Under the pieces are notes generated by a model that had not been told where the DNA came from, made no database searches, and worked only from the letters and a program-made list of their open reading frames with translations. DNA of 64,000 bases from Natronomonas halophila (GTDB lineage Archaea > Halobacteriota > Halobacteria > Halobacteriales > Haloarculaceae): assembly GCF_013391085.1 (NCBI RefSeq), contig NZ_CP058334.1, positions 62,001 through 126,000 of the forward strand. Direction: 5' to 3'. The position numbers and the translations under genes are program-made. This document shows positions 1 through 64,000 of the stretch, one piece after another. Each line of letters starts with the position of its first letter. Within the stretch, counting starts at the first letter, position 1.

Positions 1-313
1 CATCGACCTCGGTGTAGGCGGGCCGATAGCCGTCTTCACCGCTGGGTCGTTCTTCGACCAGCGGAATCTCGACGGACGCGACGCTGCCGGTTTCGCGCAA
101 CTCCTCGGCCAGCGCCTCGGCGTCCGATTCGTCGTAGTGGAACGCGTTCGAGGCCGGCCGCCACGTGAACAGTTCGACGGGGTCGGCGCCGCCCTCGGGG
201 TCGCTTTTGAGCGTGTGTCGTGTCGACCCGAGGAGCGAACACCCCGCAAGCGCGGCCGTTCCCGTGGCCGCAAGGCCCGTCAGAAAGCGTCGTCGAGTCG
301 TGCGGGAGGGCAT
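1..313 (-). CDS. Tat-exported lipoprotein, N-terminal part only
   Basis: Reading from an ATG at 313 the minus strand stays open for 104 codons and leaves the window, so the C-terminus is missing. The first 25 residues form a twin-arginine lipoprotein signal: TTRRRFLTG, then an Ala/Gly-rich hydrophobic stretch, then a lipobox ending ALAGC with Cys at residue 25. The mature part is acidic and shows no motif I recognise. It lies 93 bp downstream of carB on the same strand, but nothing ties it functionally to carbamoyl phosphate synthesis. The protein is probably anchored on the outer face of the membrane. Function unknown. Confidence 0.72.
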   Translation of the reverse strand, partial: MPSRTTRRRFLTGLAATGTAALAGCSLLGSTRHTLKSDPEGGADPVELFTWRPASNAFHYDESDAEALAEELRETGSVASVEIPLVEERPSGEDGYRPAYTEVD

Positions 314-406
314 ACGCCCATCTGTGGGAAGCGTCCGGTAAATGCCTTCAGGAGGGACAAACGAGCGGTTTAGTTACGGCCTGTCACGCGGGCGCCGGCA
401 AGGGGA

Positions 407-3400
407 TTACTCGCCCCAGTTGCGGCGCTCGGTGGGGCGCTCCGAGAGCGCCATCACGTCGAGGGGTTCGTCCTTCGTCTCGATGGCTTCCAGCGCCGCG
501 CGGGCGCTCGGCACCGTCGAGAAGTAGGTGATGGTTTCCTCGACGGCGACTTCGAGGACGTCGCGGTCACGCGAGAAGATGACGTCGACTTCGCCGTCGC
601 GGAGCGACTGGTTCAGGTCGTCGAACTCGTCTTTCTCGTAGACGTCGAAGTGACGTTCGGCGTTCTCGCGGACGTCCGAGATGTCCTCGTTCTTCTGGGA
701 CATCCCGCGGAGCGTTTCGAGGTCGACGATGGCCGTCCCCTCGGTCGGGATGGCCTTGCCGGTCGCCGACTGGGCCTTGAGGTAGGCCTTGCCGAACGAG
801 CGGGCCGTGCCCATGACCTCGCCGGTCGATTTCATCTCGGGGCCGAGACGCGGGTCCGAACCCGGCAGGCGGTCGAACGGAAGGACGACTTCCTTGACCG
901 AGACGTGCTCGGGAACCTGCTCGTGGGCTTGCAGTTCTTCGAGGGAGTTCCCCACCATCGTCTTCGCTGCGAGTTTCGCAATCGGGACGCCCGTCGCCTT
1001 CGAGACGAAGGGCACGGTACGTGACGAGCGCGGGTTGGCTTCGAGCACGTAGACCTCGCCGTCGCGGACGGCCAACTGGACGTTCAGCAGGCCGACCGTA
1101 TCCAGTGCGCGGGCGATGTCGAGTGCGACCTCGCGGACGCGTTCGAGCGTCTCCTGCGACAGCGAGCGCGGCGGAATCATACACGCGGAGTCGCCGGAGT
1201 GGACACCGGCGGCCTCGACGTGTTCCATGATGCCGCCGATGAGGACGTCGTCGCCGTCGGCGACTGCGTCCACGTCCAGTTCCACCGCGTCTGCGAGGAA
1301 CTCGTCGACGAGGATTGGTTTGTCCGGCGAGACGCGGACGGCTTCCTCGATGTATTCCTCGAGTTCCTCGTCGGAGTAGACCACGTCCATCGCGCGGCCG
1401 CCCAGCACGTAGGACGGGCGCACGAGGACCGGATAGCCGACGTCGTGGGCGAGGTCGAGGGCCTCTTGCTTGCTGGTCGCCGTGCCGCCATCGGGCTGGC
1501 TGATGCCGAGTTCGTCCATCAGGACGTTGAATCGGTCGCGGTCCTCCGCGAGATCCATCGCCTCGACGGAGGTACCCATGATTTCGCAGTCGAGGTCGCG
1601 ACGCTCGAGTTCCTTCTCGAGCGGTTCGCCGACGTTGACGGAGGTCTGACCGCCGAACTGGACCATCACGCCGTCGGCGTTGGTCTCCTCGACGATGTCG
1701 GCGACCTCTTCGGCCGTAATCGGCTCGAAGAACAGGCCGTCGGAGGTGTCGTAGTCCGTCGAGACCGTCTCGGGGTTGTTGTTGACGACGTGGGCGTCGA
1801 TGCCCATGTCCTCCAACGCGCGGACGGCGTGGACCGCACAGTAGTCGAACTCCACGCCCTGCCCGATGCGGATGGGGCCGCCGCCGACCACGACGACCGA
1901 CTCGACGTCGGTGTCGACCTGCACCTCGCTGGTCCCGTATCCCGTTGGTGGCTCACGCGCGGAGTAGTAGTAGGGCGTCGACGCGCGGAACTCGCCGGCA
2001 CAGGTGTCGACCTGTTTGTAGGTCCGACTGGAGGTGTCCGCCTCGACGTCCTCGACTGTGACACCGGAGCCGTCGGTTTCGACGGGGCGTCCCTCGTCGT
2101 CCTCGTCGGCCTCGGCGACGTCGGAGGGAATCCAGGAGGCGTGGGTGTCGTTGAACTCCCCGCCAGCGATGGCGGTGACCTCCTGATTCGTGAAGCCGGC
2201 CTCGGCGGCCGTCTGGAAGTCGCCGTCCTGGGCGGATTCGGCGGCCTCGGAGATGCGCTTGAAGCGCTCGACGTACCACTCCTTGATGCCGGTGAAGTCG
2301 ATGACCTCATCGACCGTGTAGCCGCGGTCGAAGGCCTCGAAGATGGCGTAGGGGCGGTCCGGTGTCGGGCGGACGAGGTAGTCCTCTTCGAGTTCGCTAT
2401 CGGAGACGTCGCCCCAGTTGACGGCGGGGTCGTACTCCGAGGACCGCAGGGCCTTCAGCATCGATTCCTCGAAGGTCCGGCCGATGGACATCGCCTCGCC
2501 CGTCGACTTCATCGCGGGGCCGAGTTCGAACTCGACGTCGTCGAACTTGTCCTTCGGCCACCGGGGGACCTTGGTGACGACGTAGTCGATTGCGGGTTCG
2601 AAAGCGGCGGTCGTCTCGCCGGTAATCTCGTTGTCGATTTCGTGGAGGCGCTTGCCCATCGCCACCTTCGCGGTGACGCGGGCGATGGGGTAACCGGTCG
2701 CCTTCGACGCCAGCGCGGAGGACCGCGAGACGCGCGGGTTGACCTCGACGACGCGGTACTCCCCGGAGGGCGTGCCGTCGTCGCGCCACGCGTGCTGGAT
2801 GTTACAGCCGCCCTCGATGCCGAGTTCGCGGATGACCTTCAGCGCGGAGTCGCGCATCTCCTGGTGGGCTTCGTCGGGGATGACCTGGGAGGGCGTGACG
2901 ACGGTGGACTCGCCGGTGTGGATGCCCATCGGGTCGATGTTCTCCATGTTACAGATAATGATACAGGAGTCGTCGGCGTCACGCATCACCTCGTATTCGA
3001 GTTCGACCCAGCCCGCGATGGACTCGGTAATCTGTACTTCGTGGTTCCGCGAGAGCTGGAATCCCTTGCGGGCGATTTCGCGGAGTTCGTCCATGTCGTC
3101 GACGACGCCGGACCCGGAGCCGCCGAGGGTGTAGGCGGTGCGGGCGATAACCGGCAGTCCCCCGACGCTCTCGACGGCGTCCTCGATTTCGTCCATCGAG
3201 GAGATGGTTTCGGAACTGCAGACCGGTTCGCCGATTTTCTTCATGCGCTCGCGGAAGAGGTCGCGGTCCTCCGTGGCGTAGATGGTGTCCAGCGGCGTCC
3301 CCATGATGTCGACGTCGTACTCGTCGAGAACGCCCTGTTCGGCGAGTTCGGCGGTGACGTTCAGGCCGGTCTGGCCGCCGAGGCCGGCGATGACGCCGTC

Positions 3401-3646
3401 CGGTTCCTCCTTGCGGACGACTTCGGCGATGGCTTCGGGGGTGATGGGCTCGACGTAGACTTTGTCGGCCATCTCCGGGTCCGTCATGATGGTCGCCGGG
3501 TTCGAGTTGACGAGGACGACTCGGGCGCCCTCCTCCTGCAGGGCCCGACACGCCTGTGCGCCGGAGTAGTCGAATTCGGCCGCCTGTCCGATCTGGATCG
3601 GTCCGCTCCCGATAAGCAGGATTGTGCGGTCCTCGTCGTCTGGCAT
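407..3646 (-). CDS. carB: Carbamoyl-phosphate synthase large subunit
   Basis: 1079 residues, the usual length for CarB (about 1070). It makes carbamoyl phosphate from bicarbonate, two ATP and ammonia delivered by CarA, feeding arginine and pyrimidine synthesis in the cytoplasm. The two homologous ATP-grasp halves are evident: each opens with a GSGPIQIGQ / GGGPIRIGQ nucleotide motif (near residues 13 and about 570) and each has NPRVSRSS / NPRSSRT in the carboxylate-binding region. An MGS-like allosteric domain follows at about 940-1079. The start at 3646 is supported by TTATTA about 30 nt upstream. Palindromes at 3697-3709 and 3710-3724 lie just upstream of that box. carA is 48 kb away in this window, so the subunits are not co-transcribed. 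Confidence 0.98.
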   Translation of the reverse strand: MPDDEDRTILLIGSGPIQIGQAAEFDYSGAQACRALQEEGARVVLVNSNPATIMTDPEMADKVYVEPITPEAIAEVVRKEEPDGVIAGLGGQTGLNVTAELAEQGVLDEYDVDIMGTPLDTIYATEDRDLFRERMKKIGEPVCSSETISSMDEIEDAVESVGGLPVIARTAYTLGGSGSGVVDDMDELREIARKGFQLSRNHEVQITESIAGWVELEYEVMRDADDSCIIICNMENIDPMGIHTGESTVVTPSQVIPDEAHQEMRDSALKVIRELGIEGGCNIQHAWRDDGTPSGEYRVVEVNPRVSRSSALASKATGYPIARVTAKVAMGKRLHEIDNEITGETTAAFEPAIDYVVTKVPRWPKDKFDDVEFELGPAMKSTGEAMSIGRTFEESMLKALRSSEYDPAVNWGDVSDSELEEDYLVRPTPDRPYAIFEAFDRGYTVDEVIDFTGIKEWYVERFKRISEAAESAQDGDFQTAAEAGFTNQEVTAIAGGEFNDTHASWIPSDVAEADEDDEGRPVETDGSGVTVEDVEADTSSRTYKQVDTCAGEFRASTPYYYSAREPPTGYGTSEVQVDTDVESVVVVGGGPIRIGQGVEFDYCAVHAVRALEDMGIDAHVVNNNPETVSTDYDTSDGLFFEPITAEEVADIVEETNADGVMVQFGGQTSVNVGEPLEKELERRDLDCEIMGTSVEAMDLAEDRDRFNVLMDELGISQPDGGTATSKQEALDLAHDVGYPVLVRPSYVLGGRAMDVVYSDEELEEYIEEAVRVSPDKPILVDEFLADAVELDVDAVADGDDVLIGGIMEHVEAAGVHSGDSACMIPPRSLSQETLERVREVALDIARALDTVGLLNVQLAVRDGEVYVLEANPRSSRTVPFVSKATGVPIAKLAAKTMVGNSLEELQAHEQVPEHVSVKEVVLPFDRLPGSDPRLGPEMKSTGEVMGTARSFGKAYLKAQSATGKAIPTEGTAIVDLETLRGMSQKNEDISDVRENAERHFDVYEKDEFDDLNQSLRDGEVDVIFSRDRDVLEVAVEETITYFSTVPSARAALEAIETKDEPLDVMALSERPTERRNWGE

Positions 3647-3696
3647 TATGCGTCCGAAGTTCGTACATCGTAATAAGCCCGGCGAATCGGTACGGA

Positions 3697-3724
3697 TTTC
3701 GTAACGAAAATTCGAATTTCGAAT
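3697..3724. promoter_or_regulatory. Two adjacent palindromes upstream of carB (candidate operator)
   Basis: TTTCGTAACGAAA (3697-3709) is a perfect 6+1+6 palindrome. It is followed at once by ATTCGAATTTCGAAT (3710-3724), a perfect 7+1+7 palindrome. They begin 51 nt upstream of the carB ATG and lie upstream of the TATA-like element. The first shares the octamer TTACGAAA with the palindrome upstream of carA at 52388-52402, which sits 52 nt from the carA start. Binding by a regulator such as the Lrp protein encoded beside carA is inferred. Confidence 0.6.
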
Positions 3725-3878
3725 CGTGTGACGATTGCCGCCACTTCCATCGTGGTGGATGGAGTCGCCGCTTTAGAGCCCGCTTGAGACGGGTCTGAGG
3801 GTGCGGTCGGTGGTTAATCCATCAGTAGACGCTAATATTGTAACTGCTCGAACCGAGAACGCACCGCAAAACGAGTGC

Positions 3879-4106
3879 CTAGCTACCTTCGCCCAGCCGG
3901 TACCGATAGGGCTGGTCCTGAATAACTTCGATGTCTCCCATCTCGGCCTGACGGCCCAGTACCGTGGCCACGCGGTGGGCACTATCGAACTCCTCACCGT
4001 GCTCTTCGAGCAGGTCGAGTATCTCGCGCGCCGTCAACGGCTCTTCGGGGTCTGCCTCCGACAACACCTCGCGGATGCGCTCGTACTCACCCCGGCGTAT
4101 GCGCAT
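3879..4106 (-). CDS. Small winged-helix domain protein
   Basis: 75 residues from the ATG at 4106 (MRIRRGEYERI). An in-frame start at 4133 would add nine residues, but a TTATGG element about 28 nt upstream favours 4106. The sequence reads as a compact winged helix: a helix (YERIREVLSEA), a helix after LTAREILDLLEEH, a probable recognition helix in SAHRVATVLGRQAEMG, and a beta wing DIEVIQDQPYRYRL. It probably binds DNA and may repress a nearby gene, though no target is evident. It stands alone between carB and a DUF5815 gene, both on the same strand. Proteins of this size and layout are common in haloarchaea and are usually annotated hypothetical. Confidence 0.7.
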   Translation of the reverse strand: MRIRRGEYERIREVLSEADPEEPLTAREILDLLEEHGEEFDSAHRVATVLGRQAEMGDIEVIQDQPYRYRLGEGS

Positions 4107-4272
4107 ATTCTTACACATGTGCCCACATACCATAACACCCCGTCAGACAATTGTCAGACGCGCTCCCGGCGAAAATCGGGTGACAGAACGGGTCTCGACG
4201 AACGACCCCCTCGTCGGACAGATGGGCAGAAATTCGTGTGACAGTAGTTAGCACATCAGTGCGCGGCGGGCC

Positions 4273-4803
4273 TCAGACCGGCGTGTCGACCTCGGATTCG
4301 AAGTTCCGTTCCTCGCGGTACTGCTCGACGAACGCCTCGACGTCGAAGTTCATCATCTGCTGTTCGAACTGCGAGGCGGTGGCGTCGTCGCCGTGGCTGG
4401 CGGCGTGGTCCATCAACTCGACGAGCAACTCGACGACGATCTCGTGCAGGCGGCGCGAATCGAAGTCGGTGACCCACACCAGCGCGTAACCGACGTGGCC
4501 GTCCTCGGCGACGTCCGCGACGGCGACCTCGTCGGGGAACTCCTCCATCACGACGCCCATCACGTGGGGCATGCTGAACTCGGGGAACTCGTCGTCGGTC
4601 TCGATGGTCTCCCGAAGCACGTCGGCGATGGCCTCGGGGACGAACCGTGAAATCGGGTGGACGTCGACGACGATAGCGTGGTTGTCGCCGCAGTCACAAC
4701 TGATCTCACGCATCCCCATGTCGAGGTCGTGGGCGTGTAGCGTCTCGCCACACGGAAGGTCCAGAGTTCCGGGGTCGTCGCCCGGGACGCGCGGTTCTGC
4801 CAT
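4273..4803 (-). CDS. DUF5815 family protein
   Basis: 176 residues from the ATG at 4803 (MAEPRVPGDD). A TTTTTAACC box about 27 nt upstream supports this start over the one seven codons earlier. The sequence fits the haloarchaeal DUF5815 family: an N-terminal PCGETLHAHDLDMGMREISCDCG segment (broken here for length) whose Cys residues could bind a metal, then a mostly helical body with VWVTDFDSRRLHEIVVELLVELM. It is cytoplasmic by sequence, with no signal or membrane segment. The role is unknown. Its neighbours are all same-strand backbone genes with separate promoters. Confidence 0.8.
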   Translation of the reverse strand: MAEPRVPGDDPGTLDLPCGETLHAHDLDMGMREISCDCGDNHAIVVDVHPISRFVPEAIADVLRETIETDDEFPEFSMPHVMGVVMEEFPDEVAVADVAEDGHVGYALVWVTDFDSRRLHEIVVELLVELMDHAASHGDDATASQFEQQMMNFDVEAFVEQYREERNFESEVDTPV

Positions 4804-4853
4804 TGGCGCTTCTCGGCGACCCAACCGGTTAAAAACAGCGTTCTACGACGACG

Positions 4854-5723
4854 TTACTCCGGGATGTCGTCGGGACCGAGCGCCGCGTCGTAGGGGTCCT
4901 TCTCGGCTTCGGCCGCCTCGGCCTCGGCCTCCGCTTCCTCCCGCAACTGGACGTACAGTCGCGTCACGACGGCCGCCCCGAAGACGGCGATAGCGGCGCT
5001 GATGCCCGTTCCAAGCACGGCGACGGCCGTCTGGGGGACGACGCTCCCCAGCGGACTCAACACGACATCCAACTGCGAGAGGACGACCACGACGAGTGCG
5101 ACGGCGAACACCTCGATGCGATGGCCCTTCGTCAACCGCCAAGAATCGGCCATCCCCGACACGAAGTTCTTGTCCCGCAGGGCGATTTCCTGCCGCAGGA
5201 AGTAGAACGCGACTGCGAAGAAGATGCCGGGGAACACGAAGACCACGAACCCGAGGAGCATCAGCCCCCAGACGACGATTTTCCCGATGAAGCCGTTCAG
5301 CGTCGCCAACAGGAGGTTCCCGGAGACGTCTCCGGAGGTGAGGCTTTCGGGGTCGTTAGCCGCGAAAACCCGAACCGCGATTATCGATGCCGTCTCCCAG
5401 AGGAGCGCGACGGCGACCAGTCCGGCAGCGGCGATTCCCGGCGAGAGGTCGATTGCCAGCGGGTAGAGTTCCTGTGCGTCCGACACCATCGTCTGGAGGT
5501 CGGAGACGGACCGCTCGTATTCCGCCTGCGAGAGGCCGGCCTCTGCGGGGTCGACGCTCTGGATGAACTCTAGCGTCGCCTCCGCGACGCCGACCGCCAG
5601 CGTCTGTGTCAGTACCAACGTCACAACGCCGAAGACGATGAACGCCGCCACGAGCAACAGTCCGCTCTTGGCGACGGTTCGGCTCCCACCCTCTCGGAAC
5701 GCCGCACCGATATCCAGCGACAT
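4854..5723 (-). CDS. Multi-pass membrane protein of unknown function
   Basis: 289 residues with about six hydrophobic segments (roughly 20-42, 93-117, 132-150, 152-175, 203-222 and 232-258) and an acidic, Ala/Glu-rich C-terminal tail (EEAEAEAEAAEAEKDPY). The middle block, a double membrane span with FVFPGIFFAVAFYF followed by a charged loop and KGHRIEVFAVALVVV, resembles the widespread DUF7847/GDPD-membrane-type integral proteins of haloarchaea. I assign that family only tentatively. CTTAAG at 5748-5753 lies about 28 nt before the ATG and supports the start. No enzymatic motif is visible. Confidence 0.75.
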   Translation of the reverse strand: MSLDIGAAFREGGSRTVAKSGLLLVAAFIVFGVVTLVLTQTLAVGVAEATLEFIQSVDPAEAGLSQAEYERSVSDLQTMVSDAQELYPLAIDLSPGIAAAGLVAVALLWETASIIAVRVFAANDPESLTSGDVSGNLLLATLNGFIGKIVVWGLMLLGFVVFVFPGIFFAVAFYFLRQEIALRDKNFVSGMADSWRLTKGHRIEVFAVALVVVVLSQLDVVLSPLGSVVPQTAVAVLGTGISAAIAVFGAAVVTRLYVQLREEAEAEAEAAEAEKDPYDAALGPDDIPE

Positions 5724-5777
5724 ATGCGGCTACGCGTTCGCGGCCCTCTTAAGAATGGTCGAACCGCGTCGGCCGGA

Positions 5778-6194
5778 TTACGGCCAGTCGTCGCGCTCGC
5801 CGTCGTCGGCGTCGTCGGCTTCCGCCTCGGCATCGCCGAGTTCCCAGTCGGCAGCCTCGGCGGCCTGCTCGACGGGAAGGAACTCCCAGTCGACTTCCCC
5901 GGCCAGCGCCTCGTCCTCGTCGTCGACGCCGATGAAGACGTGCCGGTCGGTGTCGAACTGGGTTTTGACGTTTTCGAGGCTCTCCTTGCGCCCGCGCGGC
6001 CCGGAGAAGAAGTCCTGCCGGATGCGGTTCTTCCGCGTGAAGTTCGTCACGACGTAGGTCGGCTTGTCGGAGACGACTCCGACGTACTCGCTCCATGTGC
6101 GAGCGTCGGAGAACACCTCCTCCGGCCGAGCCAGCCGCTTGAGCGCCTCCAACTCGAACGCGAGTGTCATGTCCGTAGAGCCGCCGCCATCCAT
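5778..6194 (-). CDS. DUF7124 family protein
   Basis: 138 residues from the ATG at 6194 (MDGGGSTDMTLAFELEAL). An upstream in-frame extension to 6296 would run through a GC hairpin and is rejected. The conserved core VGVVSDKPTYVVTNFTRKN and QDFFSGPRGRKESLENVK is characteristic of a small haloarchaeal family (DUF7124). The C-terminal third is very acidic (AEAEADDADDGERDDWP). No catalytic motif, signal or membrane segment is visible and the function is unknown. Its start faces the divergent GNAT gene across a hairpin-rich intergenic region. Confidence 0.78.
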   Translation of the reverse strand: MDGGGSTDMTLAFELEALKRLARPEEVFSDARTWSEYVGVVSDKPTYVVTNFTRKNRIRQDFFSGPRGRKESLENVKTQFDTDRHVFIGVDDEDEALAGEVDWEFLPVEQAAEAADWELGDAEAEADDADDGERDDWP

Positions 6195-6251
6195 ACCCGA
6201 AAGGGAGACTGCACCGGAGAAAACACTTTGGAATCGCGCCCACTTTTTGCA

Positions 6252-6292
6252 CGAGAACGCGGGTCGCGGCGTAGCCGCGACCCCGGTTCTCG
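6252..6292. repeat. Long GC-rich hairpin (19-bp stem, 3-nt loop)
   Basis: Left arm 6252-6270 pairs with right arm 6274-6292, with two mismatches and a GTA loop. Flanking TTTTTGC on the left and GCAAAAA on the right continue the symmetry with one bulged A, giving an imperfect inverted repeat of about 55 bp (6244-6298). It is too symmetric to be chance and is not part of either flanking gene. Confidence 0.8.
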
Positions 6293-6329
6293 GCAAAAAC
6301 GTGGTGAAAATATGCGCGCGTACTCCTTC

Positions 6330-6348
6330 GAGCGCCCTTCGGGCGCTC
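6330..6348. repeat. GC hairpin with TTC loop
   Basis: GAGCGCCC-TTC-GGGCGCTC is a perfect 8-bp stem with a three-base loop. Imperfect symmetry continues outward (GCGCGC near 6314 against GCGCGC near 6358). It has the same loop as the hairpin at 6409-6429, so the two may be copies of one element type. Confidence 0.7.
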
Positions 6349-6408
6349 TCAGTCCGTGCGCGCTACGGCGACTCGGTGCTCCTCGCCTCGTCGCCGCGAA
6401 CCGCCTCG

Positions 6409-6429
6409 GGGGCGTTCTTCGAACGCCCC
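6409..6429. repeat. GC hairpin with TTC loop
   Basis: GGGGCGTTC-TTC-GAACGCCCC is a perfect 9-bp stem with a TTC loop. Flanking CCGCCTCG and GCTCGGCGG partly extend the symmetry. It is the third hairpin within 180 bp. Confidence 0.7.
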
Positions 6430-6528
6430 GCTCGGCGGATGCCAATCCACGGTGTAGGCCGTCTCGCGTGTGGTATCTTTCCACACTCTGTCGCCGGACT
6501 TTTTGACCCCCTTCGCGCAACCTCGCCC

Positions 6529-6939
6529 ATGGAAATCCGCGAACTCGCCACAGATGCCGAGCGCGAACCTGCTGTCTCCATCCTCCGCCAGCTCTGGACC
6601 GACGCCGACCCCGATGAGGTGTTGGCGTGGACGGGCGATGACGAGTACACACTCTTCGGTCGGTTCGACGGCGACGAACTGGTCGGCGTCGCGGGCGTCC
6701 GCATCGACGACTTCCTCCATCACGTCCGCCACGCGTGGCTCTACGATTTGGTCGTCGACGAACCGCGGCGCGGCGAGGGTCACGGAACAGCACTCGTCGA
6801 ACACGTCGAGAGGTGGGCCAACGAGCAGGGCTGTGAGCGCGTCGCTTTGGCCTCGCCCCGCGCGAAAGAGGGCATCCACGAGTTCTATGCCGACCGCGAC
6901 TACGAGAAGTGGGGCTACGTCATCGAGACGGAGGTGTGA
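6529..6939 (+). CDS. GNAT family N-acetyltransferase
   Basis: 136 residues from the ATG at 6529 (MEIRELATDAER). The reading frame stays open far upstream, but that extension crosses the hairpin cluster and lacks family similarity. The GNAT fold is clear: an N-terminal helix pair, beta4 LYDLVVDEPRRGEGHGTALVEH carrying the acetyl-CoA pyrophosphate loop (R-R-G-E-G-H-G, canonical R/Q-x-x-G-x-G/A), and a C-terminal EFYADRDYEKWG motif. It should transfer an acetyl group from acetyl-CoA to an amine. The substrate cannot be read from sequence, and neighbours give no clue. Confidence 0.88.
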   Translation: MEIRELATDAEREPAVSILRQLWTDADPDEVLAWTGDDEYTLFGRFDGDELVGVAGVRIDDFLHHVRHAWLYDLVVDEPRRGEGHGTALVEHVERWANEQGCERVALASPRAKEGIHEFYADRDYEKWGYVIETEV

Positions 6940-7017
6940 TACCGACGGCAAGCCGTCGTGCTGACCGACGGTGGTTTACCGACAGCGTGGCAGGCGCCAA
7001 TAAGGAGTCAAGCACGG

Positions 7018-8007
7018 ATGCCGAACAAGGACTGGGTGCAACGACGACAGGTCGCCATCTACGCGGTCGCCGTGCTGGCCGCCATCGGGTTCGGCCTTGG
7101 GATTCCGGACGCCGCGCCGTTCTTCCAGCGCCTCATCGAACCCGTGTTGGTCGTCCTCCTGTACGTCACCTTCCTCGAAGTCCCCTTCGTCCGGATTCGA
7201 CGCGCGTTCAGGAACACCCGATTCATGGCGGCCGCACTGGGGCTAAACTTCGCGGTCGTCCCCGCCGTCGTCTGGGTGCTCACGCGTTTTCTCCCGCAGG
7301 ACCCGGTTATCCTCGTCGGCGCGTTCATGGTTCTGCTGACGCCGTGTATCGACTACGTCATCACCTTCACGGAACTCGCCGGAGGCGATTCCGAGCAGGT
7401 GACCGCCGCGACGCCCGCGCTGATGCTCCTGCAGTTACTGCTGTTGCCGCTCTACCTGTGGCTGTTCATGGGCCAGCAGGTCGCCGAAGCCATCGAACCC
7501 GGACCGTTCGTCGAGGCGTTTCTGCTCATCATCGCGCTGCCGCTCGCGCTGGCGTGGCTCACGGAGGTTGCCGCCGAACGCTCCGAGGCCGGCCGCCGCT
7601 GGCAGTCGACGATGGGGTGGCTTCCCGTCCCGATGATGGCGCTGACGCTTCTGGTCGTCATCGCCTCGCAGTTGCCCCGCGTCTACGACTCCATCGGCCG
7701 TCTCGCAGCCGTCGTCCCCGTCTACGTCGCATTCCTCGTGGTGATGCCCCTGCTGGCTCGAACGCTGGCTCGGGCCCTCGATATGGCGCCCGGCGAGGGA
7801 CGCGCGCTCGTGTTCACCTCGGTCACCCGCAACTCGCTCGTTATCTTGCCGCTCGCGCTGGCGCTGCCGGCGGGCTACGAACTCGCACCCGCAGTGGTCG
7901 TCACCCAGACGCTCGTGGAGTTGACCGGGATGGTCGTCCTCACGCGCGTGGTCCCGACGTGGCTCGTTCCGGGGACGGCGACGGATCCGTCGGCGGGCAC
8001 CGACTGA
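7018..8007 (+). CDS. ACR3/bile-acid:Na+ symporter superfamily transporter
   Basis: 329 residues from the ATG at 7018 (MPNKDWVQRR), with about ten transmembrane segments covering nearly the whole length. The layout and the segment LTPCIDYVITFTELAGGD, with its conserved Cys after a helix-breaking Thr-Pro, and TSVTRNSLVILPLALALP in the second half resemble the ACR3 arsenite exporter branch of the BASS superfamily. Arsenite efflux is therefore the likeliest role, but organic-anion transport is possible because no arsR or arsenate reductase lies nearby. It is followed 42 bp later by an SLC13-type permease on the same strand, which has its own TATA-like box. Confidence 0.75.
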   Translation: MPNKDWVQRRQVAIYAVAVLAAIGFGLGIPDAAPFFQRLIEPVLVVLLYVTFLEVPFVRIRRAFRNTRFMAAALGLNFAVVPAVVWVLTRFLPQDPVILVGAFMVLLTPCIDYVITFTELAGGDSEQVTAATPALMLLQLLLLPLYLWLFMGQQVAEAIEPGPFVEAFLLIIALPLALAWLTEVAAERSEAGRRWQSTMGWLPVPMMALTLLVVIASQLPRVYDSIGRLAAVVPVYVAFLVVMPLLARTLARALDMAPGEGRALVFTSVTRNSLVILPLALALPAGYELAPAVVVTQTLVELTGMVVLTRVVPTWLVPGTATDPSAGTD

Positions 8008-8049
8008 CCGACCAGAACCTTTAGGCGAGAATCGGGCGAACTCGCGGCC

Positions 8050-9912
8050 GTGCTGGGACTCGTCGCTGGGACCGGGCTGACGACGGGCATGCTCGTCGTC
8101 TTCGCCATCATCCTTGTCGCGCTCGTACTCTTCGTCACCGAACCGGTCCCCATCGACATCACCGCCATCGGCGTGATGGTCGCCCTTATCGTTCTCGAAC
8201 CGTGGACGCAGGTCAGTCCCGCCGACGGCGTCTCCGGCTTTGCCTCCTCGGCGACGATAACCGTCCTCGCGATGTTCATCCTCTCGGAGGGCATCCGCCG
8301 GACGGGCGTCGTCAACATCATCGGCCGGGAAATCGCCGACCGGTTCGGCAACAGCCCCTTCGGCCAATTGGCCGCCGTCCTCGGTCTCTCCGGCGGGACG
8401 GCCGGATTTATAAACAACACCCCGGTCGTCGCCGTGATGATTCCGATGGTAACCGAACTCTCGAAACGGACCGGCATCTCCCCCTCGAAACTCCTGATTC
8501 CCGTCTCGTACGCGTCGATGATGGGCGGGATGTTGACCCTCATCGGGACCTCCTCGAACATCCTCGCCTCGGACGTCTACGACCGGGTCGGCGGCACCGC
8601 CACCGAACCGTTCTCGATGTTCGAGTTCACCGCCCTCGGTGCGCTCGTGCTCGTGGTCGGGACGGCCTATCTCCTCGCTTTCGGCCCGCGACTCCTCCCC
8701 GAGCGAATCAAAGCGCTAGACGACCTCACCGACGAGTTCGGCATGACCCAGTACCTCACCGAGGTGGTCGTCCGCGAGGACTCGCCGATGCTCGGCCGGG
8801 CCGTCGACGACGCCCTCAGCGATATCGACGCCGACGCCGACATCGTCCAACTCATCCGCGACGGGCAGGCGTTCAACGAACCGCTGGCGCGCAAGGAGGT
8901 CCGCCCCAGCGACATCCTCGTTCTCCGGGTCGACCGCGAGAGCCTCGTTGAACTGATGGACGCCGAGGGACTGGACTTCGCGCCGGACGCCGAGGTGACT
9001 GACGAGGTGCTGGAAGCCGAGGAGGGCGCCACCGAGGACCTCGAGGAACCCGTCGCCGAACAGCGTCTCGTCGAAATCGTCCTCTCGCCGGATACGAACC
9101 TGCTCGGCGAGACGCTGGAGACGCTCAACTTCCGGCAGCGCTACGACGCGACGGTGCTGGCCATCCGCCGTGGCGGCGAGGTCATCCACCGCCGGATGGA
9201 CAAGCGGCCGCTCCGGGCCGGCGACACCCTGCTGATACAGGCCACCGAGGACACCGTCCGCCGGTTTCAGGCCGACCGCAACTTCGTCGTCGCACAGGAC
9301 CTCATCCGGCCGGACTTCCGCTCGAAGCGCATCCCCGTCGCCGTCGGCATCGTCGGCGTCGTCGTCGCAATCGCGGCCCTCGGCATCCTTCCCATCATGG
9401 TCGCCGCGTTGGGCGGCATCCTCGGGATGGTCGTCACTGGCTGTGTCAAACCGAACGAAGTCTACGACGCCGTCGACTGGAACGTCATCTTCCTGTTGGC
9501 GGGGCTCATCCCCCTCGGCGTGGCGATGGAGGAAACCGGCGCCGCGGCGTGGCTGGCCGATATCGTCGTCGGCAACGGCGCCGAACTCGGCTCCGTCGCC
9601 CTACTCGCCGTCTTCTATCTGTTCACCGCGTTGGTCACCAACGTCATCAGCAACAACGCCAGCGTCGTCCTGATGGTTCCCGTCGCCTACGACACCGCAC
9701 TGCAACTGGGCGCCGACCCCTTCGCGTTCGTGTTAGCGGTCACCTTCGCTTCCTCGACGGCCATGCTGACGCCCATCGGCTACCAGACGAACCTCATGGT
9801 CTACGGTCCCGGTGGCTACAAATTCACCGACTTCGCGCGCGTAGGCGCCCCGCTCCAGTTGATTCTGACCGCCGTAACGACGTTCGGCATCGTGTGGCTG
9901 TACGGGGTTTGA
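8050..9912 (+). CDS. SLC13/DASS-type anion permease with two TrkA-C domains
   Basis: 620 residues starting at a GTG, supported by CTTTAGG 28 nt upstream. An ATG 13 codons later is the alternative. The membrane domain is split: about six helices at residues 1-210 and about six at 415-620. Between them lie two RCK_C/TrkA-C-like domains (about 240-320 and 340-420; LTEVVVREDSPMLGRAV and LVEIVLSPDTNLLGETL). The signature GGTAGFINNTPVV and its second-half counterpart FTALVTNVISNNASVV fit sodium:dicarboxylate/sulfate permeases. Bacterial homologues with this layout move sulfate or carboxylates. The substrate is not determinable here. It is the last gene before the AT-rich block. Confidence 0.88.
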   Translation: MLGLVAGTGLTTGMLVVFAIILVALVLFVTEPVPIDITAIGVMVALIVLEPWTQVSPADGVSGFASSATITVLAMFILSEGIRRTGVVNIIGREIADRFGNSPFGQLAAVLGLSGGTAGFINNTPVVAVMIPMVTELSKRTGISPSKLLIPVSYASMMGGMLTLIGTSSNILASDVYDRVGGTATEPFSMFEFTALGALVLVVGTAYLLAFGPRLLPERIKALDDLTDEFGMTQYLTEVVVREDSPMLGRAVDDALSDIDADADIVQLIRDGQAFNEPLARKEVRPSDILVLRVDRESLVELMDAEGLDFAPDAEVTDEVLEAEEGATEDLEEPVAEQRLVEIVLSPDTNLLGETLETLNFRQRYDATVLAIRRGGEVIHRRMDKRPLRAGDTLLIQATEDTVRRFQADRNFVVAQDLIRPDFRSKRIPVAVGIVGVVVAIAALGILPIMVAALGGILGMVVTGCVKPNEVYDAVDWNVIFLLAGLIPLGVAMEETGAAAWLADIVVGNGAELGSVALLAVFYLFTALVTNVISNNASVVLMVPVAYDTALQLGADPFAFVLAVTFASSTAMLTPIGYQTNLMVYGPGGYKFTDFARVGAPLQLILTAVTTFGIVWLYGV

Positions 9913-10690
9913 GACGATATTACCACGTTCGGTTGTTGGGTTTGGTGCCACCAGATGAATCTGCTGTCATCGATGCCCGTAACAAATAGTCTGTTTTCTG
10001 AATTTTTCGATATTCTATTTGTTTTTAGATATATTTGGGTACGTTTCGATTTTCATGAGATCTATCTGTAACTGGGAAAGCTCCGCCACAAGTACGCATT
10101 ATCGATAGAATTCGAGCTCATCCACCTACTATTCGGCTTGGCATATAAATAAGAGTCAGTTCTTAGATTGGGTATCGGCTATTTGGCCACTATATTCGAA
10201 GGAAATATTATAGAACTGACCTATATTCACATTTCCTTGGTTTAATATGGTGGTATTAGCAGAAATAAGTTATGAATACTCACTTTTCATGACTGAGATA
10301 AGTGAATGTGTGCCCAATATATAAAATATATGTCTTATATAGGTGATAGACACAATAGCCTATCTACTTCGACAACGTTCTCAGATAGCCACTGATTCAA
10401 CGAATTCAAGCTCGGATACCCACCGCAAATGACTTTTTGAATAATGGCGAAGAGCCATCTTATACATATATTCTCCAAATATCAGATAGATGTAATATGA
10501 CCCGGGAGACAAATACTTTGTAGGTGTCTGATCTCGGTCAATCCCGGGAGGTGAAGATGCCATATCAGAAAATACAGCAAATAGACAGATCGGTACGATA
10601 CTAATAGACCAAAATAGTCCAATATTTTAGTATATAACATAAATGTCTAGAACTGCGGCAGTCGTATCGTCGGAGTCCGGCCGTCGGCGA
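9913..10690. other. AT-rich block without supportable genes
   Basis: About 780 bp of markedly AT-rich DNA between two convergent genes. The short frames in it (for example the minus-strand frame at 10381-10563) have no family match and no haloarchaeal acidic composition. It includes a 9-bp inverted repeat, GTCAGTTCT (10155-10163) and AGAACTGAC (10212-10220). Because the flanking genes converge, no promoter is expected here. The composition differs sharply from both sides, as in decayed mobile DNA, but no transposase remnant is recognisable. Confidence 0.7.
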
Positions 10691-11509
10691 CTATTCGACG
10701 TCCTCGGAGACCGCTGGCGGGCCTTCGATAACCATCGTCTCGCCGGTGAGATAGCTCGATGCCTGTGTCGCGAGGAACACCACCGCATCGGCGATTTCGT
10801 CGGCGCCGCCGACCATCCGATTCACTGTCGAGCGGTCGTGAGCCGTATCCGAGCCGACGCCCATGACGCCCGCCGACCCGGGCGTCAAGACGAGTCCCGG
10901 TGCGATGCAGTTGACTCGGATATCGCGGTCGGCCCACTCGTTGGCGAGCGACCGCGTCAGGTTCTCGACGCCCGCTTTGGCGGCCCCGTAGTGGCTCATC
11001 GTGTTCGACCCGTACTGGCCGGCGATAGACGAGAAGTTCACGATACGGCCGCCGCCTTCGAGGTGGGGCAGGGCGGCCGTCGAACACAGATGCGTCCCCT
11101 TCAGGTTGATGTCCGCAACGGTATCCCAGCCGTTCGGCGAGATGTCTTCCGTCTCGCTGACGAACGAGGCGCCCGCGTTGTTGACGAGGATATCGAGCCC
11201 GCCGAGTTCCGAGACCGTCGTCTCGACCATCTCCTCGACGGCATCAGGGTCCGAGACGTCGGTCTCGATGGCGATGGCTTGGGCGTCGAAGGCCGCTTCG
11301 AGTTCGTCGACGACGGCTTCGAGGTCCTCCAGTGACCGACTGGCGACGGCGACGTCGGCGCCGACCGCTGCGAGTTCGAACGCGGTCACGCGGCCGATAC
11401 CGCGGCTCGCCCCCGTGACGAGTGCTACATCACCGTCCGCACGGAACCGGTCGGTGACGTTCGCTACATCTGTCGCTTCGAGCCAATCGTAGGCGCTGTC
11501 GGCGGCCAT
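10691..11509 (-). CDS. Short-chain dehydrogenase/reductase (LvaD-like candidate)
   Basis: 272 residues, a classical SDR: TGASRGIGR nucleotide-binding loop (about residues 31-39), NNAG, catalytic Ser in VNFSSIAG and YGAAK as the YxxxK pair, then a PG loop (IAPGLVLTPG). It should oxidise or reduce a hydroxyl/keto group with NAD(P)(H), probably on an acyl-CoA. It follows the acyl-CoA dehydrogenase and CoA ligase genes on the same strand, opposite an ACAD10/11-type phosphotransferase. That set matches levulinate catabolism, where LvaD reduces levulinyl-CoA to 4-hydroxyvaleryl-CoA; the assignment is inferred from context. TTATAT about 27 nt upstream suggests its own promoter. Confidence 0.85.
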   Translation of the reverse strand: MAADSAYDWLEATDVANVTDRFRADGDVALVTGASRGIGRVTAFELAAVGADVAVASRSLEDLEAVVDELEAAFDAQAIAIETDVSDPDAVEEMVETTVSELGGLDILVNNAGASFVSETEDISPNGWDTVADINLKGTHLCSTAALPHLEGGGRIVNFSSIAGQYGSNTMSHYGAAKAGVENLTRSLANEWADRDIRVNCIAPGLVLTPGSAGVMGVGSDTAHDRSTVNRMVGGADEIADAVVFLATQASSYLTGETMVIEGPPAVSEDVE

Positions 11510-11626
11510 GTCTCGGAATGCGATGCCAGCAGAATATAACTACCGGCGGGTGGGGACGAACGGGGCTGTCGTACTGGGTAGACTCCGACCGTCTCGCACC
11601 CGTCGCGCGTCCGTCCCGCGTGAATC

Positions 11627-12811
11627 TTAGTACGAGCGTGGCAGTCCGAGGACGCTCTCGCCGATGTAGTTGCGCATCATCTCGCTGGACCCCGGCGCGA
11701 TACGGGACAGTCGCGCCTGCTTCCAGAGGTCGACGACGAAGTAGTCCTCGCTGAGGCCGTTGCCGCCGTGGACCTGCACGGCGAAGTCACACGCGTCGTA
11801 GCCGGCCTCGGAGGCCCGGAGTTTCGTCATGTTGGCCGCGGCACCTGCGTCGCGGTTCTCGGCGTCGACCTCCCAGGCGGCCTTTTTCAACATGAGCTCC
11901 GCCGCCTCAAGTCGGGACCATTTGTCGGCGATGGGGTGTTGAATCGCCTGATGGCTCCCGATGGGGGCGTCGAACACCTCGCGTTCCTTGGCGTAGTCGA
12001 TTGCCCGGTTCAGCGCACACTTCCCGGCGCCGACGACGCCGGCCGCACCGACCAGCCGTTCGGGGTTGACCGTCTCGAACAACTGGTAGAGGCCCTTGCC
12101 ACGCTCGCCGATGATGGCGTCGCTATCGAGTCGGTAGTCGTCGAAGTTGATCTCGAACTGTCGTTCCGGAGCCGGAATTCCGGTGTTGAGTTCGCGGTAC
12201 TCGACGCCCGGTGAGTCGGGGTCGGCGAGGAACAGCGTGATGCCCTCGGTCCGACGCTCGACGTCCTCTCTCGGCGTCGTCCGCGCGACGAGTAGCATCT
12301 TGTCGGCACGGCCGACGCCGCTGATCCACTGTTTCGAGCCGTTGATGACGAACCCGTCGCCGTCTTCCTCGGCGGTCGTATCGAGGTTCGGCGTGTTGTG
12401 GCCCGCGCCCGGTTCGGTCAGGGCCATACAGAAGTTCATCTCGCCGTTGGCGAGTTTCGGGAGGTATTCCTCCTTTTGGGCTTCGGAGCCGTTCTTCGAG
12501 AGCGTAATCGCGCCGAAGACCGGCGTCACGACGAACAGCATTCCGGCACCCATCGCGCCGTATTCTTCGAGCGTCCGAACGATGGCCGTCAGTTCTTGCA
12601 GGCCCATCCCCTCGCCGCCGTACTCCTCGGGGACCGTCGCGCCGAGGAAGCCGGCGTCCGCACAGTCCTGCCAGAACTCAGCGGGTTCTTCCTGGTCGTG
12701 GTTGACGCGTTGCCAGTAATCGTCGTCGTAATCGGAGGCGATTCGAGCGGCAGTATCCTCGATCAGTTTCAACTCCTCTCCTTCACCGAAAGCAGCACCA
12801 CTTTGTGCCAT
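11627..12811 (-). CDS. Acyl-CoA dehydrogenase family protein, unusual base loop
   Basis: 394 residues with the full three-domain ACAD fold: N-terminal helices, FAD-binding beta domain (CMALTEPGAGHNT, SKQWISG) and C-terminal helical domain (FAVQVHGGNGLSEDY). The usual catalytic Glu in the EGT loop is replaced: the segment reads RIAPGSSEM, with Pro at about 373. Glu251 in NPERLVGAA aligns with the alternative base of isovaleryl-CoA dehydrogenase, so activity is possible. Its place between a CoA ligase and an SDR, opposite a phosphotransferase, makes it the LvaC counterpart in the proposed 4-hydroxyacid module. Whether it dehydrogenates or isomerises cannot be told from sequence. Confidence 0.88.
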   Translation of the reverse strand: MAQSGAAFGEGEELKLIEDTAARIASDYDDDYWQRVNHDQEEPAEFWQDCADAGFLGATVPEEYGGEGMGLQELTAIVRTLEEYGAMGAGMLFVVTPVFGAITLSKNGSEAQKEEYLPKLANGEMNFCMALTEPGAGHNTPNLDTTAEEDGDGFVINGSKQWISGVGRADKMLLVARTTPREDVERRTEGITLFLADPDSPGVEYRELNTGIPAPERQFEINFDDYRLDSDAIIGERGKGLYQLFETVNPERLVGAAGVVGAGKCALNRAIDYAKEREVFDAPIGSHQAIQHPIADKWSRLEAAELMLKKAAWEVDAENRDAGAAANMTKLRASEAGYDACDFAVQVHGGNGLSEDYFVVDLWKQARLSRIAPGSSEMMRNYIGESVLGLPRSY

Positions 12812-12874
12812 ACCACCACGTCGAACTCTACCAACTAATCGTTATTCATCGTGACAGTGTTGAAGGGTAGTGAG

Positions 12875-14527
12875 TTACGACCCGTCGTCGCCCTCGCGGA
12901 GTTCGGTCCGGCGAATTTTGCCGGTGACTGTCTTCGGGAGTTCGTCGGTGAACTCGATTTCGCGTGGGTACTCGTGGGCCGCCAGTTGGTCGCGAACGAA
13001 CTGTTGGATCTCGCTTCGCGTCTCCTCGGTCGGTTCCGCGCCGTCGGCGAGGACGACGAACGCCTTGACCAGTTCGCCTCGCTTCTCGTCGGGTACGCCG
13101 ATGACGGCCGCTTCGGTGACGGCGTCGTGGTCGACCAGTTGCGATTCGATGTCGAACGGGCCGATGCGGTATCCCGACGAGATGATGACGTCGTCGGCGC
13201 GTCCCTCGAACCAGTAGTAGCCGTCCTCGTCTTCACGCGCCAGGTCGTCGGTGAGAACCCAGTCGTCTATCCATGCGTCCTCGGTCTTTTTCGGTCGGTT
13301 CCAGTATTCGAGGAACGTACTCGGGAACTTCCTGATGGCGATTTCGCCGGTTTCGCCCTGTTCGACCGGGTCGAGGGTCCCCGGTTCGACGATTTTCGTC
13401 TCGATACCGGGGTACGGTCGTCCCATGCTCCCGGGCTTGACCTCCCATGACTCGAAGGGGTAGTTCGCGACGACGGTGCCGTAGGTCTCGGAGGTGCCGT
13501 AGGTATCGAGAATCGGCGTGCCGAAGCGTTCCTCGGCCCACTCGACGATAGGGGCGTTCAGCGGTTCGCCGACCGACAGCAGGGTCCGGAGGTTCAGGTC
13601 GCGGCCGTCGAGCAGTTCCTCGTTGTTCCACAGCATCCGGTAGGCCGTCGGAACGCTGAACAGCACGGAAATCGGGTGTTCGTCGAGGATGTCGACCCAC
13701 GCGGCCGGGTCGAACTCGCCCTCGTAGACGACGATGGGGATTTCCCAGAACAGGGCGCCGAAGGGGTTGAGTCCGGTCAGCCATCCGGGGTCGGCGGTAC
13801 ACCAGTAGAGGTCGTCGGACTGCAACCCGGAGGGGAGTTTCGCGAAACTCGCGTTACCGACGGTAAAGCCGTGACCGTGGACGACGCCCTTCGCCGGCCC
13901 CGTCGTCCCGGAGGTGTAGTAGTGGAACGCGGGGTCGTTGGTTCCGGTTCGTACCGTCTCGAAGTCGGGAGAGGCATCGGAGACGCGGGCGTCGTAGTCG
14001 ACGTCCCCCTCGCGAATCTCGCCATCGCCGCGGTCGACGACGATGACGTTCTCCAGTGAATCGACTCCGTCGAGGGCCGCCTCGACCGTGTCACGGTTTT
14101 CGGCGGTCGTGACCACCGTCGAGGCGCCGCTGTCGCGCAGTCGGTGGGCGATACCGTCCGGCCCGTAGCGCTCGTTGACAGACCCGAAGACGGCGCCGGT
14201 CTTCAACGTGCCGAGGATAGTCACGTAGTGTTCCGGAATCCGCGGCAAGTACGTGAAGACCCGGTCACCGCGCTCGACGCCGAGGTCAGTCAGGACGTTC
14301 GCCACCCGGTTCGACTCCTCGGAGAGGTCGTCGAAGGTGTATCGTTCGTCCTCGCCGTCGGCGCTCACCCAGACGAGCGCGAGTTCGTCGTCGCCCGCGT
14401 GGCGGTCGACCGACTCGTGGGCGAAGTTGAGTTCGTTCCGACCGTTCCAGTCGCACTCGTCGCGTAACGACTCCCAGCTAAAGGACTCCCTGACCGATCC
14501 GTAATCGGCCGTCTCGCTTTCGAACAT
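12875..14527 (-). CDS. AMP-forming acyl-CoA ligase (ACSM/LvaE-like)
   Basis: 550 residues of the ANL superfamily. Motifs: phosphate loop YTSGTTGPAKG (Pro-Ala in place of the usual x-Pro), YGTSETYG, LTDDLAREDEDGYYWFEGR, SGYRIGPFDIES and the C-terminal KTVTGKIRRTEL with the adenylation Lys. It activates a carboxylic acid with ATP and CoA. The overall type is medium-chain/ACSM rather than acetate. It is divergent from the phosphotransferase gene, sharing a 128-bp promoter region; AATTATTG (14550-14557 on the plus strand as CAATAATT) is its likely TATA box. It is probably the substrate-activating step of the proposed 4-hydroxyacid pathway (LvaE role). Confidence 0.92.
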   Translation of the reverse strand: MFESETADYGSVRESFSWESLRDECDWNGRNELNFAHESVDRHAGDDELALVWVSADGEDERYTFDDLSEESNRVANVLTDLGVERGDRVFTYLPRIPEHYVTILGTLKTGAVFGSVNERYGPDGIAHRLRDSGASTVVTTAENRDTVEAALDGVDSLENVIVVDRGDGEIREGDVDYDARVSDASPDFETVRTGTNDPAFHYYTSGTTGPAKGVVHGHGFTVGNASFAKLPSGLQSDDLYWCTADPGWLTGLNPFGALFWEIPIVVYEGEFDPAAWVDILDEHPISVLFSVPTAYRMLWNNEELLDGRDLNLRTLLSVGEPLNAPIVEWAEERFGTPILDTYGTSETYGTVVANYPFESWEVKPGSMGRPYPGIETKIVEPGTLDPVEQGETGEIAIRKFPSTFLEYWNRPKKTEDAWIDDWVLTDDLAREDEDGYYWFEGRADDVIISSGYRIGPFDIESQLVDHDAVTEAAVIGVPDEKRGELVKAFVVLADGAEPTEETRSEIQQFVRDQLAAHEYPREIEFTDELPKTVTGKIRRTELREGDDGS

Positions 14528-14655
14528 TCACTTATCGGTTGGATAGAGCGCACAATAATTCTATGGGGGGCCGACACACGGGGGGCGACAACACGGATAC
14601 TGAAACGACGACCACCGGGAAACGATATAAGCAATGCCACACAAGTCAGACGAGA

Positions 14656-15723
14656 ATGAGCGACCAGAACGACCACCTGCATCGATTAGTCGACGAGGGG
14701 GCGCTATCCGAGTTCCTCTCGGAACACCTCGGAAGCAAGGACGAACTCGATATCGAACATCACGACGAGGGCCACTCCAACGAGGTGCTGTTCTTCGACT
14801 GGGATGGGCAGGGCTATGCGCTCCGGCGACCGCCGGCCGGGGAGACGCCGGAGTCGGCCCACAACGTCCTCCGGGAACACGAGGTGATATCGTCGCTCGC
14901 CGAGACGTCGGTGCCGGTCCCCGAAACCGTCGTGGCCTGCGACGACCACTCGGTTATCGGCAGCGACTTCTTCGTCATGAAGCGACTCGACGGCACCGTC
15001 ATCCACAACGACACGGGCGAACCGGAGCGGTTCGGCACGCCCGCCCACCGCGAGCGTATCGGATCCGAGTTAGTGAGGACGCTGGCGACGATTCACGACG
15101 TGGACTACGAGCGGGTGGGCCTCGGCGAGTACGGCGACCCGGACGCCTATCTCTCGAAGCAGGTCGGTCTCTGGACACACCAGATGGAAGAGAGCTTCGA
15201 CCGCTCCGGACGGGAGGTCGACGCCCTCCGGGCGGCCGCGGAGTGGCTCGACGAGTCGATTCCCGAACCCGCCGATACGACGCTCGTTCACGGCGACTAC
15301 AAACTCGACAACGTCATGTTCGGTCCCGGAACACCGCCCGAAATCGTCGGCGTGTTCGACTGGGAGATGAGCACGCTCGGCGACCCCCTCGCCGACGTCG
15401 GCTATATGCTGTTCAACTGGACCCACGGCAGCGAGGAACTCTCGATTCCGGAACTGTTCCCGCCCTTTACCGAGAAGGAGGGGTATCCAAGCCAGCAGGA
15501 ACTCGTCCGGATGTACGAGGACGAAAGCGGACGGGCCTACCGTCACGACCGCTTCTATCGTGCACTGGCCGGGTTCAAACTCGCGACGGCGCTGGAGGCG
15601 TTCTACGCGCGGTACCTCGACGGGGAGACCACCGACCCGATGTTCCCCCTGCTGGAGGACGGCGTGCCCGAACTCGCCGCGCGCGTCCAGCGTATCATCG
15701 ACGGCGAGGAACCGCTCGAATGA
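14656..15723 (+). CDS. ACAD10/11-type phosphotransferase (LvaA-like candidate)
   Basis: 355 residues from the ATG at 14656; GATATAAG at 14624-14631 is 28 nt upstream, so upstream in-frame codons are not used. It is an aminoglycoside-phosphotransferase-fold kinase: RRPPAGETPESAHNVLREHEV is the hallmark of the kinase domain of ACAD10/ACAD11 (split here for length), followed by the Brenner motif LVHGDYKLDNVMF and the DFG-like VFDWEMSTLGDPLADVGY. These domains phosphorylate the 4-hydroxyl of 4-hydroxyacyl-CoA, and bacterial LvaA does so with LvaB. No LvaB-like small subunit is recognisable nearby. It lies opposite the ligase-ACAD-SDR set. Confidence 0.88.
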   Translation: MSDQNDHLHRLVDEGALSEFLSEHLGSKDELDIEHHDEGHSNEVLFFDWDGQGYALRRPPAGETPESAHNVLREHEVISSLAETSVPVPETVVACDDHSVIGSDFFVMKRLDGTVIHNDTGEPERFGTPAHRERIGSELVRTLATIHDVDYERVGLGEYGDPDAYLSKQVGLWTHQMEESFDRSGREVDALRAAAEWLDESIPEPADTTLVHGDYKLDNVMFGPGTPPEIVGVFDWEMSTLGDPLADVGYMLFNWTHGSEELSIPELFPPFTEKEGYPSQQELVRMYEDESGRAYRHDRFYRALAGFKLATALEAFYARYLDGETTDPMFPLLEDGVPELAARVQRIIDGEEPLE

Positions 15724-15779
15724 GACAGCGAGTGTGACTGACTACCAATCTATATAATCGTCCGGGTATAGGGACCTGT

Positions 15780-16214
15780 ATGGAAGTCTACGGCGTCGAC
15801 CGCGTCATCATAGCGACCCCGACCATCGACGAGACGGCCGAACAGTTCTCCGAACTACTGGGCATCGATTTCGGTGACCTCCTCGATGCGACGACCCAGA
15901 CCGCATCCGGCGAACAGCCCGTAGCGAACATGCTCAGCCCCAGCGGCGTCGAGTTGGTCACGCCGAAAACCGAGGACGGGCAGGTCGCCCGGTTCCTCGA
16001 ACGGAACGGGCCGGGACTGTACGCGCTCTCGATTCGCGTCGCCGACTTGGCGGAGGCGGAAGCGCATCTGGAAGAAAAAGACGTCGAACCGGTCGGCCGC
16101 TACGAATCGGCCGATTTCAAGGAATCGTTCTACCATCCGAAGCACTTCGGCGGCGCGTTCGTCATCCTCGCGGAATACGAGGCGCCGCATCCCGCCGAGA
16201 CGGCCTCGGCATAA
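15780..16214 (+). CDS. VOC superfamily protein (methylmalonyl-CoA epimerase-like fold)
   Basis: 144 residues with the paired beta-alpha-beta-beta-beta units of the glyoxalase/VOC fold: VDRVIIATPTIDETAEQFSEL at the N-terminus and YALSIRVADLAEAEAHL in the second half. Length and spacing resemble methylmalonyl-CoA epimerase. However, the His expected in the first strand is Arg (VDRVI) and the second-half His is absent, so a canonical metal site is not visible. TATATAAT (15751-15758) puts transcription start at or near the ATG. Either a divergent epimerase or an uncharacterised VOC protein of the acid-catabolism block. Confidence 0.75.
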   Translation: MEVYGVDRVIIATPTIDETAEQFSELLGIDFGDLLDATTQTASGEQPVANMLSPSGVELVTPKTEDGQVARFLERNGPGLYALSIRVADLAEAEAHLEEKDVEPVGRYESADFKESFYHPKHFGGAFVILAEYEAPHPAETASA

Positions 16215-16217
16215 CCG

Positions 16218-17078
16218 TCACTCGATTCGTTCGTCGACGTGCTGGCCGACGGTGTCGGCGAACCGCGCTCCGATTTCTTCCGGCGACCACTCGCCGTCCG
16301 AACAGACCGTGTACTCGTATTTCGGTGCCGGCGTCACCAGGTCGATTCGGTCGCCACCGACGCGAATCGTCTGTCCGGTCACGTCACAGTCGGTACTCGC
16401 GAGGAACACGACCATCGCGGCGCTACTCGCCGGGCCGGGGAGGTCCTCCGGCCACTCCTCGGTAAGTCGCGTGTCCGCGACCGGCCAGATGGCGTTGGCA
16501 CGGACGTCGTACTTCGCGAGTTCTTCTGCTGCCGTTCGCGTGAGACCGAGGATTCCGGCCTTCGCTGCGGCGTAGTTACCGAGGCCGAACCCGCCGGCGG
16601 CGATATCCGAGGACGCATTTACGACGGCGCGCGGCCGGTCGGCGCCCGCCTTCGACTGTTCGCGCCAGTAAGCGGCCGCGTGGTGCAACACCGAGAACGT
16701 CCCCTTGAGATGGACACGAATCACCTCGTCGAACTCCGCTTCGGTCATGTTGACGATGGAGTTCTCCCGCAGGATGCCGGCGTTATTGTAGACGACGTCG
16801 AGTTCGCCGAACTCGTCGAGGGCCGTCTCGACGACCCCTGCCGCGCCATCCCAGGTGCCGACATCGCTGTAATCCGCGGCTGCGGTCCCATCGGCGGCTT
16901 CGATTTCCTCGACGACGGCGTCGGCCGGCCGCTGGTCCGAGCCCGTCCCCGAGGGGTCGCCGCCGATATCGTTGACCACGACGTTCGCACCGCGTTCGGC
17001 GAACTGGAGGCACGCTTCGCGGCCGATACCGCGGCCACCGCCGGTCACGATTACGGTTCGTTCGTCGAAATCGACCAT
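16218..17078 (-). CDS. MFE-2-like 3-hydroxyacyl-CoA dehydrogenase (SDR)
   Basis: 286 residues, SDR with TGGGRGIGR loop, then VVVNDIGGD and an inserted acidic loop (DPSGTGSDQRPADAVVEEI), as in the dehydrogenase domain of peroxisomal multifunctional enzyme 2. NNAG, catalytic Ser in NASSDIAAGG and YAAAK are present. The usual PG loop is altered (AIWPVADTRL). It likely oxidises a 3-hydroxyacyl-CoA to the 3-ketoacyl-CoA with NAD+. The start codon lies one base after the livF stop, so it is the last gene of the operon ligase-livKHMGF-SDR. That ties it to catabolism of the imported substrate. Confidence 0.87.
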   Translation of the reverse strand: MVDFDERTVIVTGGGRGIGREACLQFAERGANVVVNDIGGDPSGTGSDQRPADAVVEEIEAADGTAAADYSDVGTWDGAAGVVETALDEFGELDVVYNNAGILRENSIVNMTEAEFDEVIRVHLKGTFSVLHHAAAYWREQSKAGADRPRAVVNASSDIAAGGFGLGNYAAAKAGILGLTRTAAEELAKYDVRANAIWPVADTRLTEEWPEDLPGPASSAAMVVFLASTDCDVTGQTIRVGGDRIDLVTPAPKYEYTVCSDGEWSPEEIGARFADTVGQHVDERIE

Positions 17079-17079
17079 C

Positions 17080-17781
17080 TTACTGTCCCATGTAGGCTTT
17101 CATGATTTCGTCGCTTTCCATGATGGTGTCGGCGTCGCCCTCGTCGGAGATTCGGCCGTTCTCGATGACGTAGGCGCGGTCGGCGATGTTGAGCGCCTTG
17201 TTGACGTTCTGCTCGACGAGCAGGACCGTCGTCCCCTGCTCGTTGATGGATTCGATTTCTTCGAGCAGTTCCGTCGCCAGCATCGGCGCCAACCCGATGG
17301 ACGGTTCGTCGATGAGGATGAGGTCGGGGTCCTGCATCAACGCAATCGAGATGTTGAGCATCTGCTGTTCGCCCCCGCTGAGCGTGCTCGCGTACTGACC
17401 CTGACGGTCCTCCAACCGGGGGAACAGGTCGAAGGTCCGGTCCAGACGCTCCTGTTTCGTCGCGTCGTCGACCCCGTAGGCACCGAGCAGGAGGTTATCG
17501 AGGACGGTCATATCGGGGTAGACGCCCTCGTCTTCGGGCGCGATGGTCAACCCCAGTTCGGCGCGTTCGTCGACCGGCGTGTCGACTATCGACTCGCCCT
17601 GAAACCGGATGTCGCCGCTGGTCGGCGTGAGCCAACCCATGATGTTCCGCAGGGTCGTCGTCTTGCCCGCGCCGTTGTTCCCGATGAGGGTGACCAGTTC
17701 CCCCTCGTTGACGGTCAGGGAGATATCCCAGAGTACCTGTACGTCGTCGTAACTCGAGGAAATCGACTCGACCTCAAGCAT
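17080..17781 (-). CDS. livF: Branched-chain amino acid-type ABC transporter ATP-binding protein LivF
   Basis: 233 residues. Walker A is GNNGAGKTT, the signature is LSGGEQQML, Walker B is LILIDEPSIGLAP, and the switch His region is TTVLLVEQNV. This is the usual length and layout of LivF. It energises import by the HAAT transporter encoded immediately upstream. Its start overlaps the livG stop by 8 bp, and its stop precedes the MFE-2-like SDR by one base. HAAT systems carry amino acids but also urea, amides and aromatic or short organic acids, and the catabolic neighbourhood points to an acid. Confidence 0.94.
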   Translation of the reverse strand: MLEVESISSSYDDVQVLWDISLTVNEGELVTLIGNNGAGKTTTLRNIMGWLTPTSGDIRFQGESIVDTPVDERAELGLTIAPEDEGVYPDMTVLDNLLLGAYGVDDATKQERLDRTFDLFPRLEDRQGQYASTLSGGEQQMLNISIALMQDPDLILIDEPSIGLAPMLATELLEEIESINEQGTTVLLVEQNVNKALNIADRAYVIENGRISDEGDADTIMESDEIMKAYMGQ

Positions 17782-18496
17782 GTTCGAGGAACTCCTCCCC
17801 GAGGTACGCCTTGATGACGTCGTCGTTGGAGGAGACCTGGTCCGGGGTCCCCTCGGCGATGCGCCGGCCGTTCTGGAGAACGATGATTCGGTCGGATATA
17901 CTCATGATTGCATCCATGATGTGCTCGATGACGAAGACGGTCCGCTCCTTGTTTATCTCTCGGATCAGGTCGAGGAAGTCGTCCATCTCCGATGGGTTCA
18001 GCCCGGCCATGATTTCGTCGAGGAGGAGCAGTTCCGGGTCGGTGGCCAACGCCCGGGCCAGATCGAGCCGTTTCTGCTCGACGACGGTCAACTCGCCGGC
18101 TTTCAGTTCGGCTTTGCCGGACAGCCCAACGAAATCGAGTAGTTCGTAGGCCACTTCGCGGTCGATTCCGTCGCCGCCGGCTTGCTGTGCGAACGTGACG
18201 TTCTCGAGCACCGACTGGCTCGTGAACGGGCGGGGCTTCTGGAACGTGCGTGCGATGCCCAACTGGCAGATCTCGTGTTGAGTTTTGTCGGTGATATCTT
18301 GCCCGTTGAACGAGATCGACCCCTCGGTCGGCTGGAGTCGACCGGCGATCATGTTGAACGTGGTCGTCTTGCCGGCGCCGTTTGGGCCGATGAGGCTGTA
18401 AATCAGCCCCGATTCGAGCGAGATATCGACGTCGTCGACCGCGGTCAGGCCCCCGAACTGCTTGACGAGGCCGTTACAGCTGAGGAGTTCAGTCAT
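17774..18496 (-). CDS. livG: Branched-chain amino acid-type ABC transporter ATP-binding protein LivG
   Basis: 240 residues. Walker A GPNGAGKTT, signature LTVVEQKRLDLARALA (LivG proteins often have V/G-E-Q-R here), Walker B LLLLDEIMAGLNP and VIEHIMDAIM. It pairs with LivF as the second ATPase. It overlaps livM by 8 bp and livF by 8 bp, so translation is probably coupled. The substitution of the classic LSGGQ by TVVEQ is normal for this subunit. Confidence 0.93.
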   Translation of the reverse strand: MTELLSCNGLVKQFGGLTAVDDVDISLESGLIYSLIGPNGAGKTTTFNMIAGRLQPTEGSISFNGQDITDKTQHEICQLGIARTFQKPRPFTSQSVLENVTFAQQAGGDGIDREVAYELLDFVGLSGKAELKAGELTVVEQKRLDLARALATDPELLLLDEIMAGLNPSEMDDFLDLIREINKERTVFVIEHIMDAIMSISDRIIVLQNGRRIAEGTPDQVSSNDDVIKAYLGEEFLEHA

Positions 18497-19490
18497 CGGT
18501 TTCCTCCCTGGCGTTCGGGTCGGTTCCGTTGACCCGGGAGACGAGTCGGTCGATTCGTTCGGACTTGTCGGTCAGCGACACGAGGCCGTTCGGGACAGTC
18601 AACACGAGTATCATGAAGAGCAATCCGAACACGATTCCGTGGAAGTACGGATACGCCGCCTGCGTCTGTGCGCGAATCGGGGTCATCAACGTCGCACCGA
18701 GGATGGGGCCCAGCACCGTTCCCATACCCCCGATGACGCTCATAATCATCATGTCGCCCGACGTGGTGACGGCGAACATGGTCGAGGGGTTGATGTACAG
18801 CCAGTAGACCGCCGCGATACCGCCGGCAATCGCGGGGAAAATCGCGCTCAGGCCGAAGGCGACGATCTTGTAATACGTCGTGTTGAGACCGAGGGATTCG
18901 GCCGCTTCCTCGTCGTCGTGGATGGCCGTCAGCGTGAGGCCGAAATACGACCGGACGCCGACGTAGACGGTCGCCAGCGTCACGACCGTCAACGCCAGCA
19001 TGAGGTGGTAGGTCACCACCTCGAAGTTACCCACCGGCAGGACCTTCCCGGTGGTGCCGCCGGTGATGTTCAGGTTGGTCGCCAACTCCAGCATGAGCTC
19101 GGCGAAGGCGAGCATGATAATGGAGAAGTAAACCCCGCTCAGCCGAATCGTCGCGAGAGCGACCGGCAGCGAAACGAGGGTGGCGAACAGTCCGCCGGCC
19201 AGTATCGCGAGGTACAGGTTGATGCCGAAATCGGCGATCAGGATCGCACACGTGTACCCGCCGATACCGAAGAACGCGACGTGGCCGAACGAGATGTAGC
19301 CGGTGTACCCGCTGAGAAGGTTCCAGCTACTGGCCAGCGTGACGAACATGAGCGTCGTGAATATCAGGCCCGTGATGTACGTGTTCTCGATGGCGAAGGG
19401 AAGCGCCGCCAGCACGAGTACGAGGATTGCGGCGATTCCGAAGGCGTATCGGTCCCACTCGTGGACGCGAACCGTCGAGAGGACGTTCAT
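18489..19490 (-). CDS. livM: Branched-chain amino acid-type ABC transporter permease LivM
   Basis: 333 residues with about nine to ten hydrophobic helices. The family segments TLASSWNLLSGYTGYISFGHVAFFGIG and VYWLYINPSTMFAVTTSGDMMIMSVIGGMGTVLGP (each abbreviated in sense, conserved in LivM) are clear. It forms the transmembrane channel with LivH. It overlaps livH by 4 bp (ATGA) and livG by 8 bp. Confidence 0.93.
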   Translation of the reverse strand: MNVLSTVRVHEWDRYAFGIAAILVLVLAALPFAIENTYITGLIFTTLMFVTLASSWNLLSGYTGYISFGHVAFFGIGGYTCAILIADFGINLYLAILAGGLFATLVSLPVALATIRLSGVYFSIIMLAFAELMLELATNLNITGGTTGKVLPVGNFEVVTYHLMLALTVVTLATVYVGVRSYFGLTLTAIHDDEEAAESLGLNTTYYKIVAFGLSAIFPAIAGGIAAVYWLYINPSTMFAVTTSGDMMIMSVIGGMGTVLGPILGATLMTPIRAQTQAAYPYFHGIVFGLLFMILVLTVPNGLVSLTDKSERIDRLVSRVNGTDPNAREETDD

Positions 19491-20398
19491 ACCCGAGCAC
19501 CTCCGAACACGCCGGTCGGTTTGATGAACATGGTAAGGATCAGGATTGCCATCAGAACCAGGTTTCGAGCGCTGGGGCCGAGCACCGCGCCGCTTACCGA
19601 CCCGACCATGCCCAGGATGAGGGCACCGAACAGCGCTCCGGTGAAGCTACCCATGCCGCCGAAGACGATGACGAGGAAGCCGAAGATCAGGTAGCCGAAC
19701 CCGGTATCTATCGAGACGGTGTAGACCATCCCGATCATCGCCCCCGCGATGGCTGCGAGGACGGCCGAGAGACCGAACGCGACGTAGTAGACGCGATTTC
19801 GGTCGATGCCGGCTGCCTGTGCTAATCGGGGGTTCTGGACGGTCCCGCGCATCGCTCGCCCGAACTCCGTCCTCGTCATCAGGTAATAGAGCGCGAGCAT
19901 CGCGACGCCGGCAAGCGCGAGCGCGTAGACCTGTGCGTAGGTGATGTTGACACCGAGAATCGTGAACGTCTGGTCGAGGGGCGCCGTCTGCAGGCTCCGA
20001 GGATCGACGCCGAAGACGGCCCGCGCGACGTTGTTCAGGAACAGGAACAGCCCGAACGTGGCCAAAAGCGAGATGAGTTCGGGGTTGTCCGACTCCAGTA
20101 TCCGGTTGATGACGAGATACTGAATCAACACACCCGCGAGGAAGAACACTGGAAGCAGGAGTATGATTCCGATCGCGGGATGGATGCCGAACGTCTCGTT
20201 GAGGAGCAACGTCCCGAAGGCACCGAACACGATGAACTCGCCGTGTGCCATGTTGATGACGCGCATCACGCCGAAAATGATGTTCAATCCCAGTGCGACG
20301 AGCGCCCAGAGGGCGCCCAAAATCAGGCCACCGGTGATTATCTGTACGGCTGCTGAGGCATCGATACCGGCCAACATCGCTTGCATTGTGAGGCCCAT
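19487..20398 (-). CDS. livH: Branched-chain amino acid-type ABC transporter permease LivH
   Basis: 303 residues, mostly hydrophobic with about eight helices. LivH hallmarks are GLNIIFGVMRVINMAHGEF near residues 37-56 and VFGGMGSFTGALFGALILG near the C-terminus. It is the partner of LivM. The start lies three bases after the binding-protein stop, inside the same operon. A start at 20398 gives MGLTMQAML; the second Met three codons later is an alternative. Confidence 0.93.
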   Translation of the reverse strand: MGLTMQAMLAGIDASAAVQIITGGLILGALWALVALGLNIIFGVMRVINMAHGEFIVFGAFGTLLLNETFGIHPAIGIILLLPVFFLAGVLIQYLVINRILESDNPELISLLATFGLFLFLNNVARAVFGVDPRSLQTAPLDQTFTILGVNITYAQVYALALAGVAMLALYYLMTRTEFGRAMRGTVQNPRLAQAAGIDRNRVYYVAFGLSAVLAAIAGAMIGMVYTVSIDTGFGYLIFGFLVIVFGGMGSFTGALFGALILGMVGSVSGAVLGPSARNLVLMAILILTMFIKPTGVFGGARV

Positions 20399-20401
20399 TT
20401 T

Positions 20402-21661
20402 TTATTGAGGCGAACTGTTCCGGTCACCCCACTCCGGCGTCGGTAGCCAGACGTCACCCGTCGCGAAGTTTTCGGGGTACAGCAGCGTCATCTCCTGGTC
20501 CTGCCATTGCCGGACCGCCTCGTTCTTGTACTGGTGGAGGTTCCAACCGGTCTCGTGGAACTGGGTGCGGCCGAGCGTCGTCTCTATGTCGGTCTCCGCG
20601 ATGGCCTGATTCACGTCGTCGGCGTTCGTCGAGCCCGCCTCTTCGAGGGCGTTTTCGTACACCATGCCCGCGGCGGTGGCGTAGGAAAGCGGCATCTCCG
20701 CCATCGCGTCCTGCCGCTCGTTCCACATCTCGACGTACGTGTCGACCCGGTTGTAGTCGTAGCGGCGGTCCCACCACGCGCCGTTGAACATGTAATCGAC
20801 CTGCTCGCCGAGCGTGTCGACGATGACCGTCTGGGAACTGTAGTTCTGATAGTGGATGTCGACGTTCAGATCCGCCTGCTGGGCCTGTTCGGCGAACCGC
20901 GCCTCGTCGGCGGGGAACCCGGACAGACAGAGGATGTCGGGGTCGGCGCTCCGAATGCCGCTGATGATGTTCGAGAAGTCCTGCAGGTCAAGCGGGTACT
21001 CCTCTTCGTAGGCGATTTCGAAGCCTGCCCCTTCGAGGTTGTCTATGAACGACTGACCCAGCGTGCTCGTGTAGGCGGCCTCGGCCCGGAGCGCCGCCAC
21101 CGTCGACGGTTCCTCCATGTCGTGTGCGCCCCAGTCGACCGACGAAAGGAAGTTCGGGAACGATTTCCCGTACTCGTTCGTCTTGCTGAGCGTCGAGTAG
21201 TAGTATTCGAGGTCCCGGTCGAAAATCGCGGGATCGGACGACGCCCCGCTCACCATCGGAATCTGCTGTTGCTGTGAGACGACCGACGCCGAGTAGTTCG
21301 TCGGACTCCCGTAGGGGCCGAACAGGAAGTCGACGCCGTCCTGTGAGGCGAGTCGGTTCGCCAACTCCCGCGCTCGGTCGGGGCTGCTTTCGTCGTCGTA
21401 ATGGGTGAGTTCGACGTCCCGGTCGAGGATACCGCCGTTGTCGTTGACGTGGTCCCGCCAGATCTGGAACCCGGTGTGGTACTGTTGGCCGAGTACCGCG
21501 CTCGATCCCGAGAGCGACGCCGTGTATCCGAACGTTAGTGGGCCGCTTTCGCCACCGCCGTCACCGAGACAGCCGGCCGCCGAAGCGAGGCCGACTGCAC
21601 CGACGGAACCTTTCAGGAACGTACGCCGATCAACGTGGCTAGTCTGGTGCCTCTCAGGCAT
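20402..21661 (-). CDS. HAAT-family substrate-binding lipoprotein (LivK-type)
   Basis: 419 residues from the ATG at 21661; a GTG four codons upstream is the alternative, but TATAAG 25-30 nt away fits 21661 and a leaderless mRNA. Signal: VDRRTFLKG twin-arginine motif, hydrophobic core, lipobox ASAAGC, so the protein is Tat-exported and lipid-anchored. The body is a type I periplasmic-binding fold (FGYTASLSGSSAVLGQQYHTGF, GPYGSPTNYSASVV) of the branched-chain amino acid/amide/organic acid family. It delivers substrate to LivHM. The ligand is unknown; association with a CoA ligase and an SDR favours a carboxylate over an amino acid. Confidence 0.92.
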   Translation of the reverse strand: MPERHQTSHVDRRTFLKGSVGAVGLASAAGCLGDGGGESGPLTFGYTASLSGSSAVLGQQYHTGFQIWRDHVNDNGGILDRDVELTHYDDESSPDRARELANRLASQDGVDFLFGPYGSPTNYSASVVSQQQQIPMVSGASSDPAIFDRDLEYYYSTLSKTNEYGKSFPNFLSSVDWGAHDMEEPSTVAALRAEAAYTSTLGQSFIDNLEGAGFEIAYEEEYPLDLQDFSNIISGIRSADPDILCLSGFPADEARFAEQAQQADLNVDIHYQNYSSQTVIVDTLGEQVDYMFNGAWWDRRYDYNRVDTYVEMWNERQDAMAEMPLSYATAAGMVYENALEEAGSTNADDVNQAIAETDIETTLGRTQFHETGWNLHQYKNEAVRQWQDQEMTLLYPENFATGDVWLPTPEWGDRNSSPQ

Positions 21662-21685
21662 GATAGGGAACACATAACATGGAAA

Positions 21686-21691
21686 CTTATA
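21686..21691 (-). promoter_or_regulatory. TATA box of the liv-type operon
   Basis: TATAAG on the minus strand, centred about 28 nt before the ATG at 21661. This spacing is typical of leaderless haloarchaeal mRNA and shows the importer genes can be transcribed independently of the upstream ligase. Confidence 0.55.
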
Positions 21692-21751
21692 CCCTTCGGT
21701 GGTTTCTATAAACGAAGCTACACGTAAACCGGGTGAATCGGCCTGTTTCCG

Positions 21752-23344
21752 CTACTGGTAGTAATCCCGTTTTTCTTCGGACAACTCGAACTTCTGAATC
21801 TTTCCGGTCGTGGTCTTCGGGAGTTCCTCCACGAACTCGATTGATTTGGGGGTCTCGAACCCGGCGAGGTTCTCGCTGCTGTATTCGAGGACGGCCTCTT
21901 CGCTGGCCTCGGATTCCGAACGGGGCACGACGAAGGCCGTCACGGCCTCGCCCCATCTGTCGTGGGGCAAGCCGACGATTGCCACCTCGGCGACGTCCGG
22001 GTGGTCCAGGAGTACTGATTCGACCTTCTGGGTCGAGACGTTCTCGCCGCCGCTCTTTATCATGTCCTTCTTGCGGTCGACGAACTTCAGGAGGTGGTCC
22101 TCGTCGAAGTAGCCCATATCGCCCGAATGGAACCAGCCGTACTCGAAGGCCCGTTCGGTCTCGGACTGGTTCTTGAGATACCCTTCCATGACGTTCGGGC
22201 CCCGGTAGACGATTTCGCCGACCTCCCCCTGCGGGAGGAGGTTGCCCTCCTCGTCCATGATGGCGACGTCGGTGTTGGCGTTACCGGTGCCCCAGTAGTT
22301 GCCCTCCTTTTCGAGTTGCCACTCGGGTTGGTAGATGACCGTCGGCGGGTAGGCCTCGGTCTGGCCGCTCCCGAGCGCGAAGTCCGCGTCGAACGTCTCG
22401 ATGCACTGTTTCAGCGTTTCGTTGCCCATCGGCGTCATCGCGTACAGACAGAACCGAAGCGTCGAGAGGTCCCGCTCCTCGATGTCGTCACGGGCCAGTA
22501 GGCCTTCGTACATGACGGGCAACAGGAACGACCACGAGAGGTCCCGCTCCTCGACGTCGCCCAAGAACTGGTCCGGGTCGAAATCCCGACGAATGACCGT
22601 GGTCGCCGAGACGTGCATGGCCCCTTTGACCATCGTGAGTTGGGCACAGTGGAAAAGCGGCATCACGCTCCCCATCACGTCGTGACGCGTCAGGTCGGCG
22701 TTCGCGACCACGTTGAGCGAACCGGTATGAATCGTCTTGTGACTGTGGAGGACGCCTTTGGGCATCGACGTCGTCCCGCTCGTGTACATGATCTGTGCCA
22801 GGTCCGAGTCCTCGATTTCGACGCCCTGCTCCGAGTCGTCGTGGCCCGCCGTGAACGCGCGGAACGACTGGGCGGGGACGTCGTCACCACCCCACTCGAA
22901 GGCCGCGACCGTCTCCATCTCACGGCCTTCGAGAAGCGGTGCCGTCTTCTCGTAGAAGACGTCGTCGACCAGGAGCGCGTCGGCCTCCGAATGGTCGAAC
23001 TCGTAGGCGATGTCGTCGGCCGTGATTTCAGGGTTGATGAACACCGGGACGATGCCGGCCTTGAGCGCGCCGAAGTAGGCTTCGAGGAACTGCAGGGAGT
23101 TGCCGGCGACGACGGCGATTCGGGATCCCTTCTCGTAGCCGGCTTCGAGCAACGCGTTCGCGGCGCGGTTGGCCCGGCGGTCGAACTCCAAGAACGTGAC
23201 CTGCTCGTCCTTCTCGGGGACGATGAACCCCGGCTTTTCCGGCGACCGGTTGCCGGCCCGACGGGCGATATCACCCGCAGCGATGCGTCCGATTTCGTTG
23301 GCACGCTCGACATCGATAGCCGTTTCACTGGCTTCCAGAGACAT
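21752..23344 (-). CDS. AMP-forming fatty-acyl-CoA ligase
   Basis: 530 residues, ANL superfamily with all core motifs: YTSGTTSMPKG, GSGQTEAYPP (Gln-Thr-Glu variant of the acceptor-site motif), HSGDMGYFDEDHLLKFVDRKKDMIKSGGENVS and KTTTGKIQKFEL. It converts a carboxylic acid to its CoA thioester. The sequence type is long/medium-chain fatty-acid or aromatic-acid ligase; chain length is not predictable. It lies 90 bp upstream of the binding-protein gene, same strand, so it may activate the imported acid. AATAATAA (23366-23373) is 26 nt from the ATG. A CCGAACG/CGTTCGG repeat lies between it and the divergent acyl-CoA dehydrogenase. Confidence 0.92.
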   Translation of the reverse strand: MSLEASETAIDVERANEIGRIAAGDIARRAGNRSPEKPGFIVPEKDEQVTFLEFDRRANRAANALLEAGYEKGSRIAVVAGNSLQFLEAYFGALKAGIVPVFINPEITADDIAYEFDHSEADALLVDDVFYEKTAPLLEGREMETVAAFEWGGDDVPAQSFRAFTAGHDDSEQGVEIEDSDLAQIMYTSGTTSMPKGVLHSHKTIHTGSLNVVANADLTRHDVMGSVMPLFHCAQLTMVKGAMHVSATTVIRRDFDPDQFLGDVEERDLSWSFLLPVMYEGLLARDDIEERDLSTLRFCLYAMTPMGNETLKQCIETFDADFALGSGQTEAYPPTVIYQPEWQLEKEGNYWGTGNANTDVAIMDEEGNLLPQGEVGEIVYRGPNVMEGYLKNQSETERAFEYGWFHSGDMGYFDEDHLLKFVDRKKDMIKSGGENVSTQKVESVLLDHPDVAEVAIVGLPHDRWGEAVTAFVVPRSESEASEEAVLEYSSENLAGFETPKSIEFVEELPKTTTGKIQKFELSEEKRDYYQ

Positions 23345-23381
23345 GGTAGCCGATTACAAACAGGGAATAATAAGAGTATGC

Positions 23382-23405
23382 CCGAACGTACAGCCGACCG
23401 TTCGG
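23382..23405. promoter_or_regulatory. Inverted repeat between divergent ligase and dehydrogenase promoters
   Basis: CCGAACG (23382-23388) and CGTTCGG (23399-23405) are perfect inverted 7-mers separated by 10 bp. They lie between the two TATA-like elements AATAATAA (23366-23373, minus gene) and CTTTATC (23420-23426, plus gene). The geometry suits a dimeric repressor controlling both genes. Confidence 0.5.
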
Positions 23406-23466
23406 ATAGTTGAGATAAGCTTTATCCGGTGAATGGACCGACGTAGAGTGAATTGGAATACCTACA

Positions 23467-24597
23467 ATGTTCGAGTTAACCCAGCAACAGCGTGCAGTCC
23501 GGAAGACTGCACGGGAGTTCGCCGAAAGCGAAGTCGAACCGGTCGCCCGTGAAGCCGAAGAAACCGAGGAGTGGCCCCGCGAGGTGTGGGAGGCGGCCGT
23601 AGAGGCCGACCTCGTCGGCGTCGAAATCCCCGAGGCCTACGGCGGCCCCGGCATGGAGATGGTCGAGAGCGCCCTCGTGAGCGAGGAACTCGCCCGCGTC
23701 GACGCCGGGATGTGTGCCGCCCTCGGCACCTCATTCGGCTCGCGTATGATAGCCGAATACGGCACCGAAGAACAGAAGGACCGCATCCTCCGTGGCATCT
23801 GCTCGGGGGAGCTTATCGGTGCCCTCGCCAACACCGAACCGGCACACGGCAGCGACGCCGCCAGTATCGAGACCACCGCCGAGAAGGACGGCGACGAATA
23901 CGTCATCGACGGCGTCAAGACGTTCATTACTCACGGCACCATCGCCGATTACGCCGTGACGACGGCACGGACCGGCGGCGACGGCCACGGCGGCATCTCG
24001 GCGTTCATCGTCGAAACCGACCGCGACGGCTTCGAGGTCGAATCCGAGATTCACAAGATGGGCTGGAACGCGAGCGAGACGGCTCAACTCCGGTTCGATA
24101 ACGTCCGCGTTCCCGAGGAGAACCTCATCGGTCAGGAGAACCACGGCTTCTACCAGCTCATGGATTTCTTCGAACAGGAGCGGGTCGGCATCGCCGCCCA
24201 GTCGCTCGGCATCGCACAGGGGTGTCTCGAACACTCCCTGAAGTACGTGCGCGAACGCGAGCAGTTCGGCCAGGAAATCGGCAAGTTCCAGGCCGTCCGC
24301 CACAAGGTCGCGGATATGGCCGTGAAAGTCGAAGCGGCCCGCCGACTCACCTACGACGCCGCCGCCAAAATCGATGCCGGCGAGGACCCGACGAAACTCG
24401 CCAGCATGGCGAAACTCTACGCCAGCGAAATCGCCGAAGAGGTCGCCAGCGACGCCGTCCAACTCCACGGTGGCAACGGCTACACGCGGGATTACCCGGT
24501 CGAACGACAGTTCCGCCACACCAAAATCTATCAGGTCGGCGAAGGCACCAGCGAGATTCAGCGAAACATCATCGCCGACGAACTCCTCGAAGACTAG
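23467..24597 (+). CDS. Acyl-CoA dehydrogenase
   Basis: 376 residues, a complete short/medium-chain type acyl-CoA dehydrogenase: FAD region [15 protein letters not shown] and [43 protein letters not shown], and the catalytic-base loop [11 protein letters not shown] with the expected Glu. It introduces the 2,3 double bond in an acyl-CoA and passes electrons to ETF. It is divergent from a fatty-acyl-CoA ligase, with a shared inverted repeat between them, so the pair likely responds to the same acid. It is the most canonical of the five ACAD proteins in this window. Confidence 0.94.
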
Positions 24598-24624
24598 CGA
24601 CGACAGCAGTCCGCGATTCAGGAT

Positions 24625-26463
<1,839 letters not shown>

Positions 26464-26568
26464 TCACTCGTACAACTGCGCCCATCTCCCAAATAAATTA
26501 CCCACCGAGAACTGACGGTCCGAGCGGAATACCGAAAACGCGGTTTCAGCCGTCTTCTACGTCGGAAA

Positions 26569-27309
26569 TCACAGGAACCCGCCGTCGATTTTCAGTGCAC
26601 GGCCGGTGATGAACGAGGCGTCATCGCTCGCGAGAAACGCGACGCCAGCGGCCACTTCCTCGGGGTCGCCGAGCCGCGAGACCGCGCTCCGACGGCGCAT
26701 CCCCTCGGCTTGCTTTTCGCTGTACCATTCCTCCAGCATCGGCGTCTCGATGGCGCCGGGACAGACCGCCGTCACGCGTATATCGTACTCACCGAACTCC
26801 TGAGCGATGCTCTTGGTGAAATGCAGGACGGCGGCTTTGGTCATCGCGTACGTCGTAAACGAGGCGGGAAGCCACCCGGCCAGCGACGACGTGTTGACGA
26901 TGGCGCCACCGCCGGAGGCACGCATTATCGGCAGCACCGCTCGACACCCGTTCCAGACGCCGTTGAGGTTGACGTCGACGAGTTTGTCGCGGTGGGCTTC
27001 GTCCGTCTCTTCCAGAGACCGCCGCTCGCCGATGCCCGCGTTGTTGAACAGGACGTCGATGCCATCGTACGTCTCGCCGACCGCGTTCAGGACCGACTCG
27101 ACGGCCTCGTAGGACCGAACGTCCAACTCGCGGAACTCCGCCGTCCCGCCGGTATCCTCGATTTCGTCGGCCACCGCCTGACCGCCGTCGGTGTCGACGT
27201 CCGTAACGACGACCGTAGAGCCCTCTTCAGCGAAGCGTTTCGCCGTCGCCGCACCGATGCCCGATGCGCCGCCGGTCAGCACCACTGTCTTGTCTTCGAG
27301 TCCGCGCAT
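26569..27309 (-). CDS. Short-chain dehydrogenase/reductase
   Basis: 246 residues, classical SDR of the FabG/3-hydroxyacyl-CoA type: TGGASGIGA loop, VTDVDTDGG acidic strand end (Asp suggests NAD+ over NADP+), NNAG, catalytic Ser in NTSSLAG, YAMTK pair and CPGAIETPM. It ends IDGGFL, typical of family members. Likely oxidises a hydroxyacyl substrate. CTAAATAA at 27333-27340 is its TATA-like element. It is divergent from the next ligase, 88 bp away, and 105 bp downstream of its stop lies the start of the carboxylase alpha gene on the same strand. Confidence 0.88.
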   Translation of the reverse strand: MRGLEDKTVVLTGGASGIGAATAKRFAEEGSTVVVTDVDTDGGQAVADEIEDTGGTAEFRELDVRSYEAVESVLNAVGETYDGIDVLFNNAGIGERRSLEETDEAHRDKLVDVNLNGVWNGCRAVLPIMRASGGGAIVNTSSLAGWLPASFTTYAMTKAAVLHFTKSIAQEFGEYDIRVTAVCPGAIETPMLEEWYSEKQAEGMRRRSAVSRLGDPEEVAAGVAFLASDDASFITGRALKIDGGFL

Positions 27310-27397
27310 GGTATGGCTCGGCGTGGCACTCCTAAATAACTACGGCCCGGCCGAATCGGCGGAAAGTATAACTGGTGGCTCCCGGCAGGGTATTCGT

Positions 27398-29080
27398 ATG
27401 GGAGAGAGTGCCACGAGTAGCGGTGAGCGTCTGGACGCGTATTACTTCCACGAGGAGGACTGGGAGAGCTACGAGGCCCTCTACGAGGCCTTCGAATGGG
27501 AGATCCCGGAACGGTTCAACATCGCGACGTACGTCTGTGACCGCTGGGCCGACGACGAAGACCGGACGGCGATTTACTACGAGAACGAAGCGGGCGAGAC
27601 CGACGAGTACACCTTCGGCCAACTGCGCGACGAGGCGAACCAGTTGGCGAACTACCTCCGCTCGCAGGGCGTCGAGCGGGGCGACCGCATCGGCGTGAAT
27701 CTGCCACAGAAGCCGGCAACCGCCGTCGCACACCTCGCCTGCTGGAAACTCGGCGCGGTTTCCGTCCCGCTGAGCGTGAAGTTCGGCCCGGAGGCCCTGT
27801 CATACCGGCTCGACGACGCCGGCGCCGTCGCCTGCATCGTCGACGACGTGAACGTCGATACCCTCCGGGAGGTCCGCTCGGACGTCGACTCGCTGCGGAC
27901 GGTACTGACCGTCGACACCGACCCCGAGAGCGACGAAGCGGACTTGGCGGCCGCCATCGCGAACCAACCGACGGCCTTCGAGACGGCCGACACGAAGGCC
28001 GAGGACCCGGCAATCATCATCTACACCTCGGGGACGACCGGCGCGCCGAAGGGCGTCCTGCACGCTCACCGGTTCTTCCTCGGTCACCTGCCGCTGTTCC
28101 TCTCGGACTTCTGTAACGTCGCCATGTCCGAGGACGACGTCTTCTGGCTGCCTTCCGAGTGGTCGTGGATCGCCGCCTTCGACATCGTGTTTCCGGCGTG
28201 GTTCTACGGCAAGCCCACCTTGGCCTACGAAGCCGACGGGTTCGACCCGGAGGCCGCCTTCGACCTCATCGACCGATACGACGTGACCGTGACGTTCGTC
28301 CCACCGACCGCACTCCGGATGATGAAGGGCGTCGACGACCCCGAACGGTACGATGTCTCGTCCCTGCGGGTCATCGCCTCCGGGGGCGAGGCACTGGACC
28401 GGGACACCTTCGAGTGGGCCTTCGAGACGTTCGGCGACGACGTCGCGGTCCACGAGGGGTACGGCCAGACGGAGGCGAACATGCTCATCGCCAACTGTAC
28501 CGCGCTGATGGACTACAAGGTCGGCAAACTGGGGCGTCCGGGTCCGGGCCACGAGATAGCCATCCTCGACCCCGAGACCGCCGAACCGACGGTTCCGACG
28601 GGCGAGGTCGGCGAAATCGGCGTCAGGTACGCCGACGACCCAGTCTGCTTCCTCGAATACTGGAACAAGCCGGAGAAAACCGACGCCAAAGTTCGGAACG
28701 GCTGGCTCCTCACGGGCGACCTCGGCCGTGTCGACGAGGACGGCTACTACGAGTTCGAGAGCCGGAAGGACGACGTCATCATCTCGGCGGGCTACCGCAT
28801 CAGCCCCGAGGAAATCGAGGAAACCCTCGCCGGGCATCCGGCCGTATCTCAGGCGGGCGTCGTCGGCGTCCCCGACGAGGAACGCGGGGAGGTACCGAAG
28901 GGGTTCATCGAACTGGCCGCCGACTACGAGGAGACGGACGAACTGCTGGCCGAACTGCAGGAGTACGTCAAATCACAGCTCGCACGCTACGAATACCCCC
29001 GTGATATCGTCGTCCAGGAGGCGCTTCCCAAGACCACGACGGGAAAGGTCAAGCGGAGTGAACTGGAGGACGACCAATGA
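27398..29080 (+). CDS. AMP-forming acyl-CoA synthetase
   Basis: 560 residues from the ATG at 27398; TATAA at 27367-27371 fixes this start, although the frame is open further upstream. ANL motifs: YTSGTTGAPKG, EGYGQTEANM, LTGDLGRVDEDGYYEFESRKDDVIISAGYRIS and KTTTGKVKRSEL. The N-terminal YYFHEEDWESYEALYEAF resembles acetyl/medium-chain synthetases of haloarchaea. It forms an acyl-CoA from ATP, CoA and a carboxylate; chain length is not predictable. It is followed by an E2 acyltransferase gene 100 bp later on the same strand, which may be co-transcribed. Confidence 0.92.
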   Translation: MGESATSSGERLDAYYFHEEDWESYEALYEAFEWEIPERFNIATYVCDRWADDEDRTAIYYENEAGETDEYTFGQLRDEANQLANYLRSQGVERGDRIGVNLPQKPATAVAHLACWKLGAVSVPLSVKFGPEALSYRLDDAGAVACIVDDVNVDTLREVRSDVDSLRTVLTVDTDPESDEADLAAAIANQPTAFETADTKAEDPAIIIYTSGTTGAPKGVLHAHRFFLGHLPLFLSDFCNVAMSEDDVFWLPSEWSWIAAFDIVFPAWFYGKPTLAYEADGFDPEAAFDLIDRYDVTVTFVPPTALRMMKGVDDPERYDVSSLRVIASGGEALDRDTFEWAFETFGDDVAVHEGYGQTEANMLIANCTALMDYKVGKLGRPGPGHEIAILDPETAEPTVPTGEVGEIGVRYADDPVCFLEYWNKPEKTDAKVRNGWLLTGDLGRVDEDGYYEFESRKDDVIISAGYRISPEEIEETLAGHPAVSQAGVVGVPDEERGEVPKGFIELAADYEETDELLAELQEYVKSQLARYEYPRDIVVQEALPKTTTGKVKRSELEDDQ

Positions 29081-29180
29081 GCCGGCCTATCGCTCGCCCC
29101 GACGAGCGAGAAACGGTCGCGAACCGCGGCACCGCGTGGCGTCCGGACGACGAACCCGTGTCCGCGATGGAGGGTATGAC

Positions 29181-30494
29181 ATGGAGGTAGTTACCCTCCC
29201 CAAACTCGGCATCAGCGACGAGGGCGAACTCCTCGCGTGGGAGGTCGAAATCGGGGAGTCGGTCGACGAAGGCGATCTCCTCGCGACCTTCGAGTCCGAC
29301 AAGGCCTCCGCCGAGGTGACGGCGACTGCGAGCGGCGTCCTCCTCGAAACGTACCTCGACGAGGGCGACGTCATCCCGATAGAACCCGGCCGTCCCATCG
29401 CCGTCATCGGCGACCCCGACGACCAACCACCGAGCTACGACGAGGTCGCCGACGGCGAACCGTCGGCCGCATCCGACGGAGACGAGGATGCCGCGACCGA
29501 GGAAACCACAACCGACGACGACTCCTCGGGAGGCGACACGCCGTCCGAAGACGTCAAAGCCACACCTAGAGCCAAGAAATACGCCGAAGAGGAAGGCGTC
29601 ACCCTCGGCGCTGTCGAAGGGACCGGGCCGCAGGGAGCCATCACCGAGGACGACGTCATCGCCTATCAGGAGGCACAAGCGGGGGCTGACGGACCAACGG
29701 CCGATGACGGGGCCGAGGCCGACGACGAAAGTGACGACGAAGCGGAACCGGAAGGAGCCACGGAAGCCGAGTCGACCGAGGACGACGAAACCGGCCCGAC
29801 GGTCACCGAACGACGCGAACTGAGCAGGACACGGCGGACGATAGCCGAACGATTGTCGAAGAGCGCTCGCGAGAAGCCACACGTGATGGGGACCCGCGAA
29901 ATCTCCATCGAGCAGGCCGAGCAGTTGCGGGAGCGTCTGAACGAGACCGGCAAGCACGACGTGTCGCTGAACGACCTCATCCTGTTGGCGGTCGCCAGAA
30001 CGCTGGAGGACATGCCGGCGTTCAACGCGTGGTACCGGGACGAGGCCCACGAGCTGCTGTCGGAGGTGAACGTCGGCTACGCGGTCGATACGCCGAACGG
30101 GCTCATCGTTCCGGTCCTCGAAGACCTTCAGGCGAAAGACGTCGTAGAAATCGGTACGGAACGGCGAACCAAGGTCGAGCGCGTTCGCAACGACGAACAC
30201 ACGCCCGAGGACCTCAGCGGCGGGACGTTCACGGTGACGAACGTCGGGTCGCTGGGCATCGACGTTTCGTATTCCATCATCAACCCCCCGCAGGTCGCCA
30301 TCCTCGCCATCGGCCGGCGCAAGCCGGTCGCCTTCGAGCGTGACGGCGAGGTGGAATTCGAGCGGGCGATTACGTTCAGCCTCACGATAGACCACCGGGT
30401 CCTCGACGGCGCCGACTCCGGGCGGTTCCTCGAACGCCTCGACGAATACCTTCGGCACCCCTACCAGCTACTGACGGAGTTGGCGGGCACGTAA
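29181..30494 (+). CDS. 2-oxoacid dehydrogenase E2, dihydrolipoyl acyltransferase
   Basis: 437 residues, three domains. Lipoyl domain about 1-78 with lipoyl-Lys41 in ESDKASAE. Peripheral subunit-binding domain about 126-162 (TPRAKKYAEEEGVTL, TGPQGAITEDDV). Catalytic domain about 210-437 with DHRVLDGADSGRF carrying the active-site His and Asp. The linkers are highly acidic. E2 transfers the acyl group from E1-bound hydroxyalkyl-TPP to CoA. E1alpha and E1beta are encoded convergently just downstream (12-bp gap to the E1beta stop). The 2,3-butanediol dehydrogenase beyond them suggests acetoin as substrate. No E3 gene is in this window. Confidence 0.93.
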   Translation: MEVVTLPKLGISDEGELLAWEVEIGESVDEGDLLATFESDKASAEVTATASGVLLETYLDEGDVIPIEPGRPIAVIGDPDDQPPSYDEVADGEPSAASDGDEDAATEETTTDDDSSGGDTPSEDVKATPRAKKYAEEEGVTLGAVEGTGPQGAITEDDVIAYQEAQAGADGPTADDGAEADDESDDEAEPEGATEAESTEDDETGPTVTERRELSRTRRTIAERLSKSAREKPHVMGTREISIEQAEQLRERLNETGKHDVSLNDLILLAVARTLEDMPAFNAWYRDEAHELLSEVNVGYAVDTPNGLIVPVLEDLQAKDVVEIGTERRTKVERVRNDEHTPEDLSGGTFTVTNVGSLGIDVSYSIINPPQVAILAIGRRKPVAFERDGEVEFERAITFSLTIDHRVLDGADSGRFLERLDEYLRHPYQLLTELAGT

Positions 30495-30506
30495 CTCCGC
30501 CGTCCC

Positions 30507-31475
30507 TCAGAACGTCCGCCGAATCGCTGCCAGTATTTCTTCGGTGTCCGGGATTACCTCGTCCTCCAGCGGCGGGCTGAACGGAATCGGCGTGTCCTCG
30601 ACGCCGACCGTCTGCGGCGGGGCGTCGAAACTGAAGAAGTCGTTCGAGACGACTTCGCTTACGATGTATCCCTGCGTCCCGTAGCGGAGCGGCGTCTCGT
30701 CGACGGCGACCAGTCGGCCGGTTTTGCGGACGCTCTCGCGAATCGTCTCCGTATCCAGCGGCGCGAACGTCCGGGGATTGACGACTTCGACGTCGATGTC
30801 CCCGGCGAGTTGCTCGGCCGCCTCCATCGCCCGATGGAACATCTGTTGGGTCGCGACGACGGTAACGTCCTCGCCGGTCCGTTCGACGGCCGCCTCGCCG
30901 AGCGGGAGGGTGTACTCCTCGTCTGGCACCTCGCCTTTCTTGCCCATGAGGTTCTTGTGCGGGAGGAAAAAGACGGGATTGTCGTCCCGAATGGCGCTTT
31001 TGAGCAGTCCCTTGGCGTCGTAGGGAGTGCTTGCGGTGACGACGACGAAGCCCGGTTGGTTGCCCATCCACGCGTGGACGCTCTGTGAGTGTTGGGCGCC
31101 CGAGCGGATGCCCGCTCCCGAGGGGGCGAGGACGGTCATCGGGAGGGTGAACTGGCCGCCACTGATGTAGCCCATCTTGGGAATCTGATTGACCATCTCG
31201 TCGCCGGCAGTCGCAGCGAAGTCCGCGAACTGCAGTTCGGCCACGGGACGCATCCCACCGACCGCCGCGCCGAGAGCGTGACCGGTGATGCCGATTTCCG
31301 ACAGCGGCGTATCACGGACTCGCTTGTCGCCGTACTTCTCCTGAAGCCCTTGCGTCTCGCCGAAGTTCCCGCCGAAGTCGCCCACGTCCTCGCCGACGAC
31401 GTAGACCCGTTCGTCCCGCTGCAGTTCCTCGTCGAGCGCCTCGCGGAGGGCCTCGGTGATGGATTTCTCCGTCAT
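30507..31475 (-). CDS. 2-oxoacid dehydrogenase E1 beta subunit (acetoin dehydrogenase candidate)
   Basis: 322 residues, usual for E1beta. Transketolase pyrimidine domain with VYVVGEDVGDFGGNFGETQGL (TPP-activating Glu), FADFAATAGDEMVNQ and a C-terminal transketolase domain with NPRTFAPLDTETI. With E1alpha it decarboxylates or cleaves a 2-oxo substrate on TPP and reductively acylates the E2 lipoyl group. It overlaps the E1alpha stop by 4 bp and belongs to the same operon. The beta subunit alone does not separate acetoin, branched-chain or pyruvate specificity. Confidence 0.92.
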   Translation of the reverse strand: MTEKSITEALREALDEELQRDERVYVVGEDVGDFGGNFGETQGLQEKYGDKRVRDTPLSEIGITGHALGAAVGGMRPVAELQFADFAATAGDEMVNQIPKMGYISGGQFTLPMTVLAPSGAGIRSGAQHSQSVHAWMGNQPGFVVVTASTPYDAKGLLKSAIRDDNPVFFLPHKNLMGKKGEVPDEEYTLPLGEAAVERTGEDVTVVATQQMFHRAMEAAEQLAGDIDVEVVNPRTFAPLDTETIRESVRKTGRLVAVDETPLRYGTQGYIVSEVVSNDFFSFDAPPQTVGVEDTPIPFSPPLEDEVIPDTEEILAAIRRTF

Positions 31476-32488
31476 CGGTCGCCCCCCTCCTGTCCGTAGA
31501 GTGGCTCCTCGTAGATGTCATCGTATGCCACCTCGGAGTCCGGGAAATCGCTTTCCTGTGCGAACTCGACCGCCTCTCTCGCCTTAGCCTCGAACTCGGC
31601 GTATCTATCGTCGTATTCGGCGGCGGTGATGTGGCCGGCTTCTATCAGTCGGTCACGGAACGACGTTAGCGGGTCGGCCTCGCTGGCGTCGGCGTCCGTC
31701 TCGGTTCGGTACTGCTGTTTGTCCCCCTCGAAGTGGCCGCGCATCCGGGTCACGCGGCTCTCGATTACCGTCGGCCCGCCGCCGGAACGCGCCCGGTCGA
31801 CGGCCGCCGAAACCGCCTCGTGGACGGCGACCGGGTCCGACCCATCGACCGATTCCGTGGGCATATCGAGTGGCTCCCCGTAGTCAGATAGCTGCTCTAT
31901 CGGGAGGTTCTCGGCGTCGTAGGAGATGGCGAACTCGTTGTTCTCGATGACGTAGACGACAGGGAGGTCCCACGTGGCTGCGAACACGAGCGCCGTGTGG
32001 AACGAGCCCCGTGAGGTGCCACCGTCGCCAATCGTCGAGACGACGACGTTGCCCGTCTCCCGCATCTGCTGTGCGAGGGCGATGCCCGCCGCCGGGTTCT
32101 GTCCGGACCCGATGGTGGCAGCGTGACCGTAGAGGTGCCGGTCGTAATCGGCCAGATGCATCGACCCGCCTTTGCCCCGGTTCGGTCCGGTTTCCTTCCC
32201 GTATATCTCGGCCATCGCCTCCGGCATCGGGACGCCCTTGACGAGGTACTGGCCGTGGAGTCGTGACCCGCCGACGGCGAGCCAGTCGTCCGGTGCCATC
32301 GCGACGCCCATCCCGGCGTGGGACGCCTCGTGGCCGTGACAGAGATGGAGGAATCCCGGAACGTCGCCTTCCCTGAACTGTTCGAGCGCCGCGTCGTCGA
32401 AGGCGCGAATCCGCATCATCTCGTCGAGGAGCACGTCGGCCGTCTCTCTCGGCAGGTCGTCTACGTCTGGGTTCGACTCGCTAACCAT
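31472..32488 (-). CDS. 2-oxoacid dehydrogenase E1 alpha subunit (acetoin dehydrogenase candidate)
   Basis: 338 residues. TPP/Mg motif GDGGTSRGSFHTAL...ENNEFAIS, phosphorylation-loop-like GGSMHLAD, and HGHEASHAGMGVAMAPDDW at the N-terminal side. The short length and GKGGSMHLAD resemble AcoA and short E1alpha proteins. TTTATAAT (plus-strand ATTATAAA at 32515-32522) is about 30 nt from the ATG, and a perfect ACAGTACTGT palindrome lies between box and start codon. It is divergent from a 2,3-butanediol-dehydrogenase-like gene; that pairing is the main reason for preferring acetoin as substrate. Confidence 0.92.
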   Translation of the reverse strand: MVSESNPDVDDLPRETADVLLDEMMRIRAFDDAALEQFREGDVPGFLHLCHGHEASHAGMGVAMAPDDWLAVGGSRLHGQYLVKGVPMPEAMAEIYGKETGPNRGKGGSMHLADYDRHLYGHAATIGSGQNPAAGIALAQQMRETGNVVVSTIGDGGTSRGSFHTALVFAATWDLPVVYVIENNEFAISYDAENLPIEQLSDYGEPLDMPTESVDGSDPVAVHEAVSAAVDRARSGGGPTVIESRVTRMRGHFEGDKQQYRTETDADASEADPLTSFRDRLIEAGHITAAEYDDRYAEFEAKAREAVEFAQESDFPDSEVAYDDIYEEPLYGQEGGDR

Positions 32489-32490
32489 GA

Positions 32491-32500
32491 ACAGTACTGT
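32491..32500. promoter_or_regulatory. ACAGTACTGT palindrome at the E1alpha transcription start
   Basis: Perfect 10-bp palindrome two bases upstream of the E1alpha ATG and about 20 bp downstream of its TATA-like box. A protein bound here would block transcription or initiation of the E1 operon. One copy only was seen. Confidence 0.35.
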
Positions 32501-32645
32501 GTCCCCTTCGACCGATTATAAATGTGTGCCTCGGTGTCACCCAACACCTCCAGACTACCATCGCGACTGGCAACGACGGCCCCACCAGCCACGAGGTGTG
32601 TTCTCGGGGCGCACTTATTTGAGGTGGCACCCGAAACAGCCGTGT

Positions 32646-33713
32646 ATGCGTGCAGCAGTCTACCACGGCCAACGAGACGTGCGAGTCGAGGACGTCGACC
32701 CCCGACCGGTCGGCCCGGACGACGTGGAAATCGAAGTCGCCTACTGCGGTATCTGTGGGTCGGACGTCCACGAGTACGCCGCCGGCCCTATCGCCATCCC
32801 GGACGAAAATCCCCATCCGCTCACCGACGAGACGCTGCCGCTGACGCTGGGCCACGAGTTCAGCGGGACGGTCCGAGAGGTGGGTGAGGCCGTCGACGAC
32901 GTCGCGGTCGGTGACCGCGTCACCGTCAACCCGGCCATCTGGTGTGGCGACTGTCGGTTCTGTCAGGAGGGCGATTACCATCGCTGCGTTGCTGGCGGGA
33001 GTATCGGGCTCGCCGGATGGGGTGGTGGACTCGCCGAACGAGCCGTCGTCCCTGCCACACAGGTCGTCCCCGTTCCCGACGACGTCGGCCTCGATTACGC
33101 CGCGCTCGCCGAACCCTATGCCGTCGCGCTGCACGCCGTCCGTCGGTCGAGCCTCCAGTCCGGCGACGACTGTGTCGTCTTCGGTGCGGGGCCAATCGGA
33201 CTCGGTATCGCCCAGACCAGTCGGCTCGCAGGGGCGCGGCGTGTCTACGTGAGCGAACCGCAGGACGGACGCCGGGCCGTCGCTGACGAACTCGGGATGG
33301 AAGCGATAGACCCGACCGAAGACGACCCCGTGCGGCTGGTATCGAGCGAAACGGACGGCGGTGCCGACGTGGCCTACGAAGCGGCGGGCGTCGAACCCGC
33401 CCTCGAAGCCGCACTCCGGACCACCGTTCGCGGCGGCGAGGTACTGTTGGTCAGCGTCTTCGAGGAGGAAGCGACGATTCAGCCGAACTACCTGATGATG
33501 GCCGAACGGTCCATCGTCGGCTCTATCGCCTACCGGACCGGACCACGGGCCGCCGACTACGAGTTCGCGGCCGTCTTGGAGGCAATCGCCGACGGGCGAC
33601 TGGACCCCGAACCGCTCGTCACGAAACGCATCGGCCTCGACGACGTGGTTAAAGACGGTTTCGACGCGCTCACCGACCCCGACGAACAGGTGAAGATACT
33701 CGTTTCGCCCTGA
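32646..33713 (+). CDS. 2,3-butanediol dehydrogenase-like zinc alcohol dehydrogenase
   Basis: 355 residues from the ATG at 32646; CTTATTTG at 32614-32621 is 28 nt upstream. Medium-chain zinc dehydrogenase: CGICGSDVHEY (catalytic Zn Cys), GHEFSG, structural-Zn Cys cluster in CGDCRFCQEGDYHRC, and Rossmann loop GAGPIGLG. The opening and the segment following CGICGSD (EYAAGPIAIPDENPHPLT) closely resemble Bacillus-type BdhA. It should interconvert 2,3-butanediol and acetoin with NAD(H). It lies divergent from E1alpha/E1beta, consistent with butanediol to acetoin to acetyl-CoA plus acetaldehyde. Other secondary alcohols remain possible. Confidence 0.87.
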   Translation: MRAAVYHGQRDVRVEDVDPRPVGPDDVEIEVAYCGICGSDVHEYAAGPIAIPDENPHPLTDETLPLTLGHEFSGTVREVGEAVDDVAVGDRVTVNPAIWCGDCRFCQEGDYHRCVAGGSIGLAGWGGGLAERAVVPATQVVPVPDDVGLDYAALAEPYAVALHAVRRSSLQSGDDCVVFGAGPIGLGIAQTSRLAGARRVYVSEPQDGRRAVADELGMEAIDPTEDDPVRLVSSETDGGADVAYEAAGVEPALEAALRTTVRGGEVLLVSVFEEEATIQPNYLMMAERSIVGSIAYRTGPRAADYEFAAVLEAIADGRLDPEPLVTKRIGLDDVVKDGFDALTDPDEQVKILVSP

Positions 33714-33830
33714 GCCCTACGTCGTTCCTCGTTTTCCTACCTCACCGCTGCTACGGTGTACTCCGAGCACTGACCCCTCGGACCTGACCCGTCATTATTT
33801 AACGTGGTACGTGCTTACATCCGCACGTCA

Positions 33831-35054
33831 ATGCACCTAGTCGACTATCCCGAGTCCGACCGGGCGAACGAACTCGCTCGGAAGACACGGGACCTGATGG
33901 ATGAGGTAATCCTGCCGTTCGAGCGAGACCTCGGCCCCGGTGAGGCGATATCGGATTCCGAACTGGAATCGCTCCGTGAGGCCGCCAAGGACTACGGCGT
34001 CTACTGCCCCCAGATGCCGGAGGAGTACGGTGGGATGGGCGAATCGTTCCGGGATTCGCTGGCCGTCTTCGAGGAGGCCGGCCAGTCGCTGTTGGGGCCG
34101 CCGGCCCTTCGGGTCGATGCGCCCGACGAGGGCAACATGCACACCATCGAACTCGCGGGGACGGAGGCCCAGAAGGAGCGGTGGTTACCGCCACTAATCG
34201 AAGGCGAGGCGAAGTCCGCCTTCTCGATGACCGAACCGGCACCCGGCGGCGGGTCGGACCCGAAGATGATCAAGACGACCGCCGAGAAGGACGGCGACGA
34301 GTGGGTCATCGACGGCCACAAGTGGTGGACATCGAACGGCTACGAGGCCGACGTGTTCCTCGTGATGGCCCGCACCGATCAGGATGCTCACCCCTACGAG
34401 GGCTGTTCGATATTCCTCGTCCCCGCCGAGGCAGACGGGCTCGAACTCGTCCGCGACGTGCCCTCGATGGACAGTTCGATGCTGGAGGTAAGCCACGCGG
34501 AGGTGCGATACGACGGCGTTCGCGTCCCCGAGGAGAACATCCTCGGCGCGGAAAACGAAGGGTTCCAGATTGCTCAGCGCCGACTCGGGCCGGCGCGGCT
34601 GACTCACTGTATGCGCTTCTGTGGGATGGCCGACCGCGCGCTCGCCATCGCTCGGGCGTATATGCAGCATCGGGACGCCTTCGGGTCTTCGCTGGCCGAC
34701 AAGCAGTCCCTTCGGCACAAAATCGCCGAGCAGGAACTCGCGTTGCATACCACTCGGACGACAACCCGTGATGCCGCACGGCGCATAAGCGAGGGCCATC
34801 AGGCCCGCATCCCCGTTGCGATGTGTAAGGTCAAAGCCGCACGGATGGTCCAGGAGGCCGTCGACCTCGCCATCCAGTGTTGTGGCGGCGCCGGCCTCTC
34901 CCGGGACCTCCCGCTCGTCGATTTCTACGAGGGACTTCGCTTCTTCCGCATCGGCGACGGCGCCGACGAGGTCCACCTCCGGTCGATTGCCCGCGAGGCC
35001 TTCGAGGACGAACACGTCGCCGACGCCGACCTCGCGAACCTACCGGAGTTCTGA
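33831..35054 (+). CDS. ACAD10/11-like acyl-CoA dehydrogenase-fold protein
   Basis: 407 residues from the ATG at 33831; TTATTTAA at 33795-33802 supports it. The ACAD fold is complete (SMTEPAPGGGSDPKM, GHKWWTSNG), but the C-terminal domain carries RRLGPARLTHCMRFCG and RIGDGADEVHLRSIA. These are hallmarks of the ACAD10/ACAD11 dehydrogenase domain. The loop reads GDGADEV, so the normal EGT glutamate is absent, and no Glu is present at the isovaleryl-CoA-type position (LGPAR). In ACAD11 and LvaC this fold converts 4-phosphoacyl-CoA to 3-hydroxyacyl-CoA. It is a close paralogue of the gene at 43210, not adjacent to the kinase at 14.7 kb. Confidence 0.88.
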   Translation: MHLVDYPESDRANELARKTRDLMDEVILPFERDLGPGEAISDSELESLREAAKDYGVYCPQMPEEYGGMGESFRDSLAVFEEAGQSLLGPPALRVDAPDEGNMHTIELAGTEAQKERWLPPLIEGEAKSAFSMTEPAPGGGSDPKMIKTTAEKDGDEWVIDGHKWWTSNGYEADVFLVMARTDQDAHPYEGCSIFLVPAEADGLELVRDVPSMDSSMLEVSHAEVRYDGVRVPEENILGAENEGFQIAQRRLGPARLTHCMRFCGMADRALAIARAYMQHRDAFGSSLADKQSLRHKIAEQELALHTTRTTTRDAARRISEGHQARIPVAMCKVKAARMVQEAVDLAIQCCGGAGLSRDLPLVDFYEGLRFFRIGDGADEVHLRSIAREAFEDEHVADADLANLPEF

Positions 35055-35085
35055 CCGGGCCGCACCGTCGTTCTCGTTTTCGTTC

Positions 35086-37098
35086 CTACCGCGGGTCTTC
35101 GAGCGCCGCGAGCGCCTCGGGGTTCTCGATGCTGCTCATATCGCCCAGTTCCTCGCCGGTGTAGATTGCCTCGACCGCACGGCGGATGATTTTGCCCGAC
35201 TGCGTTTTTGGGAACTCGTCGACGAAGAGCACCTCGCGAGGCCGGAACGGTTTGCCGAGTTCCTCGCCGACCATCTCGCGGACCTCCTCGCGGAACGCGG
35301 TCGTCTCCTCGATACCTTCCTCGACGATGACGTACAACACCACTGCGGTCCCGGTCGTGTCGTCGGGCGCCCCCACTGCGGCGGCCTGATTGACGCCGTC
35401 GTGTTCCATCGCCGCGCCCTCGACTTCCGCGGGGCCGACCTTCCGGCCGGCGACGTTCAGGGCGTCGTCCGCACGGCCGTGCAGGAACCAGAAACCGTCC
35501 TCGTCCTTCTGGGCCCAGTCGCCGTGGTCCCACATCGGCGGGTCCTCGAACCGCGCCCAGTATTCGTCGAGATAGCGCTCGTCACCGCTCCACAGCGATT
35601 TGGTCATCGACGGACAGGAGTCGCGGGCGACCAGATAGCCACGCTCGTTGTCCTCCTTGATGGATGCGCCGGTCGCATCGACGATGTCGATGTCCATCCC
35701 GAGGCCGGGGCCGCCGAGCGTACACGGCTTCAGCGACTGGATGGGCATCGGCATCAGGAAACAGCCCATGATTTCGGTGCCGCCGGAGATGTTGATAATA
35801 GGCGTGTCGCCCCCGCCGACGTTTTCGTAGAACCACATCCAGGATTCGGGGTCCCACGGTTCGCCCGTCGACCCGAGCAGTCGAAGCGACGAGAGGTCGT
35901 GGCCCTCGACCCACTCGTCGCCCTGCTTGCGGAGCGCCCGGATGGCGGTCGGCGAGATACCGAACTGCGTGACGTCGTGGCGGTCGATCATCTCCCAAAA
36001 CCGGTCCGGTTGCGGGTAGTCGGGTGCCCCCTCGTACATGACGATAGTGCCGCCAAAGGCGTGATTGCCGATGAGCGTCCACGGCCCCATCATCCAGCCG
36101 ATGTCCGACACCCAAAAGAAACGGTCCGACGGCTTGAGGTCGAAGCCGAAATACACCTCCTTGGCCGCCTGCATGAGCGCGCCAGCGTGGGTGTGGACGA
36201 TACCCTTCGGCTTCCCCGTCGTTCCCGACGAGTAGAGGAGCATCGACTCCTGGTCGCTCGGGAGGGACTTGGTCTCGTAGTCGTCGTCGGCCTCGGCGAC
36301 GGTATCGGCCCACCACTCGTCGCGGCCGTCGGTCATGGGCACCGAGAGGTCGGAGTCGGCAGCGCTGGCGCCGAGCCGGTCGAAGACGATCACCGATTCA
36401 ACGTCCGTGTCGGCTTGTGCGATGGCCTCGTCTGCGGACGATTTGAGCGTCACGGGGTCGCCCCGACGAAGGAAGCCGTCGCCGGTAAAGAGGACGTCCA
36501 CCGCGGGGTCCTCGATGCGAGTAGCAGTCGCGTCGACCCCGAACCCGGAGAAGATCGGCACGGCGATAGCGCCGACCTTGAAACACCCATAGAGGATGGC
36601 CGTAACTTCCGGCACCATCGGCATGTAGAGGCCGACGGTATCGCCGGTCCCTACGCCGCGGGCTTCGAGGGCGTTGGCGACCTGATTGGCCTGTCGGTGT
36701 AACTCGTGGTAGGTGACTTCCCGAACCTCGCCGTCCTCGCCCTCCCAGATGCAGGCGACCTTGTTGCGGGTCTCCGAGTCCCGGGCGGCGTGACGGTCGA
36801 GGACGTTGTGAGCGGCGTTGAGTTTGCCACCCGGATACCAGTCGGAAAACTGGGGGCCGTCGGTGTCGTCCCTGACCCGGTCGTAGTCCTCGTAGAACTC
36901 GATGTCGAGGTAGTCGACGAGGTCGTCCCAGAACCAGTCGACGCCGGAGGCCTCGACGCCATCGACGTCGGTCGTCGTCCGCTCGATTAACTCCTCGTAG
37001 TCGTCGATGTCGTAGGCCTGCATGAACTCCCAGACGTTCGTCGACTCGACGAACTCACGGCTCGGCTCGTGGACTATCTCCGTGACGCTGTCTGACAT
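35086..37098 (-). CDS. Acetyl-CoA synthetase-like AMP-forming ligase
   Basis: 670 residues from the ATG at 37098 (MSDSVTEIVHEP); longer in-frame starts are not supported. It has the acetyl-CoA-synthetase architecture, with a long N-terminal domain before the adenylation core, YSSGTTGKPKG, DIGWMMGPW, GGTEIMG, HGDWAQKDEDGFWFLHGRADDALNVAGRKV and KTQSGKIIRR with the adenylation Lys. Classic AcsA has similar length but a different loop around the propionate pocket, so acetate, propionate or another short acid could be used. It converges with the ACAD10/11-like gene and lies downstream of an SDR and BKACE on the same strand. Confidence 0.92.
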   Translation of the reverse strand: MSDSVTEIVHEPSREFVESTNVWEFMQAYDIDDYEELIERTTTDVDGVEASGVDWFWDDLVDYLDIEFYEDYDRVRDDTDGPQFSDWYPGGKLNAAHNVLDRHAARDSETRNKVACIWEGEDGEVREVTYHELHRQANQVANALEARGVGTGDTVGLYMPMVPEVTAILYGCFKVGAIAVPIFSGFGVDATATRIEDPAVDVLFTGDGFLRRGDPVTLKSSADEAIAQADTDVESVIVFDRLGASAADSDLSVPMTDGRDEWWADTVAEADDDYETKSLPSDQESMLLYSSGTTGKPKGIVHTHAGALMQAAKEVYFGFDLKPSDRFFWVSDIGWMMGPWTLIGNHAFGGTIVMYEGAPDYPQPDRFWEMIDRHDVTQFGISPTAIRALRKQGDEWVEGHDLSSLRLLGSTGEPWDPESWMWFYENVGGGDTPIINISGGTEIMGCFLMPMPIQSLKPCTLGGPGLGMDIDIVDATGASIKEDNERGYLVARDSCPSMTKSLWSGDERYLDEYWARFEDPPMWDHGDWAQKDEDGFWFLHGRADDALNVAGRKVGPAEVEGAAMEHDGVNQAAAVGAPDDTTGTAVVLYVIVEEGIEETTAFREEVREMVGEELGKPFRPREVLFVDEFPKTQSGKIIRRAVEAIYTGEELGDMSSIENPEALAALEDPR

Positions 37099-37318
37099 AG
37101 TGTCCCACTTCGATGAAAATGGGTTCAGGTGATAATCTTTACTGTCACCGAACTCCCTCCGGATTGAGGCCATCCGGATATTCCTTGACACGCGTCGTCA
37201 GTAGCTGCTGAGCGGTCCGCTCGAATACTGCTGGCGGCGTAGGTCGGCATACCGTATAAAAGACATAATGGTTTCGGTGGTTCGACCCAACGTCGAGGCC
37301 ACCGAATCGGGCGAGCGG

Positions 37319-38131
37319 TTAGAAATCGAACGGGAGCGGTGCGGTCAACTGGCCGCCGTCGACGGTGAAGTAGCCGCCGGTGACGTAGGCCGCGGCGGGA
37401 CTCGCGAGGAACACCACGGTCGGAACGCAGTCCGCTGCCGTCCCGAAGCGCCCGGAGGGGATATCTTCGAGGAGTTCGTCGGGCAGGGACCCGCCGGTCG
37501 CGCCCTTGATTCCCTCCGTCTCGATGACGCCGGGCGCGACAGTGTTGGCTCGGATACCGTCCTCGGCCCATTCGGCGGCAATCGTCTGCATGAGGTTGTG
37601 GATACCGGCCTTACCCGCCCCGGAGTGGGCGTGGAACGGCGCGCCGCGCTCGGAGTTGGTCGCGCCCATCGCCAGGATGACGCCGCCGCCCTGCTCGCGC
37701 ATGTGTTCGGCGGCCGCGAACGTACAGTAGGCGGTGCCGTCGAGAATCGTCCCGACGACCGCGCGCCACCCATTGGGAGTGAGTTCCTCGGTGGGCGTCA
37801 CGAAGTTCGCACCCGCGTTGTTGACGAGGATGTCGATGCTCCCGAGTTCGTCGACGGTCGTCTCGACCATCCGTTCGACTGATTCGTACTCGCGGACGTC
37901 AACGGTCGTCGCACAGGCGTTCTGGCCTTTCTCCTCGATTTTCTCGGCGACCGGTTCGAGGTGGTCCATGTCACGACTGGCGATGGCGACGTCGGCGCCG
38001 TGGTCGGCGAACGCGAGCGCGATTTGCTCGCCGATGCCGGTGCCGCCACCGGTGATGAGCGCGACTTCCCCCCCCAGAAGGTCGTCGGTAAATATCTCGG
38101 TACTCGCCGGCGTGTCTCCAAGCCCCGCCAT
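37319..38131 (-). CDS. SDR resembling 2,4-dienoyl-CoA reductase
   Basis: 270 residues. TGGGTGIGE loop, NNAGANFVTPTEELTPNGW, VASPAAAYVTGG near the C-terminus. The classical YxxxK Tyr is missing: the position four before the Lys in AHSGAGKAG is Ser. NNAGANF, the missing Tyr and the GxAK-like region are shared with peroxisomal 2,4-dienoyl-CoA reductase (DECR2). It would reduce dienoyl-CoA intermediates from unsaturated acids using NADPH. Its ATG overlaps the stop of the BKACE gene by one base, so the two are translationally linked. Confidence 0.84.
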   Translation of the reverse strand: MAGLGDTPASTEIFTDDLLGGEVALITGGGTGIGEQIALAFADHGADVAIASRDMDHLEPVAEKIEEKGQNACATTVDVREYESVERMVETTVDELGSIDILVNNAGANFVTPTEELTPNGWRAVVGTILDGTAYCTFAAAEHMREQGGGVILAMGATNSERGAPFHAHSGAGKAGIHNLMQTIAAEWAEDGIRANTVAPGVIETEGIKGATGGSLPDELLEDIPSGRFGTAADCVPTVVFLASPAAAYVTGGYFTVDGGQLTAPLPFDF

Positions 38132-39012
38132 TATACCATCCCCAGAATTTCGCGGGCCTCGTCAGGCGTCGCGGGTTCGCGGCCGACGTTGCGCGTCATC
38201 TCGGCGGCCTTGCCGACGAGTTCGGGGTTGGTCGACATTTCGCCGTTCGGCAGGTAGAAGTTGTCTTCGAGGCCGACGCGGACGTTGCCACCCATCGAGA
38301 GGGCGGCCGACGCCAGCGGCCATTGGTCCTCGGAGATGCCGATGACCTGCCAGTTGGCGTTCTCCGGGAGTTCCCGGACCTGATTGGCGAGGTTATCGAT
38401 GGTGGCCGGAATCCCGCCGAGGACGCCCATGATGAGGCTGAACTGAAGCGGGTGGTCGAGGTCGCCCGATTTCAAGAGCGGGCGCGTGTTCCCGATATGC
38501 CCCGTGTCGAAACACTCCAACTCAGGCTTGATGCCGGCCTCGTTCATCGTCTGTACGAACGTCTGAATGTCGTCGAAGGAGTTCTCGAAGACCATGTTGA
38601 ACACGAAATCCTCGCGGGATTCGCTGTATTTCGCGTAGTTCATCGACCCCATGTTGAGGGCCGCGATGTCCGGCTGGACCTCCCGCAGGTACTCCAGCCG
38701 TTCCTCGACGGTCGCGTCCATCGCGCCGGTCGAGAAGTTGATCAGGATGTCCGTTCGGTCGCGGACCTCGTCGTAGATTTCCTGATAGGTGTCGGTGTCG
38801 AAGGTCTGCTCGCCGTCGTCGGTCCGTGCGTGGATGTGGGCGATTGCGGCGCCGTTCTCGCGGGCGGCAGCGGCGTCCTCGGCGATCTCCTCGGGCGTAT
38901 ACGGAATCGCTTCACACTGGTCCCGCGTCGTCAGCGCACCGGTTAGCGCGGCCGAGATAATCGCCTTATCCGGGTCGTTTCCTTTCGTGGATGCTTGGTT
39001 TTCGATTGTCAT
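38131..39012 (-). CDS. BKACE family enzyme (beta-keto acid cleavage)
   Basis: 293 residues, DUF849/BKACE family. The zinc-site HIHAR motif (about residues 57-61) and the later ECFDTGHI are visible. BKACE enzymes cleave a beta-keto acid with acetyl-CoA into acetoacetate and a shorter CoA ester; the prototype acts on 3-keto-5-aminohexanoate and others on dehydrocarnitine. Lysine-fermentation neighbours (kamA, kdd, kal) are absent, so that route is unlikely. It is upstream of, and overlapping, the dienoyl-CoA-reductase-like SDR, with an acetyl-CoA-synthetase-like gene beyond. Confidence 0.9.
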   Translation of the reverse strand: MTIENQASTKGNDPDKAIISAALTGALTTRDQCEAIPYTPEEIAEDAAAARENGAAIAHIHARTDDGEQTFDTDTYQEIYDEVRDRTDILINFSTGAMDATVEERLEYLREVQPDIAALNMGSMNYAKYSESREDFVFNMVFENSFDDIQTFVQTMNEAGIKPELECFDTGHIGNTRPLLKSGDLDHPLQFSLIMGVLGGIPATIDNLANQVRELPENANWQVIGISEDQWPLASAALSMGGNVRVGLEDNFYLPNGEMSTNPELVGKAAEMTRNVGREPATPDEAREILGMV

Positions 39013-39303
39013 GGTTGGGTGGATTCATCACATCACGAGTCGGGACCACCCTCTCGGCGGAAGGGAGGGTGGACGCTCCTGATGCTTGATCTCACACGTC
39101 ATGCTACGATTATGGCCGGACTACTTATGTGCTTCGTCGGTCCCACCGACGGTACACGGTGAGGGTGGACGAACCTGTTCTCACCACGATGCCCGGTGGA
39201 TAATCCCCCTGACCAGTACAATTATTACCATCCGGAGAATCTGAAGTACCAGACGAAATCGGCGGGAATCATCGGCCGGTTTAGCGACCAATCAGTCAAA
39301 ACA
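39013..39303. other. Divergent intergenic region with two inverted repeats
   Basis: 291 bp between the BKACE start and the carboxyltransferase start. It holds CCACCCTC (39046-39053) paired with GAGGGTGG (39065-39072), 11-bp loop, and CGTCGGT (39135-39141) paired with ACCGACG (39145-39151), 3-bp loop. Both are candidates for regulatory sites or transcript structures. No small gene is supported. Confidence 0.5.
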
Positions 39304-40983
39304 ATGAAAATAGATATTGACGGCGATTTCGACGAGCGGACTGCGCGAGCGATAGTCACGGCCATCTCCCAACATTTCGGGGAGCCGATAGAATTGAAAG
39401 GCGACGAATCGTCGCCGACCGAGTCCTTCGACGAGGCGGTCATCACCGAACGGGAGGAGGCGATTCGCGATGAAATCGAGGAAATCATGTCCGGCGGTCC
39501 CGAGCGGGGCCACGAGAAAATCGAAGAGTTGGGCAAACTCTTCGTTCGGGAACGGATGGACCTCGTCTTCGACGACGTGACCTTCGAGAACGGTACGTTC
39601 GCGGGCCTCGATAACGACGACTGGACGCCGGCCGACGGCCTGATAACCGGCGTCGCCGAAATCGATGGCCGGGACGTCTACTTCTCGGCGAACGACTATA
39701 CCGTAAAGGCAGGCTCAATCGGGAATCAGGGCATCGAAAAGCAGGTTCGGCTGAGCGAGCGCGCCGTCGACGCGCGTTCGCCCATCATCCGGCTCATCGA
39801 CTCGACGGGCGCCCGACTCACGCCGGGCGAACGCGACGAAACCGAGTCCCACGCCGACCGCTACACCGGCGGGAAGTCCTTCTTCAATCAGTGTATCCAC
39901 TCGGGACAGGTCCCACAAATCGGCATTCTCTATGGGCCGAACATCGCCGGGTCGGCGTACACGCCCGTCTTCTGTGATTTCCTGATCATGGTCGAGGGGA
40001 CCTCCGGGATGGCTATCGCGTCGCCCCGAATCGTCGAGGAGATGACTGGCGAGCAGACCGACATGCAGGCACTCGGCGGCCCGGAGGTCCACGCGAAACA
40101 CTCCGGGAGCGCCGACCTCGTGGTTCCCGACGAGGAGACCGCCGCCGAGAAGGCGCGACAACTCCTGAGTTATCTCCCCGACGACCACAGCGACTCGCTG
40201 CCGACGAGGCCGTCGAAACCGCCGTCGCTCAACCCCAAGAGCCTCGATAGCGTCATCCCCGACCAGCCGAACGAGGCCTACGACGTCAATCAGGTCATCA
40301 ACCGGGTCGTCGACGACGGGTCGTGGCTCGAACTGAAGCCCGATTTCGCGCCGGAAATCGTCACCGGATTCGGGCGAATCGACGGCAGCCCCGTCGGTGT
40401 CGTTGCGAACCAACCGGACCACGTCTCCGGAGCTATCTTCCCGGATTCGGCCAACAAGGCCGCCGGATTCATCTGGAAGTGCGACGCCTTCGGCATCCCG
40501 CTGGTCTACCTCTGTGACACGCCGGGCTTTATGATCGGTTCACAGGTCGAAAAGGACGGCGTCCTCCAGAAAGGCCGGAAGTTCATCTACGCCACCTCGA
40601 ACGCGCAGGTGCCGAAGTTCTGTGTCATCACTCGCAAGGCCTACGGCGCCGGCATCTACGCGATGGCCGGCCCCGCCTTCGAACCGGACGCCACCCTCGC
40701 ACTCCCCTCCGCCGAACTCGCGGTCATGGGCCCCGACGCCGCCGTTCGTGCCGTATTCGCCAGACAGATCGATGAAATCGACGACCCCGCCGAACGGGAG
40801 GCGTTCATCGAGGAGAAAAAACAGCAATACCGCAAGGACATCCGCAAGCAGGCCTCGAACATGCAGGTCGACGAACTCGTTCCCGCCGGCGACCTCCGGG
40901 AGCAACTCGTCGGCCGACTGAACGCGCTGGATAACAAGCAGCGCACGGAGTACGACCGTAAACACGGGACGGTCCTCTTCTGA
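39304..40983 (+). CDS. Acyl-CoA carboxylase carboxyltransferase subunit
   Basis: 559 residues from the ATG at 39304. Residues 1-45 (MKIDIDGDFDERTARAIV...) form a small extension predicted as beta-alpha-beta; the carboxyltransferase core follows. N-terminal half: IDSTGARLTPGERDE and GPNIAGSAYTPVFCDFLIMV. C-terminal half: CDTPGFMIGSQVEKDG, KAYGAGIYAMAG, and GPDAAVRAVFARQ. It transfers carboxyl from biotin to an acyl-CoA, most often propionyl- or methylcrotonyl-CoA. The alpha subunit lies 13 kb away at 24625-26463. It heads a plus-strand run with an ACAD, an enoyl-CoA hydratase and an ACAD10/11-like gene. Confidence 0.93.
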   Translation: MKIDIDGDFDERTARAIVTAISQHFGEPIELKGDESSPTESFDEAVITEREEAIRDEIEEIMSGGPERGHEKIEELGKLFVRERMDLVFDDVTFENGTFAGLDNDDWTPADGLITGVAEIDGRDVYFSANDYTVKAGSIGNQGIEKQVRLSERAVDARSPIIRLIDSTGARLTPGERDETESHADRYTGGKSFFNQCIHSGQVPQIGILYGPNIAGSAYTPVFCDFLIMVEGTSGMAIASPRIVEEMTGEQTDMQALGGPEVHAKHSGSADLVVPDEETAAEKARQLLSYLPDDHSDSLPTRPSKPPSLNPKSLDSVIPDQPNEAYDVNQVINRVVDDGSWLELKPDFAPEIVTGFGRIDGSPVGVVANQPDHVSGAIFPDSANKAAGFIWKCDAFGIPLVYLCDTPGFMIGSQVEKDGVLQKGRKFIYATSNAQVPKFCVITRKAYGAGIYAMAGPAFEPDATLALPSAELAVMGPDAAVRAVFARQIDEIDDPAEREAFIEEKKQQYRKDIRKQASNMQVDELVPAGDLREQLVGRLNALDNKQRTEYDRKHGTVLF

Positions 40984-41061
40984 ACGACACGGCGGCTTTC
41001 CTCGTGAGGTATCGGCGACGGTGGGCGAAGCGTATATGGTTCTGGCGGGGTGGCATTCGGT

Positions 41062-42201
41062 ATGGCCTTCACAGTGTCAGCCGAACACGAAGCGGTTCGG
41101 CAAGCGATTCGCGAGTTCGGCGAAAACGAGATTCGGCCGGTGGCGAAGGAATACAACGAGACAAAGCGCTATCCTGCGGAGTTGCTCGCGGAGGCGGGGA
41201 GCTATGACTTCGTCGCCCCCAAAGTTCCCGAAGAGTACGGGGGAGCGGGCATGGACACGCTTGCGGAGTTGCTGATTACCGAGGAGCTCTGGCGGGCGGA
41301 CCCCGGCGTCGGCGGCTCCATCGCCGCGGCCCGGTTCGGCACCGAGATGCTGTTGAAGTACGGCGACGAGTGGATGAAAGAAGAGTGGCTCCCGAAGATA
41401 ACCGCCGGGGAGACCCCAATCGCGACGGCCATCAGCGAACCCGCACACGGTTCGAACGTCGCCGGGATGGAGACCCGCGCGGAGAAGGATGGTGACGAAT
41501 ACGTCATCAACGGCAGCAAGATGTGGATCACGAACGGAACCGTCGCCGACGTCTGTATCGTGATGGCCAAGACCTCCCCCGAGGACGGCAACCAAGGCAT
41601 TACGGCGTTTCTGACGCCGACCGACGTCGGCGGCTACAATGCCGAGCGCATCACGAACAAACTCGGCATCGCGGCCCAGGACACCGCCGAAATCGTCCTC
41701 GATGACCTCCGAGTCCCTGCCGAGAACGTCATCGGGGACCTCGACGAGGGCTTCTACCAACTCATGGAGTTTTTCGCCCCCGCGCGGGCCGACGTCGCGG
41801 CCCAGGCGACCGGCGTCGCACAGGCCGCCCTCGATGCGGCGCTGGATTACGCGGGCGAACGCGAGCAGTTCGGCCAGCAAATCGGGGAGTTTCAGGCGAT
41901 TCGACACAAACTCGCCGAGATGGCGACGGATATCGAGGCCGCCCGCTCGTTGACTTACCGGGCGGCCGGGGCACTCGAAGACGGCGAGGACCCGCTGGCC
42001 ACCCGAATGGCCAGCATGGCGAAACTCTTCGCCAGCGAACACGCCGTCGACGTGACCGACGAGGCGATTCAGGTCCACGGCGGGGCCGGCTACGTCTCCG
42101 ACCACCCGGTCGAACGCTACTACCGGGACGCGAGGGTCACGAAGATCTACGACGGAACCAGCGAAATCCAGAAGAACATCATCGCCGACCACCTCCTGTA
42201 G
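41062..42201 (+). CDS. Acyl-CoA dehydrogenase family protein (Asp at base position)
   Basis: 379 residues from the ATG at 41062; TATATG at 41033-41038 supports it over a GTG four codons earlier. Complete ACAD fold: ISEPAHGSNVAGM, ITNGTVADV, KLGIAAQDTAEIVLDDLRVP, QVHGGAGYVSDHPVER. The catalytic loop reads IYDGTSEIQKN, with Asp (about residue 364) where the general-base Glu is normal. No alternative Glu is present (FAPARADVAAQ). It should oxidise a short or branched acyl-CoA, perhaps slowly or with a different substrate geometry. It lies between the carboxyltransferase and enoyl-CoA hydratase genes. Confidence 0.92.
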   Translation: MAFTVSAEHEAVRQAIREFGENEIRPVAKEYNETKRYPAELLAEAGSYDFVAPKVPEEYGGAGMDTLAELLITEELWRADPGVGGSIAAARFGTEMLLKYGDEWMKEEWLPKITAGETPIATAISEPAHGSNVAGMETRAEKDGDEYVINGSKMWITNGTVADVCIVMAKTSPEDGNQGITAFLTPTDVGGYNAERITNKLGIAAQDTAEIVLDDLRVPAENVIGDLDEGFYQLMEFFAPARADVAAQATGVAQAALDAALDYAGEREQFGQQIGEFQAIRHKLAEMATDIEAARSLTYRAAGALEDGEDPLATRMASMAKLFASEHAVDVTDEAIQVHGGAGYVSDHPVERYYRDARVTKIYDGTSEIQKNIIADHLL

Positions 42202-42297
42202 GCGCCCACACCGCGGCCGCCGACGGGTGATTCCGAGGAAAAGCTTTTGTCGGTTTCGGGGGTCCTGTCGGATGGGTCGATTTCGACCTGCGACACC

Positions 42298-43104
42298 ATG
42301 ACACTCGATACGACAGCACTCTCCAACGACGACCTCTCCGTCACCAAAAGCGACGACGAGGTGGTCGTCCGAGCGACGATAGACCGCCCCGACAAGCACA
42401 ACGCGCTGAACGACCGCGTCCTGAACGGCCTGATGGACGTGATGGACGCCGCGGACGAAAGCCCCGCCCGCGTCGTCGTCATCCGTGGGGCCGGAGGGAC
42501 CTTCTGTTCCGGCGGCGACCTCGAGGGGATGGACGAAACCGAGGATCCGCCGATGGAGGAGCGTCGCCGAAACTCCTCGAAGCTCAGCGATCTCTTCGAG
42601 CACATGGTCGACACGTCCGCCCTCACGGTCGCGGCGGTCGAAGGCTACTGTCTCGCCGGCGGGTGTGGGCTGGCCGCGGCCTGCGAGTTCGTCGTCGCGG
42701 CCGACGACGCCGAGTTCGGTACCCCGGAAGTCAACGTCGGGATGTTCCCGATGCAGGCGATGGCCTCGATTCTGCCGGCCGTCCTCGAAAAGCAAGGCCT
42801 GAAGATGCTGTTTACGGGCGACCACGTCTCGGCGACCGAGGGCCGAGAAATCGGCCTCGTCACGGACGTCCTCGACGCCGACGAATTCGAGGGACGCCTC
42901 GACGCCTACGTCGACAAACTCGCCGCGAACAGCCCGGTGATGATATCGATGGGGAAAGAGGCCTACCACACTCAGCGGGACATGCCGTTCGACCGGTCGC
43001 ACAACTACCTCAAGGAGATGCTTACGCTCCTCATGGAAAGCGAGGACCACGAGGAGGGCGTCGCCGCGTTCGTCGAGGACCGCGAGCCCGATTGGAAACG
43101 ATAG
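42298..43104 (+). CDS. Enoyl-CoA hydratase/isomerase family protein
   Basis: 268 residues from the ATG at 42298. Crotonase fold: first oxyanion-hole loop GTFCSGGDL, second oxyanion loop AGGCGLAAACEF, then GTPEVNVGMFPM. Of the two hydratase glutamates, the first (E144 in rat enoyl-CoA hydratase) is Gly here (GGCGLA) while the second (E164, in TPEV) is kept. A single Glu is seen in isomerases and some hydrolases, so hydration should not be assumed. It lies between two ACAD genes on the plus strand (105 bp to the next start). Confidence 0.9.
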   Translation: MTLDTTALSNDDLSVTKSDDEVVVRATIDRPDKHNALNDRVLNGLMDVMDAADESPARVVVIRGAGGTFCSGGDLEGMDETEDPPMEERRRNSSKLSDLFEHMVDTSALTVAAVEGYCLAGGCGLAAACEFVVAADDAEFGTPEVNVGMFPMQAMASILPAVLEKQGLKMLFTGDHVSATEGREIGLVTDVLDADEFEGRLDAYVDKLAANSPVMISMGKEAYHTQRDMPFDRSHNYLKEMLTLLMESEDHEEGVAAFVEDREPDWKR

Positions 43105-43209
43105 GACCGTAGCCACCGGACCGTCATTGAGGATTTTTCATCGGCCACACGCCCATCCCCGCAACGCTGGCGTCACAAGTTATTTCATTGCTCCTCGTGA
43201 CCAACGCAC

Positions 43210-44424
43210 ATGGAGTTCGAGTACGACGACTCGGAGACGGCCACGGAGCTAGTCGAACGGACGAAGGCGTTCATGGACGAGGTGGTCATCCCACGGGAGC
43301 GCGAGGATTTCCTCGGCGGCGGCGAGATGACCGACGAACTGATTGCGGAGTTGCGGGCCGAAGCGAAGGAACGCGACCTGTACGCCCCACAGATTCCCGA
43401 AGAGTACGGCGGACTCGGCCTAGATTTCCGAGACGTACTGCCGATGTTCGAGCAGGCCGGGCGGTCGCTGCTGGGGCCGCCCGCGCTCCGCGTCGATGCG
43501 CCCGACGAGGGGAACATCCACACCATCGAGATGGTGGGAACGGACGAGCAGAAGGAAGAATGGCTGGTCCCGCTGGTCGACGGCGAGTACACCTCGGCCT
43601 TTTCGATGACCGAACCGATGCAGGGCGGTGGGTCGGACCCGAAGATGATCAAGACGACCGCCGAGAAGGACGACGACGAGTGGGTCATTAACGGCCACAA
43701 GTGGTGGACGAGTCAGGGCGACGAAGCCGACATCCTGCTCGTGATGGCACGGACGAACCAGGACGCCCACCCCTACGAGGGCTGTTCGTTCTTCCTCGTG
43801 CCGCCGGAGACCGACGGCGTCGAGTTCCCGCGTGATGTGCCGTATCTCGGCGACTCGTGGGGGATTAGCCATCCCGAAGTCATCTACGACGACGTGCGCG
43901 TGCCCGAAGAGAACCTGCTCGGACCGAAAGACGAAGGGTTCGGTATCGCCCAGCGGCGACTTGGACCCGCACGGCTGACCCACTGTATGCGCTTCTGCGG
44001 GATGGCAAAGCGGTCGATTAACGTCGCGAAGTCCTACGTGAGCGAGCGGGAAGCGTTCGGCAGCGACCTCTCGGAGAAACAGTCGTTGCGGTTCACGGTC
44101 GCACGTGCGGAGACGCGCCTGCACGCCGTCCGGACGCAGGTCCGGCACGCGGCCAGACAAATCGCCGCGGGCAAGGAAGCCCGCATCGAGGTCGCGATGT
44201 GTAAGGTGTTCGCGGCCAACGTCGTCAACGAAATCATCGACGACATGCTTCAGTTGTGCGGCGGCAACGGGATGGCCCGTGACCTGCCCCTCTCCTACTT
44301 CTACGAGGACGTCCGCGGGTTCCGCATCTTCGATGGGGCCGACGAGGTCCACCTCCGGTCGATTGCCCGTGAAGCCTTCGAGGACGTCGACGATGAGGAG
44401 ATGCAGACCGTTACGCGGTTCTGA
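43210..44424 (+). CDS. ACAD10/11-like acyl-CoA dehydrogenase-fold protein
   Basis: 404 residues; TTATTT (43180-43185) is 28 nt upstream. It is a close paralogue of the protein at 33831-35054: both contain LLGPPALRVDAPDEGN, MIKTTAEKD, GHKWWTS, RRLGPARLTHCMRFCGMA and GADEVHLRSIAREAFED. The ACAD10/11-type loop is FDGADEVH, without the usual catalytic Glu. A dehydrogenase role is therefore doubtful, and conversion of a phosphorylated or hydroxylated acyl-CoA is an alternative. It ends the plus-strand run that starts with the carboxyltransferase. Confidence 0.88.
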   Translation: MEFEYDDSETATELVERTKAFMDEVVIPREREDFLGGGEMTDELIAELRAEAKERDLYAPQIPEEYGGLGLDFRDVLPMFEQAGRSLLGPPALRVDAPDEGNIHTIEMVGTDEQKEEWLVPLVDGEYTSAFSMTEPMQGGGSDPKMIKTTAEKDDDEWVINGHKWWTSQGDEADILLVMARTNQDAHPYEGCSFFLVPPETDGVEFPRDVPYLGDSWGISHPEVIYDDVRVPEENLLGPKDEGFGIAQRRLGPARLTHCMRFCGMAKRSINVAKSYVSEREAFGSDLSEKQSLRFTVARAETRLHAVRTQVRHAARQIAAGKEARIEVAMCKVFAANVVNEIIDDMLQLCGGNGMARDLPLSYFYEDVRGFRIFDGADEVHLRSIAREAFEDVDDEEMQTVTRF

Positions 44425-44456
44425 GAGCGCGAGCGGGGTCTCCCTCGGTCGAACGC

Positions 44457-45962
44457 TCAGTCGAGTCGGTCGCGGAGCGAGACCTTGTCGATTTTCTGCG
44501 TCGACGTCTTCGGGAGTTCCTCGACGAACCGGAACTCCTTGGGGACCTTGTAGCCGGCGAGGTGGTCCCGAATCAGTGCCTCCAGTTCCTCGGGCGTCGT
44601 ATCGCCGACGACGAACGCGACGATTCGTTCGCCGAGGCGGTCGTCGGGTCGGCCGACGACGGCGGCCTCTTGAATCTCGTCGGCCGCATAGAGGACGTCC
44701 TCGATTTCGCGCGGGTAGACGTTCTCCCCGCCCGTGATAATCATGTCATCGAGTCGGTCCTCGACGAAGAGGTATCCGTCGGCGTCCATCCGCCCGATGT
44801 CGCCGGAGCGGAACCACGTCCGGCCGTCGCGGTCGACGAACGCGTTCTGGTTTTTCTCGGGGAGGTCGTAATAGCCGGCCATCACCGTATCGCCGTGCCA
44901 GAGGAGTTCGCCCTTCTCGTTGGCGCCGACCGCCTCGCGGGTGTTCGGGTCTTCGATTCGAACGTCCATGACGTCGTTGCAGACCTTACCGATGCTGCCC
45001 GCTTTCCGGTCTTCGTCGCCGATACGATTGATGGCCGCCAGCGGTGTCGTTTCCGTCATCCCGTAGCCCTCCAGCAGCGTACAGTCGAAGGCTTCCTCGA
45101 CGGCCTCGATGCGCTCTTTCGGCATCGGTGCGCCGCCGACGCCGATGACCTCCAGCGACGAGAGGTCGTAGGCGTCGACGTCGTCGACCGCGAGGAGGTC
45201 GATGACCATCGTGGGGATGAGGAACGTGTAGGTGACGCCGTGTGTCTCGATGGCGTCGAGCGCCGTCTCGGGGTCCCAGGCCGGCAGGAAGTGGTTGGTC
45301 GCACCCGCGAAGACGAACGGCGTCGTGGTGATGTTCAGCCCGGAGACGTGGAAACACGGACAGACCGTGAGGCCGACCTCGTTTTCGCTCCAGTCCATGT
45401 AGCGCAGGAATCCCCTGGCGTTCGTCGAGAGGTTCTGGTGGGTGTGTCTGACGCCCTTCGGGCGGCCGGTCGTTCCGGAGGTGTACATCATCTCGGCGAC
45501 CTCCGACTCCTTTCGCGGATGGACGTCGTAGGCCGAATCCGCGTCGGCGATGAGGCCATCGTATGCGGTTCCGAGCTCGCCGCCGACAACAATCGTGTGT
45601 TCGACGGAATCGACGTCCAGTCCCGCGATGACGTCCTCGAACGTTCCCGTGGTCACGACGGCCCTCGCACCGGCGTCTTCGAGGACGAACTGTATCTCCT
45701 CGCCCTCGAAGCGCATGTTTATCGGGAAGGGAATCGCGCCGCGTTTCATCGCCCCGAAGTAGGCGACGGCGAAGGTCACGCCGTTGGGGAGATACAGTGC
45801 GACTCGGTCGCCGGCATCGATACCGAGACCGTCGAGGGCGTTGGCGAAGGCGTTCGTCTCGGCCGCGAACTCCTCGAAGGTCAACTCACGCTCGGGGTCG
45901 GTAATCGCGGTTTTCGTGGGACTGTCTCGTGCCGCTGTATCGACACAGTTGGCAAAGTTCAT
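44457..45962 (-). CDS. AMP-forming fatty-acyl-CoA ligase
   Basis: 501 residues, ANL family. YTSGTTGRPKG, EGYGMTETTP, RSGDIGRMDADGYLFVEDRLDDMIITGGENVYP all intact. The terminal motif is KTSTQKIDKVSL: the adenylation Lys is present but the preceding Gly is Gln. It resembles long-chain fatty-acid/FadD-type or O-succinylbenzoate-type ligases of short length. It activates an unknown acid. It converges with the ACAD10/11-like gene 33 bp away. Confidence 0.92.
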   Translation of the reverse strand: MNFANCVDTAARDSPTKTAITDPERELTFEEFAAETNAFANALDGLGIDAGDRVALYLPNGVTFAVAYFGAMKRGAIPFPINMRFEGEEIQFVLEDAGARAVVTTGTFEDVIAGLDVDSVEHTIVVGGELGTAYDGLIADADSAYDVHPRKESEVAEMMYTSGTTGRPKGVRHTHQNLSTNARGFLRYMDWSENEVGLTVCPCFHVSGLNITTTPFVFAGATNHFLPAWDPETALDAIETHGVTYTFLIPTMVIDLLAVDDVDAYDLSSLEVIGVGGAPMPKERIEAVEEAFDCTLLEGYGMTETTPLAAINRIGDEDRKAGSIGKVCNDVMDVRIEDPNTREAVGANEKGELLWHGDTVMAGYYDLPEKNQNAFVDRDGRTWFRSGDIGRMDADGYLFVEDRLDDMIITGGENVYPREIEDVLYAADEIQEAAVVGRPDDRLGERIVAFVVGDTTPEELEALIRDHLAGYKVPKEFRFVEELPKTSTQKIDKVSLRDRLD

Positions 45963-46265
45963 CGGACGGTCAGGGTGTCGCAGTTACAGTCTAAAACGTT
46001 TTCGCCGGATGGAACGGAATTCGGTCGATTCGAAGCCGCACGGCAGAAAGCACCCGCTGGGGCAACACGGGTGGGACCATGGTTTCGATGGCGGCGACAG
46101 TCCTGTGTGAACTGTGCCCCGAATAGGTTGATTCGACCATGAGTTATATTCCCACAGGTATGAGAAATCCTTGCCGGTTGGGGCCCCGAATTACTCGTAC
46201 TGACCGGAGCCAAACGTCTTCAGTAGGCCGATATCCGCAGAACAGGAAGGAAGATGAAACCGGAG
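45963..46265. other. Intergenic region, no gene seen
   Basis: 303 bp between two minus-strand genes. It holds the promoter region of the 44457-45962 ligase (a TTTTAG-like element near 45993). The rest shows no credible coding frame, tRNA or repeat. Confidence 0.5.
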
Positions 46266-47876
46266 TTACCGGCTGAGTTCGTATCCGCTTTCCCGGTCCC
46301 AGGCGCCGTTGGTTCCCTCGGATTGGAGGTCCTGCTTGCGGATTTTGCCCGAGGGGTTCCGCGGGAGGTCGTCCCGGATTTCGATGTACCGGGGGACCTT
46401 GAGGTACGGGAGTCGTTTCTCGCAGTGGCGACAGATTTCGACCGGCGAGACGTCGGCACCGTCCGCCGGTACGACGACCGCTTTGATGTCCTCCTCGCCG
46501 CCTTCGTTCATCACGCCGATTACCGTCGAGTGGTCGACGGCGGGGAGTGCGTCGATTACGCTCTCGATTTCTAGCGACGAGATGCGGCCGGCGATGCGAC
46601 CACGATAGAGGGAGTTCTCCTTGGTCGCCACGAAGTAGACGTAGCCGTCCTCGTCGCGGTAGCCGATGCCGCCGGTGTGAATCCACTGGTTACGACAGTC
46701 CTCGATGGTCTGTTCGGGATTGCCGTAGTAGCCCTTCATCATGGTGTTCGGTCGGGTCGGCCGAACGACGATTTCGCCGCGCTCGCCCGTCTGGACGGGC
46801 CAGTCGTTCTCGTCGACGATCTCGAGTTCGACGTAGGACGGCGGTTTGCCGACGCTTTCGAGGTTTCGGTCGCCCCGGCGGTTGTACGCCGCCAGCGTCG
46901 ATACCTGCGTCGTTCCGTACCCCTCCATAATGGTGAGGTCGAACCGTTCCTCGAAGTTCCGGAACAGTTCCTCGTCGGAGGCGAACCCCGGGCTGGCACC
47001 GACGGCGAGTTCGGCCGGGGTCGTTCCGCCGGCGGGCCCGATATCCTGATTGTATAGCACCGAGAGCATCCGACTGAGATAGAGAAAGACCGTCGCGTCG
47101 TAGGTGTCGATCTGGTCCCAGAAGAGTTCGGGCTCGAACCGGTCCTCGAAGACGAACTCGGCGTTCGCCAGAAGCGTTCCCATCACGCCGAGTTGGAACG
47201 TGTAGATACTGTATAGCGGCAGCGTCGTGAACACCCGGTCCTCACCCGAGTAATCGAAGAGGTTTTTGGCGGCCTCCCAGCCGGTGTTGACATACGAGAA
47301 GTGGGGCATGAGAACGCCTTTCGGCTGGTTGGTCGGATGCTGCTGGATGTACGTCAGCGAGACCGTATCGGCGGCCTCGACGGAGGTTTCGGGTGGGGCG
47401 GGGTCGGAACCCTCCACGAGGTCGTGGAAGTCCCAGTAGTGGTGGCCGTCAGCCGCGTCCCCGAGGAAGTACTCCCGTGTCAGTTCGGGAGCCTGGTCTT
47501 CGACCTCCTCGTAGTCCGGTCGCGTGGTCGAATCCAAAAGCAGCACGTCGATATCCGACTCCGAGAGGACGTACGCGAGCGTATCACCCGTAAATCGCGT
47601 GTCGATGGGCGTCGCGACGGCACCGATTTTGGCGAGCGCGAAGAAGGCGAACACGTACTCCGGTGAGTTGTACATGAAGAGCCCGACGTGGTCGCCCGGT
47701 TCGATACCCTGGTCGAGGAAACCGTTGGCGACCATGTTGGCCTTCCGATCGAGTTCGCCGAAGGAAACCGTCCGTTCCTGGTACTGCAGGAACTGCTCGT
47801 CTTCCCGCTCTGCGGCTTTGGTTTCGAGGGCGTCCCTGACCGTCCGGATGGATTCGGGAGGCGAGATGTCGCTCAT
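46266..47876 (-). CDS. Degenerate AMP-ligase-fold protein (CaiC/FadD-like, probable pseudoenzyme)
   Basis: 536 residues, intact frame, clearly an ANL adenylating enzyme by overall sequence and C-terminal NPSGKIRKQDL. Three core motifs are lost. The phosphate loop after Tyr176 reads IQQHPTNQPKG instead of TSGTTGxPKG. The YGxTE motif is YGTTQ (Gln324). The ribose-binding TGD motif is TGG (Gly403). The hinge region is also altered (KENSLYRGRIAGRIS). The adenylation Lys remains. ATP-dependent adenylation as usually drawn is therefore unlikely. It starts inside the stop of the IclR regulator gene (4-bp overlap), so both are one operon. It may be a regulatory or binding partner. Confidence 0.9.
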   Translation of the reverse strand: MSDISPPESIRTVRDALETKAAEREDEQFLQYQERTVSFGELDRKANMVANGFLDQGIEPGDHVGLFMYNSPEYVFAFFALAKIGAVATPIDTRFTGDTLAYVLSESDIDVLLLDSTTRPDYEEVEDQAPELTREYFLGDAADGHHYWDFHDLVEGSDPAPPETSVEAADTVSLTYIQQHPTNQPKGVLMPHFSYVNTGWEAAKNLFDYSGEDRVFTTLPLYSIYTFQLGVMGTLLANAEFVFEDRFEPELFWDQIDTYDATVFLYLSRMLSVLYNQDIGPAGGTTPAELAVGASPGFASDEELFRNFEERFDLTIMEGYGTTQVSTLAAYNRRGDRNLESVGKPPSYVELEIVDENDWPVQTGERGEIVVRPTRPNTMMKGYYGNPEQTIEDCRNQWIHTGGIGYRDEDGYVYFVATKENSLYRGRIAGRISSLEIESVIDALPAVDHSTVIGVMNEGGEEDIKAVVVPADGADVSPVEICRHCEKRLPYLKVPRYIEIRDDLPRNPSGKIRKQDLQSEGTNGAWDRESGYELSR

Positions 47877-48649
47877 CGGTCGCTTCCCTCCTCGGAGAGC
47901 GTCCCGGTGATATCCGATGCGACCGACTGCAGCAGCGATGGGATGTCATCATCGAGGCTTTCGCCGCCGAAATCATGCGAATATCCGAACACGCCGATTG
48001 CATGTGACTGGCCGTGGGTGTCACGAAAGGCAACGCCGATGGATTGGACGCCGAGTGCCGCTTCACCATCCGTGTACGCGTACCCCTGGTCGCGCACCTC
48101 TTCGAGTTGGTCGAGCAGTACCGCTTCGTCGGTCACCGTTTGGCTCGTATACTCGGGGAGTCCGTGGTGGTCGAGTATCTTCCGTATGTACTCGTCGGAC
48201 TGTTGGGCGAGAATCGCCTTGCCGGGGCCGTGCGTGTGGAGGTACGACCGTTTCCCGACCCGACCGAAGATGACCCGACCGTCCTCCGGCACCGACGTAT
48301 CGACGAAGATGCCCCGGCCGATTTCCTCGGTGATCCACCACGCTGCCTGCGAGGTTTCGGCAGCAACCTCGTCGAGGGCTGCCTCGACCACGGTTCCGAT
48401 TTCGAGGCTGTTCCGTGCTGCCATCCCGTGAGTCAGGAACCGCAGGCCGACCCGGTAGGTTCCGTCGCGGTTCACTACGTACCCGAGCGATTCGAGGGTG
48501 CTCACGTAATTGTGGACGGTGCTTTTGGATACGTCCAGATAGTCGGTTAGTTCGCTGATCGTGGCACCATCCTGTTTCTGGATGATGCCGACTATTTCGA
48601 ACCCCGTCTGGACGGATTTGACGTGACGAGAGGACGATGCGGAGAACAT
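47873..48649 (-). CDS. IclR family transcriptional regulator
   Basis: 258 residues. N-terminal winged helix (about 15-75: FEIVGIIQKQDGATISELTDYLDVSKSTVHNYVSTLESLGYV) and C-terminal IclR effector domain (GKAILAQQSDEYIRKIL, VRDQGYAYTDGEAALGVQSIGVAFRD). It binds DNA as a dimer or tetramer and senses a small acid or its derivative. GTTTAAATAC at 48671-48680 lies about 27 nt before the ATG. It is cotranscribed with the degenerate ligase and closes the catabolic block, so it may control genes in that block. No operator repeat common to these promoters was found. Confidence 0.93.
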   Translation of the reverse strand: MFSASSSRHVKSVQTGFEIVGIIQKQDGATISELTDYLDVSKSTVHNYVSTLESLGYVVNRDGTYRVGLRFLTHGMAARNSLEIGTVVEAALDEVAAETSQAAWWITEEIGRGIFVDTSVPEDGRVIFGRVGKRSYLHTHGPGKAILAQQSDEYIRKILDHHGLPEYTSQTVTDEAVLLDQLEEVRDQGYAYTDGEAALGVQSIGVAFRDTHGQSHAIGVFGYSHDFGGESLDDDIPSLLQSVASDITGTLSEEGSDR

Positions 48650-49150
48650 GGGTACCTGTTGCGGAGGTCCGTTTAAATACTTACCGGCGATTCTGGATTC
48701 GACCCCGATTTGTTATCTCAAATACTCGAATACCGTCCACATATACTGCACGTAACTCTCATCCAAATTCGGAGTTGACGTAGTCATTCTCACTAGTACG
48801 ACGATTTCGACCACTATCTGGGAACATCGTAGTTCACCGTTCAGGTTTTGTAAACGCTATCTCTGGACGAGATATTACGTCAGCGGCGGCTATGCGTATG
48901 AGGAGGCGCGCTTGCGTGACACATCGCCGAATGTGGATTGCCGTCCACGATATGTATGGTATTCCTTCACACCCAATAGGTGTTCGTCCACCATAGATGG
49001 ACGACAGGACGGTCGATTGCTGGTCGGCGACCACAGTATCGAGGATGCGCCCGCCATCGACCGTATGGAGGAGAACTGCCCAGAGGAACAACCTCCCAAA
49101 GGGAGGTGTGGTGGACATGCTAGTACGTCGCGTCCGTCGACGCCCAACTG

Positions 49151-49226
49151 GATAACAAAATTATGTCTGTTATTTTCAGTTGACGTCTATCATAGTTCGG
49201 TGGCTTCCGGACCCGGAACTCAGCTC
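49151..49226 (+). repeat. Diverged repeat unit, copy A
   Basis: It begins GATAACAAAATTA, identical over 13 bases to 49345-49357. In the same relative frame it encodes ITKLCLLFSVDVYHSSVASG then PGTQL, which parallels ITKLGLFVLAVLYNGYRSG then PGPQF of copy B with a one-codon gap. The protein-level similarity outlasting the DNA similarity suggests both came from a once-coding sequence. Confidence 0.5.
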
Positions 49227-49342
49227 ACGTGTCCATCGTGAGGTCTCAGGCATTCGCTGCTGGTTTTCGCGCTCTTATCGTCGCTGTTTATGTTCCTATA
49301 GCGCCGAATAAATCAAACGGAACATAGCGATTCTATCGCCAT

Positions 49343-49570
49343 ATGATAACAAAATTAGGGTTGTTTGTCCTAGCGGTGCTGTATAACGGATACCGAAGTG
49401 GCCCAGGTCCGCAATTCAGTCTACGCGGGTGGTTTCACTGTCGTGTAGGAAGCGTGTTTGGTCGGCTGGCCGCCTTTCTGTTTCCGCTATTAGTTCGGCT
49501 CGATGAGGTCGCGGTAAGCGTGGATCCGTTGAGCGGGAGGAGCGGGGTCAGCATACTGCTGGTGGCGTAA
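49343..49570 (+). pseudogene. Diverged repeat unit, copy B, with a doubtful 75-codon frame
   Basis: An ATG at 49343 opens a 75-residue frame whose first 25 residues match copy A 194 bp upstream. The N-terminus is hydrophobic and the rest has no family match. The frame lies in a gene-poor region and lacks a clear TATA box at the right spacing. It may be a real small membrane protein or the remains of one. I favour a remnant because the neighbouring copy is visibly decayed. Confidence 0.3.
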
Positions 49571-50082
49571 ATACATATGCGGTTATATAGTTGATATCTG
49601 ATGATTTAGAATATACATAAATAACTTTATCTTTTAACTAAGACACTCAAAGCGCAGGCTTGATCGAGCCGATGCTGTCCTCAAATCGGATCTATCCCTG
49701 TGGGAGTACAGCGTCAGCTTGAGCTACAGCCAAACTTATTTCCAGAGAGTTTATTTTGGAATATATATTAAATCATTCAATATTTTGAACATCTAGTACT
49801 TATGTGGAAAATAGTAAGTATATATCCGTAACAGACCTCAGTACGAACCACGGTCTCGTCGTCCACAACGTGATTCGACTCGCGTTGTTAGTCGGCCGTA
49901 GATCGACTTTTGACACCACATTGTGAATTAACGCATAAATCAAATCTCGCTTATTATCAGATCTCAATATCATATCTATTTTTGATAAAACAGCCAGGTC
50001 ATCACAGGCTGCCGTCACGGTGAACCACTCTTAGCCAATCGCAGCCTGTGGTTTGAAATCACTTACCGCACTATCAGGATGT

Positions 50083-50556
50083 ATGGGGGAGAACCCTATC
50101 GACGAATACTACGACCGCTACGTGGAGGGGTGGAACAACCACGACCCGGAGACGGTGATGGAAGCGTTCGCCGACGGTGGAACCGTTTCCGACCCGGCCA
50201 CCGACGGGACGCTCTCGGGCGATGAGATTCGGGAGTGGGTCGAGGAGACAACCGAGGGATTTCCGGACGTCCGTTTCGAGGTGGACCGCCGTTCATCGGA
50301 CGAGGAGGCGGGCCGGCTGTTCGTCGAATGGACGATGTACGGCACTCATGACGGCCCGTTCGGGCCGCTCCCACCCACGGGAGAATCGGTCGAGTTGAGC
50401 GGCGTCGACGTGATTTGCTTCTCCGAGGACGGCATCACCTCCATCGACGGGTACTTCGATATGACCGAGTTCAAGGCGGAACTCGGACTCACCTTTCCCG
50501 CCGTTATCGGAACACTCCCGAAACTCGCCGTCGGTGCCGTCAAGCAAGCAGTGTGA
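50083..50556 (+). CDS. SnoaL-like / NTF2-fold protein
   Basis: 157 residues from the ATG at 50083 (MGENPIDEYYDRY). The opening YVEGWNNHDPETVMEAFADGGTVSDP, then VEWTMYGTHDGPFGPLPPTG and VDVICFSEDGITSIDGYFD, is the SnoaL-like polyketide-cyclase/ester-cyclase pattern of the NTF2 fold. Many such proteins are isomerases, dehydratases or small-ligand binders; most in archaea are uncharacterised. It follows the gene-poor block and converges with a GNAT gene 24 bp away. Confidence 0.82.
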   Translation: MGENPIDEYYDRYVEGWNNHDPETVMEAFADGGTVSDPATDGTLSGDEIREWVEETTEGFPDVRFEVDRRSSDEEAGRLFVEWTMYGTHDGPFGPLPPTGESVELSGVDVICFSEDGITSIDGYFDMTEFKAELGLTFPAVIGTLPKLAVGAVKQAV

Positions 50557-50580
50557 GGCGAGAGACGGTCCCGCTCGTTT

Positions 50581-51207
50581 CTACCACTCGAACGTGGCGT
50601 CGTACTCGCCACCGGTGGCTTCCTGCCATTCCGCAGCGGTAATCGAGTAACGAACCGTATCCCGCGGTTCGCCACCCATGACGAGGGTGTTCCGAAGCAG
50701 GCCTTCCTTGCGGCCGCCGAGCGCGTTGACGTACTTCTCGATAGCACGCTGGGACTTCTCGTTATCGGGCGCGTGGGTGACGGCAACGACTTCTAGGTCC
50801 AGTACGTCGAAGGCCAGCGCGACGATGGTACGTGCGCGTTCGCCCGAGTAGCCCCGGCCCCAGAAGGGCTTGCGGAACCAGACGCCGAGGTTACCGCGGC
50901 GGTGGTCCCAGTCCACGCTGAGGTTGCAGGCACCGGCGAACTCGCCGGCATCGTCCTCGCTGTCACAGGGGTAGATGGCATAGTCGACGCCCTCGTTTTC
51001 ATCGAACTGTTCGCCGACCTGTTCGACGAACTCCATCGTCTCCTTGGGATGCTGATGGGGCCCCCACGTCACCCACTTGGTAATCTCTTCGATGCCGGGG
51101 GCGCCTTCCCTGGCGTGCTCGTACATCTCGTAGGGGTCGAAGTAGTCCGGGTGGACGACCTCGTATCGGAGGCGGGGACTCTCGATGGCGGTCGGAAAGA
51201 GGGCCAT
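50581..51207 (-). CDS. GNAT family N-acetyltransferase (RimJ/RimL type)
   Basis: 208 residues. The RimJ/RimL-like GNAT pattern is clear: SPRLRYEVVHPDYFDPY at the N-terminus, GVWFRKPFWGRGYSGERARTIVALAFDVL with the acetyl-CoA loop (RGYSGER), and VTHAPDNEKSQRAIEKYVNALGGRKEG (the N-x-x-S-x-R-A-I-E-K motif). It would acetylate a protein N-terminus or small amine. It lies downstream of carA on the same strand (64-bp gap) but no link is evident. Confidence 0.87.
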   Translation of the reverse strand: MALFPTAIESPRLRYEVVHPDYFDPYEMYEHAREGAPGIEEITKWVTWGPHQHPKETMEFVEQVGEQFDENEGVDYAIYPCDSEDDAGEFAGACNLSVDWDHRRGNLGVWFRKPFWGRGYSGERARTIVALAFDVLDLEVVAVTHAPDNEKSQRAIEKYVNALGGRKEGLLRNTLVMGGEPRDTVRYSITAAEWQEATGGEYDATFEW

Positions 51208-51271
51208 ACCAGCGAGTGTATGGGAGATGGAAAAAGGGTTGCTGGAGGTTGCGAAAGAATACCGAGGCCCG

Positions 51272-52336
51272 TTAATCGGCGTTCGGCTTCGGCGCGGCTT
51301 CGGTCATCTCGATGACGTCGTCGAAGAAGCCGAGGGTGTCGTGGGGGCCGGGGTTGGCTTCGGGGTGATACTGGCGGGTGATGATGTCCAGTTCGTCGCT
51401 TTCGAGGCCTTCAGGGGTGTCGTCGTTGACGTTAATCTGGGTGACTTCGAGTTGGCCGGGTTCGGCGACGGTGTAACCGTGGTTCTGGGTCGTCATGACG
51501 ACTTTCTTGCTGCGGAGGTCCTGAACGGGCTGGTTGACGCCGCGGTGGCCGAACTCCATCTTCTCGGTTTCGCCGCCGAGCGCCTCGGCGATGACCTGCT
51601 GGCCGAGACAGATGCCGGCCAGCGGCAGGTCGCCGACGTACTCGTCGACCAAGGCGGCGGCCTCCTCGAAGTTCTTGGGGTCGCCGGGGCCGTTGGAGAT
51701 GAAGAGGACGTCAGGGTCGACCGATTCGACGTCGGCGACGGTGGCGTCGTAGGGCAGAATCTCGACGGTAGCGTCGCGGTCGACCAGCGAACTGGTAATC
51801 GAGCCCTTGGCGCCGCAGTCGATGAGGGCGACGGTCGGGCCGTCGCCATCCGGGTTGTGGGTCAGTCGGTCGTCGACGCTGACCTGTGCGCCGATTTCGG
51901 TGTGTTCGCTCATGCCCTTGCACTTGCTGAGTTCCTCCTCGGCGGCTTCGGGCGTGGCGTCGGGGCCGGCAGCGATGCCGCATTTCATCGCACCCTCCTC
52001 GCGGATGTTGGTGACGAGGTCGCGAGTGTCGAGGTGGTCGACGGCCGGGATGCCCTCCTCGGTGAGCCACTCGGCGACGTCCTCGGTGAACTCGCGGGCG
52101 ACGGCGGCGCGCGGGTGGACGCGGTCGGATTCGAACCGCTCCTCTCGGACGCCGTAGTTGCCGATGAGCGGATACGAGAAGGTGAGGACCTGTTCCTCGT
52201 AACTCGGGTCCGTCAGTGATTCCTCGTAGCCGGTGTAAGCGGTTGTAAAGACCAGTTCCCCGCGTGTACGGCCGGGTGCACGAGCGCGGGCCTCGACGAC
52301 CTGCCCGTTCTCCATGGCCACGTAGGCGTCCGTCAT
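51272..52336 (-). CDS. carA: Carbamoyl-phosphate synthase small (glutaminase) subunit
   Basis: 354 residues, slightly shorter than bacterial CarA. The N-terminal CPSase domain has YTGYEESLTDPSYEEQVLTFSYP. The class I glutamine amidotransferase domain has catalytic Cys in GICLGQQ and the His/Glu pair in QYHPEANPGP. It hydrolyses glutamine and channels ammonia to CarB (carB is at 407-3646). It is divergent from an Lrp-type regulator. The 102-bp region between them contains the perfect palindrome at 52388-52402, placed as at carB. Confidence 0.97.
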   Translation of the reverse strand: MTDAYVAMENGQVVEARARAPGRTRGELVFTTAYTGYEESLTDPSYEEQVLTFSYPLIGNYGVREERFESDRVHPRAAVAREFTEDVAEWLTEEGIPAVDHLDTRDLVTNIREEGAMKCGIAAGPDATPEAAEEELSKCKGMSEHTEIGAQVSVDDRLTHNPDGDGPTVALIDCGAKGSITSSLVDRDATVEILPYDATVADVESVDPDVLFISNGPGDPKNFEEAAALVDEYVGDLPLAGICLGQQVIAEALGGETEKMEFGHRGVNQPVQDLRSKKVVMTTQNHGYTVAEPGQLEVTQINVNDDTPEGLESDELDIITRQYHPEANPGPHDTLGFFDDVIEMTEAAPKPNAD

Positions 52337-52387
52337 TACGAGAAGCGTATGTTACACCCCCAATTAACGCTTGTGTTCGAAACAGAG

Positions 52388-52402
52388 TTACGAAATTCGT
52401 AA
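52388..52402. promoter_or_regulatory. Palindrome between carA and lrp (candidate Lrp site)
   Basis: TTACGAAATTCGTAA is a perfect 7+1+7 palindrome, 52 nt upstream of the carA ATG and 36 nt upstream of the Lrp start. It shares the octamer TTACGAAA with the carB palindrome at 3697-3709, found 51 nt upstream of carB. The size and symmetry fit an Lrp/AsnC dimer site. Confidence 0.6.
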
Positions 52403-52438
52403 TCGGTAAGTGACCCCGGACGCAACGCTCACACCTCG

Positions 52439-52852
52439 ATGGACGACCTCGACCGCCAGATACTGGCCATCCTCCGGCGTGACTCCCGGACGCCCTACAC
52501 CGAAATCGCCGACGAAATCGGCACCTCGGAGGGGACGGTTCGCAACCGTGTCGAACGCCTCATCGACGAGGGAGTCATCGAACGCTTTACCATCGCCACG
52601 CGGACCGGCAACGTCAAAGCGATGGTCGAAATCGGCGTCGCCGTCGACGTCGATACGGGCGGCATCTCCGACCGGATGGCCGACTGGAAGGAGGTCGACT
52701 TCGTCTGGCAGGTCTCCGGCGAGGAGGACATCGTCGTCGTCGCCGACACCACGGACACCGGCACGCTCAACGACATGATTACCCGCGCCCGCGAACTCGA
52801 CGAGGTCGTCTCGACGAAGACGCGCCTGATTCTCGACGAAAAGCTCGGATAG
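52439..52852 (+). CDS. Lrp/AsnC family transcriptional regulator
   Basis: 137 residues, full-length Lrp. HTH at about 1-60 (DDLDRQILAILRRDSRTPYTEIADEIGTSEGTVRNRVERLIDEGVI, recognised in pieces) and a RAM ligand-binding domain at about 65-137 (VKAMVEIGVAVD, VWQVSGEEDIVVVADTTD). Such proteins respond to amino acids and often act at the adjacent divergent gene, here carA. The matching palindrome upstream of carB suggests it coordinates both carbamoyl phosphate synthase genes, perhaps with glutamine or arginine status. The link is inferred. Confidence 0.92.
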   Translation: MDDLDRQILAILRRDSRTPYTEIADEIGTSEGTVRNRVERLIDEGVIERFTIATRTGNVKAMVEIGVAVDVDTGGISDRMADWKEVDFVWQVSGEEDIVVVADTTDTGTLNDMITRARELDEVVSTKTRLILDEKLG

Positions 52853-52898
52853 GGGGCGAGTCGAAGAGTCCTTAACAGCCACCCCCATTGCAAAAGCC

Positions 52899-53507
52899 AT
52901 GAGCACTGACGACATCGACCCCTCGGGGGCCGCCGACGAGGCGTCCGGCGATTCGGCGCCGGCCGACCACGAGAACGCCCTACAGGACGTCATCGCCGTC
53001 GACGCCGACGACAACGAACAGGACCTCGTCAACCGACTCGACGCCCACACCGGCGACGGCATCCGCCACCGCGCGTTCACGGCGCTGGTCTTCGACGGCG
53101 ACGGCAACATCCTGCTGGCCCAGCGCGCGCCGAACAAGCGCCTCTGGGACACCTACTGGGACGGCACCGTCGCCTCCCATCCCGTCGAGGGCCAGACCCA
53201 ACTGGAGGCGACACGCGAGCGCCTCGACGAGGAACTCGGCATCGCCCCCGACCAGTACGACGACCTCCGCGTGACGGACAAGTTCGAGTACAAGCGCTAC
53301 TACATGAACGAGGGCCTCGAATGGGAGGTCTGCTCGGTGCTACAATGCACGCTCGATGACCTCTCGATGGACCCCGACGAGGAGGAGGTCGCGGGCCTGA
53401 TGTGGGTGCCCTACGAGCGCCTCTACGAGAACCCGAAGTGGTACCGCCAACTGCGCCTTTGCCCGTGGTTCGAGATCGCGATGCGCCGCGATTTCGCCGA
53501 AGAGTAA
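52899..53507 (+). CDS. idi: Type 1 isopentenyl-diphosphate isomerase (Nudix fold)
   Basis: 202 residues; CTTAAC about 27 nt upstream supports the start. IDI1 pattern: HRAFTALVFDGDGNILLAQRA, RLWDTYWDGTVASHPVEG, ATRERLDEELGI (Nudix-like helix), EWEVCSVL retaining the Glu next to Val-Cys, and WFEIAMRR. It should interconvert IPP and DMAPP for archaeal isoprenoid lipids and carotenoids. The canonical Cys of the N/S-x-C-G-H-P motif is Ala92 here (VASHP), so the usual protonation mechanism is incomplete. The first 40 residues are an acidic extension. Confidence 0.88.
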   Translation: MSTDDIDPSGAADEASGDSAPADHENALQDVIAVDADDNEQDLVNRLDAHTGDGIRHRAFTALVFDGDGNILLAQRAPNKRLWDTYWDGTVASHPVEGQTQLEATRERLDEELGIAPDQYDDLRVTDKFEYKRYYMNEGLEWEVCSVLQCTLDDLSMDPDEEEVAGLMWVPYERLYENPKWYRQLRLCPWFEIAMRRDFAEE

Positions 53508-53596
53508 CCGACGGTACCGCTTTTTCGCCCCGTTTTCGACGCTCCTGAGTGCCGTATCCCACACCACAACAGCAATTATTGCCGTGTCTTTTTGAC

Positions 53597-53608
53597 AAAC
53601 GTACGTTT
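53597..53608. promoter_or_regulatory. AAACGTACGTTT palindrome
   Basis: Perfect 12-bp palindrome about 50 bp upstream of the TATA box of the small HTH gene. A second short palindrome, GCAATTATTGC (53572-53582), lies just before it. Possible regulator sites for the downstream gene. Confidence 0.3.
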
Positions 53609-53657
53609 TGATTGTGGGTAGGACATGGCGTAACACGTCAATAATAGCGAGAAAAGC

Positions 53658-53685
53658 TTTACATATTTTCGAATAATACTCGAAA
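53658..53685 (+). promoter_or_regulatory. TATA box and overlapping palindrome of the small HTH gene
   Basis: TTTACATATTTT (53658-53669) is about 30 nt before the ATG at 53695. TTTCGA (53667-53672) and TCGAAA (53680-53685) are a perfect inverted repeat with 7-bp spacing directly after the TATA element. A protein bound here would block transcription, as in autorepression. Confidence 0.5.
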
Positions 53686-53694
53686 TCGACCACT

Positions 53695-53895
53695 ATGTCC
53701 ACAGACCAGGTTCGGGACGCGGTGGCAATGTATCTGAACGAGTCCCTGACCGAAGCGGAGGCCGCCCGACGTGCCGGCCTCTCGCGGGCACAGTTCCGAC
53801 AGTACGCCCGTACCTGTGGACTCGCCCTTCAGGCCTCGGAATCCGACGTCAACGCGGCGGATGCCGACACAGAGGCGGCCTCGCTACGGGGTTAA
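53695..53895 (+). CDS. Small helix-turn-helix protein
   Basis: 66 residues. MYLNESLTEAEAARRAGLSRAQFRQYARTCGL is a simple HTH: a helix, the A-x-x-A-G-L-S turn, and a recognition helix. A short acidic tail follows. It probably binds DNA as a dimer. An inverted repeat overlapping its own promoter is a likely site. Its stop codon overlaps the stop of the convergent MmgE/PrpD gene within a shared TTAA. Small proteins of this type occur widely in haloarchaea. The regulated process is unknown. Confidence 0.75.
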   Translation: MSTDQVRDAVAMYLNESLTEAEAARRAGLSRAQFRQYARTCGLALQASESDVNAADADTEAASLRG

Positions 53896-55136
53896 TCCAA
53901 CAGTCGCGAGAGTTCGGCGGCCGTTTCTGCTTCCAGTGACCGGACGGTATCGACGATAGCCGTCCGTCGCTCGGCGTCGTAGGCATCGGCCAGCACGTGG
54001 AACTTCTCCTCGACGACGCCCCACGAGGCCGGCTTGGCGGGATGGCCCGTCGGCCATTGGACCTCGGCTTCGTGTTTCGCGCCGTCACGCGCGGTGACAG
54101 TCACCCGGGACGGGAGTTCGCCGATGCCGACCCGCTCGTCGAAGTAGTCGGTGCTCGTTATCTCGACGGCGTCGGCGACTGGCCGGAGGTCGGCCCGCTC
54201 GCCGGGGTGGACGGTTACGTCGCGGTCGACCAGCGCCGCGGCGATGGCGCGGGCGTCGATTTCCGGAACGGCCTCGGCGTATGTTTCGACCGATACGTCG
54301 TCGATATCCGCGGGGTCGAAGGCCGTATCCTCGGCCACGTCGAGAGCGGCTTCGGTGGCCGCCTGTGCGTGCGGGTGGCCGGCGTGAGGTCGTATCGCAG
54401 CGTCGCGCACGCGCTCGCAGCCGGGGTCGAAATCGAGGTCGAACTCCCCGACAAGGTCGGTCCAGCCGCCCTCGGCGCTGAAAGAGTCCGGGCCGACGAC
54501 GCCGCCTTCGGCGAGCAGGCAGGCTTCGAGGCCACTGCGGGCGGCCGACCCGACGGCGATAGGGTCGAAGGGGCGTTCCTCGATGCCGAGCGTGCCGCGA
54601 CTCGCCGCGAGGCCGATAGCGCTCGTGAGTTTGTCGACGGGAAAGCCCATCGCGCGTCCGGCCCCGGCCGCGGCCGCAATCGCGGCATGGGTCGCCGGAT
54701 GGAACCCGTCCAGCGGCGCGTTCCACGCCAGTTCGCCATGGACTTCGTGGGCAGTAGCGAGGCCGGCGAGCAGGTCCTCTCCGGGGGCGCTGCGAACCTC
54801 CGCGGCGGCCAGCACGGCCGGAAGGGGCGCGGCGGCAGACGAGAGCGTCGGTGCGAGATAGGTCGCGCGGTTGCCGGCCTCCGTGAGCGCGGCGTTATAC
54901 ATCGCCGCGTCGGCAGGGGCGGCCTGTCGGTCGGAACCCCACAGGCGGCTTTCGGCCGCGTCGCTGCGACTCGCCACCGCGCGTCGGATTCCACCGGTCG
55001 GTTCGACGTCGAGGCTGGCGAGCGCGACGCCGACCGTATCGAGGACCCGACGCTTGGCGGCCGCTCGGACCTCGTCGGGCAACTCCTCGTAGGATACCTC
55101 CGCCGCGAACCCCGCGATGTCGACTGCCGATGGCAT
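53892..55136 (-). CDS. MmgE/PrpD family protein
   Basis: 414 residues from the ATG at 55136; CTTTTGC about 28 nt upstream, and a longer frame to 55205 is not supported. Family pattern: VRAAAKRRVLDTVGVALAS near the start, Ala-rich helical core with HEVHGELAWNAPLDGFHPATHAAIAAAAGAGRAMG (in sense), and the second domain with DIDDVSVETYAEAV and VHPGERADLRPVADAVEI. Members include 2-methylcitrate dehydratase and cis-aconitate decarboxylase. With no prpC/prpB near, the substrate is uncertain. It could serve propionate metabolism in connection with the acid-catabolism block, but that is speculation. Confidence 0.87.
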   Translation of the reverse strand: MPSAVDIAGFAAEVSYEELPDEVRAAAKRRVLDTVGVALASLDVEPTGGIRRAVASRSDAAESRLWGSDRQAAPADAAMYNAALTEAGNRATYLAPTLSSAAAPLPAVLAAAEVRSAPGEDLLAGLATAHEVHGELAWNAPLDGFHPATHAAIAAAAGAGRAMGFPVDKLTSAIGLAASRGTLGIEERPFDPIAVGSAARSGLEACLLAEGGVVGPDSFSAEGGWTDLVGEFDLDFDPGCERVRDAAIRPHAGHPHAQAATEAALDVAEDTAFDPADIDDVSVETYAEAVPEIDARAIAAALVDRDVTVHPGERADLRPVADAVEITSTDYFDERVGIGELPSRVTVTARDGAKHEAEVQWPTGHPAKPASWGVVEEKFHVLADAYDAERRTAIVDTVRSLEAETAAELSRLLD

Positions 55137-55226
55137 GACCGTAACCCACACAGCACGCGGGCAAAAGCGTTCGGTGGCACCGCCTGCCGCCGAACGTTCG
55201 GGCACCGCCGCAACCGCAGTCGCCCG

Positions 55227-55562
55227 CTACGGTCGCGTCGTCGCCCACACCGCGAGGATTCCGAGCACGACGGCCGGAATCATCGGCAACGCGAGATAGG
55301 TGTCCCAGAACGTGAGGCCGAACACGGACGGAGCGTAGGGGTAAGCGTAGATGATGCCCGGAATAAGCAGGAAGGCGACGAACACGGCCCCGACAAGTGC
55401 CCAGCCTCGCCAATCGAACTCCCGGTCAACGTCATTCGGGTGTGGGTGCTCATCGGGGGCGTCCGGCGACTCGTTGCCGGCGGGGCCGCTATCCGCCCCC
55501 GTCGATTCGCCGTCCGGCGCGTCGCCGTCGGCGTCCGGTTCGTGGACGTAGGTATCACTCAT
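55227..55562 (-). CDS. Small membrane protein, DUF3311-like
   Basis: 111 residues. The first 50 are acidic and soluble (DADGDAPDGESTGADSGPAG...). Two transmembrane helices follow (WALVGAVFVAFLLIPGIIYA, TYLALPMIPAVVLGILAVWA). Small two-helix proteins of this form often accompany sodium/solute symporters (DUF3311), but no symporter is adjacent, so the label is tentative. Its start overlaps the stop of the upstream alcohol dehydrogenase gene by 8 bp, so the two are likely co-transcribed. Confidence 0.65.
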   Translation of the reverse strand: MSDTYVHEPDADGDAPDGESTGADSGPAGNESPDAPDEHPHPNDVDREFDWRGWALVGAVFVAFLLIPGIIYAYPYAPSVFGLTFWDTYLALPMIPAVVLGILAVWATTRP

Positions 55563-56610
55563 GCACGTCGGGGTCGTATTCGCTGTCCGGGACGACGACG
55601 ACGGACCCGAAGCCCTCTCGGCCTTCGAGCATTTCGTGGGCGCGCACGACTTCGCTCATCGGCAGGACCTCGCGGATGCGCGGTTCGAAGGTCCCGTCGA
55701 AGACCTTCGCCATCACGTCGTCCATCTCGCCGGGCGTGCCCATCGTCGACCCGAGGATGTCGAGCTGCTTCCAGAACACCTTCGGGATGTTCGTCTCCGG
55801 GGAGATGCCGGAGGTGGCACCGCAGGTGACGATGGCGCCGCCGCGGGCCGCCACCGAAAGCGAGCCGTCCCACGTCGCTTCGCCGATGTGGTCGACGACG
55901 ACGTCGACGCCGCGGCCGTCGGTAATCTCCTTGATTTCGTCGACGAAATCGTCCTCCTCGTAGTTGACGAGGTGGTCGGCACCGATGTCGCTCGCGTAGT
56001 CGAGTTTCTCCTCGGAGGACGCGGTGGCGAAGACCTCACAGCCCTCGTTAGCGGCAATCTGGACCGCAGCGTGGCCGACGCCGCCGGAGGCGCCGTGGAC
56101 CAGCACGCTGTCGTTCTGCTGGATTTCAGCACGGGTAATGAGCATCCGCCACGCGGTCTGGAAGACCAGCGGGGCCGAGGCCGCCGTGACGAAATCGACG
56201 TCCTCGGGCAGGTGGATGAGGTTGTCCTCGTGGAGCGCCGTCTGCTCGCTGTGGACGCCGCGGACGTGCTCGCCGATCATCTTGAAGTCGACACACAGCG
56301 ACGTCTCGCCTTTCCGGCAGAACTCGCATTTCCCACAGAAGACGTTCGGGTCAACGACCACCCGGTCACCCTCCTCGAAGCGGGTGACGTCCTCGCCGAC
56401 CTCGTTGACGACGCCCGCGCCGTCGCTGCCCTGGATGTGCGGCAGTTCCTCCGGACTGGGCATCCCCTTGCGCGTCCAGACGTCGAGGTGGTTGAGACCG
56501 CCGGCTTTGATGTCGACGAGTACCTCCTCCGGGCCGATTTCGGGGTCCGGGAAATCGCCGTATTCCAGTACGTCGGTCGAACCGTGCTCTTCGTAGAATA
56601 TCGCTTTCAT
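55555..56610 (-). CDS. Zinc-binding alcohol dehydrogenase / quinone oxidoreductase family protein
   Basis: 351 residues from the ATG at 56610 (MKAIFYEEHGS). Medium-chain dehydrogenase: GGLNHLDVWTRKGM near the catalytic site, GSDGAGVV, a full structural-zinc Cys cluster VFCGKCEFCRKGETSLC, and Rossmann GASGGVGHAAVQIAANEGC. The quinone-oxidoreductase-like Asn (NHLDVW) replaces the first catalytic zinc Cys, while the structural zinc site is kept. That hybrid is common in this subgroup. It reduces or oxidises a carbonyl compound with NAD(P)H. GTTTTGC about 28 nt upstream. Substrate unknown. Confidence 0.88.
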   Translation of the reverse strand: MKAIFYEEHGSTDVLEYGDFPDPEIGPEEVLVDIKAGGLNHLDVWTRKGMPSPEELPHIQGSDGAGVVNEVGEDVTRFEEGDRVVVDPNVFCGKCEFCRKGETSLCVDFKMIGEHVRGVHSEQTALHEDNLIHLPEDVDFVTAASAPLVFQTAWRMLITRAEIQQNDSVLVHGASGGVGHAAVQIAANEGCEVFATASSEEKLDYASDIGADHLVNYEEDDFVDEIKEITDGRGVDVVVDHIGEATWDGSLSVAARGGAIVTCGATSGISPETNIPKVFWKQLDILGSTMGTPGEMDDVMAKVFDGTFEPRIREVLPMSEVVRAHEMLEGREGFGSVVVVPDSEYDPDVHE

Positions 56611-56700
56611 AATCCCCCCTGTGTCCGCACCGTGCAAAACACTAGCGGAGAAAGCAAAGTGGACGGTGGACTTTACTCCGCGGCCATCGCAGTAGGCCTC

Positions 56701-57390
56701 ATGGGCGATAATGCCACTCCCGCCGGCGGGAGTGAATCCGGACACGACGCGGGATATCACGAGCATGGTGACGAAGAGCACGAACACGATAGCCACGACC
56801 ACGAACATGACCATGAACACGACCACCATCACCACGACCTCGAAGAACTGGGCATCGCCGTTCTAACCATTTCCTCGAGTCGCAGCATCGACGAGGATTC
56901 GGCGGGTGATACCATCATCGACATCGTCACCGACGCGGGCCACGAGGTGACGATTCGGGAACTCGTCGCCGACGACTACGACAAGGTCCAGGGCACCATC
57001 GACCGGTTCGTCGACCGCGAGGATACCGACTGCGTCATCACGACCGGCGGCACCGGCGTCACGCCCGACGATGTGACTGTCGAGGCGCTCGAACCGCTCC
57101 TCGAAAAACACCTTCCCGGCTTCGGCGAACTGTTCCGCCGCCTCTCGTACGACGAGATCGGGACGAAAGTCGTCGGCACCCGAACGGCCGCCGGCGTCGC
57201 CGACGGCGTCCCCGTCTTCTGCCTCCCCGGCAGTGAGGACGCCGTTCGACTCGGTACCGAGGAGATCATCATCGAGGAGGCGCCGCATCTCGCCGGACTG
57301 GCGAAACGCGAGGAGGAAGCGGACGAGGGGGACGACGCCGAGGACGACAGCGATGTCGACGAGGGCGAGAACGCGGACACCGAGGAATAG
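56701..57390 (+). CDS. moaB: MoaB/Mog family molybdopterin protein with His-rich N-terminus
   Basis: 229 residues from the ATG at 56701. The first 48 residues are extremely His/Glu/Asp-rich ([20 protein letters not shown] region), then a standard MoaB/MogA domain: [59 protein letters not shown] and [17 protein letters not shown]. It ends in an acidic tail. MogA/MoaB adenylates molybdopterin before metal insertion by MoeA; two moeA genes lie at 61-64 kb. The His-rich segment could bind metal ions, which is inferred from composition only. Confidence 0.9.
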
Positions 57391-57401
57391 CTATTCGGAG
57401 G

Positions 57402-57947
57402 TCAATCGGTCGGCGTCCCCGATACCGTCGCGTCCGTACACGCGACTAACGTGGAGAACATCTGTGATTCGATGCGGCCGCCCTCCAGAATACTGACCTG
57501 CGTCCCGGAACTGTTACAGTCGAACCACGAGCGCGGCACGTCCGCCGTTTCAGCAGCCTCCATCTCCGGAACCCGAACGCGGAGTCGATACGTCGACGGT
57601 TCGAGCAGGGAACACTCGATGGCGGCGTCGGCCGCCAATTCCGAGGTGAGGTCGAGGACGGTTCGGTCGGCCGCCGCGTCGACGAGTCGAACCTCGACGG
57701 ATGTGGTATCCGACGTCGCGTTCCACACGGACACTCCGTGCGGTTGGTTGTCCTCCGGGTCCGTGACACCCTCGCGACTGCCGACATCGAGTTCGGTCTG
57801 CACGCGGTCGGGGTCGAAGGACACGGAATCGTCGGCGCCGGGCGTGTCGTTCCCGTCGGTCGCGGAGTCCGGCAGCACCGGAAGCCGACCGACGAGCGGA
57901 GCGGACAGCACGGCCCCGCTGCCGGCGAGGAAGGTTCGGCGGTTCAT
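57402..57947 (-). CDS. Tat-exported protein of unknown function
   Basis: 181 residues from the ATG at 57947 (MNRRTFLAGSGAV). The twin-arginine signal NRRTFLAG and a hydrophobic stretch are clear. There is no lipobox Cys, so it is secreted or anchored otherwise. The mature part has a beta-rich, Ser/Thr-rich composition (VSVWNATSDTTSVEVRLVDAA) with two Cys near the C-terminus (DCNSSGT and VACTDA) and one in ECSLLEP. It may be a small beta-sandwich domain. It converges with moaB 11 bp away. No family recognised. Confidence 0.72.
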   Translation of the reverse strand: MNRRTFLAGSGAVLSAPLVGRLPVLPDSATDGNDTPGADDSVSFDPDRVQTELDVGSREGVTDPEDNQPHGVSVWNATSDTTSVEVRLVDAAADRTVLDLTSELAADAAIECSLLEPSTYRLRVRVPEMEAAETADVPRSWFDCNSSGTQVSILEGGRIESQMFSTLVACTDATVSGTPTD

Positions 57948-58025
57948 ATCCGGTCGTTCCGGCCGACAGGGCATAAGCTATCTCGAAGGTCAAAGAGCGG
58001 TTTGAACGGGTCGGTCGCGCCGGCC

Positions 58026-58340
58026 TCAGGGCAACGGACAGAGACTCGCCGTCAGAAGGGCGCGCTCGTCGCTTTCGTTCCGTGCGCCGTGTTCGACGCC
58101 GCGGGTGTTGTGGACGACGGCGGGCGCCGTCACGGTCTCCTCGGTGCCGTCCTGCGTGACGACGACCTCGCCTTCCAGCAGGTGAAAGACGTTCTCACAG
58201 TCGTCGTGGACGTGCGGGTCGAAGGCTCCGCCGGGACCGAGCGCGAACAGTTTCACCAGAACGTCGTCTTCAACGACGAGTTCGGCCGTCTCCACCTCGC
58301 CTTCGTCGGGCCGTACGTCGGATAGTTCGTTCATCGACAT
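58026..58340 (-). CDS. Cupin domain protein
   Basis: 104 residues. CTTATAAA (58362-58369) lies about 27 nt before the ATG. The cupin fold is visible: PGGAFDPHVHDDCENVFHLLEGEVVVTQDG (first motif with H-x-H, E and a G) and a second strand set HNTRGVEHGARNESDERALLT. The conserved two His and Glu of motif 1 could bind a metal. Cupins of this size include sugar isomerases, dioxygenase-like and sensor proteins. Function is not predictable. It is divergent from pterin dehydratase. Confidence 0.85.
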   Translation of the reverse strand: MSMNELSDVRPDEGEVETAELVVEDDVLVKLFALGPGGAFDPHVHDDCENVFHLLEGEVVVTQDGTEETVTAPAVVHNTRGVEHGARNESDERALLTASLCPLP

Positions 58341-58415
58341 ACCGGCCGTTTCGCCGCGACCCTTATAAATCGGTCCGCGCGTGGTTTTATCGGGCCGGCG
58401 GCCGACGTATCGGAT

Positions 58416-58694
58416 ATGAGCGACCTACTTTCCGACGACGAAATCGAGGCACAACTTCCCGACGGCTGGCACCGCGAGGACGACGAAATCGTCCGCACCT
58501 TCGGCTTCGAGTCGTATCTGGAGGGTGTCGGCTTCGCCGCCGGCGCGGGCGGCATCGCCGAGGAGGCCTTCCACCACCCCGAGATGACCATCGGCTGGCA
58601 GGAAGTCGAGGTGCGGCTGACGACCCATGACGCCGGCGGCATCACCGAGAAGGACATCGACCTCGCCGGGCGGTTCAACGAACTCGCCGACTGA
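58416..58694 (+). CDS. 4a-hydroxytetrahydrobiopterin dehydratase
   Basis: 92 residues, normal for pterin-4a-carbinolamine dehydratase (PCD/DCoH). It starts with LLSDDEIEAQLPDGW, then EEAFHHPEMTIGWQEVEVRLTTHDAGGITEKDIDLA, holding the two active-site His, Trp and the HDAGGIT motif. TTTTAT at 58385-58390 is about 28 nt upstream. PCD recycles pterin cofactors of aromatic amino acid hydroxylases. In archaea without obvious hydroxylases, PCD-like proteins may serve folate or molybdopterin metabolism. The stop overlaps the next gene's ATG by one base, so the two form an operon. Confidence 0.92.
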   Translation: MSDLLSDDEIEAQLPDGWHREDDEIVRTFGFESYLEGVGFAAGAGGIAEEAFHHPEMTIGWQEVEVRLTTHDAGGITEKDIDLAGRFNELAD

Positions 58695-59095
58695 TGAGCG
58701 ACGACGCTGAGGCCGGGGCGGATGCCGAGGCGGCCTACCTCTTCACGGTCCAACTCTACCTCGACGCCGAGGCCCCCGACGTGTGGCTCGACCCCGCTAT
58801 CACCGAGACGACGATGCACAAGGCCGCGGCCGAACCGGGCGAGGAGGGCTGGATGTTCTTCCGGGACAACCTCTGGCGCGGGGAGATAAACAACTACGAG
58901 CACACCCGCCGGTTGGCCGAGGAAGCCCTCGGCATGGAGGTCCGGTCCATCGAGTTCCGCGAGTTGCGGGCCAGCGAGGCGTATTACGAGGACCTACAGG
59001 CCGAAATCGGCGAGCATCTCGACGCGTTCAAAGCCGACGACGCCGCGGAAGTGGTCAAGAAGTACCTCGGGTCGCGCGTCCACGTCCGGGAGTAG
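58694..59095 (+). CDS. LWR-salt protein
   Basis: 133 residues, with the family-defining DNLWRGEI segment (NLWRGEINNYEH) and EEALGMEVRSIEFRELRASEAYYEDLQAEIGEHLDAF (recognised in pieces). This small family is restricted to haloarchaea and of unknown function. Length agrees with other members. It starts on the last base of the PCD stop codon (TGATG overlap). Behind its TAG stop the same frame continues for a further 57 sense codons, which look like a separate gene remnant. Confidence 0.85.
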   Translation: MSDDAEAGADAEAAYLFTVQLYLDAEAPDVWLDPAITETTMHKAAAEPGEEGWMFFRDNLWRGEINNYEHTRRLAEEALGMEVRSIEFRELRASEAYYEDLQAEIGEHLDAFKADDAAEVVKKYLGSRVHVRE

Positions 59096-59269
59096 CGGTA
59101 TGGCTTCTCAGGAGTAGTCCCCGACGCCGACGAGGCGCCGGCCCGATTAGACGGGGCTTACCAGCTCATCGGACCGAACTTCACGGATAGCGGCCCCGTC
59201 GTCGCTGAAAAGGGAGACATCCGACTGGAGTGGGACGCCCGTTCGTCGCCCGCAGAAGCCGTCGACTAA
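59096..59269 (+). pseudogene. 5'-truncated gene remnant in frame after the LWR-salt gene
   Basis: Directly after the TAG at 59093-59095 the frame is open for 57 codons to TAA at 59267-59269. Codon use is strongly haloarchaeal (mostly GC-ending codons). The product would contain DADEAPARLDGAYQLIGPNF, then TDSGPVVAEKGDIRLEWDAR. No ATG/GTG/TTG start is available in frame. This is the tail of a gene that has lost its beginning, possibly by deletion next to the LWR-salt gene. Suppression of the TAG is a less likely alternative. Family not recognised. Confidence 0.5.
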
Positions 59270-59332
59270 TCGGAGATAGTCCTTCAACAATCCCGAAAGC
59301 ACTTAACAACAAATGCCCTACTCACGTCCCCT

Positions 59333-59968
59333 ATGACCGCATCGCCATACGACTACTGGGCGTTCGACCTCGACGGCACGCTCGTCGACGTGGAACCCGA
59401 CTACGTCTACGACGTCTTCGGCCGCGTCGGCGACCGCATCGGCTACGGGTTCACCGACGAGCAGGCCGACGCCATCTGGCACGGCCTCGGCGGCTTCCGG
59501 AACGACCAACTCGACGCGTGGGGCGTCGACACCGAAGCGTTCTGGGACGCCTTCCACGCCGAGGAGGACCCGCAGGCCCGCGCGGAAGCGACCTTCCTCT
59601 ACGACGACGCGGCGGTCGTCGGGCAACTCGACCAGCCGACAGTGTTGGTGACCCACTGTCAGGAATACCTCACCGACCCCGTCCTCGATAGTCTCGACAT
59701 CCGTGATTGGTTCGATGCCATCGTCTGCTGTACCGAGGAAACCGGCTGGAAACCCGACCCCGAACCGGTCCACATGGCGCTCCGTGAGGCGGGCGCCGAC
59801 GACGGCGAGGGCGTCCTCGTCGGCGACGGGCCACAGGACGTCGGTGCCGCGTGGAACGCCGGCCTCGACGGCGCCCACATCGAACGCCACGGCCACGAGC
59901 GCCGCGGGATGTGCGTCGTCGGCGACCACCGCCTCGAACGCGTCGACGAACTCGTCTCCGGTTCCTGA
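59333..59968 (+). CDS. HAD family hydrolase (phosphatase type)
   Basis: 211 residues; CTTAAC (59302-59307) is 28 nt upstream. HAD motif I FDLDGTLVDV (nucleophile Asp), motif II TVLVTHC (Thr region), motif III Lys in TGWKPDPEP and motif IV VGDGPQDVGAA. The capping domain lies between motifs I and II (about residues 18-80), making it a C1-type, phosphoglycolate-phosphatase-like enzyme. It hydrolyses a small phosphate ester; the substrate is unknown. Confidence 0.88.
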   Translation: MTASPYDYWAFDLDGTLVDVEPDYVYDVFGRVGDRIGYGFTDEQADAIWHGLGGFRNDQLDAWGVDTEAFWDAFHAEEDPQARAEATFLYDDAAVVGQLDQPTVLVTHCQEYLTDPVLDSLDIRDWFDAIVCCTEETGWKPDPEPVHMALREAGADDGEGVLVGDGPQDVGAAWNAGLDGAHIERHGHERRGMCVVGDHRLERVDELVSGS

Positions 59969-60005
59969 CGAAATTTTAAGGGCACCGCCGTCGGTGGGTT
60001 TTGAC

Positions 60006-60728
60006 GTGCCCTCCACGTCCGACCTGACAGCGGAGTCGCTGGATACGACCGTCGAACCGCTCGCCGACCGTATCGTTCTCGCCGCCGTTGCGGCGGTGTC
60101 GCCGATACTGCTGACGAGCCTGCTCATCGCCGGCTACGTCGGCCTCGCTGGCCCCGACACGGATATTCCACGAACGGTCATCGATACCGCCTACGGCGTC
60201 TCCGCGCTGGTGGTGCTCGGCGTGGTCTACGCCGCGCTCGGAAAGGCTGAATGGCGTGCGGCCATGCCGCTGACGACGCCGACGCGGGCCGAACTCGGCT
60301 TGACGGTCGTCTGCTTGCCGCTGGCTATCGGCGCCTTCGTCCTCGGCAGCACGGCCGGCGAACTGCTCGGATTCGAACTCTCCGGAATCAGCTACTCGCT
60401 GTCGAACACGCCGACGCTCGCGGCGGTCGTCTTCGGCGGTATCCTCGTCGCGCCGCTGGTCGAGGAACTGCTCTTTCGAGGATTGTTACTCGGAAGCCTG
60501 CTCGACCGCGGCCTGTCGCCGCTTTCCGCCGGCGTAGTCTCAGTGGTTCTCTTCGCGGCGATTCACCTCATCTCGCTCGGGCCCGCGGGCGTTCTCGCCA
60601 TCGCCGGGTGGGCGATTTTCCCCACGCTGCTGCGACTCAAGTTCGACAATCTGGCGGGTGCGTGGCTACTCCACCTCGTCAACAACGTCTGGGCCTACGT
60701 CATCGTCGTCGCCCTCGGGTGGGCCTAG
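60006..60728 (+). CDS. CPBP family intramembrane metalloprotease
   Basis: 240 residues from a GTG at 60006; the frame is open upstream but overlaps the HAD gene. About seven membrane helices. The CPBP motifs are present: EELLFRG (E-E-x-x-x-R), FAAIHLISLG (F-x-x-x-H) and HLVNN. These are the conserved features of Rce1/Abi-type proteases, which cleave prenylated proteins or processed peptides in the membrane; archaeal substrates are unknown. It converges with a small CxxC protein gene, overlapping by 4 bp. Confidence 0.87.
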   Translation: MPSTSDLTAESLDTTVEPLADRIVLAAVAAVSPILLTSLLIAGYVGLAGPDTDIPRTVIDTAYGVSALVVLGVVYAALGKAEWRAAMPLTTPTRAELGLTVVCLPLAIGAFVLGSTAGELLGFELSGISYSLSNTPTLAAVVFGGILVAPLVEELLFRGLLLGSLLDRGLSPLSAGVVSVVLFAAIHLISLGPAGVLAIAGWAIFPTLLRLKFDNLAGAWLLHLVNNVWAYVIVVALGWA

Positions 60729-60931
60729 TCGTAGAGTTCGTCCGACAGCGGCAGTTCGAAATCCCCTTCCTCAACGGTATCGACGCCGAGGTCGAGTTCG
60801 AGCGCCTCGCTACAGTCGGGACACGGGAGCGCGAGCGTCGCCCGGAGCCCACCGTCGGCCTCGTAGAACTCGAGGATGTCGGCATCGCCCGGGTGCAGGT
60901 ACTCGGCGTCCAGGTCGTGGTCACAGGACAT
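60725..60931 (-). CDS. Small CxxC-containing protein
   Basis: 68 residues from the ATG at 60931. An upstream in-frame ATG (60988) is rejected because the TATA element TATACTTTTAA (plus strand TTAAAAGTATA, 60957-60967) is 25-35 nt before 60931 and lies inside the longer frame. The sequence has CDHDLDAEYLHPG at the start and LPCPDCSEALELDL in the middle. The single CPDC plus the early Cys-x-His may form a zinc site. No wider family recognised. Its stop overlaps the CPBP gene's stop. Confidence 0.68.
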   Translation of the reverse strand: MSCDHDLDAEYLHPGDADILEFYEADGGLRATLALPCPDCSEALELDLGVDTVEEGDFELPLSDELYD

Positions 60932-60988
60932 ACCCGAAGCGAGACGCCGGAACGCGTTAAAAGTATAGGCCAACTCGGGTTGGGCCAC

Positions 60989-62911
60989 CTATCGGGCCTC
61001 GTAGCCCGGCAGGTCCGCGAACACGGATTCGGCGTCGGCGATGGCGTCGGCCAGCGACTGGACGCCGGGCTTGTCGGCGCGCTCGTCGGCCGCGAAGACC
61101 CGGACGGTCTCCTCGCCACAGAGGACGAAGTCCATTCCGAGGCGTTCGGCTGTCGCCCGGAGGCCGAGGCCGGCGTCGGCTTTCCCCGCGAGCACTTTTC
61201 GGGCGGGCGACTCGTGGGCGCGCACCGCGAAGTCGAAGCCGTCGATGGCCTCGACGAGGTCGTGGCGGTCGACGCCCCGCTCGTCGGCGAGTTCCGCGAC
61301 GGCATTGCCGAGCGTCGTCCGCAGGCCGGCGTCGGTCGTCCGATTGACGAACCGCACCTCCTCGTCCACGATGTCAGCGAGGCCGTCGATGCCCTGCGGG
61401 TTGCCGGCGGGCACGACGAGCCCCCACTCGCGGGTCCAGCCCCCCAATTCGACGCCGTCAGCGGGTTCCGTGTCACCCGTCGTGACCGCGACGTCCGTAA
61501 CCCCGTTCCGAAGTCGGCGGAGGCCCTGCCGCGCGCCGACCGAGAGATACCGCGGCCGGGTGACATCGTCGAGAAGCCGTGAGAGTGCAGGGTCGTCCTC
61601 CCCGGCACCGAAGACTGCAGGCGCGCGCACGTCCGTCGAGAACAACTGTACCTCGACGCGTTCGCCCTCGTCGAGGTACTCGACGTCCGGCGGGACGGCG
61701 ACGACGCCGTCGGCCTCTACGAGACTCGTCGTCGCGCCGCTGCCCTTGTCGACGGGGTAGACGAGCGTGTTTCCCTCGCGTTGGGCGGCTTCGCCGCCTC
61801 CTCGGGCCGACTCCGTCGGCCCGCTCTCCACGAGGCCGGCCGGCATGTACCGCAAGCGCCCCTCGCTGTACCGTTCGCGGACCGCCATCGACCCTTCGAC
61901 GGTCGCCGTCTTGGGTTCGGGCAGGCCAGCGGCCTCCCGAATCGCGGGCGCGACGAACGTCTGGAAGATGGTCAGCGCCGAGACGGGATACCCCGGCAGG
62001 CCGACGTACGCGGAGCCTTTGAGTCGGCCGACCAGCATCGGCTTGCCGGGCTTGACCGCGACACCGTGCAACAGGAGTTCGCCCGTCTCCTCGACGACGC
62101 GGTAGATGACGTCGACCGCGGATGCGGAGGTCGACCCCGAGGAGAGCACGAGGTCGCATTCCTCGGCGGCCTCCCGGAGCACGGATTCCATCGCCTCGTA
62201 GTCGTCGCCAGCATGGGAGTAGAGTTTCGCCTCGCCGCCGGCCTCCTCGACCGCCGTCGCGGTCGTGTAACTGTTGACGTCGTAGATTTCGCCCGCGTCG
62301 CTGTTCAGCGAGTCGCCGGGCCGGACGAGTTCGTCGCCCGTCGATATGATGCCGACCGTCGGCTTGCCGCGAACCGGCACCTCGTCGACGCCAAGCGCCG
62401 ACAGCAGGCCGATTTCTCGGGGCGTCAGCACCGTTCCGGGGCCGAGCGCGCGCTCGCCGGCCGCGACGTCCGCGCCCGCGAACATCACGCGGTCGCCCGG
62501 CGCGAGCGACGTGCGCACCAGCACCGTGTCGCCGTCGGTGTCTGTTCGTTCGACCATCACCACCGCGTCGGCTCCCGGCGGGAGGACGGCGCCTGTCGAT
62601 ATTTCTGCACATTCGCCGGCGCCCACCTCTACGTCGGGTTCGGCACCGGCGTGGACCTCACCGACCAGTTCGAGTCGGTTCGGGTCGGCCTCGTCGGCGC
62701 CGAAGGTATCCTCGGCTTTGACTGCGTAACCATCGACGCTTGCGCGGTCGAACCCCGGCACGTCGAGTTCGGCGTCGATGCGCTCCGAAAGGACGCGGCC
62801 TCGTGCTTCGCGCAGCGGGACGGTCTCGTCCTCAGGTCGGAGGTCCAAATCCGCGATGACCTCGTGGGCTTCCTCGGGGTCGGCCAGGTCGCGGAACTGC
62901 TTTCTATTCAT
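60989..62911 (-). CDS. moeA: MoeA molybdenum insertase fused to a periplasmic-binding-like domain
   Basis: 640 residues from the ATG at 62911 (MNRKQFRDLADP); standalone MoeA is about 400. Residues 1-400: VPGFDRASVDGYAV, EISTGAVLPPGADAVVMVE, GIISTGDELV, SGSTSASAVDVIYRVVEE and GKPMLVG..GLPGYPVSALTIF. The C-terminal part (about 420-640) resembles the PBP-like/LysR-substrate-type domain seen in haloarchaeal and bacterial MoeA fusions (GVTDVAVTTGDTEPAD, VVPAGNPQGIDGLADI, ADAGLGLRATAERLG). It inserts molybdate or tungstate into adenylated molybdopterin. The fused domain may bind the oxyanion or sense molybdate. It overlaps the upstream moeA by 8 bp. Confidence 0.94.
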   Translation of the reverse strand: MNRKQFRDLADPEEAHEVIADLDLRPEDETVPLREARGRVLSERIDAELDVPGFDRASVDGYAVKAEDTFGADEADPNRLELVGEVHAGAEPDVEVGAGECAEISTGAVLPPGADAVVMVERTDTDGDTVLVRTSLAPGDRVMFAGADVAAGERALGPGTVLTPREIGLLSALGVDEVPVRGKPTVGIISTGDELVRPGDSLNSDAGEIYDVNSYTTATAVEEAGGEAKLYSHAGDDYEAMESVLREAAEECDLVLSSGSTSASAVDVIYRVVEETGELLLHGVAVKPGKPMLVGRLKGSAYVGLPGYPVSALTIFQTFVAPAIREAAGLPEPKTATVEGSMAVRERYSEGRLRYMPAGLVESGPTESARGGGEAAQREGNTLVYPVDKGSGATTSLVEADGVVAVPPDVEYLDEGERVEVQLFSTDVRAPAVFGAGEDDPALSRLLDDVTRPRYLSVGARQGLRRLRNGVTDVAVTTGDTEPADGVELGGWTREWGLVVPAGNPQGIDGLADIVDEEVRFVNRTTDAGLRTTLGNAVAELADERGVDRHDLVEAIDGFDFAVRAHESPARKVLAGKADAGLGLRATAERLGMDFVLCGEETVRVFAADERADKPGVQSLADAIADAESVFADLPGYEAR

Positions 62912-64000
62912 GGTACTCCCAGTTTTGGACCGCAACGGTTTCGCCTTCGGGAACCCCCTCCCGGCTTTCCTCGACGACGACCCAGCCGTCGGCCAAGGCG
63001 ACGCTTGAGAGGACGCCCGAGCCGCTGGCGCGAGTGGGCGTCGCTTCGAGGCCGGATTCGGGCTCGTCTAATTTCACCCGCACGAACGTCCGAACGCCGG
63101 GTTCGCTTCGAATCTTTCGGGTCAGCGTCGCCTCCCGCGTCGGCGGCGGATTCAGCGGCATCCGACCGAGATGCTTGATAAGGGGCCGCAAGAACTGGAC
63201 GGCGTTGACGATGGCCGCGACGGGATAGCCCGGCAGCATGACGACGGTGGTGTCCTGTACGCGGCCGAGCGCGACCGGATGACCGGGCTTGAGGGCGACG
63301 CCGTGGACGAGTATCTCGCCCAGTTCGTCGACCACCTCGGGGATGAGGTCCCGCTCGCCAACGGAGGAGCCGCCGGTCGTGACGACCACGTCGCGCGTCA
63401 GGTCCCGCTGGACGGCCGCCCGCAGGGCCTCGTGGTCGTCGGTCACGATGTTACGCCGCTTCACGTCGGCGCCCCAGCGCTCGGCGAGTCGCGAGACGGT
63501 AAAGCGGTTCGTCTCGATAACCTCGCCGGGGTCGGGGTCGGCCTGCACGAGTTCCTCGCCGGTCGGAATCACGGCGACTTCGGGTTCGGCGACGACTTCG
63601 ACGGTGTCGATGCCGGTGGCCTTCAGCAGGCCGAGGTCTGAAGGGCGCAACTGATGGCCGGGGTCGTAGAGCCGCTGGCCCTCGTCGACGTCCTCGCCGA
63701 CCGGCGCGACGTTTTCACCCTCGGCGACGGCGTCGAACACCTCCAGTTCGCCCGCGAGTTGTTCGGTCTGTTCGACCATCACGACGGCGTCTGCGCCCTC
63801 AGGCAGTTCGCTGCCGGTGTGGACCCGTGTTGCGGTGTCGGGGCCGACCGATTCGCCGGGGCGTAGGATGGCGGGCGAGCGGTCGGAAGCGCCGAAGGTG
63901 TCCTCCGCGCGGACCGCCCACCCGTCCATCGCGGCCCGTGGATAGTGGGGGACGTTCCGGGCGGCGTCGACCGGTTCCGCCAGCGTCCGGCCGTCGCAGA
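62904..64000 (-). CDS. moeA: MoeA molybdenum insertase (N-terminus outside the window)
   Basis: At least 365 residues; the frame is open to the window edge (… HYPRAAMDGWAV, with the MDGWAV motif visible), so the start is beyond 64000. MoeA features: AAMDGWAVRAEDTFGAS, VHTGSELPEGADAVVMVEQTE, VIPTGEELV, VTTGGSSVGERDLI, GKPMxxG-like GHPVALG and LPGYPVAAIV. It lacks the PBP-like fusion of the gene behind it, so the two tandem copies probably have distinct roles (for example Mo versus W, or adenylated intermediate versus metal loading). Its stop overlaps the start of the second moeA by 8 bp. Confidence 0.93.
   Translation of the reverse strand, partial: CDGRTLAEPVDAARNVPHYPRAAMDGWAVRAEDTFGASDRSPAILRPGESVGPDTATRVHTGSELPEGADAVVMVEQTEQLAGELEVFDAVAEGENVAPVGEDVDEGQRLYDPGHQLRPSDLGLLKATGIDTVEVVAEPEVAVIPTGEELVQADPDPGEVIETNRFTVSRLAERWGADVKRRNIVTDDHEALRAAVQRDLTRDVVVTTGGSSVGERDLIPEVVDELGEILVHGVALKPGHPVALGRVQDTTVVMLPGYPVAAIVNAVQFLRPLIKHLGRMPLNPPPTREATLTRKIRSEPGVRTFVRVKLDEPESGLEATPTRASGSGVLSSVALADGWVVVEESREGVPEGETVAVQNWEYHE

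Follow-up and report, generated by a model that had tools for sequence, protein, structure and literature searches.

In mammals, ACAD10 and ACAD11, a rare enzyme type through which 4-hydroxy acids gain access to beta-oxidation, carry a kinase fused to an acyl-CoA dehydrogenase (ACAD) domain, and their reaction was worked out in 2024-2025, with the flavin mechanism still called unclear in the reports concerned (PMC12440821, PMC11342911). According to the proposal in PMC11342911, an Asp takes the C2 proton, FAD accepts the C3 hydride, phosphate leaves and FADH2 returns the hydride. D753 of ACAD11 is called catalytic in PMC12440821, and mutation of D1040 in ACAD10 is reported to abolish the activity of the ACAD domain (PMC11342911). 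The account in PMC12440821 further describes R626, H634 and R637 as forming salt bridges with the 4-phosphate in modelling, as not found in conventional ACADs, and as the residues at which Ala or Leu substitutions caused the greatest disruption; R631 is given there as conserved throughout the ACAD family, and the residue set as common to LvaC and ACAD10/11. In the lva operon of Pseudomonas putida, known to us through PMC12440821 and PMC11342911, the kinase and ACAD genes (LvaA/LvaC) are separate and run in one direction. The word “archaea” is absent from the main text of these two papers, and a full-text literature search returned no archaeal ACAD10/11-type counterpart, a weak negative, as subscription literature lies mostly outside the scope of such a search.

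The DNA analyzed here (the window, 64,000 bp) covers bases 62001-126000 of contig C1 in a haloarchaeal genome of 3.21 Mb, whose proteins have haloarchaea as their closest named relatives. Two of the five ACADs that it encodes, a count given correctly in the original prediction, are with a probability of roughly 0.8 archaeal ACAD10/11-type flavoenzymes acting in a split ACAD10/11 or LvaA/LvaC pathway. They resemble mammalian ACAD11/ACAD10 (8v3u, 8v3v, 2wbi) in the catalytic Asp, the HCMR motif, R626, the nearest structures by sequence and by fold and the presence of a homologous kinase; unlike them, they show 36% identity, form a separate clade, have kinase and ACAD genes apart (as in LvaA/LvaC), and come as several ACADs per kinase. 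Most likely, this is the same enzyme type and pathway logic as in mammals, but in a second domain of life, with the genes split and the ACAD present in several copies.

Active-site residues of the two window proteins

Paralogue A (33831-35054, + strand, 407 aa) and paralogue B (43210-44424, + strand, 404 aa) are open reading frames with an ATG start and a TGA stop, located as originally proposed. Both have Pfam ACAD N, M and C domains and are single-domain proteins, the kinase genes being separate; neither was matched above cut-off in NCBIfam. They are 64% identical and share RRLGPARLTHCMRFCG and DGADEVHLRSIA, motifs that had been quoted exactly, with G in paralogue A and F in paralogue B ahead of the latter (loop GDGADEV or FDGADEV). 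The best PDB sequence matches of paralogue A were ACAD11 (8v3u, 8v3v, 2wbi) and 4hr3, an ACAD of M. abscessus, at 227-231 bits (next chain 176), and those of paralogue B were 4hr3 and the ACAD11 chains, at 211-214 bits (next chain 170).

The position of E376 in MCAD is occupied by Asp in both proteins, D376 in paralogue A (GAC codon, 34956-34958, + strand) and D375 in paralogue B (GAT codon, 44332-44334, + strand), aligned with D753 of mouse ACAD11. This Asp of (G/F)DGADEVH also aligns with D1040 of ACAD10, and the mouse ACAD11 chains 8v3u and 8v3v have D and N, respectively, exactly there. In IVD and LCAD the base is a Glu at another site, on helix G in LCAD, as described in PMC11153573; in both window proteins the residue preceding R631, before the helix G Arg, is Ala (GPAR), confirming that the isovaleryl-CoA dehydrogenase-type Glu is absent. 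The original prediction, which held that the two proteins lack a recognizable catalytic base, was right in that no Glu stands at the MCAD or the IVD place and wrong in that the base is not missing. Judged from the alignment, the base is present and is the Asp proper to the subfamily, whose counterparts are described as needed for ACAD10 activity (PMC11342911) and as catalytic in ACAD11 (PMC12440821), which is why we reject the missing-base reading.

The predicted phosphate binders were also found. In paralogue A, R251, R256, H259 and R262 of RLGPARLTHCMR (34581-34616, + strand) align with mouse ACAD11 R626, R631, H634 and R637, whose roles are as described in PMC12440821; the corresponding residues of RLGPARLTHCMR in paralogue B are R250, R255, H258 and R261 (43957-43992, + strand). 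These four, together with D375, were invariant in all rows of a 28-row alignment (28 of the 35 rows initially chosen). H597 in mouse ACAD11 numbering is likewise kept in both window proteins, and 4hr3 has HAMR where they have HCMR. A genome-wide search with paralogue B as the query (E ≤ 1e-20) gave 22 ACADs, of which only four had the full set R626/R631/H634/R637/D753 plus H597: the two window proteins, C1:57064-58302 and C1:1461370-1462569. The other 18 of 18 were without it. Among 85 relatives from public records, 83 had all six residues and two had all except H597; 80 of the 85 had been retrieved from genomes by patterns elsewhere in the protein, so the residue set was not the search key. 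The Pro of the E helix, associated in PMC11153573 with the wide pocket of ACAD11, is present in three of the four copies of this genome (LGP), the kinase-paired copy C1:57064-58302 having LGA.

Phylogeny and predicted fold

A tree of 57 proteins was built with 33 of the 85 relatives (11 haloarchaeal and 22 bacterial) and the 18 other ACADs of the same genome as an outgroup. The four own copies, the 11 haloarchaeal and 22 bacterial relatives, mouse ACAD11 and 4hr3 formed a 39-row clade against these 18 ACADs, with support of 100/100. Within it, the 15 haloarchaeal rows made a group of their own (100/100), apart from the mouse ACAD11 branch (36% identity to mouse ACAD11), with the bacterial and mouse rows on the opposite side (84/92). 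Thus, in the phylogeny that had been suggested as a check, here with ACAD11 included and LvaC outside the tree, both window proteins fell in the ACAD10/11-type clade; the closest PDB chains, the residue set and this placement agree with the type originally assigned to them.

The AlphaFold model of paralogue B (pLDDT 91.5) places R250, R255, H258 and R261 on a single long helix (residues 243-279) and D375 right after the helix 361-374, the same arrangement of helices as described for ACAD11 in PMC12440821. VIA-align ranked 4hr3, 2wbi and 8v3u first (Z 49.3, 48.2 and 46.6; next 44.3), at an rmsd of 1.9 to 2.2 over 382 to 388 residues, and the first four Foldseek rows were from the same three structures. 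For paralogue B, a structural comparison at the level of the fold and from a predicted model therefore puts ACAD11-type structures closest.

Kinase genes and their co-occurrence with ACAD11-type genes

The kinase to which the window proteins had been linked (14656-15723, + strand) proved to be of the ACAD11 type. It is an APH-type kinase (Pfam APH, 8e-46) homologous to the ACAD11 kinase domain (8v3v, 1.9e-42), with an HGDYKLDN motif and with D214 and N219 at the catalytic D220 and N225. The equivalent of R176 is Lys168 here and Arg in a second kinase of the genome, and at the mapped position of the published kinase residue R86 there is no Arg in the numbering used here. Among solved kinases, 3dxp (presumably of Ralstonia origin) and 9o56 are close and, like 4hr3, have no function assigned in their records. 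The second kinase (C1:58416-59498), 49% identical to the first, lies head to head with the ACAD11-type gene C1:57064-58302, 113 bp apart. This pair (C1:57064-59498) ends 2.5 kb upstream of the window start and is the sole physically paired set in a genome with two ACAD11-type kinases and four ACAD11-type ACADs; neither window ACAD adjoins a kinase gene.

Other genes surround these kinases. An AMP-forming acyl-CoA ligase (12875-14527, - strand, Pfam AMP-binding), head to head with the window kinase, is a candidate for CoA activation, and a nearby SDR oxidoreductase (10691-11509, - strand, Pfam adh_short), with relatives at 52 to 53% located next to ACAD11-type/kinase pairs in two further genomes, may act as a 4-oxo/4-hydroxy reductase. 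A zinc-type MDR dehydrogenase gene (C1:59545-60762) lies 46 bp beyond the second kinase, MDR-like genes likewise come after the kinase at two other loci (L032 and L042), and another (32487-33713) stands just ahead of paralogue A.

To count both partners, 292 Halobacteria genomes were searched with the window kinase (E ≤ 1e-50) and with the kinase-paired ACAD copy of this genome (E ≤ 1e-90). The kinase was found in 145 and the ACAD11-type protein in 144, both in 144 and neither in 147; no genome had the ACAD only, so that the kinase was present in 144/144 genomes bearing an ACAD11-type gene. The single kinase-only genome (G175) had a weak kinase match (1.9e-52). To control for fatty-acid oxidation merely being present, the ordinary ACAD at 41050 was used as a query (E ≤ 1e-90) and was found in 253/292. 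Presence of the ACAD11-type gene varied within 15 genera, and the kinase pattern was identical in 14 of them, which makes shared descent alone a poor explanation of the co-occurrence. The DNA pattern RLGP(A/G)RxxHCxR by itself detected 126 genomes versus 144 by protein search, the 18 missed having RLGGGR, RLVPAR or RLSPAR variants with HCMR and DG(A/P)DEVH kept. A search of 246 genomes of the phylum gave 19 genomes with a match at E ≤ 1e-60, all within the own order, the share of the 246 lying outside the order not being given.

A kinase was located within 6 kb of at least 79 of 139 DNA-signature sites, at least 65 head to head and at least 14 convergent, these being lower bounds from the kinase matches listed. 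The haloarchaeal pair is thus often head to head, unlike the lva operon, and also unlike it has no DUF6285 protein (which we take to be LvaB). The DUF6285 protein, considered as a missing partner of the kinase, was found in 0/292 Halobacteria genomes and in 2 of 14 control genomes. In many haloarchaea a single kinase match accompanied two ACAD11-type matches (e.g., genomes G004, G005, G025 and G034), and for this reason the phospho-intermediate is probably passed between free proteins. Such loose pairing fits the finding, reported in PMC11342911, that either part of ACAD10, kinase or ACAD, can be replaced by its bacterial counterpart. In genome G199, of the same family, there were six kinase matches (E ≤ 1e-50), the highest count among the rows listed, and four ACAD11-type matches.

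Around the kinase in nine annotated haloarchaeal plasmid regions, an ACAD11-type gene was present in five (Haladaptatus salinisoli, Haloferax mediterranei, DL31, Natrinema caseinilyticum and Halocatena salina), an AMP-forming ligase in five, an SDR-type gene (by name or length) in five and a 3-hydroxyacyl-CoA dehydrogenase gene in three. The H. mediterranei plasmid pHME132 (L164:3897-7056) has in addition a HAD hydrolase gene beside the pair, i.e., the parts of mammalian ACAD10 (HAD, kinase and ACAD) as separate genes. On plasmids of Thermus, Sphingobium, Pseudosulfitobacter and Rhodococcus, the ACAD11-type gene is directly followed by the kinase. Over all 85 relatives, a kinase ORF was found in the fetched flank of 44; the 41 without one were mostly bacterial, with several contigs short. 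In the annotated records consulted, the names given to these genes go no further than acyl-CoA dehydrogenase, phosphotransferase family protein or the like. The archaeal branch offers simple proteins for testing, small, single-domain and encoded by split genes, with no DUF6285 partner and with near-perfect kinase co-occurrence.

Proposed pathway and neighboring catabolic genes

For the split-pathway reading, our analysis provides homology, conserved residues, clade, fold and kinase co-occurrence; the reaction chemistry is taken from the mammalian work as presented in PMC12440821 and PMC11342911, and we infer that the same chemistry, and the substrates, apply to the archaeal proteins. An APH-type kinase (14656-15723 or the upstream copy) would transfer phosphate from ATP to the 4-hydroxyl group of a 4-hydroxyacyl-CoA. 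Asp375/376 would then remove the C2 proton while FAD accepts the C3 hydride, and Arg250/251, His258/259 and Arg261/262 would hold the departing 4-phosphate, leaving probably a 2,4-dienoyl-CoA. Return of the hydride from FADH2 would give a 2-enoyl-CoA in a step that is redox-neutral overall and independent of ETF, and a hydratase and a 3-hydroxyacyl-CoA dehydrogenase would complete beta-oxidation. Given the ACAD10/11 type, isomerization-type turnover of 4-phosphoacyl-CoA, as had been supposed from the start, is probable over plain dehydrogenation. The distribution points to a possible catabolic route for 4-hydroxy acids in roughly half (144/292) of the haloarchaeal species searched.

Several points speak against this reading: the separate clade, the 36% identity, Lys at R176, no kinase beside the window ACADs, DUF6285 in 0/292 genomes and the 41/85 relatives with no kinase ORF in the flank. 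A tentative version, doubtful in its full extent, is that haloarchaea have a deep-branching form of kinase-primed phosphate elimination that brings 4-hydroxy acids of non-lipid-peroxidation origin into beta-oxidation, one or two kinases feeding up to four flavoenzymes and the unpaired window paralogues being specialized for branched or isoprenoid-derived 4-hydroxyacyl-CoA. Lipid-peroxidation products are unlikely substrates, given that the membrane lipids of archaea are isoprenoid ethers.

The deep separate branch, the several paralogues in the genome and the position of the window copies near branched-chain-type catabolic genes could also mean that the substrate is another phosphorylated acyl-CoA (e.g., 3- or 5-phospho, branched or isoprenoid-derived), supplied by a kinase of matching specificity; we consider this unlikely, since the reported 4-phosphate-binding residues are unchanged. 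Less likely again is ordinary acyl-CoA dehydrogenase activity of the two proteins on a branched substrate or on acyl chains of a certain length, with Asp as the base and electrons going to ETF. Both paralogues do lie amid ordinary catabolic genes, with paralogue B preceded, at spacings of at most 105 bp, by genes for a carboxyltransferase, another ACAD and an enoyl-CoA hydratase; the ordinary-scaffold ACAD at 41050 in that run also has Asp at the base position, and oxidation of bulky chains had been proposed for ACAD11 (PMC11153573). Ordinary dehydrogenation, however, leaves unexplained R626, H634 and R637, absent from 18/18 other ACADs of the genome, and the kinase co-occurrence in 144/144 genomes, and ACAD10/11 are described in PMC12440821 as without plain dehydrogenase activity in a head-to-head comparison. 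That the base was lost and the proteins are non-catalytic or use another route, as the lack of an MCAD-type or IVD-type Glu had suggested, is highly improbable with an Asp at the MCAD Glu position that is invariant in 28/28 alignment rows and corresponds to the residue reported as required in ACAD10 and catalytic in ACAD11.

Apart from the split ACAD10/11-type pathway that we favor, the remaining window ACADs have features of their own. The run 39196-44424 (+ strand) consists of a carboxyltransferase, an ACAD, an enoyl-CoA hydratase and the ACAD11-type gene, with gaps of 66, 45 and 105 bp; it is operon-like, and its content resembles branched-chain acyl-CoA catabolism. Conservation of this arrangement was not seen: no other gene of the run (E ≤ 1e-30) was found within ca. 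7 kb on each side of nine of nine relatives of the ACAD at 41050. This ACAD (41050-42201, + strand) has an ordinary scaffold, no phosphate set and Asp at the Glu376 position (IYDGTSEIQ). Its nine closest fetched relatives (76 to 81% identity) have Asp and the next seven (70 to 74%) have Glu, so a haloarchaeal subfamily has exchanged Glu for Asp. The ACAD nearest the window kinase (11627-12811, - strand) was rejected as its ACAD11-type partner, since it has no phosphate set, carries Pro where the base usually stands and has a Glu of the IVD type (NPERLVG); the latter two features are common to two other ACADs of the genome, at C1:344 kb and C1:1525 kb.
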